From Sandaracinaceae bacterium (GTDB taxonomy: Bacteria; Myxococcota_A; Polyangia; Polyangiales; Sandaracinaceae), in contig JAHBWG010000092.1 in the NCBI GenBank assembly GCA_019637095.1, positions 1 to 33,892 on the forward strand: 33,892 nt of DNA, read 5' to 3'. The notes under the pieces were generated by a model. The model was given only the letters and a program-made list of their open reading frames with translations. It searched no databases and had not been told where the DNA came from. Shown here one piece after another: positions 1-33,892 of the stretch. The translations under genes were made by a program, and so were the position numbers. Every line of letters begins with the position of its first letter. Within the stretch, counting starts at the first letter, position 1.

Positions 1-937
1 CGACGTGCCACGCGGCGGCGTCGAGCGGCAGGGCGTCGAGCGGCGCGGCGGTCTCGAACGCGCGCCGCGTCGCGGCGACCTGGGCGCTCGCGACGAGCCG
101 CGCGCTCACCTCGTCGCTCGCGCCCGCGCCCACGCGGACCCCGCGCGCAGGATCGAAGCGGACGTTGGGGCTGACGTCGCCCGCCGCGCCCTGCGCGAAC
201 AGCGCGACGAACGCGGGCGCATGGCCGGCGGCGCGCGCCCACGCTTCGAACGCGTCGGCGGCGAGGCCCTTGTGGTCCGAGTGGAGGATCCGGGTGTCGC
301 CGTGGATCGAGGTCGCGTGCAGGGCGAAGAAGCTGACGACGCCGAGAGCGCGGCCGCGCGCGTCGTCGACGCGCAGGACGCGCAGCGTGCGGTCGACGCC
401 GCCGGGCAGCGCGTCGGGGTTGTCACGGTGCGCGGCGAACGAGCGGTTGACGATGACGTCGCCCTCGACGCGCGCGGCGCCGAGCGAGAGGCGCGCCGGC
501 TCGAGCCGCGCGAGGGCCTGCTCGATCGCGTCGGTGATGCGCGCGACGAGCGCGTAATAGACGCGCGCGGAGAAGCCGAGCGCGCTGAGCTCGTAGAAGA
601 ACGCGTGGCTGAAGCCGTTGGGCCCCGCGTGGGTGTGGGTCGCGGTGAGCATCACGTCACAAGGCGCCACGCACACGCGGCGCGCGGCGAGCGCGGCGAG
701 CACGCCGGCGCGCAGGGACGCGGCGACGAAGCAGAGGTCGGCGACGACGTACACGAGCGCGCGCTCCCCGTCCGAGAGCGCGAGCGCGCGCACGTGGAGC
801 GGGGCCCCGACGCGCTCGGGCACGTGGTCGGGCCGGCCCCAGCCGAGCATGGCCATGCCCGGCTCGAAGACCGTGAGGTCCACCCTCGAGAGCCCGGCGC
901 GCAGCGTCCCGTCTCGCACGTCCGCGGAGCGTGCCAC
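1..937 (-). CDS. Neutral/alkaline ceramidase family hydrolase (C-terminus beyond window)
   Basis: Partial gene of about 312 visible residues; the C-terminal part lies beyond the left edge. The family is Zn-dependent amidases that split ceramide into a fatty acid and a sphingoid base. Seen: an N-terminal GMAMLGWGRP stretch (27-36), the zinc-type THTHAGPNGF motif (100-109, His101 and His103), VNRSFAAH (163-170), FALHATSIHGD (204-214), SDHKGLAADAFE (220-231) and AQGAAGDVSPN (248-258). GDVSPN matches the family hexapeptide that carries the nucleophilic Ser, here Ser256. The start is taken as GTG at 937; an in-frame GTG at 919 is an alternative and no ATG lies upstream. There is no signal peptide, although well-studied members are secreted or membrane-attached, so this one may act in the cytoplasm or leave by another route. 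It diverges from the SseB-like gene across about 90 nt. Substrate is inferred; other lipid amides are possible. Confidence 0.85.
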   Translation of the reverse strand, partial: MARSADVRDGTLRAGLSRVDLTVFEPGMAMLGWGRPDHVPERVGAPLHVRALALSDGERALVYVVADLCFVAASLRAGVLAALAARRVCVAPCDVMLTATHTHAGPNGFSHAFFYELSALGFSARVYYALVARITDAIEQALARLEPARLSLGAARVEGDVIVNRSFAAHRDNPDALPGGVDRTLRVLRVDDARGRALGVVSFFALHATSIHGDTRILHSDHKGLAADAFEAWARAAGHAPAFVALFAQGAAGDVSPNVRFDPARGVRVGAGASDEVSARLVASAQVAATRRAFETAAPLDALPLDAAAWHV

Positions 938-1012
938 GCGCGCGCGGAGGCGCGACCGCGCGATGGAACGGGGGCCCTCGGCACGAAAAGTGGGCGCGCG
1001 CCCCGCCGCCGG

Positions 1013-1018
1013 TACAAT
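1013..1018 (+). promoter_or_regulatory. -10 box TACAAT before SseB-like gene
   Basis: TACAAT, preceded by GG, lies 9 nt before the GTG start at 1028. No -35-like hexamer is visible 16-18 nt upstream. A GGAGG at 1019-1023 follows directly; if transcription starts about 7 nt after the -10, this GGAGG would lie mostly outside the mRNA. It is one of a series of such boxes in this window. Confidence 0.5.
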
Positions 1019-1027
1019 GGAGGCACG

Positions 1028-2005
1028 GTGCCCACCAGCTCTCAGATCGCCGCCTTCCACCGGCTCCTGGCCGACGCCAACGCCGGCGGTCAGGCCAAGG
1101 TCGACGCGATGGTGGCGCTCGTGCAGCGCACGGTGTTCGTGGTGCCCTGGCCCGCGGGCATCGAGGGGTTCCGCACGCTGGTCAACAGCGACGGCGTCGC
1201 GGCGCTCCCCGTCTTCACGACGCGTGAGGAGCTCGAAGAGGCCGCGCGGCGCTACGGTTGGCTGGCCGCCGACGGGTCGGCGCCGTCCGCCGAGGTCGGC
1301 GCGCGCAACGCGCTGAACTACGCGACGCAACAGAACTTGACGTACGTGGTGGTCGACATCGCGGCGAACCACGCGCTCGAGCTCCTGCGCGAGGAGTACC
1401 AGCCGCTCTTGTCCGACGCGGCCCGGCGCGACTCGCAGGGGCCCTACGCCGCGGCGGGGCGCATCTCGACCACGCTGCGCCAGCGCGTGACGCCCACGCC
1501 CGGCTCGATCCCGGCCGTCGATCCGATCGCGCCGCCCTCGATCCCGACCGCCACGTTCCCGGGCGGCGACGGGCGCCCTCCGTCGAGCCCGGGCGCCGTC
1601 GTGTCACCCTCGACGCGCCCGCCCTCGAGCCCCGGGCTCACGGTGTCGTCCGGGTTCGACCCGAGCGCGGCGACGTTCGGCGGCGGGACGAGCGTGACGC
1701 TCTCGGCGCTCGGGCACGCGCCGCCCGACGACCTGTACGAGGCGCTGACCAACGTGCTGCGCGGCTACCCCGAGGTCGAGTGGGCCTCGCTCTGCGCCGC
1801 GTCGCGCGGCCCGAGCGCGCCGGTGCCGACGATCGGGCTGCGGGTCGACACGTCGTACCGGCAGCGGCTCAACGAGATCCGCGACGCCCTGCGGCGCACC
1901 GCCGAGGAGCAAGGGGCCGCGCTCGACGTGCTCCTGCTCGACGACGCGGAGCTCATGCGCAGCGCGCGCGCGTTCGGGGTGTTCTACCCCTGGCGCAAGA
2001 AGTAG
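1028..2005 (+). CDS. SseB-like protein (N- and C-terminal SseB domains)
   Basis: A 325-residue protein with the two halves of the SseB (enhanced serine sensitivity) family. The N-terminal domain (about 25-135) contains VFVVPWPAGIEG and the typical PVFTTREELEEAARRYG stretch. The C-terminal domain (about 230-322) contains VPTIGLRVDTSYRQRLNEIR and DVLLLDDAELM, as in SseB_C. The halves are joined by an unusually long Pro/Ser/Gly-rich linker (about 155-225). The frame stays open far upstream, but GTG at 1028 is preferred: the domain begins just after it, GGAGG lies 4-5 nt before it, and a TACAAT box lies at 1013. The molecular function of SseB proteins is poorly known. No signal peptide or membrane segment is seen, so it is probably cytoplasmic. 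It precedes the aminotransferase gene by 51 nt on the same strand and may share a transcript with it. Confidence 0.8.
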   Translation: MPTSSQIAAFHRLLADANAGGQAKVDAMVALVQRTVFVVPWPAGIEGFRTLVNSDGVAALPVFTTREELEEAARRYGWLAADGSAPSAEVGARNALNYATQQNLTYVVVDIAANHALELLREEYQPLLSDAARRDSQGPYAAAGRISTTLRQRVTPTPGSIPAVDPIAPPSIPTATFPGGDGRPPSSPGAVVSPSTRPPSSPGLTVSSGFDPSAATFGGGTSVTLSALGHAPPDDLYEALTNVLRGYPEVEWASLCAASRGPSAPVPTIGLRVDTSYRQRLNEIRDALRRTAEEQGAALDVLLLDDAELMRSARAFGVFYPWRKK

Positions 2006-2056
2006 AGGGCGCGGCGCCCGTGGCGTGGATGCGCGGGCGGTGGTAGCAGGTCCCTC

Positions 2057-3343
2057 GTGCTCGGCCGTCAGCTCCCCTCGATCATCACCGAGCGCGTGCC
2101 AGGGCCCGCGTCCGAGCGCGGCGTCGAGCGGCTCGCGCGCACCGAGTGCCCGTCGCTGACCATGCGCCGCGCGCGGCGCGCAGAGCGCTCGGGGGCGGCG
2201 CACGACCCGATCGTGTGGGTCGAGGCGCGGGGCGCCAACGTCGTCGACGCCGACGGAAACGTGTTCGTGGACCTGATCGGCGCGTTCGGCGTCTGCGCGG
2301 TCGGGCACGCGCACCCGCGCGTCACCGACGCGGTCGCGCGCCAGGCGGCGCGCCTGCCGCACGCGCTCGGGGACGTGCATCCGTCGAGCGCGAAGCTCGA
2401 CCTGCTCGACCGGCTCGCGGCGTGGTTGCCGTTCGACGCGCGCATCGTGCTCGGCCTCAACGGCGCCGACGCGATCGCCGCCGCGCTCAAGACCGCGGTG
2501 CTCGCGACGGGCCGACCCGGCGTCGTCGCCTTCGAGGGCGGCTACCACGGCCTGATGTACGGGCCGCTCGCGATCTGCGGCTCGCACCCGGGCTTCCGCG
2601 AGCCGTTCGCCGCGCAGCTCAACCCGCACGTGCGGTTCCTGCCGTACGGCGACGCCGCCGCGCTCGAGGCGATCGACGGGACGGTCGGCGCGGTCGTCGT
2701 CGAGCCCGCGCTCGGCCGCGGTGGGCTCGTCTTCCCGCCCGAGGGCTGGCTCGCGCAGGTCGAGGCGCGCGCCCGCGCCGCCGGCGCGGTCGTGATCGTC
2801 GACGAGATCCTCACGGGCTTCGGGCGCACCGGGCGGCGCTTCGCGTTCGAGGGACAGCTCACGCCCGACCTCGTCTGCGTCGGCAAGGCGCTCGGCGGGG
2901 GCCTGCCGATCAGCGCGTGCGCGGGCACCGCCGAGGTGATGGCGGCGTGGGGCGATCCGGACCGCGAGGCGATCCACACGGCGACGTTCGCGGGCTACCC
3001 GATCGGGTGCGCGGCGGCGTGCGCGGCGCTCGACGCGATCGAGGACGAGGGGCTCGTGGAGCGCGCGCGCGCGGTGGGCGAGAAGTGGCGCGAGCGCCTC
3101 GCGCGAGCGCTCGGGTCCAGAGCGCGCGAGGTGCGCGGGCGCGGGCTGATGATCGGCGTCGAGCTCGACGACGGCGCGAAGGCGTCGCGAGTGGTGCAAG
3201 CCGCGTTGACGCACGGCTGGCTCCTCCTCGGCGCGGGGCCGGGGGGGCGTACGCTGCAGCTCACGCCGCCGCTCACGATCGACGAGGCGCTGCTCGACGC
3301 CTTCTCGCAGGTGCTGCCGCGCCTCTTGGACGAGGCGGCGTGA
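2057..3343 (+). CDS. Class III PLP-dependent aminotransferase
   Basis: A 428-residue fold-type I aminotransferase of the class III (ornithine/GABA/glutamate-1-semialdehyde) group. Seen: GNVFVDLIGAFGVCAVGHAHPRV near the N-terminus, AFEGGYHG for cofactor phosphate binding and stacking, VVIVDEILTGFGRTG with the Asp that pairs with the pyridine nitrogen, and CVGKALGGGLP with the Schiff-base lysine at about residue 277. The length is normal for the family. The GTG start at 2057 follows the SseB-like gene by 51 nt. It overlaps the next gene, a LuxE-type enzyme, by 4 nt (GTGA), so the two are probably translationally coupled. With LuxE and LuxC partners making an aldehyde, a role in converting that aldehyde to a primary amine is the simplest inference. 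The amino donor and the true acceptor cannot be read from the sequence; an aminomutase role is the main alternative. Confidence 0.9.
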   Translation: MLGRQLPSIITERVPGPASERGVERLARTECPSLTMRRARRAERSGAAHDPIVWVEARGANVVDADGNVFVDLIGAFGVCAVGHAHPRVTDAVARQAARLPHALGDVHPSSAKLDLLDRLAAWLPFDARIVLGLNGADAIAAALKTAVLATGRPGVVAFEGGYHGLMYGPLAICGSHPGFREPFAAQLNPHVRFLPYGDAAALEAIDGTVGAVVVEPALGRGGLVFPPEGWLAQVEARARAAGAVVIVDEILTGFGRTGRRFAFEGQLTPDLVCVGKALGGGLPISACAGTAEVMAAWGDPDREAIHTATFAGYPIGCAAACAALDAIEDEGLVERARAVGEKWRERLARALGSRAREVRGRGLMIGVELDDGAKASRVVQAALTHGWLLLGAGPGGRTLQLTPPLTIDEALLDAFSQVLPRLLDEAA

Positions 3344-4356
3344 GGGACGAGCTCGCCCGGCGCGCGCACGCCGTGATCGCGTCCGATGGCGCGGGGCGCG
3401 ACGCGCTGCTCCGCGACCTCGCGCGCTGGCAGGCGGCGCACATCGCGCCGTACGGTCGGCTCGTGGCGCGCGCGGCGGCGGCGGGGCGCGACCCGCTCGA
3501 CTGGCCCGCGCTGCCGACGGACGTGTTCCGCCACGCGCGCATCGCCGCGCACCCGCCGGAGGACGACGTGCGCGTCTTCTGCACGTCGGGGACGACGAGC
3601 GGCGCGCGCGGCGCGCACCCGCTCGCGGATCTGGCGCTCTACGATCACGCGGCCGAGCGCGCCGCGCGCGCGGCGCTCTTCGCGGACGTGGAGCGCGTCG
3701 CGCTCTTGATCGTGCTCGCGCCGCACCCGCGCGAGGCGCCGGACTCGTCGCTCTCGTACATGCTCGGGCGCTTCGAGGCGTGGTTCGCGGAGCGAGCGCG
3801 CTGGGTCTTCCCGATCGACGCGCGGCTCGAGGCCGCGCTCGACGAAGCGGGCGATGGGCCGGTCGCGCTCTGCGGGACGTCGTTCGCGTTCGTGCACGCC
3901 GAGGATCAGCTGCGCGCGCGCTACGCACTGCCCGCCGGCAGCCTCGCGATGCAGACCGGCGGCTTCAAGGGGCGCTCGCGCGAGGTCGCCCCCGACGCGC
4001 TCCGCGCCGCGATCGCGGCGCGCTACGGGGTGCCGGAGCCGCGCGTGGTCGCCGAGTACGGGATGACCGAGCTGTCCTCGCAGCTCTACGAGCGCATCGG
4101 CGCGCGCGGACCGCGCCGGCTGTGGGCGCCGCCGTGGGTGCGCGTGCGCGTGGTCGACCCCGAGACGCTCGAGGAGGTGCCCGACGGCGCGGTCGGGCTG
4201 GTGCGCATCGACGACGCGGCGAACGTGGGCTCCGTCGCCGCGATCCAGACCTCCGATCAGGCGATCCGACACGCCGACGGGCTCGAGCTGCTCGGGCGCG
4301 CGCCGGACGCGACGCCGCGCGGCTGCTCGCTCGCCGTCGAGGAGGCCCTCGGGTGA
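3340..4356 (+). CDS. LuxE-type acyl-protein synthetase
   Basis: A 338-residue member of the LuxE/PaaK adenylate-forming group. In bacterial fatty acid reductases LuxE activates a free acid with ATP, carries it on its own cysteine and passes it to LuxC. Seen: the ATP-binding CTSGTTSGARGAHP (starting about residue 84), MQTGGFKGRSREV (about 205-217), VVAEYGMTELSSQLYE (about 236-251), and a C-terminal RGCSLAVEEALG. The Cys ten residues from the C-terminus matches the position of the acylated Cys of LuxE. The start is the GTG at 3340, overlapping the aminotransferase stop as GTGA. The LuxC-type gene follows after 40 nt. No luciferase (luxAB) or thioesterase (luxD) gene is present, so light emission is not implied. 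Chain length and origin of the acid are unknown. Confidence 0.85.
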   Translation: MRDELARRAHAVIASDGAGRDALLRDLARWQAAHIAPYGRLVARAAAAGRDPLDWPALPTDVFRHARIAAHPPEDDVRVFCTSGTTSGARGAHPLADLALYDHAAERAARAALFADVERVALLIVLAPHPREAPDSSLSYMLGRFEAWFAERARWVFPIDARLEAALDEAGDGPVALCGTSFAFVHAEDQLRARYALPAGSLAMQTGGFKGRSREVAPDALRAAIAARYGVPEPRVVAEYGMTELSSQLYERIGARGPRRLWAPPWVRVRVVDPETLEEVPDGAVGLVRIDDAANVGSVAAIQTSDQAIRHADGLELLGRAPDATPRGCSLAVEEALG

Positions 4357-4396
4357 CGGCGCGCGCTCGCGCGCCGGCTCGGCGCGAGGCGCGGTC

Positions 4397-5608
4397 GTGA
4401 ACGTCGCCGCGGCCGAGGGCGCGCTGCGCGAGGCGCTCGACGCGCTCGCCGACGCGGGCGCGGCGCTCCGTGCACGGCCGCGCGCGGAGATCGCCGAGGC
4501 GCTCGCCGAGGCGTGGGAGGAGCTCGCCGACGCCGAGCGCGCGCGCGGAAGCGAGGCCCGCGAGCGGCTGGTGCGCTCGAGCGGGCTGACGCTGCCGATG
4601 GTCGCGTGGGCGCTGCGCGCGACGCTCGGCGACGCGCGCGCGGAGCTCGCCGCGCTCGCCGCGCGCATGGAGCCGCCGCCCGGGACCCGCGAGGCGCCCC
4701 CCGCGCTCGGGGCGCTCTTCCTGGCGGGCAACGTGTTCACCGCGGCGGTCGCGCCGCTCTCGGTGGCGCTGCTCGCGCGGGTGCCCGTGCTCGTGAAGGC
4801 GTCGAGCGCGGACGACGCCCTGCCGCGGCTCTTCGCAGACGCGCTCGCCGCGCACGACGCGGCGCTCGGCGCGGCCTGCCTCGTGGTGAGCCCGCCGCGG
4901 GGGGCGGTCGCGCTCGAGGCGACGATCCTGCATCGCGCGGGGGTCGTGTCGGTGTTCGGGCGCGACGAGACGCTCGCGTCGATCCGCGCGCGGCTGCCCG
5001 CGGGGACGGCGTTCGTAGGCCACGGCCACGGGCTCGGGCTGGGCTGGGTCGCGCGGGGTGCGGACCTCCGCGCCGCCGCGAAGGGCCTCGCGCGGGACGT
5101 CGCCGCCTACGATCAGCGCGGGTGCATGTCGCCCCACGCGATCGGGGTCGACGGCGACGGCGCGGCGTTCGCCGAGGCGCTCGCCGAGGCGCTCGCCGAC
5201 GAGGCGCGCGTGCTGCCGCGAGGCCCGCTGCCGACCGCGGTGGGCGCGGCGCAGGTGCAGTGGCGCGGCGTCGCGATCGCGCGCGGGACGCTCCTCGAAG
5301 GCGACGGGTTCGCGGTGGCGCACGAGGCGGCGGGCGATCACGCGCCGCGCCTGAGCCCGGGCTGGCGCAACGTGACGGTGTTCGACGCGGACCTCGCGGG
5401 CTTCGCGGCGCGGGCGGGCACGCTCGGCGCGCACCTCAAGGCGATCGGCGTCGCCGGCGGCGATCCGCGGGCGCTCGCCGCGGCGCTGCCCGTCGGCCTC
5501 GCGCCGCGCGTGTGCGCCGCCGGCGCGATGCAGACGCCACCGCTCGGCGCGTACGCGGACGGCCTGCCCCCGTGGGAGGGCTGGCGCCGCTTCGTCAGCG
5601 TCGAGTGA
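4397..5608 (+). CDS. LuxC-type acyl-CoA/acyl-protein reductase
   Basis: A 403-residue protein of the LuxC acyl-CoA reductase family, an aldehyde dehydrogenase relative that reduces an enzyme-bound acyl thioester with NADPH to an aldehyde. Seen: LFLAGNVFTAAVAPLSVALLARVPVLVKAS (cofactor-domain region, about 111-140), a cofactor-site SVFGRDETL, the catalytic YDQRGCMSPHAIGV with Cys at about residue 243, and a C-terminal PPLGAYADGLPPWEGWRRFVSVE. The GTG start at 4397 was chosen because an earlier GTG near 4353 is out of frame. It is the last gene of the aminotransferase-LuxE-LuxC operon. Its stop lies only 3 nt from the end of the convergent phosphoesterase gene. The product aldehyde is most likely passed to the aminotransferase; reduction to a fatty alcohol by another enzyme is an alternative. 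Confidence 0.87.
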   Translation: MNVAAAEGALREALDALADAGAALRARPRAEIAEALAEAWEELADAERARGSEARERLVRSSGLTLPMVAWALRATLGDARAELAALAARMEPPPGTREAPPALGALFLAGNVFTAAVAPLSVALLARVPVLVKASSADDALPRLFADALAAHDAALGAACLVVSPPRGAVALEATILHRAGVVSVFGRDETLASIRARLPAGTAFVGHGHGLGLGWVARGADLRAAAKGLARDVAAYDQRGCMSPHAIGVDGDGAAFAEALAEALADEARVLPRGPLPTAVGAAQVQWRGVAIARGTLLEGDGFAVAHEAAGDHAPRLSPGWRNVTVFDADLAGFAARAGTLGAHLKAIGVAGGDPRALAAALPVGLAPRVCAAGAMQTPPLGAYADGLPPWEGWRRFVSVE

Positions 5609-5611
5609 CGC

Positions 5612-6349
5612 TCAGACGCCGATGAAGAGGCGGTGGCCGAAGTTGCGCTCGAGCTCGCCCTCGAAGATCTTCGTGGCCGACGACTCGATGTCGTACTCGA
5701 CGCGCTTGAACTCGAACTCGCGCGTCTCGGTGTCGAAGATCGTGTAGCTCGCGCGGTTGTCGTAGTCCCGCGGCTGGCCGACCGAGCCGACGCTCACGAC
5801 GTACTTGTAGCCGTCGCGCAGCGCGAACTTGCGCGCCGGGAGCTCCTCGACCTCGCCGGGCCGCAGGGCGAACACCTTGCAGAGGTGGGAGTGCCCGATG
5901 AGCGTGATGTCGCCGAGCTGCTGGAGGATCGGCAGGCACTCGCGCGCCTGCTCGGGCGCGAAGATGTACTCGAACTCCTCGAGGCGGACCGGCGAGCCGT
6001 GGCAGAGCGTGACGCCCCAGTCGTCGAGGTCGTGCCGGTACGGCAGGCTCTTGAGCCACTCGAGGTTCTCCCGAGTCAGCTGCCGCGCGTGCAGGTCGAG
6101 CGCGTGGCGCGCGGCCTCGTAGTAGTACGAGTAGTCCATCCGGCCGGCGACCGCGGCGTCGTGGTTGCCGAGGATGGTGATCTCGGCCTTCTGACGCACG
6201 ATGTCGGCGCACTCGTTCGGGCTCGCGCCGTAACCGACGACGTCTCCGAGGCAGTAATACCGGTCCACGTCCTCCGAACGGTAGGCATCCATCACCGCGG
6301 AGAGCGCCTCGATGTTGGCGTGAACGTCGCTGAAAATGCCTAACCGCAT
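5612..6349 (-). CDS. Calcineurin-like metallophosphoesterase (YfcE/MJ0936-like)
   Basis: A 245-residue cytoplasmic phosphoesterase with a complete di-metal site: SDVHAN (Asp8, His10), LGDVVGYG (Asp36), LGNHD (Asn62, His63), TLCHGSP and LIGHSHLC. The spacing and the short N-terminal MRLGIFSDVHAN match the small YfcE/MJ0936 group of phosphodiesterases and predicted phosphatases. The ATG start at 6349 puts the first metal ligands at residues 8-10, as usual. Its own promoter is visible upstream (TGGACA, 17 nt, TATACC), followed by a 14-nt palindrome at the predicted transcription start. The upstream gene on the same strand (6448-9342) is 98 nt away, so it may be transcribed separately. Substrate unknown. 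Confidence 0.93.
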   Translation of the reverse strand: MRLGIFSDVHANIEALSAVMDAYRSEDVDRYYCLGDVVGYGASPNECADIVRQKAEITILGNHDAAVAGRMDYSYYYEAARHALDLHARQLTRENLEWLKSLPYRHDLDDWGVTLCHGSPVRLEEFEYIFAPEQARECLPILQQLGDITLIGHSHLCKVFALRPGEVEELPARKFALRDGYKYVVSVGSVGQPRDYDNRASYTIFDTETREFEFKRVEYDIESSATKIFEGELERNFGHRLFIGV

Positions 6350-6358
6350 GGGCGCGAG

Positions 6359-6372
6359 GAACCCGAGGGTTC
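6359..6372. promoter_or_regulatory. Palindrome GAACCC-GA-GGGTTC at phosphoesterase transcription start
   Basis: A perfect 6-bp inverted repeat with a 2-nt centre lies directly after the TATACC box at 6373-6378 and ends 9 nt before the ATG at 6349. It covers the expected transcription start. It could be a repressor operator or a short 5' hairpin in the mRNA; the sequence does not decide. Confidence 0.45.
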
Positions 6373-6401
6373 GGTATAGAGCTTAGCGCAGACGCTGTCC
6401 A
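6373..6401 (-). promoter_or_regulatory. Sigma-70-type promoter of phosphoesterase gene
   Basis: On the minus strand TGGACA (6401-6396) and TATACC (6378-6373) are separated by exactly 17 nt. These are close to consensus for a housekeeping promoter and stand out in DNA this rich in G+C. The start codon lies 23 nt beyond the -10 box. Confidence 0.65.
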
Positions 6402-6447
6402 TTCTTTAACCTCGGAGGTCGAGTTTCCCTTACGTCCGGTTCTGTGC

Positions 6448-9342
6448 CTACTCCTCGAGGTCCCCCTCGGGAGCCCGCCCCTCCACCTCGGCGTAGAAAC
6501 GCCGGGAGAATTCGAGGACCGGGTCCCGGCTCGGGAGCTTCTTGTCGCCCCGGGCGCGGTCGTCCACCGTCCGCGCTTCCTGACGCAACGTCAGGGCTTC
6601 GACGGCCATCGCGGCGACGGAAGCGCGCTCCTCTTTGGTGAGCTTGTCCACCTGCTTGTCGCAGCCGTGGTTGGCGAGGTGCGCCAGGGTCAGGATGTAG
6701 CGCTCGCGTGGCGCCTTCGGGTCCTTGAGCTGCCGCGCGATCGTGCGCAGGCCGGCCTGGCCGAAGCCGCCGAGCACGCGCGCCACCTCGCGCCAGACCT
6801 CGCTCTCCTCGGCGGCGAGCAGGTGCAGGAGCGGCACCACCGCGCGGCGCAGCTTGAGGTGTCCGAGCCCGAGGGCGAACGCCTGGCGCACGAACGTCTT
6901 GCGCGCGCCGAGGCCGTCGATGAGCGCGTCGCCCGCGTCGTCGCCGAGCTCCACCAGCTTGGGCACCACCCGGACGACCTCGTTGCGCGGCATCTTGCGC
7001 ACCGCCTTGCAGAGCCGGTCCGCGAGCGCCGGGTCCTTGCGCGAGGCGAGCTCGATCGCGGCGTCGCGCCGGTACTTCGGGTGCTCGAGCAGGAGCAGGA
7101 GCGCGTCGTTGCCGAGCTTGGGGAAGCTCGCGGGCTCGACCGCCGCGGTGTCGCCGCCGCGGACCTCGCGGATGATCCCGAACGCGTGGTCGTAGGTGTC
7201 GGTGTCGATCGAGAGCTCGGCCTCCGCGGCGGCGGCGAGGAGCGCCTCGAACGAGGCGGCCGCGTCCTCGCGGCTCAGCCCGCCGCGGTCGGGCCGCTTG
7301 GTCGTCTCGACGAACGCCTGCACCTGCGCGGCGGCCAGCTCGGCCGGGTCGAGCGCGAGCTCGAGGGCGATCGCCTGCTCGCGCAGGCTCGCCGAGAACG
7401 GGAGGCCGAAGCGGATCGCCTGCTCGAGGTGGTGGCGCAGCGTCCCCTCGACGTGGTCGGCGGGGATGCTGAGCCCGAGCAGCGCGCGATCCATCTTGTC
7501 GTGTCCCGCCCACGCCTCGAGCGTGTCCAGCGCCTTCTTCGCCGCCGCGGCGTTCGGCGCCGCCGCGAGCTCGCTCGGCGCGACGAACGGGTGATCCTTG
7601 GCGCGGATGGGCGGCGGGGTCCCGAGCACGCGGTCGGCCGCCGTCGCGAACTCCACCGACGAGGCGGTGCGCATCTTCCCGACGCGCTCGAGCACGCGCA
7701 GGACGTTGCGCTCGCGCTCGCCGCGCGCCTCGATCGTGCGCAGGAACCGGCCCGTCGCGGCGTGGAGCGAGACGCGGGCCGCGCAGTCGCGCCGCAGGTG
7801 CTCGAGCACCTCGCGCCCCGCGTCCTCGCGCGGGTCGAGGGCGGCGCGCACGACCTCGGGGCGACCGTCGGTCTGCTCGGCGACGGTGAGCAGCACGACG
7901 GGGCACTCGTCGACGACCGCGAGCTGGACGAGCAGCTCCGCGGTGGCGCCGGCGGGGAAGCGCTCGTCCTGACCGGGCGCCAGCTTCGCGTACATCCGCA
8001 CGCCCTCGGGCGCGAGCACCACCGAGCCGTCGGCGCCGGGCCGCAGGCGCGCGAACAGCGGAGGCGGCGGGACGGTGGGCTGCGGGCCGGCCGGCTCGGG
8101 CTCGGCGGCCGTCGCGTGCGTGCCCGAGCTCGTGGTCGTGGGCTCGGCGGGGAGCACGTTCGCGTGCAGGCCCGTGACGTCCTCGATCGGGACGACGTCG
8201 TCGAGCTCCTCGACGTCGTCCTCCGCGTCGTCGTCGTCCTCGATCATCTGCACGTCGTCCTTCAACGACGCGACGGCCATCTCCACGGCGCTCGACAGAT
8301 CGGACGGCACCCGGTCCGCCATCGACGCGGCGGGGGAGGTCTCGAGCGGCTCGAGGTCGTCGAGCTCCTCGAGCTCCTCGACCTCGTCGAGCACGTCCGG
8401 GACCTCCTCGACGACGTCGTCGGCGACGTCGCGGACGAGCTGCGCGAGGGCCTCCGCCGACTCGCTGTCGCCCGCGCGTGCGGCGGCGATCGGCACCGCG
8501 GGCTCCGCCGGCGCCGCGACCGGCGCGCGCGGCGCGGCCTCGACGCTCGACGCGCCGAGCCCGATCGTCCCCGACTCCGCGCGCTGGATCAGGCCCGCCT
8601 CGCGCTCGTGCAGCATCTCGAAGCGCGCCTCGAGCTCCTGCTCCTGGATCCGCAGGTCCGCGCGCGCCGCCTCCACCTCTTCGGAGAGCGTGCGCAGCTC
8701 GTCCTCGCGGCGCGTGACCGTCTCGGCGCGCGCGTGGAGCCGCCCCTCGCGCTGGCTCAGCGCCTCGTTGCGAACCGCGAAGTCCTGCTCGCGCTGCGCG
8801 AGCGCCGCCTCGCGCGCGCCGAGCGCACCCTCGCGCTCGCGCAGGGCCGCCTCGCGACGCAAGACGTCTTGCTTCTCTTTCTCGAGCTCGCCCGCCGCGG
8901 CGCTCGTCGACTTGGACTCGAGGTACGCGCGGAGCGCCGCCGTGCCGACGACCGTGGTGGCCTCCGCGGCGTAGCTCGGCACGGGCGAGTCGCGATCGTC
9001 GTCGAGCTCTCGGAGCAGCTTCGCGCGCAGCGCGAGCACCTCGTGGCGCAGCTCGGACGGCACGACGAGGGCGAGCTTGCGCGCCGCCGGGTCGTGGTAG
9101 ACGAACGGGATCGCGAGCGCCTCGCCCGTCTCGAACCGGTGGAGCGCGCCGCCGAGCGCGGGCTCCTTGAGGTGCGGATCGGCCGCGACGTCGACGACGT
9201 CGTAGAGCTGCACGAGCCGGACGAACCCGGTGGGCAACGTGAGGTGGATCGAGCGCAGGCGGGTCTTGCCGACCGCGCCTTCGTAGGCGGGCTCGCGCTC
9301 TTCGCTGCGCGGCGCAGCGCTCCTGGGCTCCGACATGGCCAT
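6448..9342 (-). CDS. Large coiled-coil, acidic and helical-repeat protein of unknown function
   Basis: A 964-residue protein with no signal peptide or membrane segment. In order: an N-terminal beta-rich domain (about 25-115) around SIHLTLPTGF and RLVQLYDVVDV, which I read as a possible degenerate CpXC-like domain lacking cysteines; a coiled coil (about 150-275) of repeated ALREREGALGAREAALAQRE type; an Asp/Glu-rich stretch (about 300-400) with long D/E runs; a Pro-rich spacer with VPPPPLFARL; and a C-terminal half (about 550-950) of alpha-helical repeats resembling HEAT repeats (LLLLLEHPKYRRDAAIELASRKDP, and ARKTFVRQAFALGLGHLKLRRAVVPLLHLL). It could be a scaffold. The ATG at 9342 or the one at 9336 may be the start; a GATACC box lies at 9355-9360. 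It diverges from the 171-aa gene over 50 nt. Function not recognised. Confidence 0.82.
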   Translation of the reverse strand: MAMSEPRSAAPRSEEREPAYEGAVGKTRLRSIHLTLPTGFVRLVQLYDVVDVAADPHLKEPALGGALHRFETGEALAIPFVYHDPAARKLALVVPSELRHEVLALRAKLLRELDDDRDSPVPSYAAEATTVVGTAALRAYLESKSTSAAAGELEKEKQDVLRREAALREREGALGAREAALAQREQDFAVRNEALSQREGRLHARAETVTRREDELRTLSEEVEAARADLRIQEQELEARFEMLHEREAGLIQRAESGTIGLGASSVEAAPRAPVAAPAEPAVPIAAARAGDSESAEALAQLVRDVADDVVEEVPDVLDEVEELEELDDLEPLETSPAASMADRVPSDLSSAVEMAVASLKDDVQMIEDDDDAEDDVEELDDVVPIEDVTGLHANVLPAEPTTTSSGTHATAAEPEPAGPQPTVPPPPLFARLRPGADGSVVLAPEGVRMYAKLAPGQDERFPAGATAELLVQLAVVDECPVVLLTVAEQTDGRPEVVRAALDPREDAGREVLEHLRRDCAARVSLHAATGRFLRTIEARGERERNVLRVLERVGKMRTASSVEFATAADRVLGTPPPIRAKDHPFVAPSELAAAPNAAAAKKALDTLEAWAGHDKMDRALLGLSIPADHVEGTLRHHLEQAIRFGLPFSASLREQAIALELALDPAELAAAQVQAFVETTKRPDRGGLSREDAAASFEALLAAAAEAELSIDTDTYDHAFGIIREVRGGDTAAVEPASFPKLGNDALLLLLEHPKYRRDAAIELASRKDPALADRLCKAVRKMPRNEVVRVVPKLVELGDDAGDALIDGLGARKTFVRQAFALGLGHLKLRRAVVPLLHLLAAEESEVWREVARVLGGFGQAGLRTIARQLKDPKAPRERYILTLAHLANHGCDKQVDKLTKEERASVAAMAVEALTLRQEARTVDDRARGDKKLPSRDPVLEFSRRFYAEVEGRAPEGDLEE

Positions 9343-9392
9343 GCTCCGGCGATCGGTATCACATCCGCGCGGTTCGTGGCAGCGTACCGCGG

Positions 9393-9908
9393 ATGGATCC
9401 CGCGCCGCCGGTCGTGGAAGACCTCGCCCTCGGGGCGTTCCGCTTGGTCAAGCAGGGGCTCGGCCTCGAGCTCGACTTCACCCCCGAGACGCTGCCGCTG
9501 CTCGACCACTACCTCGCCGGCCGGCGCGCCGCCGAGGGTGGGCTCGCCGACGCCGAGAGCGCGCTCGTCGGCCCCTGCGCGGGCGCGTACTTCGGCGAGG
9601 TCGTGCGGCGCACGCTGCCCGAGGAGCTCGTGTGGCGCCTGCCCGAGGATCCGCACGACTACCCGGGCTGGCGGCTGGCCGGCGCGCACGTGCCGCTCTC
9701 GTTCAACCCGATCGGCGCGGCGCTCGAGGCGCTCTACGTCGAGGCGCTCGCCGACTGGGGCGCCCACATCGAGCTGCCCGCGGAGCAGCGCGCCCGGGCC
9801 GAGCGCGTGCTCGCGGAGGTCGCGCCCGTGCGCGACGAGGACTACTACCGTCTCACCGTGCGCTACGAGGTGCTCGAAGAGGTCGTGCTGCTCGCGCGTC
9901 GGACCTGA
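9393..9908 (+). CDS. Hypothetical protein, 171 aa
   Basis: A compact acidic protein without signal peptide, membrane segment or cysteine pairs. Its coding character (third-position G/C, uninterrupted frame) fits its neighbours. It is probably alpha/beta; recurring features are LDFTPETLPLLDHYL near the N-terminus, GAYFGEVVRRTLPEE in the middle, and FNPIGAALEALYVEAL. I do not recognise a family with confidence. It is divergent from the 964-aa protein gene and convergent with the lipoprotein gene, which ends only 2 nt away. The ATG at 9393 is the only sensible start; TACCGC just before it is too close to serve as a -10. Confidence 0.75.
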   Translation: MDPAPPVVEDLALGAFRLVKQGLGLELDFTPETLPLLDHYLAGRRAAEGGLADAESALVGPCAGAYFGEVVRRTLPEELVWRLPEDPHDYPGWRLAGAHVPLSFNPIGAALEALYVEALADWGAHIELPAEQRARAERVLAEVAPVRDEDYYRLTVRYEVLEEVVLLARRT

Positions 9909-9910
9909 GG

Positions 9911-11071
9911 TCAGCGGCGCGGGCAGCGGCCGTCGCAGACGCGGTGGACGCCGGGGACCCGCACCGGCCGCCCGCGCTGCACCACGGCGCCGAGCGGACG
10001 GATCGTGCCGACCTCGTAGGTGCCCGGATCGAGCCCGACGAAGAGCCCCGACGCGCCCGCGTCGACCCAGCCGATCGCGACGCCCTCGACCGCGACGATC
10101 GCGCGGTCCGCCGTCTCGTTGTCCACGCGCAGGCCCTCGGGCGGCGCGCCCTCGGGCGGCGCGTCGGCCGGCGCGCCGCCGCCGTCGAGCCGGCGCAGCG
10201 CCTCGGGCTCGAGGAACGGGCGGCTCTCGCGCGGCGCCACGAGGTCGCGCGGCGGCCCCCGCTCGTCGGCGCGCAGGGCGGAGCGCGGGAGCTCGAGCGG
10301 CACCCCCGCCGTCTGCTGACCGCGCCAGAAGCCCATCCGCCAGAGGTTCGGCGCGCCGAGCTCGCACCGCCGCACCACCGAGTCTCGCGCCTCGCCGTTG
10401 AGCTCGGCGAGCAGGGCGCAGACGAGCTCTCCCTTGCGATCGTCCTCCTCGGGGCGGCCGCCGCGCGGGAAGCCGTGCGTGCCGTAGATGTAGAGCGGCG
10501 GACCGCGCCGGGTGACCGGCCCGCCCTCGAACCACGCCGCGAGGCGGCCGGGCTCGAGCGGCCGGCCGCCGCGGTCGTCGAAGAGGTACACGCCGGGCCG
10601 GTCGCGGCGCAGCCGGACCTCCGAGCCGGGCGCGATCGGCCACCCCGTGCCCACGAAGCGCGCGCGCAGGCGATCGTCGGACACGTCCACGTGCAGCTCG
10701 GCGGCGGGCACCGTGACGCGCACGCGCCCCGTGCCCGCGCCGGCCGGGACGGCCATCCGCACGCGGTAGACGTAGCGGCGCGCGCGCACCGGCGCGTCGC
10801 TCGCGTACTCCTGGTCGGCGTGGTTCGCCGCCGCGATCGGGTGGGGATCGGGCGTGCGCGCGTGGATCCGGACCGAGGGGTCGGGCACCGCGAGCGCGGG
10901 GAGCGGGTCGTTCGGATCGGGCGCCCACTCCTCGGACTCGACCTCGACGCCGAGGCCGTCCTCCGGCGCCGGCCCCTCGTGTCGCGGCGGACGCGGCCGG
11001 TCCGGCGCGCAGGCCGTCGCGAGCGCCACCCACCCCGCGAGCCAGGGGCCACCACAGCCCCATGGCCTCAC
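9911..11071 (-). CDS. Predicted lipoprotein of the PEGA operon, 386 aa
   Basis: A 386-residue protein that begins with MRPWGCGGPWLAGWVALATAC. The hydrophobic stretch followed by the lipobox LATA-Cys21 indicates a lipid-anchored envelope protein. After an acidic, Pro-rich linker come beta-rich segments (RYVYRVRMAVPAGAGTGRVRV, ELHVDVSDDRL), a cysteine-containing central region (ELVCALLAELNGEAR, VVRRCELGAPNLWRMGF), an Ala/Pro/Gly-rich hinge, and a C-terminal beta domain ending VPGVHRVCDGRCPRR with two cysteines. The GTG start at 11071 overlaps the stop of the upstream PEGA gene by 4 nt (GTGA), and no other start keeps the signal sequence. It is the last gene of a leftward operon. Function not recognised; it may assemble with the PEGA proteins in the envelope. 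Confidence 0.78.
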   Translation of the reverse strand: MRPWGCGGPWLAGWVALATACAPDRPRPPRHEGPAPEDGLGVEVESEEWAPDPNDPLPALAVPDPSVRIHARTPDPHPIAAANHADQEYASDAPVRARRYVYRVRMAVPAGAGTGRVRVTVPAAELHVDVSDDRLRARFVGTGWPIAPGSEVRLRRDRPGVYLFDDRGGRPLEPGRLAAWFEGGPVTRRGPPLYIYGTHGFPRGGRPEEDDRKGELVCALLAELNGEARDSVVRRCELGAPNLWRMGFWRGQQTAGVPLELPRSALRADERGPPRDLVAPRESRPFLEPEALRRLDGGGAPADAPPEGAPPEGLRVDNETADRAIVAVEGVAIGWVDAGASGLFVGLDPGTYEVGTIRPLGAVVQRGRPVRVPGVHRVCDGRCPRR

Positions 11072-12327
11072 GGGATCCGGCCCACCACGAACCGGAAGAA
11101 GCCGTCGGGCGGACCCTGCGCGCTCTCCTCCGCGACGACGACCCCGATCACCACGCCGAGCACCACGGCGAGCGCGACGCCCCCGATCGCCGTCCAGAAC
11201 CACCACTGCTCGTACACCTCGGGGGTCGGCGCCACGATCACCGTGTCGTCGGGCGGCGCCTCGATGCCGCCCTCGAGGTCGACGCCGCGGTAGAGCTCCT
11301 GGGCGAGCTCGGCGCCGCGCGCGATCCCTGCCTCGTCGATCGACAAGGTCGCCTCGGCCTGCGCCTGCAGGTGCTGCGTCACCATGTGATAGAGGTAGAG
11401 CTGCACGTGGACGCGGTCGCCCGCCGCCGGGCGCAGGACGCCGACGATGAGCTGCGTCGTGCCCAGCTCGCGCCCGACGCTCTGCACGGTGCGCTGCGCG
11501 CGCGGCTCGCCGACCTCGCCGCGCAGGCGCTGCTGGACCGCCTCGGAGGCGACGAGCTGCGCCTGCGGGTTCGGCTCGAGCACGACGCGCTCGCGCGTCT
11601 CGCGGCCGCCGCGCACCTCCGCGCGCACCATGTGGCGCAGGTGGTTGACCTCTTTGATCGTGATGTAGTGCGCGCCCGCGAGCAGGCCGTCGACGCGCGC
11701 GGGCGAAGGACCGTAGCTGCGGCCGTCGACGTACACCTCGGCGCCGGGCGGCACCGTCTCCACGAAGAGCGTCCCGCGCCCGCCGCTCGTCGCGCGCACG
11801 CGGGCGCGGTCGAACACCTCGCGGAAGCCCGCCCCGTAGCGCGCGTCGTCGTAGGTGAGGCCCTCGCGCCACGCGATGACCTCGCCCATGCGCTGCTCGC
11901 ACTCGCGCCGGCGCGCCGCGCGGCAGCGGCCGACCGCGCTCAGCATGTACGCGTCGATCAGCTGCTCGCGGCGCACGCGCACGAGGTTGCGCTCGAACAG
12001 CTCGATCAGCTCGTCGGCGCGCTGGAACGCGTACGCCGCGTCGCCGGTGCGCACCATGTCGGCGACCGAGTCGAGCTCCGCCAGCCCGTCCTCGACCTCC
12101 TGGTCGTAGGGCAGGCGCGTCATCGCGTCGGCCGGATGGACGAACCGGAGCCCCTCGACCTCGCCGATGCCCTGGCGCAGGCCCATCGTGACGATCGCGC
12201 CCTGCTCGATCGTCGCGCCCGCCTCGTACACGAACACCGCCGACGTGCTCCGCCCGTCCTGCGCGTGGGCGAGCGGGGCGAACAGCGTCGAAGCGACGAG
12301 CGCGAGGCGGAGAGTGGCGAATCGCAT
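11068..12327 (-). CDS. PEGA-domain membrane-anchored exported protein (paralogue 1)
   Basis: A 419-residue exported protein. It has a signal peptide (MRFATLRLALVASTLFAPLAHAQ), a helical part (about 60-180) with FQRADELIELFE and cysteines in RCRAARRRECEQRMG, a PEGA domain (about 185-252: GTLFVETVPPGAEVYVDGRSY, then DGLLAGAHYITIKEV), a beta-rich region (about 280-335: QLIVGVLRPAAGDRVHVQLYLY) and a C-terminal membrane segment (about 376-399: WWFWTAIGGVALAVVLGVVIG). The order of parts matches its upstream neighbour, so they are diverged paralogues. PEGA domains are short beta folds found in surface-associated proteins; exact function unknown. It lies 6 nt after paralogue 2 and overlaps the lipoprotein gene by 4 nt. 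Confidence 0.85.
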   Translation of the reverse strand: MRFATLRLALVASTLFAPLAHAQDGRSTSAVFVYEAGATIEQGAIVTMGLRQGIGEVEGLRFVHPADAMTRLPYDQEVEDGLAELDSVADMVRTGDAAYAFQRADELIELFERNLVRVRREQLIDAYMLSAVGRCRAARRRECEQRMGEVIAWREGLTYDDARYGAGFREVFDRARVRATSGGRGTLFVETVPPGAEVYVDGRSYGPSPARVDGLLAGAHYITIKEVNHLRHMVRAEVRGGRETRERVVLEPNPQAQLVASEAVQQRLRGEVGEPRAQRTVQSVGRELGTTQLIVGVLRPAAGDRVHVQLYLYHMVTQHLQAQAEATLSIDEAGIARGAELAQELYRGVDLEGGIEAPPDDTVIVAPTPEVYEQWWFWTAIGGVALAVVLGVVIGVVVAEESAQGPPDGFFRFVVGRIP

Positions 12328-12333
12328 AGGCGC

Positions 12334-13638
12334 TCAGAAGCGGATGATGACCTGGCCGCCCCGGTCCTGCCCGAGCGGATCGCCCTGCGACGTCGCGACG
12401 GGGATCGCGATGGCGGCCGCGATCGCGCCCGCCGCGAGCACGCCGATGAGCACCCAGAACCAGGCCTCCTCGGTGACCGGCGTCGACGGGCCGTCCGTCG
12501 AGGGCGCCGTGTCCTGGAAGCTCGACGCGAGGGCCGGCGCGGACTCGGTGTCCGTCGCCTGGCTCCCGCCGCCGAGCGCGGCGCCGAACGCCGCCCCGAC
12601 CGCCTGCTGCACGTGCCGCTCGAAGTCCCCGACCGCCGTGCCGTAGGTCTGCTCGCCGCGCAGGAGCCGGCGGCCGCTGCGCACGTCGAAGAGCAGCAGC
12701 TCGAGCGAGACGCGATCGCCGCCCGCGCTCGAGACGCGGATCACCCCGATCTTCTCGACGCGCAGGAGCTGCGCCACCGTCCGGATCGCGCCGTCGCCGA
12801 CCGCGTCGATGTTCGCGTCGCGCAGCGAGTCGACCGCCTCGGAGAGGCCCTCGAGATCGTTGTCGTCGACGAGGTACGCGCTCGAGTGCGCGCCCCCCGC
12901 CCGCTGCCGCACGGACACCGTCTCGACGAACGGCGTCGCGCCCGGGCGCGTGACGCGCACCACGTGCTCGCCCTCGAGCAGGCCATCGACCTGGATCGGC
13001 GTGCGTCCGCGCGCGAGGAAGTCGACGTAGGCGATCGCGCCCGGCGGGTTCGACTCCATCGAGACGACGCCGCGCGGCCGGCGCGCGTCGCGCGGTCGCG
13101 CGCGCTCGAACATCGTCACCACCTCCGGCGGGAACGTGTTCGGGTCCGGCGTGATGAACGGCATCTGGATGTGGAGCCGGCGGAACACCGCGGTCGCCTC
13201 GCGGGCCTGACCGTTGAACGCGTGGCTGGCGCCGAGGTAGAGCAGCGCCTCGCCGAGATCGACCGGGTCCTCGAGCGCGGCGGCGGCCGCGTCGAAGTTG
13301 TCGACCGCCCCCTGGAGCGCCTCGATCGCCTGGTCGAGCTCGAGCTGCAGGTACGCGCCGCGACCCGCCTCGAGCTGCTCGCGCGCGCGGTCGAGCACGT
13401 TGAGCGCGGAGTTGTCGTAGCCGAGGAAGCGCTGATCGGCCGAGCGCCAGTCCACGCCCTCGATCGTGCGCAGCGCGGCGCGCGAGGCCGACCCCGCGCG
13501 CATCGCGACGCCCTCGAGGCCGTCCTCCATCGCCACCGAGACGATGTAGACGGGTGGCTGTCCTTGCGCGTGGGCGAGGCTCGCGCCGCTCAGCGCGAGG
13601 AGAGGAGCGAGGGTGAGCTCAAGCCTTCGAAGACGCAC
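12334..13638 (-). CDS. PEGA-domain membrane-anchored exported protein (paralogue 2)
   Basis: A 434-residue exported protein. It has a signal peptide (about 1-25, ending SLAHAQG), TPR-like helices (about 80-155: ALNVLDRAREQLEAGRGAYLQ, LGEALLYLGASHAFNGQARE), a PEGA domain (about 190-245: GVVSMESNPPGAIAYVDFLA, DGLLEGEHVVRVTRPG), a beta region (IGVIRVSSAGGDRVSLELLLF) and a C-terminal membrane segment (about 396-420: AWFWVLIGVLAAGAIAAAIAIP). GTG at 13638 overlaps the end of the 121-aa gene by 20 nt, with GGAAGGA about 9 nt upstream. It shares its whole architecture with the next gene, including WFW just before the membrane segment. The pair may form a heteromeric envelope complex; this is inference. 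Confidence 0.85.
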   Translation of the reverse strand: MRLRRLELTLAPLLALSGASLAHAQGQPPVYIVSVAMEDGLEGVAMRAGSASRAALRTIEGVDWRSADQRFLGYDNSALNVLDRAREQLEAGRGAYLQLELDQAIEALQGAVDNFDAAAAALEDPVDLGEALLYLGASHAFNGQAREATAVFRRLHIQMPFITPDPNTFPPEVVTMFERARPRDARRPRGVVSMESNPPGAIAYVDFLARGRTPIQVDGLLEGEHVVRVTRPGATPFVETVSVRQRAGGAHSSAYLVDDNDLEGLSEAVDSLRDANIDAVGDGAIRTVAQLLRVEKIGVIRVSSAGGDRVSLELLLFDVRSGRRLLRGEQTYGTAVGDFERHVQQAVGAAFGAALGGGSQATDTESAPALASSFQDTAPSTDGPSTPVTEEAWFWVLIGVLAAGAIAAAIAIPVATSQGDPLGQDRGGQVIIRF

Positions 13639-13984
13639 GTTCGAGGTCCTTCCGGAGCGCGATCAGGGTGGGGTCCGCGGCGAGCGCGTCGCGGAGCTGG
13701 GCCTCGAGCGCGGCGCGCCGGCTCTCGGGTAGCCCCGAGGCGCTCGCGAGCGCGCGATCGACCAGGCGCTCGATCGCCGCCTCCGGCGTGATCCGGCCCG
13801 CCCGGAGCTCTGCCTCGAGCGGCCCGACGGAGGCCGCCGGCGTGCCCACCGCCCGCGCGTCGTCGAGCGCCGCGCGGAACGAGCCGCCGGCGCGCTCGAC
13901 GCCCGACTCCTCGCCGGTGGGCTCGACGCCGGCGGCGTCGCTCGTCCCCGGCGTAGCGCCAGGGGGTTTGATGGGCGTGCTCAT
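13619..13984 (-). CDS. Small hypothetical protein leading the PEGA operon, 121 aa
   Basis: A 121-residue soluble protein. The first 55 residues are Pro/Gly/Thr-rich and probably disordered. The rest is helical: LEAELRAGRITPEAAIERLVDRAL, then LPESRRAALEAQLRDALAADPTLIALRKDLERA. The start at ATG 13984 is chosen over an earlier in-frame start near 14056 because GGAGG sits 5-9 nt before it and a TATTCT box lies 13 nt before it, within the longer frame. Its 3' end overlaps paralogue 2 by 20 nt, which suggests translational coupling. I recall similar helical tails in small myxobacterial proteins of unknown role, but cannot name a family. Confidence 0.72.
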   Translation of the reverse strand: MSTPIKPPGATPGTSDAAGVEPTGEESGVERAGGSFRAALDDARAVGTPAASVGPLEAELRAGRITPEAAIERLVDRALASASGLPESRRAALEAQLRDALAADPTLIALRKDLERASSKA

Positions 13985-13997
13985 GAGACCTCCGCGA

Positions 13998-14003
13998 AGA
14001 ATA
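13998..14003 (-). promoter_or_regulatory. -10 box TATTCT of the PEGA operon
   Basis: On the minus strand TATTCT lies 13 nt before ATG 13984, with GGAGG in between. No convincing -35 hexamer is seen 17 nt upstream. It is probably the promoter of the four-gene leftward operon. Confidence 0.5.
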
Positions 14004-14091
14004 CTGAACGCGTCGGACGACCCGCAAGGACGACCACCCGCGCCACGCCCAGTCATCGGCGGCGGCCGCCGCCGGTTTCCTCGGGGCTCGC

Positions 14092-14121
14092 TTGACAGTG
14101 GGATGGCCGCCTCCCTATACC
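14092..14121 (+). promoter_or_regulatory. MerR-gene promoter TTGACA-N18-TATACC
   Basis: A perfect TTGACA at 14092-14097 and TATACC at 14116-14121 have an 18-nt spacer, slightly longer than the 17-nt optimum. Extended spacers are typical of promoters remodelled by MerR-family activators. The regulator gene starts 34 nt downstream, so autoregulation is plausible. Confidence 0.65.
14100..14115. promoter_or_regulatory. Imperfect dyad in promoter spacer (candidate MerR operator)
   Basis: GGGA-T-GGC-C-GCC-TCCC is an inverted repeat with one unpaired T. It occupies the spacer between the -35 and -10 boxes almost exactly. MerR-family dimers bind dyads in this position. Binding is inferred only from location and symmetry. 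Confidence 0.45.
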
Positions 14122-14155
14122 TCTCTCAGCCCTATTTTTCCGGGCGAGAGGGCCC

Positions 14156-14683
14156 GTGGACGACGGCGACGGAGCGACGAGCGCGGCGGCGAACGACGAG
14201 GCGGTCGACGAGGATCGACCCCTCACGACGGGGGATCTCGCGCGCGAGTGCGCCACCACGGTCCGCACCGTCCGCTTCTACGAGGAGGCCGGCGTGCTGT
14301 GCCCCGAGACGCGCAGCCAGGGCGGCCACCGGCTCTTCGGCGGCGCCGATCTCGAGAAGCTCAAGCTCATCATGGACCTGCGCGAGGCCGGGCTCTCGCT
14401 CCACGACATCCGCCGCCTCTTCGAGCTCAAGCGCGAGCACGAGAGCGCCGAGGGCGCGAGCGCCGCGATGGCCTCGCTGCTCGAGGCGCAGATCACCGAG
14501 ATGCAGCGCAAGATCGCGACGCTCCGCCGGCTGCGCGAGGAGCTCGCGGCGACGGTGGCGATCATCGGCGAGTGCAAGGACTGCGACGTGCGCTCCTTCC
14601 CGAGCGCGTGCGGCGACTGCGACGTCATGGGCCGCGGCGATCTCCCGCGCGCGATGCGGATCCTCTGGGGCCGTGACGGCTGA
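14156..14683 (+). CDS. MerR-family transcriptional regulator with CX2CX8CX2C tail
   Basis: A 175-residue MerR-family activator/repressor. After a 20-residue acidic leader comes the winged helix-turn-helix (about 23-90: LTTGDLARECATTVRTVRFYE, then HRLFGGADLEKLKLIMDLRE), a dimerisation coiled coil (about 105-135), and a C-terminal Cys cluster. Cys140, 143, 152 and 155 (ECKDC ... ACGDC) suit binding of a metal ion or an iron-sulfur cluster. The spacing differs from SoxR (CX2CXCX5C). GTG 14156 is preceded by GAGAGGG. A strong promoter with a spacer dyad lies upstream. It overlaps the LON-domain gene by 11 nt, so that gene is probably co-regulated. The effector is unknown: metal or redox stress are candidates. 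Confidence 0.9.
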   Translation: MDDGDGATSAAANDEAVDEDRPLTTGDLARECATTVRTVRFYEEAGVLCPETRSQGGHRLFGGADLEKLKLIMDLREAGLSLHDIRRLFELKREHESAEGASAAMASLLEAQITEMQRKIATLRRLREELAATVAIIGECKDCDVRSFPSACGDCDVMGRGDLPRAMRILWGRDG

Positions 14684-15350
14684 CCCGAGCGCGCTCGGGG
14701 AAGAGGAGCTGGCGCGGCTGGCGGTGTTCCCGCTGCCGCGCGTGGTGCTCTTCCCCGGCGCGACGCTGCCGCTGCACCTGTTCGAGCCGCGCTATCGCGC
14801 GATGATGGAGGACTGCGTGCGCGAGGGTCGCGTGGCGATGGCGGTGGCGATGCTCGCGCCCGGCTGGGAGGACGACTACGAGGGGCGGCCGCCGATCCAC
14901 CCGATCGCCGGCGTCGGCCGGATCGGGGAGCATCGGCGCCGCTCCGACGGACGCTGGGACCTGATCCTCGTGGGGACGCTGCGCGCGCGGCTGACCGAGC
15001 TGCCCGCCGAGGGGCTCGCCTACCGCATGGCGCGCGCCGAGCCGCTCGCGGATCGCATCCCGCACCCCGACGCGGTGGAGCGGCTCGAGCACGGCGTGCT
15101 CGCCACGGCGGCGTCGATCGCGAGCCTCGTGCGCGAGTCGCACCCGGAGTTCGAGCTCGGGCTCGACGCGTCGATGTCGGCGTCCGCCCTCGCCGACCGG
15201 CTCGCCGATCAGCTCGTGGCCGACCCCGCGCGGCGCCAGGCGATCCTCGAGGCGACCGACGTGAAGGTGCGGCTCGCGCTGGTGAGCGACTCGCTCGTCG
15301 AGCTGCTCGCGCAGCTGCGCGCGCGCGGCGCCGGCGGCGCGCTCCACTGA
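14673..15350 (+). CDS. LON substrate-binding domain protein (protease-less)
   Basis: A 225-residue protein consisting of the LON N-terminal substrate-binding domain without ATPase or protease parts. The signature LAVFPLPRVVLFPGATLPLHLFEPRYRAMMEDCV is at about 14-48, followed by ILVGTLRARLTELPAEGLAYRMARAEPLAD and a helical C-terminal part (about 130-225). Stand-alone LON-domain proteins are common in bacteria; their role is unproven, and substrate binding or adaptor functions are proposed. The start is GTG 14673, inside the end of the MerR gene (11-nt overlap), which indicates coupling. It converges with ribA, ending 16 nt from it. Confidence 0.88.
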   Translation: MTADPSALGEEELARLAVFPLPRVVLFPGATLPLHLFEPRYRAMMEDCVREGRVAMAVAMLAPGWEDDYEGRPPIHPIAGVGRIGEHRRRSDGRWDLILVGTLRARLTELPAEGLAYRMARAEPLADRIPHPDAVERLEHGVLATAASIASLVRESHPEFELGLDASMSASALADRLADQLVADPARRQAILEATDVKVRLALVSDSLVELLAQLRARGAGGALH

Positions 15351-15366
15351 ACGTGCGCGCCTCGCG

Positions 15367-15990
15367 TCACTCGGCGTCGAGCAGGAGCTCGCCGAGGTCG
15401 GACAGGAGGTGCCCCATCCGCGCGCGCTTGGTCAGCAGGTAGCCGCGGTTGTGCTCGTTGGGCGGGATGTGCACGGGCAGCCGCCCCGCTACGGCGACGC
15501 CCTCCGCGCGCAGCCCGTCGACCTTCGCGGGGTTGTTCGTCAGCAAGAGGACCGAGCGCACGCCGAGATCGTCGAGCATGGCGCTCGCCGCGTCGTAGGA
15601 GCGCAGGTCGTCGGAGAAGCCCAGCATGCGGTTCGCGTCGACGGTGTCGGCGCCCTGCTGCTGCAGCGCGTACGCGCGGATCTTGTTGCCGAGGCCGATC
15701 CCGCGGCCCTCCTGCCGCAGGTAGAGGACGACGCCGCGCTCCTGTGCCGCGATGTGGCGCAGCGCGTGGTCGAGCTGCTCGCGGCAGTCGCACTTGAGCG
15801 AGTGCAGCACCTCCCCGGTCAGGCACTCGGAGTGGACGCGCACGTGCACCGCCTCGGCGTCGCGCACGTCGCCGTGCACGATCGCGAGGTGCTCGGCGCC
15901 GTCGCGCGCGTCGCGGAACACGACCAGGTCGAAGAGGCCGTACTCGGTGGGGACGGTGGCCTCGGCGTAGCGTTGGACGGGGCTGCTCAT
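15367..15990 (-). CDS. ribA: GTP cyclohydrolase II
   Basis: A 207-residue cytoplasmic enzyme for the first step of riboflavin synthesis: GTP to 2,5-diamino-6-ribosylamino-4(3H)-pyrimidinone 5'-phosphate, formate and pyrophosphate. Seen: the zinc-binding HSECLTGEVLHSLKCDC (Cys56, Cys67, Cys69), RQEGRGIGLGNKIRAYALQ (GTP binding and catalysis), ANRMLGFSDDLRSYDAASAML and a closing LLTNNPAKVDGLRAEGVAV. The length matches stand-alone RibA; it is not the RibBA fusion. ATG at 15990 is supported by the promoter 13 nt upstream. There is no space for an FMN riboswitch, and no other riboflavin gene is in the window. It diverges from the alkyl-DHAP synthase over 104 nt. Confidence 0.96.
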   Translation of the reverse strand: MSSPVQRYAEATVPTEYGLFDLVVFRDARDGAEHLAIVHGDVRDAEAVHVRVHSECLTGEVLHSLKCDCREQLDHALRHIAAQERGVVLYLRQEGRGIGLGNKIRAYALQQQGADTVDANRMLGFSDDLRSYDAASAMLDDLGVRSVLLLTNNPAKVDGLRAEGVAVAGRLPVHIPPNEHNRGYLLTKRARMGHLLSDLGELLLDAE

Positions 15991-16002
15991 CCGGCTCCGG
16001 GC

Positions 16003-16030
16003 ACTCTAGGGCCCGGCGCACCCCAGTCAA
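16003..16030 (-). promoter_or_regulatory. Promoter of ribA (TTGACT-N16-TAGAGT)
   Basis: On the minus strand TTGACT (16030-16025) and TAGAGT (16008-16003) are 16 nt apart. The ATG is 12 nt beyond the -10 box, so the untranslated leader should be only about 6 nt. Confidence 0.65.
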
Positions 16031-16094
16031 GACGAGCGGGCCCCGCCGTCGGTGACGGTTGCCGTCGGGGTGCGCACGGTCCAGCATCGCCGCC

Positions 16095-17762
16095 ATGACG
16101 CGACGGCGCGACGCGCTTCGGTGGAACGGCTGGGGCCTCGCCGACAAGACCTTCGATCTGCACGGCCGCGACGAGGAGGTGTGGACCGTCGTGCGCGAGG
16201 CCCTCGGGATGAGCGCGCTGCCCTCGACGCCCGCGGTCCCGCTCGACGCGGTGGCGCTGGCCGAGCCGCAGCTCGACGGCGCCTTCCTCGAGCGGCTGCG
16301 CGCGCTGACCGCGCCCGAGCGCGTGCTCACGAGCGCGTTCGAGCGCGCCCTGCACGCGGTCGGCAAGAGCTACTACGACCTCGTGCGCGCGCGCGCCGGC
16401 GAGCTCCCCGACGCGCCCGACGCCGTCGTCTACCCGGAGGGGCACGCGGAGGTCGTCGCGGTGCTCGCCGCGTGCGCGGAGGCCGACGTCGCCGTCGTCC
16501 CGTTCGGCGGCGGCTCGAGCGTGGTCGGCGGCGTCGAGGCGCGGCGCGCCGGGCACGCCGGCCTCGTGACCCTCGACACGACGCGCATGGACCGGCTGCT
16601 CGAGCTCGACGAGACGAGCCACACGGCGACGTTCGAGGCCGGCATCTACGGCCCCGCGCTCGAGGCGAAGCTCGCGGAGCGCGGCTACACGCTCGGCCAC
16701 TTCCCGCAGTCGTTCGAGTTCTCGACGCTCGGCGGCTGGATCGCCGCGCGCGGCGCGGGCCAGCAGTCGAACCGCTACGGCGCCGCGGCCAAGCTGCTGC
16801 TCGGCGCGCGCGTCGCGACGCCGCGCGGCGAGTGGCGCACGCAGCCGTTCCCCGGCTCCGCGGCGGGGCCCGACCTCAACCACCTCATCGCCGGGTCCGA
16901 GGGCTGCCTCGGGGTGATCACCGAGGCGACGGTGAAGATCCACCCGCTCGCCGAGGCGCGCGACTTCGTCTCGTTCCTCTTCCGGAGCTGGGAGAGCGGG
17001 ACCGACGCGGTGCGGCGCATCACGCAGGCGGAGCTCCCGATCGCCACGCTGCGCCTGAGCGACGCGGAGGAGACGCGCTTCTACGGCGCGTTCAACGCGG
17101 CGCTGCGGCCCTCGAAGGTGCAGGAGGTCGCGCTCGACGCGCTCGGCGCGGTCGGCTTCGACGCGCCGTGCGTGCTGATGGTCGGCTTCGAGGGCTCGGC
17201 CGCGTCGGTGCGCGCGACGTGGCGCAGCGCGTTCGCGCTCGCGGCGCGGGCGGGCGGGCTCTACGTCGGCCGCGGCCCGGGCAACCGCTGGTACGAGCAC
17301 CGCTTCGAGATGCCGTACTTGCGCGACCCGATGCTCGACCGCGGCGTCGGCATCGACACGCTCGAGACCTCGACCTCCTGGTCGAACGTGGACCGGCTCT
17401 ACCGCGCGGTGACCGGCGCGATCCGCGGCGCGCTCGAGGCGGGCGGCCACCCCGGCGTCGTGCTCGCGCACATCTCGCATACCTACCTGTCGGGCACGAG
17501 CCTCTACTTCACGTTCGTCTTCCCGCGCGACCTCGACGATCCGGTCGGCCAGTGGCGCGCGGCCAAGGATGCCGCCTCGCGCGCGATCAGCGAGCACGGC
17601 GGCACGATCAGCCACCACCACGGCGTCGGCACCGACCACGCGCCGTGGATCGGGCCCGAGCTCGGCGCGCTCGGGGTCGACGTCCTCACCGCCGCCAAGG
17701 AGCGGCTCGATCCGAGCGGCATCATGAACCCGGGCAAGCTCCTGCCGCCCACGCGAGCGTGA
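16095..17762 (+). CDS. agpS: Alkyldihydroxyacetonephosphate synthase (FAD), ether lipid synthesis
   Basis: A 555-residue flavoenzyme of the AGPS family, which replaces the acyl chain of acyl-DHAP with a fatty alcohol to form the ether bond of ether lipids. Seen: RWNGWG at 9-14, LVRARAGELPDAPDAVVYPE (about 97-115), the FAD-binding VVPFGGGSSVVGGVE (134-148), GHFPQSFEFSTLGGWIAARG then AGQQSNRYG (201-229), ISHTYLSGTSLYFTFVF (about 459-475), and GGTISHHHGVGTDHAPW with the three catalytic-region histidines. The C-terminus DPSGIMNPGKLLP is typical. The ATG at 16095 is preferred over an upstream in-frame start at 16059 because the family N-terminus begins there. Myxobacteria make ether lipids, and M. 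xanthus has an AgpS homologue. The kinase-DsbA gene follows after 39 nt. Confidence 0.9.
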   Translation: MTRRRDALRWNGWGLADKTFDLHGRDEEVWTVVREALGMSALPSTPAVPLDAVALAEPQLDGAFLERLRALTAPERVLTSAFERALHAVGKSYYDLVRARAGELPDAPDAVVYPEGHAEVVAVLAACAEADVAVVPFGGGSSVVGGVEARRAGHAGLVTLDTTRMDRLLELDETSHTATFEAGIYGPALEAKLAERGYTLGHFPQSFEFSTLGGWIAARGAGQQSNRYGAAAKLLLGARVATPRGEWRTQPFPGSAAGPDLNHLIAGSEGCLGVITEATVKIHPLAEARDFVSFLFRSWESGTDAVRRITQAELPIATLRLSDAEETRFYGAFNAALRPSKVQEVALDALGAVGFDAPCVLMVGFEGSAASVRATWRSAFALAARAGGLYVGRGPGNRWYEHRFEMPYLRDPMLDRGVGIDTLETSTSWSNVDRLYRAVTGAIRGALEAGGHPGVVLAHISHTYLSGTSLYFTFVFPRDLDDPVGQWRAAKDAASRAISEHGGTISHHHGVGTDHAPWIGPELGALGVDVLTAAKERLDPSGIMNPGKLLPPTRA

Positions 17763-17788
17763 CGGGAGAGCCGCGGCCGCCGCTGGCG

Positions 17789-17794
17789 TAGACT
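17789..17794 (+). promoter_or_regulatory. -10 box TAGACT before kinase-DsbA gene
   Basis: GTAGACT ends 7 nt before the ATG at 17802, with no Shine-Dalgarno between and no -35 hexamer upstream. Transcription would start at or within a nucleotide or two of the ATG, giving a leaderless mRNA. Confidence 0.5.
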
Positions 17795-17801
17795 GCGGGC
17801 G

Positions 17802-20800
17802 ATGAAGCTCGACCCCGGCGACCTGTTCGCGGGCAAGTACCGCGTCGAACGCCTCCTCGGCGAGGGCGGGATGGGTTCCGTCTACATCGCGGTGAACGAG
17901 CGGCTCCACAAGCGCGTGGCGCTCAAGGTGATCGGCGAGCGCGTGCGGGCCGACCCGGCGCTCGTGCAGCGGTTCACCCAGGAGGCGATCGCGGCGAGCC
18001 GGGTCGATCACCCGGGCACGGTCGAGGTGTTCGACGCGGACGTGCACCTGGGCACGCCGTGGATCGCGATGGAGCTGCTCGAGGGCGAGAGCCTCGCGGC
18101 GCGGCTCGCGCGGGGGCCGCTCCCGGTCGGCGAGGCGGTCGAGCTCGCGCGGCGCGTGCTCGACGCGCTCGGCGCCGTGCACGCCGCCGGCATCATCCAC
18201 CGCGACCTGAAGCCCGACAACGTGTTTTGCTGTCGCGACGGACGCGTGAAGATCCTCGACTTCGGGATCGCGAAGCTCGCGGTCGGCGAGGTGACCGGAC
18301 AGACGGAGACCGGGCTCGCGCTCGGCACGCCGTTCTACCTCGCGCCCGAGCAGGCCTCGAGCGCGCGCGACGTCGGGCCGGCCGCCGACCTGTACTCGCT
18401 CGGCGTGGTGCTCTACCAGATGCTCAGCGGCGCGCTGCCGTACGAGGCGACGAGCCTCGGCGACCTCGTGCGGCAGATGTACACGAGCGGCCCGACGCGG
18501 CTCGCGACGCGGGCGCCGCACGTGCCGGCGTCGCTCGCCGCGCTCGTCGACCGGTGCCTCGCGATCGATCCCGCCGCGCGCCCCGCGAGCGCGCGCGAGG
18601 TCGCGGACGCGCTCGATCGGGCCGCCGCCGAGGTCGCGCTCGCGCCGGCGCCCGACGCGTTCGCGTCGTCGAGCGGCGCGCCGCGCACGATGGCGCTCGA
18701 CGCGGGGGCGCTGAGCGCGGCGCTCGCCGGCAACCCCTTCGGCGCGCCGAGCGCCCCGCACACGCCCGGCCCGTTCGCTGCCCCGCAGGGCGGCGCCTTC
18801 GGCGCGCCGTCCCCGGGAGGCGCCTTCGGTGCACCGCAGGGCGGCGCGTTCGGTGCGCCGCCGCACGTGCCGACGATGGCGGTGACCGCGGCGCCGGTGC
18901 CGCCTCCGGGCGGCTCCTCCGGCCTCGGGATCGGCGCGCTCGTCGGCTGCGGGCTCGCCTTCGTGGCGATCCCGCTCCTCGCGGTGGGCGGCGTCGTCGC
19001 GCTCATGGTCGCCGCCCCCTCGGCGGAGGTCGAGCCGCCTCCGCCGCCGCCGGAGGCGATCGTGAGCGTCGCGGTCCGCGACCTCGCGCCGCTCGCGGGC
19101 GCCGACGCCGAGCGCGTGCGCATCGACGCCGACGGTGCGCCGGCGCGCGGCGGCGCCGAGCCGCTCGTCACGATCGTCACGTTCAGCGAGTTCGAGTGCC
19201 CCTTCTGCGCGCGCGTCGCGCCGACGATGGAGCGCGTGCGCGAGACGTACGGGGACCGCGTCCGCTACGTCTTCCGGCACAACCCGCTCCCGTTCCACAC
19301 CAACGCGCTCCCCGCCGCGCAGGCCGCGCACGAGGCCTACGAGCAGGGCGGCGACGCGCGCTTCTTCGCGCTCCACGACGTCCTGTTCGCGAACCAGCGC
19401 GCGCTCGACCGCGCGAGCCTCGAGCAGCACGCGGCGCAGGCGGGGCTCGACGTCCCGCGGCTGCGGGTCGCGCTCGACACGGAGCGGCACCGCGCGCGCG
19501 TCCAGCGCGACATGGACGCCGCCGCCGCCGCCGCCGCGCGCGGGACGCCCGCGTTCTTCGTCAACGGCCGGGTCGTGATGGGCGCGCAGCCGTACGAGCG
19601 CTTCGCCGAGGTGATCGACGAGGAGCTCGCCCTCGCCGAGGCGTTGCTCGCGCGGGGCGTCCCGCGCCGCCGCCTCTACGAGACGTTCCAGCGCGACGCG
19701 ATCGCCCAGCCCGCGCCGCGCGAGGACACGCCCGCCGCGCGGCCCCAGGCCGACCCGAGCGCGATCTACCGCGTCCCGATCGAGGGCTCACCCGCGCGCG
19801 GGCCCGCCGACGCGCTCGTCACCATCGTCGAGATCAGCGAGTTCCAGTGCCCGTTTTGTGCACGATCGCAAGCGACCTTGCACGCGATCGCCGAGCGCTA
19901 CGGGCGCGACGTGCGCTTCGTGTTCAAGCACAACCCGCTGCCGTTCCACGACCGCGCGATGCCCGCCGCGCGGCTCGCGATCGAGGCCGACCGCCAGGGC
20001 CGCTTCTGGCCGGTGCACGACGCGCTGTTCGAGAACTTCCAGAGCCTCGACGACGCGACGCTCGAGTCGATCGCGCGCGCGAACGGGCTCGACATGCGGC
20101 GCGTGCGCGACGCGCTCGCCGAGCGGACGACGCCGACGGTGGTCGCGCGCGACCAAGAGCTCGCGCGTACGCTCGGCGCGACCGGGACGCCGACGTTCTT
20201 CATCAACGGCCGCAACCTCCGCGGCGCGCAGCCGATCGAGGCGTTCGCGCGCGTGATCGACGAGGAGCTCGCGCGCGCCCGCGCCCTCGTCGCGGCGGGG
20301 ACGCCGCGCCACGCGGTGTACGAGGCGGCGACGCGCGGAGGGCTCACGCAGCCCGCGCCCGCTGCGCCGCGCGCGCCGCCGAGCGCCCCGCCCGCCGGCG
20401 AGATCCAGCGGTACACGCTCCCGATCCCGCCGCGGACGCCCTCGCGCGGCGCTGCCGGCGCGCCGCTCACGATCCAGGTCATCAGCGACTTCCAGTGCCC
20501 GTTCTGCGCGCGCGCCGTCGCGACCGTCGACCAGATCGAGCAGCGCTACCGCGGGCGCGTGCGCATCGTGTTCCGCCACTACCCGCTCTCGTTCCACGAG
20601 CGAGCGTTCCCGGCGGCCGAGGCCAGCGTCGAGGTCTACGAGCACGCCGGCGAGCGCGCGTTCTGGGCGTACCACGACCGGCTCTTCCAGAACCAGCGCG
20701 CGCTCGACGACGAGGGCCTCGTCGCGCACGCGGCCGCGATCCCCGGGGTCGACCCGAGCCGCGTCCGCGCCGCCCTGCGGGAGCGGCGCCACCGGGCGCG

Positions 20801-20945
20801 CGTGCAGGCCGACGTCGACGCGGTCGCCGCCGCGGGGATGAGCGTCGGCACGCCGAGCTTCCTGATCGGCACGCGGCTCCTCCAGGGCGCGCAGCCCTTC
20901 GAGGCGTTCCAGAGCGCGATCGACGCCGAGCTCGCGGGTCGCTGA
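17802..20945 (+). CDS. Transmembrane Ser/Thr kinase fused to three DsbA-like domains
   Basis: A 1047-residue fusion protein. Residues 10-275 are a Hanks-type kinase with all key residues: LGEGGMGSVYIA (19-30), Lys42, HRDLKPDN (Asp135), DFG (153-155) and GTPFYLAPEQ. A Gly/Ala/Pro/Phe-rich linker (about 311-352) leads to one membrane helix (about 374-404). Outside the membrane, three tandem DsbA/thioredoxin-fold domains follow, each with a CPFC active site and a cis-proline loop: Cys466/469 with GTPAFFVNG, Cys683/686 with GTPTFFING, and Cys899/902 with GTPSFLIG. Each domain also carries a FRHNPLPFH-type stretch. The frame is intact through all parts. The likely topology is kinase inside and thiol-disulfide domains in the periplasm, so the kinase could report redox state or unfolded client proteins; that is inference. 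The domains may simply act as oxidoreductases anchored to a kinase. Confidence 0.93.
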   Translation: MKLDPGDLFAGKYRVERLLGEGGMGSVYIAVNERLHKRVALKVIGERVRADPALVQRFTQEAIAASRVDHPGTVEVFDADVHLGTPWIAMELLEGESLAARLARGPLPVGEAVELARRVLDALGAVHAAGIIHRDLKPDNVFCCRDGRVKILDFGIAKLAVGEVTGQTETGLALGTPFYLAPEQASSARDVGPAADLYSLGVVLYQMLSGALPYEATSLGDLVRQMYTSGPTRLATRAPHVPASLAALVDRCLAIDPAARPASAREVADALDRAAAEVALAPAPDAFASSSGAPRTMALDAGALSAALAGNPFGAPSAPHTPGPFAAPQGGAFGAPSPGGAFGAPQGGAFGAPPHVPTMAVTAAPVPPPGGSSGLGIGALVGCGLAFVAIPLLAVGGVVALMVAAPSAEVEPPPPPPEAIVSVAVRDLAPLAGADAERVRIDADGAPARGGAEPLVTIVTFSEFECPFCARVAPTMERVRETYGDRVRYVFRHNPLPFHTNALPAAQAAHEAYEQGGDARFFALHDVLFANQRALDRASLEQHAAQAGLDVPRLRVALDTERHRARVQRDMDAAAAAAARGTPAFFVNGRVVMGAQPYERFAEVIDEELALAEALLARGVPRRRLYETFQRDAIAQPAPREDTPAARPQADPSAIYRVPIEGSPARGPADALVTIVEISEFQCPFCARSQATLHAIAERYGRDVRFVFKHNPLPFHDRAMPAARLAIEADRQGRFWPVHDALFENFQSLDDATLESIARANGLDMRRVRDALAERTTPTVVARDQELARTLGATGTPTFFINGRNLRGAQPIEAFARVIDEELARARALVAAGTPRHAVYEAATRGGLTQPAPAAPRAPPSAPPAGEIQRYTLPIPPRTPSRGAAGAPLTIQVISDFQCPFCARAVATVDQIEQRYRGRVRIVFRHYPLSFHERAFPAAEASVEVYEHAGERAFWAYHDRLFQNQRALDDEGLVAHAAAIPGVDPSRVRAALRERRHRARVQADVDAVAAAGMSVGTPSFLIGTRLLQGAQPFEAFQSAIDAELAGR
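18732..18857 (+). repeat. Short GC-rich repeats coding GGAFGAP units
   Basis: Three tandem GGAFGAP-type units (about residues 330-352 of the kinase fusion), preceded by related NPFGAP and GPFAAP units, are encoded by near-identical 18-24 nt stretches such as GGCGCCTTCGGCGCGCCG. They form the flexible linker between kinase and membrane helix. Such repeats can change copy number by slippage or recombination. Confidence 0.7.
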
Positions 20946-20965
20946 GACCACGAACGCACCGCTGC

Positions 20966-20971
20966 TACCCT
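20966..20971 (+). promoter_or_regulatory. -10 box TACCCT before LRR-like gene
   Basis: TACCCT lies 8 nt before the ATG at 20980, with no Shine-Dalgarno in between. It lies in the 34-nt gap after the kinase-DsbA gene, so the downstream gene may be transcribed on its own. Confidence 0.45.
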
Positions 20972-20979
20972 CGCCGTGC

Positions 20980-21903
20980 ATGGCGAGCTCCACCTGGTAC
21001 CTCGGCTTTCGCGCCGCGAAGGGCGCACCCCTCGAGGTCATCGGCGACGTCCTCGCGGACGAGGCGGACGGCCCGTGGACCGCGCGCGACGAAGGTTGGT
21101 GCGGCAACCCGCGCGACGGCTACGCCCGGCGGCGGCACCTCCTGGCGAGCGGGGCGCAATGCGTCTTGCGCGCCTCGGCGCTCCAGTGGGCGTACGGACC
21201 GGAGGAGGACGGCCCCGCGGCGACCGAGCTCCTCGACGTCGAGGTGGAGGCGGGCTCGGTCGGCGCGCGCCTCGACGGCTGGCGGAGGATCGCCGCGCGG
21301 CTCGCCGCGCTCGGGTACGCGGACCGCACGCTCGCGGGCTGGTCGTCGCGCATCGTCGACGAGGTCGCGGCCTCCGGCGACACGGCGCTCGCCGACGCGC
21401 TCCGCCGCGAGGTGACCGACACGCTGATCGCCGAATGCGAGGACACGTGGCACGTCGCCATCTCCGACGCGCGGCCCCACGACCTCGCCGCGGTGCTCCG
21501 GGCCTACACCCACGCGGCGGAGATCACCTCGGTCTCGTTCTCGAACCTCGGGCTGACCGCGCTGCCCCCCGAGCTCGCGCGCTTCCCGAAGGTGCGCTCG
21601 CTCAGCTTGTACGAGCCGGCGATCCAAGCGCGCGCCCTGCGGGGCTGGTCGTTCCCGGAGCTGACGGAGCTCGGCCTCTACGCGTCGGGCACGACCGAGG
21701 TCTCGGCCGACGACCTGCGCGGCGCGCCGGCGCTCACGACGCTCACGCTCGGGAGCACGCCGCTCCGCGCCCTCGACCCGGACCTGCGCGCAGCGTGCCC
21801 GGCCCTCGCCCGCGTGGACCTGCACGGGACGCCGCTCGCCAAGGACGAAGCGGCCTTCCGAGCCCTCGCCGCGCGCTGGCCCGACGTGCGGCTCGATCGG
21901 TGA
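20980..21903 (+). CDS. Leucine-rich-repeat-like cytoplasmic protein, 307 aa
   Basis: A 307-residue protein without signal peptide. The N-terminal 150 residues are unrecognised (MASSTWYLGFRAAKGAPLEV; GWCGNPRDGYARRRHLLA). The C-terminal half reads as degenerate leucine-rich repeats: ITSVSFSNLGLTALPPELARF, KVRSLSLYEPAIQARALRG, ELTELGLYASGTTEVSADDLR, ALTTLTLGSTPLRALDPDLR, LARVDLHGTPLAKDEAAFRA. Repeats of this kind usually bind proteins. It starts 34 nt after the kinase-DsbA gene on the same strand and has its own -10-like box. It converges with the DUF3427 helicase gene, 12 nt apart. Partner unknown. Confidence 0.8.
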   Translation: MASSTWYLGFRAAKGAPLEVIGDVLADEADGPWTARDEGWCGNPRDGYARRRHLLASGAQCVLRASALQWAYGPEEDGPAATELLDVEVEAGSVGARLDGWRRIAARLAALGYADRTLAGWSSRIVDEVAASGDTALADALRREVTDTLIAECEDTWHVAISDARPHDLAAVLRAYTHAAEITSVSFSNLGLTALPPELARFPKVRSLSLYEPAIQARALRGWSFPELTELGLYASGTTEVSADDLRGAPALTTLTLGSTPLRALDPDLRAACPALARVDLHGTPLAKDEAAFRALAARWPDVRLDR

Positions 21904-21915
21904 GACGACGACGCG

Positions 21916-24900
21916 TCACGCGACGGCCGCCGCGAACGACGCGAACAGGTCGCCGGGCAAGCGGTGCGCGAGCCGCCACGTGACCGCCATCGGCAGCTCG
22001 CCCTCGTGGTTCACGTAGGTCGCCGGCCCGAGGAAGTAGAACGCTCGCTCCTCGGCGCGCCGCCGCGCGAAGAGCATCACCTTCGTGCCGCGCGTGACGT
22101 GGCTCCGGTAGCGCCGCCCGGTCTCGCCGTCCGCGCGGGTCACGGACTGACTCTCCCAGTGGATCAGCTCCGCGCTGATCGCGTAGTCGCGATACCGCGT
22201 CGTGGGGGAGAACCGCCCGCTGGTCTTGTCGAGCGTGAACGCGAGCAGGTCCGCGCCAGCCTCTTCGGCCCAGTAGACGCCCGTCTGCCAGGGAGCGACC
22301 TTGGCCGCGCGCCCGACGCCGAAGGCGGCGAGGATCTCGATGCGCGTGTAGCGCGCGTGCACGACGAGCGGGACGGCGGGCGCGTCCGCGAGCGGGGTCG
22401 TCAGGTGCGTCACGCGCGTCGCGAGGCACGCGAGCAGCTCACAGACCTCGCGCCGCACCTGAGGGTGCCGCCAGAGGAGGTGACAGGCGGCCTCGAGCGA
22501 CGTCGTCTTCGCCACGACCTTGTCGAGCAGCGAGCCCACGATCATGCGCAAGAGCCGGCGCTCGGGCGCGCCCAGCGCGTCGACGTCGGGAGCGTGATCG
22601 CGCTCGAGGAGCGCGCGGTAGCCCTCGATGCGCCGCTCGTCGTCGACGTGGAGCAGGCGCGAGATCGCGCGCCGGAGCGCGACCTCGTGGGGTCCGGGCG
22701 CCTCGACGCCGAGCCCCGCCGCCTCCCGGAGGTCCGACCACGACCGTTTGCCGCCGTAGACGTCCTCGAGGGACAGGCCGCTCTCGGCGAGGAAGCCGGC
22801 GAGCGAGACTTCGGGACAGCGCGCGGCGTACCGCGCGAGCTCCTGTGCCTTGGCAGCCCACCGGGACGGGACGGCGTTGCGGATGCTCTCGAGGACGACG
22901 CGGGTCGCGACCGGGTCGAGCTCCATGTGGCAGCCGGCGGGCAGGAACGGGAAGCCCTGCTCCACCTGCGCCGCGATCTCCGCGCGCGTGCCGGGGAAGA
23001 GCGCGCCGAAGCGCCTGTCGAAGCGGAACTCCTCGTGATGGTGCCCGACGAAGTCGAGCACGGTGCACGTCGTCTTGTCGCCCCACTTGCGGAGGCCACG
23101 CCCGAGCTGCTGCAGGAACAGCGTCGGGCTGTCGGTCGGCCGCAGCATCAGGAGCGTGTCCACCGCGGGCACGTCGACGCCCTCGTTGAACAGATCGACC
23201 GAGAACACGACGCTGACGCGACCCGCCGCGAGATCGCGCAGCGCCTCGACGCGGGCGGCGGCCGGCGTGTCGGCCCAGACGGCGACCGCGGGGACGCCCT
23301 TCGAGGCGAACACGCGGGCCATGAAGCGCGCGTGCTCGACGCTGACGCAGAAGCCGAGCGCCCGCATCGTCGAGAGGTCGTCGACGCGCCTGCGGATCTG
23401 CTCGATCACGAGGTGCGCCCACGCGTCGTCGGCGGTGAGGAGGTTGGTCAGGCCCTCGACGTCGTAGCCGCGCCCGCGGCGCCAGAGCGCTCGAAGCTTG
23501 TGCCGGTCGAGCCCATCGCTGATGCCGTAATACGAGAACGGAGCGAGGAAGTGCTGATCGATCGCGTCCCAGAGCCGGAGCTCCGCGGCGATGCGCCCGT
23601 CGAAGTAGTCGAGGACGGGCAGACCGTCGGCGCGCTCGGGGGTCGCGGTGAGGCCGAGGAGCTCGCGCGGCCTCACGTGCTCGAGGAGCGCGCGGTAGGT
23701 CTGCGCCGTCGCGTGGTGGAACTCGTCGACGATGACCACGTCGAAGTGCGTCGGGTCGAGCGCGTCGAGCCCCGTCGCGGCGAGGCTCTGGATCGACGCG
23801 AACACGTGCTCGAAGCGATCGGGGCGCTTGCCGCCGACCCACTCCTCGCCGAACGCCGGATTGCGCAGCCCATGTCGGAAGAGGCGCAGGCTCTGCCCGA
23901 GAATCTCGCTGCGGTGCGCGACGAACAGGAGACGGGCGCGCGGGAGCGACGCAGAGAGGCGCGCGTAGTCGAGCACGGCCATCACGGTCTTCCCCGTGCC
24001 CGTCGCCGCGACGAGGAGGTTCTTGTGGTGCCCGCGGGAGCGGGCGAGGGCGATCTCTTCGAGCAGCCGCGCTTGGAACGGCTGGGGACGCAGCTCGATC
24101 GGGCTGAGCCACGCCGCGCCGCGCGCCGCGCGCCGCTCGTCGAGCTGGTCCAGGAACTCCGTGCGATCGTAGGGCACGAAGTCCCCGCTGTTCCAGTAGC
24201 TCTCGAACACCGCGGCGACCTTGTCGACCACCGGCGCGTTCCGCGCGCGCGACGCGCGGACGTTCCACTCGAGCCCCGTGACCTGCGCGGAGTGCGTGAG
24301 GTTCGACGAACCGATGTAGGCGGTGGAGTAGCCGGAGCCGCGATGGAACAGCCACGCCTTCGCGTGGAGCCGCGTGGTGCTCTCGTCGTACGAGACGCGG
24401 ACGTCGGCGCCGATCTCGCGCAGCGCGTCGATCGCCTTCACCTCCGTCGATCCGGTGTACACGGTCGTCAGGACGCGGAGCGCGCGACCCGCCTCGCAGT
24501 GGACGCGCAGCGCATCGAGGAGATCGCGGATCCCACTGCGCCGGATGAAGGCCATCACGACGTCGATGCGATCCGCCGAGGGGATCTCCCCGAGGATCTG
24601 GCGCCCCACCCGGGGCTCACCGGGAGCGTTGGTGAGGAGGGTCGTGTCGAGGAGCGGGGTCAGCGGCTGCTCGATGCGCTCGGGCCGGCCGTCGGGGAGC
24701 TTGCCGACCACGGCGCGCAGGACCTCCGCCGGCGCGACGGGCCGCTCGGCCGCGAGCGAGGCCGCGCTGGACGCCTCGCGCACCGCCTCGACCACCACGT
24801 CGACGAGCTTGCGCGCGAGGGCGGTCCCGATCTCGACGCGCTGCTTGGCGGGGAGCACCGCCAGCGCTCGCTCCACCACGCGCTCGACGTGGATCGCGAT

Positions 24901-25029
24901 GCGGTCCGCGGCCTCCGCGCGATGGAGGGGGCTCCGCTCGACGCCGAGCCTCGGGTCGAGGCGCGTGAGCTCGTCCTCGAGCGCCTCGGTGACCAGGGCC
25001 TCGTAGAGGCCGCGTTCCCGAGTCGTCAT
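21916..25029 (-). CDS. PLD nuclease-like - SF2 helicase - DUF3427 protein
   Basis: A 1037-residue cytoplasmic protein of the DUF3427 helicase group, normal in length and order. Helical N-terminus (1-120); one phospholipase D-type motif with RLHAKAWLF (His222, Lys224) and IGSSNLTHSA (240-248); SF2 helicase with LVAATGTGKTVMA (Walker A, 341-348), VIVDEFHHA (DEFH 435-438), GLTATPER and the C-terminal helicase motif LQQLGRGLRKWGDKTTC (about 637-653); then a long C-terminal DUF3427 region ending in a beta-rich segment. Similar proteins act on nucleic acids and are often found with defence genes. The single HKD half-site suggests that it dimerises or that the PLD part only binds. ATG at 25029 is supported by TAGAGT 8 nt upstream. 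No partner genes adjoin it; it stands alone on the minus strand. Confidence 0.9.
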   Translation of the reverse strand: MTTRERGLYEALVTEALEDELTRLDPRLGVERSPLHRAEAADRIAIHVERVVERALAVLPAKQRVEIGTALARKLVDVVVEAVREASSAASLAAERPVAPAEVLRAVVGKLPDGRPERIEQPLTPLLDTTLLTNAPGEPRVGRQILGEIPSADRIDVVMAFIRRSGIRDLLDALRVHCEAGRALRVLTTVYTGSTEVKAIDALREIGADVRVSYDESTTRLHAKAWLFHRGSGYSTAYIGSSNLTHSAQVTGLEWNVRASRARNAPVVDKVAAVFESYWNSGDFVPYDRTEFLDQLDERRAARGAAWLSPIELRPQPFQARLLEEIALARSRGHHKNLLVAATGTGKTVMAVLDYARLSASLPRARLLFVAHRSEILGQSLRLFRHGLRNPAFGEEWVGGKRPDRFEHVFASIQSLAATGLDALDPTHFDVVIVDEFHHATAQTYRALLEHVRPRELLGLTATPERADGLPVLDYFDGRIAAELRLWDAIDQHFLAPFSYYGISDGLDRHKLRALWRRGRGYDVEGLTNLLTADDAWAHLVIEQIRRRVDDLSTMRALGFCVSVEHARFMARVFASKGVPAVAVWADTPAAARVEALRDLAAGRVSVVFSVDLFNEGVDVPAVDTLLMLRPTDSPTLFLQQLGRGLRKWGDKTTCTVLDFVGHHHEEFRFDRRFGALFPGTRAEIAAQVEQGFPFLPAGCHMELDPVATRVVLESIRNAVPSRWAAKAQELARYAARCPEVSLAGFLAESGLSLEDVYGGKRSWSDLREAAGLGVEAPGPHEVALRRAISRLLHVDDERRIEGYRALLERDHAPDVDALGAPERRLLRMIVGSLLDKVVAKTTSLEAACHLLWRHPQVRREVCELLACLATRVTHLTTPLADAPAVPLVVHARYTRIEILAAFGVGRAAKVAPWQTGVYWAEEAGADLLAFTLDKTSGRFSPTTRYRDYAISAELIHWESQSVTRADGETGRRYRSHVTRGTKVMLFARRRAEERAFYFLGPATYVNHEGELPMAVTWRLAHRLPGDLFASFAAAVA

Positions 25030-25037
25030 CGGAGCTC

Positions 25038-25043
25038 ACTCTA
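25038..25043 (-). promoter_or_regulatory. -10 box TAGAGT before DUF3427 helicase gene
   Basis: On the minus strand GTAGAGT ends 8 nt before the ATG at 25029. The hexamer is identical to the ribA -10. No -35 is evident 17 nt upstream. Confidence 0.5.
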
Positions 25044-25101
25044 CAGGGCGTGGAGCGGATGAGGCACGCGAACTGGCGCACGACCCCGGCGCGATCGTGG
25101 G

Positions 25102-25107
25102 TACGCT
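25102..25107 (+). promoter_or_regulatory. -10 box TACGCT before small membrane protein gene
   Basis: GGGTACGCT ends 13 nt before the GTG at 25121. It supports that GTG as the original start of a gene whose frame is shifted a few codons later. Confidence 0.4.
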
Positions 25108-25120
25108 CCGCCGCCTAGTC

Positions 25121-25557
25121 GTGCTGCGGGGCTGCTGGCGGGCGCCGCGTTCCTGTCGAGCATCGCGCTGACGCAGCTCCTCGCCAGCGGCTACGGCAAC
25201 GGCGCGTCGGGGATCGCCTGGTCGTACGGGCCCGTCGCGGGGATCGTGCTCGCGTACCTCGGGCGCCTGCGAGGGTGGCGCGTGCTCACGGACCCGGTGG
25301 CGCTGGCGCTGCTCGCGCTCGTCGCCCTGCAGATCATCGGGCTCGTCAACCCGTGGCACGGCTACGACCTCGCGGTCGCGACGCCCCTCGTCATCGCGTG
25401 GCGCAGGCGGATCTGGACCACGCTCGAGCAGCTCGATCACGGCGCCGCCGCGCGCGCGCACGACCCATGGGACCGCGTCGCCCTCGCCGCGGTGGGCGCG
25501 CTCGCCGCGCTCGTCGTCGCCCTCGTGATCGCGGCCCTCCTCGGCGTGATCCACTGA
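25121..25557 (+). CDS. Small multi-pass membrane protein with apparent 1-nt frameshift at the 5' end
   Basis: The main frame (open from 25063) encodes a hydrophobic protein: a membrane segment from LLAGAAFLSSIALTQLLASG, then WSYGPVAGIVLAYLG, PVALALLALVALQIIGLV, a basic IAWRRRIWTT loop, and a last segment VALAAVGALAALVVALVIAALL near the C-terminus. This frame has no ATG, GTG or TTG until GTG 25246, which would delete the first membrane segment. GTG 25121, 13 nt after a TACGCT box, is out of frame by one base. Adding one G to the GGGG run at 25128-25131 would give M-L-R-G-L-L-A-G and join it to the main frame. Either the run has lost a G (in nature or in sequencing), or a CTG at 25132/25135 is used. 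Function unknown. Confidence 0.6.
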
Positions 25558-25589
25558 GGACCGCAGGGGAAGCGCGGCTCGCCGGAGCG

Positions 25590-25595
25590 TATGCT
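25590..25595 (+). promoter_or_regulatory. -10 box TATGCT before 266-aa protein gene
   Basis: CGTATGCT ends 6 nt before the GTG at 25602. No Shine-Dalgarno fits between them, consistent with a leaderless transcript. Confidence 0.5.
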
Positions 25596-25601
25596 GGCGG
25601 C

Positions 25602-26402
25602 GTGAGCCTGCCTCCGCTCGTCACGCCCCCCGCGCGTCCGCTCGCGCTCGAGCCCGCGGAGACGTTCGCGTTGCCGCGCACCGTCGGCCAGATGGTCGGC
25701 GAAGGGCGCGCGCGCGACGCGGTGCTCGACCGCGCGCTCCGACCCGCGGACCTCGACCCGAGCGCGGTCGGCCCGGTCGAGGCGATCTGGATCCCGCTCT
25801 GGCGCGTGAAGGGCTCCGCGGACTCGTTCTCGCTCGACCTGGTGACGACGCTCGAGACGATCCGGCGCGCGCCCGACGCGATCGCGCTCGGCGGCCCCGG
25901 GCGGCGGCCGCCCGACAGCCGCCGGCGGACCGAGCGCACGACCCGCCGCACCACGCGGCCCGTGGGCGGCTTCTCCCACCACGACGGAACGCTCAGCGTC
26001 CTCGCGCGCCGCGCGTTCCCGATCGATCCGGGCCTCACGCTCGCGATGCCGGAGGCCGACCTCGTGCTCGCCGCCGAGGCGAAGCTCGATCCGGTCGCGA
26101 CGGTCCTGCCGGACCTCCCGCGCGAGGACGCCACGGAGGCCGCGGAGCTCGCGCTGCGCCGGCGCGGCGAGCCGAGCTCGGCGCTGATCGCGCACGTGCG
26201 CACGCACGTCTCCGACGCGCGCCTCGTCTTCTACCCGCTCTACGTCGTGCGCTACCGCTACGGCGGCGAGGCGGTCGACGGCGGGCCGTCGATCTTCTTC
26301 GCCGCGGTCAGCGGCACCACCGGCAAGGTCGTCGCGAGCCACCACCCGAGCGCGTTCTCGAGCGCGCTCGGCCGCATCGGCCGGTGGTTCGATCGGCGCT
26401 GA
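25602..26402 (+). CDS. Hypothetical protein, 266 aa, beta-rich C-terminus
   Basis: A 266-residue protein starting VSLPPLVTPPARPL at GTG 25602, chosen because an ATG at 25591 terminates at once and a TATGCT box precedes the GTG. There is no signal peptide. A basic, Arg/Thr-rich patch (about 98-122: GRRPPDSRRRTERTTRRTTR) is flanked by sequence that looks like two halves of one beta domain (VEAIWIPLWRVKGSADSFSL; FYPLYVVRYRYGGEAVDGG then SGTTGKVVASHHP). The last segment resembles a recurring 'write-your-own-chain' beta motif, PxWxVxYxYxGxxYxxxVxGxTGKV, of poorly characterised membrane-associated proteins; this is a weak similarity by eye. It follows the membrane protein by 44 nt and converges with the SF1 helicase gene (6 nt). 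Confidence 0.72.
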   Translation: MSLPPLVTPPARPLALEPAETFALPRTVGQMVGEGRARDAVLDRALRPADLDPSAVGPVEAIWIPLWRVKGSADSFSLDLVTTLETIRRAPDAIALGGPGRRPPDSRRRTERTTRRTTRPVGGFSHHDGTLSVLARRAFPIDPGLTLAMPEADLVLAAEAKLDPVATVLPDLPREDATEAAELALRRRGEPSSALIAHVRTHVSDARLVFYPLYVVRYRYGGEAVDGGPSIFFAAVSGTTGKVVASHHPSAFSSALGRIGRWFDRR

Positions 26403-26408
26403 GACGCG

Positions 26409-29400
26409 TCAATGGAGCGTGCGATCGTCGACGTCGTCGACGGCGCGCACCTCCTCCGGTGCCTCTGCCGCGACGTGCCGGGCCGACGCCTCGAGGATCG
26501 CGCGCTCGACGCGCGCGGGATCCCGGAAGAGCTCCGGCGTCCAGAGGCGCAGGAGGTCCCAGCCCTGCGCCTCGAGCACCGCGGCGCGGAACACGTCCCA
26601 CTCGACGGGGTCGTCGGTCTTGTCGAACCGCGCGCGATCGCAGAGGAGCCCGAGCGTCACGTCGTGCGCGCGGCTCGGGTGGTGGAGCGCGACGTCGACC
26701 GAGAAGCCGTCGTTGCCCCAGTACACGTCGCTCGCGACGCGGTGCCCCTCGGCGAGCCGCGCCGCGAGCACCTCGACGACGCGTGAGGGCAGGCGCGTCT
26801 CGCGCACGTACGCGCCCGCCTCCGCGACCTCCGCGCCCGCGAGCCGCGCGGCCTCCTCGGCGTAGAGGCGTTCGAGCCCCTCCGCGTAGCGCAGGTACGC
26901 GAAGAGGTGGAACGCGCCGTTCGGCTGCCGCCCCGGCTCGAGCGGCGCGACGTTCCGGTACGCCTCGGGCGGGATCGACGTCACGAGGTGGATCTCGTGC
27001 CGCGCGCGCGTGACGAGCACGTTGAGGCGGCGCCCTCCCCCCGCGGTCCCGAGCGGCCCGAACCGGCGGTAGAAGCGCCCGCGCGCGTCGGGGCCGTAGG
27101 TCGTGCTGATCACGATGTGATCGCGCTCGTCGCCCTGCACGCTCTCGAGGTTGCGCACGAACAGCCCCTCGAAGCTGTCCGCGCCGCGCCGACGCCGCGC
27201 CGCGTCGAGCCGCTCCGCGAACCGCGGCGACGCGAGCGCGGCGCGCTCGAGCTCCTCGACGATCCGGTCGCGCTGCGCGAGGTTGAAGCTCACGACGCCG
27301 ATCGAGGGGGCCTCCGCGCGGGCGAGCAGCTCGGTCACGATCTCGACGACCTTCTCGGCCTCGCGCGCGTTCTGACGCTCGGCGTAGGTGCCGTGCACCT
27401 GCACGAGCCGGAGCGGCGCGTGCTTCGCGCGGTGGCTCGGGTGGCCGGGGATCGCCTGCAGCCGCGCGTCGTAGAAGCTCTCGTTCGAGAAGCCGATCAG
27501 GTCGGCGTTGCGCGAGCGGTAGTGCACGTCGAGGTACGCCTGCTCGATCTCGAGGTTGAGCGCGGCGCCGAGCAGGTCGTCGATCTCCGCCTGCTGCTCC
27601 TCGAAGAGGGCCTGATCGCCGTCCGCCTCCTCCGCGCTGCTCTCGACGACCGACGATTCGAAGAAGCGCGTCGGCGGCAGCTGCTTCGGGTCGCCGGCGA
27701 TCACCACGCGCCGCGCGCGGAGCAGCACGGGCAGCGCCTCCTCGAGCCGACACTGCGACGCCTCGTCGAACACGACGACGTCGAAGATCGGCGCGCGCGG
27801 GAAGATCTGCGCGACGGTCGAGGGGCTCGCCATCCACACCGGGCGCAGATCGAAGAGCGGGTCGCCGCCCTCCGCGTCCGCGCCGGCCGCGATCGCCTGG
27901 CGCACCTTCATCGCGCGCTCGCCGCGCAGGACGAGGCGGCGGCGGATCGCCGCGCCCGCGGCGTTGAGGCGCGTGCCGGTCGCGGCGAGCAGCCGCTCGC
28001 GCTGGCGGCTCGTCCACACGTGGCGCACGGCGCGCACGACGATCGCCTGCTTGTCGCGCTCGAGCTCGCGGTAGCGCCGGTGGTAGGCCTCGAGCCGCGC
28101 CCCGTCGAGCGCCGCGAGCGCGCCGTCGGTCCGCAGCCGCGCGCGGATCCGCGCGGCGAGCGCGGCCTTCTGGAGCGCCGCCGCTCCCTCCCTGGGCTCG
28201 GCGCCGGCGACGGCGAGCGCCTCGGTCGCGGCGGCGAGCGCCTGGGGCAGCTCCGCGAGGGCGCCGCCGATGCGCAAGACGTCTTCCACCTCGTCGAGCC
28301 GATCCGCGAGCGCGGCGAGGCGCGGCGCGACGTCGGCGCCGCCACGGACGTCCGCGCCGACGGCGTCGAGCCACGGCGCACGGAAGAGCCCCGCCGCGAC
28401 GAGCGCCTCGTCGAGATCCGCGATCGCGCGGGCGCGCTCCGCCGAGCCGGACAGCCCCGCGAGGACCTCGGCGCGCCGGCCGGTGGCGAGCGCGGTCGCG
28501 ATCCACCCGGTGACCGACGCGAGCGCCGGCTCGTCGTCGGGGGCCCCGAGCGCGGCGAGCAAGGCGCGGCTCCCGCGCGCGCGGGCGAGCAACGCGTCTT
28601 GCTCGCTCGAGTCACCGAACGCGTCCTCGTGCCAGGCGCTCACGATCGACTTGGCGCGCAGCGGCGCGAGGAAGCCCTCGGCGCGCTCCGCCGCGTCGGC
28701 GCCGGGCGGGAGGCCCAGGCGCTCGAGCACCGCCGCCGCGCGTCGCCGCCGCGTGAAGAAGAACAGGAACGCGTACCATTTGCGCGCGGTCGCGAGGTAG
28801 CTGCCGAGCACCGCGAGCCACTCCGCGACCACGCCGAGCTCGACGCGCTGCGCGCGCGCCACCACCGCGAGCTCGGGATCGGGCGCCGCCCGCGAGAGGC
28901 GCTCGATCGCGGGCGCGATCGCGTCGAGCTCGGCGGCGGCCTTCGCCCGCGCGCGATCCGAGGCGCTCGCCCAGTGCGCAACCACCGCCTCGTCGAGCCC
29001 ATCGAGCGCGCGCTCGAGCGTGGCGGCGAGCGCCGCCCGCGCGTGCCCCTGCGCGACCACGTCGTGCGCCGGATCGAACGGCGGCGCCGGCGCGGCCCGC
29101 GCGTCGCACCGCGCGCCGCGCGCCACGAGCTCCGCGACCGCCGCGCGCCAGCGCTCGACCGGCTGCGCGAGCCAATCCGCGAGCGCGATCCCGAGCGCGT
29201 CGCGGAAGGGATGGCGCGCGTAGTCGATCTTGCGCGCGCGCGCGAGCACCTCGTCGACCACGCGGGCGTGCGCGGCCGCCTCGACCGCCGCCGCCGCGGG
29301 CAGCTCCCCGACGGCCGCGACGAGCGCGGGCGGCGCGTCGGTCGCGAGCCACTCGCCGACGAGCTCGTGGAACGACTCGCCGCGGCCCTCGTCCGGGCGG

Positions 29401-30767
29401 GTCGCGAGGAGCTCGTGGTGGGCGCTCAGCTCCTCGTGGATGCGCGTGAGCTCCTCGTCGATCGCCTCGAGCGTCGCGAGCGCGCGCGGGTCCGGCTTGG
29501 CCTCGGCGAGCCCGTCGAGCTGCGTGCGGATCCCCATGTAGAGGTCGCGCTGATCGCGCTGCGCGTCGTGGACCACCGCGCACAGATCGGCGAGGCCCAG
29601 GTGCAAGAGGCGGTGCTGCACGACGTCGAGCGCGGTGCGCTTGTCGCAGACGAGCAGCACGCGCTCCCCGCGCGCGAGGTGGTCGCCGAGGATGTTCGTG
29701 ATCGTCTGGGACTTGCCGGTGCCCGGCGGCCCGTGGACGACGAGCCCGCGCGTCGTACGCGCGAGCCGCACCGCGCGCGCCTGGCACGGGTCGGCGAGCG
29801 TGACGAGGCGCTCCTCGCCGAACGCACGCCGACCACTCACCACCGCGGCGGGCGCCGCCGCGCGCGCGACGTCCTCGACGAGCGCGGCGCCGACGTCGAG
29901 GAACGCGCGGATCGGCCCCTCGGTGGGCTCGCCGTCGAGCAGCGCTTGCGTGTCGCGCACGAGCGCCTGGTTCGACATCGGGTAGAGCCCGAGCACGGCC
30001 GAGGCGAGCAGGCGCGGCTCGGGCGGCGCGGGCTCGTCCGAGCGCGGCACCGGCAGGACCGGCGTCCCCTCCCACGGCGCCTCGGGTGGCTCGAGCTCGA
30101 GCGCGCGGAACACCGCGCCGACGAGCTCGCCCACCTCGCGCCACGGGTCGTTCCCCTCCTCGTCCTCGAAGAGCTCGTCGATGCGCGAGCCGCTCTGCTG
30201 CTCGAGCCACGCGAGCAGGGTGGGGTTCGGGATGAGCCGCTCGCGCCCGTCGGCCGCGCACGCCAGCTCGACGCTCGGCCGGCGCCCGCGCTTGAGCGTG
30301 AGCGTGACCGGCACGAGCGCGATGGGCGCGAGCACGCGCTGCCCCTGACCGCGCGCGCGCGGCTCCACCGAGAGGAGCGGGAAGCCCACGTAGAGCGCGT
30401 GGACGCCGTGCTCCTGCTCGAAGGTCGCCGCGTCCTCCGCGATCGTGCGGAGCTTGCGGAGCACGGCCTCGCGGTGCTCGTAGGCGCGGCGCGCCTCGTC
30501 GGTCGCCCCCTCGTCCGGCTCGGACGCGCTCGCGACGCGCTTGGTCGAGGCCTCGGGCCCGAGCAGCTCCGCGAGCAGGACGTGCGGCGCGACGCCGTCG
30601 AGGCGCGCGAGCTCCGCGAGGTCGACCCGCTGGCGGCTCGAGTGCGGCCGGCAGCTCATCGCGGGCCCGGTGCGCATCGACGCGTAGAGGCGCTCGAGCA
30701 TCCGGGACAGGAGCGTCTGCCCCGGCGCCGCTGGCGTCCCCTCGCGCTCGCTCGTGGCCCCGGACAC
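26409..30767 (-). CDS. DUF4011-type SF1 helicase with C-terminal REase-fold domain
   Basis: A 1452-residue cytoplasmic protein. The N-terminal part (about 45-260) resembles DUF4011: FEQEHGVHALYVGFPLLSVE, then LAPIALVPVTLTLKRGRRP. SF1 (UvrD/Upf1-like, AAA_11/AAA_12) helicase motifs follow: VVHGPPGTGKSQTITNIL (Walker A 346-353), a long helical insertion (about 430-950), VVFDEASQCRLEEALP (about 1000), IAGDPKQLPPTRFF, YRSRNADLIGFSNESFY, LESVQGDERDHIVISTTYGPD and LNVLVTRARHEIHLVTS. The last 120 residues look like a Vsr/MTES_1575-type nuclease fold (GHRVASDVYWGNDGFSVDVAL; EAQGWDLLRLWTPELF), but the usual IECDG is LLCDR. The start is GTG 30767. It diverges from a kinase gene over 104 nt. Related helicase-nucleases occur in phage defence and genome maintenance; the role here is not proven. 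Confidence 0.88.
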   Translation of the reverse strand: MSGATSEREGTPAAPGQTLLSRMLERLYASMRTGPAMSCRPHSSRQRVDLAELARLDGVAPHVLLAELLGPEASTKRVASASEPDEGATDEARRAYEHREAVLRKLRTIAEDAATFEQEHGVHALYVGFPLLSVEPRARGQGQRVLAPIALVPVTLTLKRGRRPSVELACAADGRERLIPNPTLLAWLEQQSGSRIDELFEDEEGNDPWREVGELVGAVFRALELEPPEAPWEGTPVLPVPRSDEPAPPEPRLLASAVLGLYPMSNQALVRDTQALLDGEPTEGPIRAFLDVGAALVEDVARAAAPAAVVSGRRAFGEERLVTLADPCQARAVRLARTTRGLVVHGPPGTGKSQTITNILGDHLARGERVLLVCDKRTALDVVQHRLLHLGLADLCAVVHDAQRDQRDLYMGIRTQLDGLAEAKPDPRALATLEAIDEELTRIHEELSAHHELLATRPDEGRGESFHELVGEWLATDAPPALVAAVGELPAAAAVEAAAHARVVDEVLARARKIDYARHPFRDALGIALADWLAQPVERWRAAVAELVARGARCDARAAPAPPFDPAHDVVAQGHARAALAATLERALDGLDEAVVAHWASASDRARAKAAAELDAIAPAIERLSRAAPDPELAVVARAQRVELGVVAEWLAVLGSYLATARKWYAFLFFFTRRRRAAAVLERLGLPPGADAAERAEGFLAPLRAKSIVSAWHEDAFGDSSEQDALLARARGSRALLAALGAPDDEPALASVTGWIATALATGRRAEVLAGLSGSAERARAIADLDEALVAAGLFRAPWLDAVGADVRGGADVAPRLAALADRLDEVEDVLRIGGALAELPQALAAATEALAVAGAEPREGAAALQKAALAARIRARLRTDGALAALDGARLEAYHRRYRELERDKQAIVVRAVRHVWTSRQRERLLAATGTRLNAAGAAIRRRLVLRGERAMKVRQAIAAGADAEGGDPLFDLRPVWMASPSTVAQIFPRAPIFDVVVFDEASQCRLEEALPVLLRARRVVIAGDPKQLPPTRFFESSVVESSAEEADGDQALFEEQQAEIDDLLGAALNLEIEQAYLDVHYRSRNADLIGFSNESFYDARLQAIPGHPSHRAKHAPLRLVQVHGTYAERQNAREAEKVVEIVTELLARAEAPSIGVVSFNLAQRDRIVEELERAALASPRFAERLDAARRRRGADSFEGLFVRNLESVQGDERDHIVISTTYGPDARGRFYRRFGPLGTAGGGRRLNVLVTRARHEIHLVTSIPPEAYRNVAPLEPGRQPNGAFHLFAYLRYAEGLERLYAEEAARLAGAEVAEAGAYVRETRLPSRVVEVLAARLAEGHRVASDVYWGNDGFSVDVALHHPSRAHDVTLGLLCDRARFDKTDDPVEWDVFRAAVLEAQGWDLLRLWTPELFRDPARVERAILEASARHVAAEAPEEVRAVDDVDDRTLH

Positions 30768-30856
30768 GAGCGCGACCGTGGATCGGAACGGGTCGCGCCG
30801 GCAACGGCGATGGGAGCGCTCCGGCTCGAACCCGCGCGCGCGGCGCGGCGACGCGG

Positions 30857-30862
30857 TATCCT
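30857..30862 (+). promoter_or_regulatory. -10 box TATCCT before soluble kinase gene
   Basis: GGTATCCT ends 9 nt before the GTG at 30872. The intervening bases (CTGTTCTGC) contain no Shine-Dalgarno. No -35 hexamer is seen. Confidence 0.5.
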
Positions 30863-30871
30863 CTGTTCTGC

Positions 30872-31783
30872 GTGGCCAAACCCGACGCGCGCCTCGGTCG
30901 CGTCCTCGCCGACCGCTACCGGCTCGATCGCATCCTCGGTCGCGGCGGGATGGGCGTCGTCTACGCGGGCGTCCACACGTGGACCGAGCGCCCCGTCGCG
31001 GTGAAGGTGCTGCGCGCGGACCGCGTGGGCAGCCCGGAGCTGCTCGCCCGCTTCTTCCAGGAGGCGCGCACCGCCGCGACGCTGCGTCACCCGAACGTGA
31101 TCGACGTGCTCGACATGGGCGAGGACGAGGACCGCACGGCCTTCTTGGTGATGGAGCTGCTCGAGGGCGAGAACCTCGAGGAGCGCCTCGCGCGAGCGGG
31201 GCGCCTCTCGGCAGAGGACGCGCTCGCGCTGCTGTTGCCGGTGATCGACGCGCTCGCCCTCGCGCACGAGCGCGGGATCATCCACCGCGATCTCAAGCCG
31301 GAGAACGTGTTCCTCTCCGCCGCGCACGACGGGCGCGTGGTGCCCAAGCTCCTCGACTTCGGGATCGCGAAGCTCCTCGAGGGCTCCTCGGTGCAGACGC
31401 AGACGGGCAGCATGCTCGGCACGCCGGGCTACATGGCGCCCGAGCAGATGCGCGGGGTCGGCGCGCTGACGCCGGCGGCGGACGTCTGGAGCATGGGGGT
31501 GATCCTCTTCCGCGCGCTCGCCGGCCGGCTGCCGTACGCGCAGGATCCCAACCCGACGACGATGATCCTCACGATGCTGACGACGGAGCCGCCGCGCCTG
31601 GTCGACGTCGCGCCCGACGCGCCGCCGAGCGTCGCGGCCGCGATCGACCTCGCGCTCAAGCGCTCGCCCGACACGCGCCATCGCGACATGCAGGAGCTCT
31701 GCGAGGCGCTGATCGAGGGCGCGCGCGCCGACGGAATCGACGTCGAGCCGCCGGACGCCGCGCTGCCGCCCGGCGTGGTGTGA
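30872..31783 (+). CDS. Minimal soluble Hanks-type Ser/Thr kinase, 303 aa
   Basis: A 303-residue kinase made of little more than the catalytic domain. Seen: LGRGGMGVVYAG (22-33), VAVKVL with Lys45, HRDLKPEN (Asp140), LDFGIAKL (Asp162), and the activation segment with GTPGYMAPEQ, then DVWSMGVILFRALAGRLPY. The C-terminal tail is only about 25 residues and Pro/Asp-rich. There is no membrane segment, PASTA or other sensor, unlike the kinase at 17802. It probably acts downstream of, or is activated by, a partner. rtcR follows 40 nt later and has its own -10-like box. Substrates unknown; the RtcR and SF1 helicase neighbours are possible but unproven targets. Confidence 0.93.
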   Translation: MAKPDARLGRVLADRYRLDRILGRGGMGVVYAGVHTWTERPVAVKVLRADRVGSPELLARFFQEARTAATLRHPNVIDVLDMGEDEDRTAFLVMELLEGENLEERLARAGRLSAEDALALLLPVIDALALAHERGIIHRDLKPENVFLSAAHDGRVVPKLLDFGIAKLLEGSSVQTQTGSMLGTPGYMAPEQMRGVGALTPAADVWSMGVILFRALAGRLPYAQDPNPTTMILTMLTTEPPRLVDVAPDAPPSVAAAIDLALKRSPDTRHRDMQELCEALIEGARADGIDVEPPDAALPPGVV

Positions 31784-31810
31784 GGGCTTCGCGCCGAGGG
31801 CGCGATGGAA

Positions 31811-31816
31811 TAGCGT
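31811..31816 (+). promoter_or_regulatory. -10 box TAGCGT before rtcR
   Basis: AATAGCGT ends 7 nt before ATG 31824. It overlaps an alternative in-frame GTG at 31815, which argues that the ATG is the true start. No Shine-Dalgarno is present. Confidence 0.45.
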
Positions 31817-31823
31817 GCCGGCG

Positions 31824-33407
31824 ATGGCGAAGCGGACGGTCGTGTTCGGGCTGGTGGGCTCGACCCTCGACGCGGGCCGGGCGGGCAAGCGCTGGAAGCG
31901 GTGGCGTCCGACGATCGCGCTCGCGATGCAGCCGGAGCTGCCCATCCATCGGCTCGAGCTGATCCACCAAGCGCACAGCGCGAAGCTCGCCGAGGGGCTC
32001 GCCGAGGATCTGGGCGAGGTCTCGCCCTCGACCGAGGTGCGCCTGCACGAGGTGCCCTTCGGCGACGCGTGGGATCTCGAGGAGGTCTACGCCGCGCTCC
32101 ACGAGCTCGCGCGGAGCTACCCGTTCGACACGCGGCGCGAGGACTACCTCGTCCACATCACGACGGGGACGCACGTCGCGCAGATCTGCCTCTTCCTGCT
32201 GACCGAGGCGCGCTACTTCCCGGCCCGGCTGCTCCAGACCTCGCCGCCGCCGCGCGGCCGCGAGGAGCCGCGCGGCACGTACCGCATCTTCGATCTCGAC
32301 CTGTCGCGCTACGACGCGCTCGCGCGGCGCTTCCGCGAGGAGCTGCTCGAGGGGCAGGACCTGCTCAAGCACGGGATCGCGACGCGCAGCCCGACGTTCA
32401 ACGCGCTCATCGAGCGGATCGAGCGCGTCGCGCTCGCGAGCCGCGACCCGATCCTGTTCATGGGGCCGACGGGCGCAGGCAAGAGCCGGCTCGCCGAGCG
32501 CGTGTACGACCTGAAGCGGCGACGCGGGCTGCTCGACGGCGCGTTCGTCGCGGTGAACTGCGCGACGCTGCGCGGCGACATGGCGATGGGCGCGCTGTTC
32601 GGCCACGTGAAGGGCGCGTTCACCGGCGCTGCGAGCGCGCGTGAGGGGCTGCTCCGCGCGGCCGACCGCGGCGTCCTGTTCCTCGACGAGATCGGCGAGC
32701 TCGGCCGCGACGAGCAAGCCATGTTGCTCCGCGCGATCGAGCTCAAGCGCTTCTTCCCCGTCGGCTCGGACCGCGAGGTCGAGAGCGACTTCGCCCTCTT
32801 CGCGGGGACCAACCGCGACCTCTACGCCGCCGTGCGCGAGGGGACGTTCCGCGAGGACCTGCTCGCGCGGATCGATCTGTGGACGTTCGAGCTGCCCGGG
32901 CTCGCGAAGCGACCCGAGGACCTCGAGCCGAACCTCGACCACGAGCTCGAGCGCGCGTCGGCGCGGCTCGGGCGGCGGGTGTCGATGAACCACGAGGCGC
33001 GGCGGCGCTTCCTCGAGCTCGGCCACGCGGCGCCGTGGCCGGGGAATTTCCGCGACCTCGAGGCGGCGGTCACGCGGATGGCGACGCTCGCGCCCGGCGG
33101 GAGGATCGACGTGGCCGCCGTGCGCGAGGAGATGGCGCGGCTGTCGCGCCAGTGGTCGGGCGCGGCCCGCGACACCGAGCGCGTGATCGAGGTGCTCGGC
33201 GCGGAAGCCGCGGCCGAGCTCGATCGGTTCGACCGCGTGCAGCTCGAGGACGTCCTCGCGGTCTGCAGCGAGGCGCGCTCGATCAGCGAGGCCGGGCGGG
33301 TGCTCTTCGCGGCGTCGCGCGCGCGCAAGACGTCCGTCAACGACGCCGACCGGCTGCGCAAGTACCTGGCGCGCTTCGGGCTACGCTTCGACGACGTGGC
33401 GGGATGA
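31824..33407 (+). CDS. rtcR: RtcR: sigma-54-dependent activator of RNA repair genes
   Basis: A 527-residue bacterial enhancer-binding protein. The N-terminal RtcR/CARF-like sensor domain (1 to about 185) includes VVFGLVGSTLDAG and HITTGTHVAQICLFLLTEAR (111-130). The AAA+ domain has GPTGAGKS (Walker A, 214-221), the sigma-54-contacting loop KGAFTGA (263-269), LFLDEIGEL (Walker B) and an arginine-rich AAA core. A C-terminal DNA-binding region (about 460-520) ends in SISEAGRVLFAASRARKTSV. In E. coli, RtcR senses RNA ends (2',3'-cyclic phosphate) and switches on rtcBA, the RNA ligase and cyclase. No rtcB or rtcA is in this window; they may lie elsewhere, or this RtcR may serve other genes. The 3' end overlaps the next gene by 4 nt (ATGA). 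The ATG start is set by the TAGCGT box. Confidence 0.93.
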   Translation: MAKRTVVFGLVGSTLDAGRAGKRWKRWRPTIALAMQPELPIHRLELIHQAHSAKLAEGLAEDLGEVSPSTEVRLHEVPFGDAWDLEEVYAALHELARSYPFDTRREDYLVHITTGTHVAQICLFLLTEARYFPARLLQTSPPPRGREEPRGTYRIFDLDLSRYDALARRFREELLEGQDLLKHGIATRSPTFNALIERIERVALASRDPILFMGPTGAGKSRLAERVYDLKRRRGLLDGAFVAVNCATLRGDMAMGALFGHVKGAFTGAASAREGLLRAADRGVLFLDEIGELGRDEQAMLLRAIELKRFFPVGSDREVESDFALFAGTNRDLYAAVREGTFREDLLARIDLWTFELPGLAKRPEDLEPNLDHELERASARLGRRVSMNHEARRRFLELGHAAPWPGNFRDLEAAVTRMATLAPGGRIDVAAVREEMARLSRQWSGAARDTERVIEVLGAEAAAELDRFDRVQLEDVLAVCSEARSISEAGRVLFAASRARKTSVNDADRLRKYLARFGLRFDDVAG

Positions 33408-33892
33408 CGATGCGGGCGGCGTGGCGGCGGGTCGGGGTCGTCCTGGTCGCGCTCGCCGCGCTCGCCGCGCCCTCGCGCGCGGCGGCGCAGCTCGTCCTGG
33501 GCTGGGACGTGCCCGACGGGTGCCCGCCCGCGAGCGCGGTCCACGCCGAGGTGGCGCGGCTCCTCGGCGGCCAGCTCCCCGACGACGTGGCCCTCGAGGC
33601 GGGCGCGGTGGCGTCCTCGCGCCGCGGGCGCTGGAGGCTGCGCTTGACGACGCTGATGGCGGGCGTCGCGGGCGAGCGGGTGATCGAGGGGGACGCGTGC
33701 GCGCCGCTCGCCGACGCGGCGGCGCTCGTGCTGGCGCTGATGATCGATCCGCTCGCGGTCGCGGCCCACGCCGAGCCTGCGCCGGGCGAGCCGACCCCAC
33801 CGGGTGAGCCCGGCGAGCCCGGCGAAGCGCACGTGCCTCGCGAGCCCACGCCCAGCGGGCCCACGCCGAGCGAGCCGGCGCCGCGTCCGGCC
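33404..33892 (+). CDS. Secreted protein with Pro/Glu-rich tail (C-terminus beyond window)
   Basis: The first 163 residues of a gene that runs off the right edge. ATG 33404 overlaps the rtcR stop (ATGA); ATG 33410 is an alternative. A signal peptide (about 1-28: MRAAWRRVGVVLVALAALAAPSRAAAQ) is followed by LGWDVPDGCPPASAVHAEVARLLG, a beta stretch RRGRWRLRLTTLMAGVAGERVI, and EGDACAPLADAAALVLALMIDP. Proteins with this W-D-x-P-x-x-C-P and C-x-x-L-A-x-A-A-A-L pattern are frequent in myxobacteria, often beside ECF sigma factor genes; function unknown. The two cysteines may form a disulfide. Visible residues end in a PGEP/SEP repeat tail. Coupling to rtcR is odd and may only reflect compact gene order. 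Confidence 0.8.
   Translation, partial: MTMRAAWRRVGVVLVALAALAAPSRAAAQLVLGWDVPDGCPPASAVHAEVARLLGGQLPDDVALEAGAVASSRRGRWRLRLTTLMAGVAGERVIEGDACAPLADAAALVLALMIDPLAVAAHAEPAPGEPTPPGEPGEPGEAHVPREPTPSGPTPSEPAPRPA

Follow-up and report, generated by a model that had tools for sequence, protein, structure and literature searches.

How should a single gene be read that encodes a Ser/Thr kinase followed by three DsbA-like domains, and is catalysis by the kinase part of what such a combination does? The question is raised by one locus of a Sandaracinaceae bacterium, analyzed here in a stretch of 33,892 nucleotides (the window), which forms a single contig of a draft genome of 9.25 Mb with at least 151 matches, mostly kinases. 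The organism belongs to Polyangiales (Myxococcota), since G007, a genome of the same family, contains DNA identical to that recorded for Sandaracinaceae bacterium isolate SSF7. An initial annotation had described a receptor kinase with three intact CPFC sites, had regarded the architecture as undescribed and had concluded that selection keeps these sites.

Kinase, membrane helix and DsbA domains in one frame

The gene (17802..20945, forward strand) starts with ATG and encodes 1047 aa in the order kinase, linker, transmembrane helix and three DsbA domains, with no internal stop (ORF and Pfam; third-position GC 0.97). Third-position GC lies between 0.93 and 0.99 in each 300-base block, hence the frame is coding over its full length, and it is intact as annotated.

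A Hanks-type Ser/Thr kinase domain covers residues 13–264 (17838..18593; Pfam Pkinase, E 8e-45). In an alignment with 108 kinase domains we located the VAIK lysine K42 (17925..17927), the HRD catalytic aspartate D135 (18204..18206) and the DFG aspartate D153 (18258..18260); E61 of alphaC and N140 are also there, so that the kinase is complete, as had been claimed. None of the residue losses that mark a pseudokinase was found in this protein, and with every residue for catalysis it is predicted to be a competent kinase. The nearest solved structures are mycobacterial PknA and PknB, the PknE kinase (2h34) being matched as well. The nearest kinases are myxobacterial paralogues, the closest of them encoded in the same genome, and trees without a PknE row grouped the window kinase with myxobacterial kinases. 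One paralogue shares about 60% identity in the kinase domain and carries a different ectodomain, which indicates that the kinase is a swappable module. Matches to PADLOC PD-T4-6 were rejected as a sign of a defence role: they are generic kinase matches, also obtained on an unrelated kinase of the window.

The kinase is followed by a Pro/Gly-rich, low-complexity juxtamembrane linker with FGAP-type repeats (residues about 281–372; 18642..18917) and by the strongest hydrophobic segment of the protein (residues 385–403; 18954..19010; hydropathy peak 2.64, KD), in agreement with the single membrane helix annotated near 374–404. Few charges flank this helix, which weakens the topology call; judged from hydropathy and the need of the kinase for ATP, the kinase would be cytosolic and the DsbA domains periplasmic.

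In Pfam searches, three stretches of the protein matched Thioredoxin_4 (8e-73) and three matched DSBA (5e-54). The first DsbA domain spans residues 447–607 (19140..19622; CPFC 466–469, cis-Pro 583; Pfam and model), the second lies at 19785..20264 (CPFC 683–686, cis-Pro 797; model) and the third at 20436..20927 (CPFC 899–902, cis-Pro 1018; model and identity to an orthologue), all on the forward strand; the GTP motifs (Thr-cis-Pro) are at 581, 795 and 1016. Cysteines occupy positions 143, 144, 252, 383, 466, 469, 683, 686, 899 and 902 of the protein, and those of the ectodomain are exactly six, every one within a CPFC, which bears out the six intact cysteines of the annotation. An AlphaFold2 model of the ectodomain built from 38 aligned sequences (pLDDT 92) shows the thioredoxin/DsbA fold three times, each complete and with helical insertions. 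The features of a DsbA/Thioredoxin_4 domain (CXXC, cis-Pro and a thioredoxin fold with helical insertion) are therefore found three times, as initially described. The best single-domain structure matches were BdbD, a corynebacterial DsbA and ScsC. The top Foldseek match, UGGT, was discarded: its rmsd was about 26 Å and it shares only tandem thioredoxin folds. A search of the window's genome for a VKOR partner found none.

The gene is flanked on the same strand by an upstream FAD-linked oxidase gene (16059..17762) and a downstream gene with weak LRR matches (20980..21903), both identified by Pfam; in genome G002, the first is kept as a syntenic neighbour (74% identity) and the second is not conserved. 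Other genes of the window include one on the reverse strand (21916–25029) with PLD nuclease, helicase and DUF3427 domains and a near full-length match to PADLOC mREase_IV PDLC03659 (858 bits), whose product is likely a type IV restriction enzyme. Another reverse-strand gene (26409–30767; DUF4011, AAA_11/12 helicase and MTES_1575 nuclease) gives matches to PDC-S37 and Hhe, both candidate defence families, and LuxE-like and LuxC-like acyl synthetase/reductase genes stand side by side at 2146–5608 on the forward strand.

Known relatives and distribution of the fusion

The view that no such architecture had been described did not hold. In Mycobacterium tuberculosis, PknE (Rv1743) crosses the membrane once and joins a Ser/Thr kinase to a DsbA-like domain outside the cytoplasm (PMC1262709, PMC3792642). 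Both proteins have an N-terminal Hanks-type kinase, one transmembrane helix and then a DsbA-like part with CXXC and Thr-cis-Pro, the side that each part faces in the window protein being deduced. Since PknE shares this order of parts with a single DsbA, the kinase-DsbA fusion is not new in kind. PknE, which is linked to nitric-oxide stress and is reported only in pathogenic mycobacteria, has one DsbA domain with CPPC (PMC3792642), whereas the window protein has three, which belong to a tandem-DsbA family of myxobacteria and each carry CPFC. A literature search that covered few subscription papers returned no account of kinases with three DsbA domains or of pseudokinases fused to DsbA. PASTA-domain kinases of the PknB/Stk1 type have a homologous kinase domain and the same single-pass layout; however, the window protein scores 250 against a cut-off of 450 with their model NF033483, and no PASTA repeats were found by Pfam.

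Of 184 genomes of the order, 170 encode tandem DsbA proteins, almost all of which lack a kinase, and the ectodomain is thus an old, clade-wide module. These proteins usually have three domains, sometimes four and once eight (range one to eight copies; the eight repeats lie in one ORF, L146 4518–9620). A three-domain paralogue in the window's own genome is 54% identical to the window ectodomain and carries an N-terminal anchor helix. Conservation of CPFC across relatives, a comparison called for by the initial annotation, was high: 173 of about 204 homologous domains have CPFC and 14 CPYC, which indicates strong constraint on the redox site throughout the family. The nearest named model for these tandem proteins of Myxococcota is NF041057 (Rcas_1661 family thioredoxin-like (seleno)lipoprotein), with which the whole window protein scores 266.8, summed over three stretches, against a cut-off of 190. 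The window protein has the same DsbA domains in tandem and differs from these relatives by its kinase; in place of the N-terminal signal of a secreted lipoprotein it starts with the kinase, its transmembrane helix being internal.

The same module occurs in another fusion of the window's genome (L066 2471–3754, contig C175), in which an unassigned N-terminal domain, a Pro-rich linker and a transmembrane helix precede one DsbA domain 65–66% identical to window domain 3. Kinase-free triple-DsbA genes also have orthologous kinases alongside in several Polyangiales (among them L073, L074, L103, L111, L113, L122, L131, L135, L141 and L143), in clusters of 10 and 6 loci: a protein with a double kinase domain adjoins the DsbA gene in 10, and a second kinase lies on the opposite side in 6. 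Kinase density near DsbA genes is 1.7 per 61 kb, compared to about 1 per 61 kb in the window's own genome, a modest increase that lends weak support to a kinase-DsbA link.

Fusions to a kinase are rare. Searches of 57 genomes with a DsbA-based query and of 184 genomes with a fusion profile, few candidates being scored per genome, identified at least eight in six lineages of Polyangiales: the window, G002 (L049), G014 (L062), three species of genus g37 (L083, L192, L193), G181 (L218) and G128 (L231). This provides the genome count that had been proposed at the outset. Among the matches listed for 189 genomes of the phylum, none outside the order spanned the kinase, and inspection of long open frames in L050–L052, L064, L069 and others found no fused kinase. 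All eight fusions have one main transmembrane segment by hydropathy, and those of L049 and L062 have a linker of the same Pro/Gly-rich kind as the window.

The fusion in G002 is the positional orthologue of the window gene, a Lon-substrate-binding gene, RibA and the FAD-oxidase lying upstream in both. It carries two DsbA domains, window domain 2 being without counterpart. Identity between the two proteins is 42% for the kinase, 70% for DsbA1 and 56% for window DsbA3 and orthologue DsbA2; the lower value of the kinase indicates relaxed or changed constraint on it in at least one of them. The window genome (G000) is a draft of 197 contigs with 4% contamination and the fusion is rare, as would suit an assembly chimera or a chance joining of a kinase gene with a tandem DsbA gene. 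The presence of the fused architecture at the syntenic position of a related genome argues against this, as do the uniform codon-position GC across the kinase/DsbA junction, the same linker-helix layout in other families and the location of the nearest kinase paralogue in the same genome. We consider a chimera very improbable and in practice refuted.

Catalytic residues and selection in the fused kinases

We then compared the five catalytic positions (K, E, D, N, D) among the fusions. All are kept in only one of eight, the window (KEDND). The corresponding states are RRDRG in L049, EEGDD in L062, KEDGF in L218 and EAEND in L231, while the g37 kinases are wholly degenerate (--LLG): different residues were lost in the other seven, and most of their CXXC sites were kept. 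Judged from these residues, catalysis is lost in different ways among the fusions. For comparison, kinases not fused to DsbA were taken from these genomes and loci by similarity to an intact kinase; 100 of 101 keep the Lys, HRD Asp and DFG Asp (47/47 in the window's own genome), and loss differed between fused and unfused kinases with p = 2e-9 counted by proteins and 3e-7 by lineages (Fisher's exact test). The DsbA query, which is blind to the state of the kinase, yielded the first three pseudokinase fusions, and two fused pseudokinases (245 and 199 bits) score within the range of own-genome kinases (lowest 192 bits).

The initial annotation had made the function of the combination depend on orthologues keeping their CPFC sites and the kinase Asp. 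The outcome is divided. The G002 orthologue retains both its CPFC sites, whereas its VAIK Lys, catalytic Asn and DFG Asp are gone; in the other fusions, the catalytic Asp is lost in some and most CXXC sites are kept. Kinase activity is thus not conserved among these fusions, and the activity predicted for the window kinase has no backing from orthologues. Likewise, the argument from intactness to selection, invalid from one sequence, was upheld by comparison only for the DsbA sites. Lacking canonical catalytic residues, the other seven fusions resemble the bacterial Ser/Thr pseudokinase families ActPs, CP1, DYD and DLHK (PMC12599244), unlike the window protein, whose kinase site is intact; the 2025 review of these families mentions neither DsbA nor thioredoxin (PMC12599244).

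Kinase trees were built in a quick version of 109 rows and a careful one of 40 rows. The fused kinases formed one clade in 0% of 200 bootstrap trees, and well-supported branches force at least two changes of the fused/unfused label; kinase recruitment is therefore likely to have happened more than once. A grouping of the window and L049 kinases is compatible with the trees (support 77/53).

Genus g37 provides a closer view of a fused pseudokinase. In all three species the pseudokinase-DsbA gene is followed, as next open frame, by the gene of an active multi-TM kinase (pairs at L221 5029–9252, L219 2429–6646 and L220 1998–6245). In L221 the pseudokinase gene covers 5029–7596 and the kinase gene 7600–9252. 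One redox site is lost, as CPHT replaces the CXXC of the first DsbA domain. In this one genus in which selection was assessed, dN/dS (NG86) is 0.24 for the pseudokinase, 0.125 for the CPFC-bearing DsbA2 and 0.045 for the downstream active kinase: the pseudokinase is under purifying selection, less strong than that on DsbA2 or the neighbouring kinase. Loss of catalysis hence does not show the combination to be useless. The g37 pseudokinase is modelled as a kinase fold (pLDDT 91) with Foldseek matches to PknI and PknA; the intact window kinase was part of the alignment and may favour this fold. Around L049, L062, L218 and L231, no neighbouring kinase was found in the stretches examined.

Possible roles of the fusion protein

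We favour, with a probability of about one half, the reading that the window protein is a catalytic, redox- or client-responsive, single-pass receptor Ser/Thr kinase of the inner membrane. The periplasmic DsbA domains would act on exported proteins or redox couples, or be oxidised or reduced by these; whether their disulphides are formed and whether a client is bound may alter protein pairing or posture across the membrane, and this in turn could change kinase autophosphorylation, a scheme that could hold for PknE too. The initial proposal that thiol state or misfolded proteins are sensed is plausible, and we infer that the redox state of the DsbA domains may control the kinase. In other lineages the fused kinase fold would be retained as a non-catalytic relay, acting in g37 probably via the active kinase encoded next door.

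The same losses of catalytic residues can be read otherwise. If the DsbA domains were the working part, as membrane-tethered disulphide catalysts, the kinase would serve as a passenger or an anchor and would have ceased to signal. Loss of kinase residues in seven of eight fusions with most CXXC sites kept, the lower identity of the kinase than of the DsbA domains between syntenic orthologues, and the prevalence of tandem DsbA proteins without a kinase fit such a role; we nevertheless find it unlikely, as the window kinase keeps every motif and the g37 pseudokinase keeps both its predicted fold and purifying selection. Quite unlikely, in our estimate, is a further reading in which the kinase fold in DsbA fusions serves generally as a non-catalytic relay that would bind and control another, active kinase; the window protein would then retain the catalytic state of the ancestor or stem from recruitment of an active kinase. 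The lineage-specific residue losses, the absence of a single clade of fused kinases and the active kinase gene directly downstream in all three g37 species speak for it; the lineages are few, however, and no kinase adjoins the four fusions named above in the stretches examined.

Under the favoured reading of a catalytic receptor in the window, its relatives most likely became pseudokinase receptors, signalling by both kinds being putative. As all other fusions found in the order have a broken kinase site, the joined kinase may often be a non-catalytic signalling part. A broader scenario, to which we give tentative weight short of an even chance, is that Polyangiales would have joined kinases to tandem DsbA repeatedly and, except in one lineage, would then have lost catalysis but neither the kinase fold nor most redox sites, giving convergent thiol-redox pseudokinase receptors that control separate kinases, with the window as the catalytic exception. 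A working receptor of the window type would tie disulphide chemistry of the envelope to Ser/Thr phosphorylation, in bacteria whose kinomes are very large. One intact and several independently inactivated kinases, joined to like ectodomains, would form a natural series for the role of a receptor kinase without catalysis, and the g37 pair of a pseudokinase-DsbA receptor and an active kinase would make this question testable with two purified proteins.
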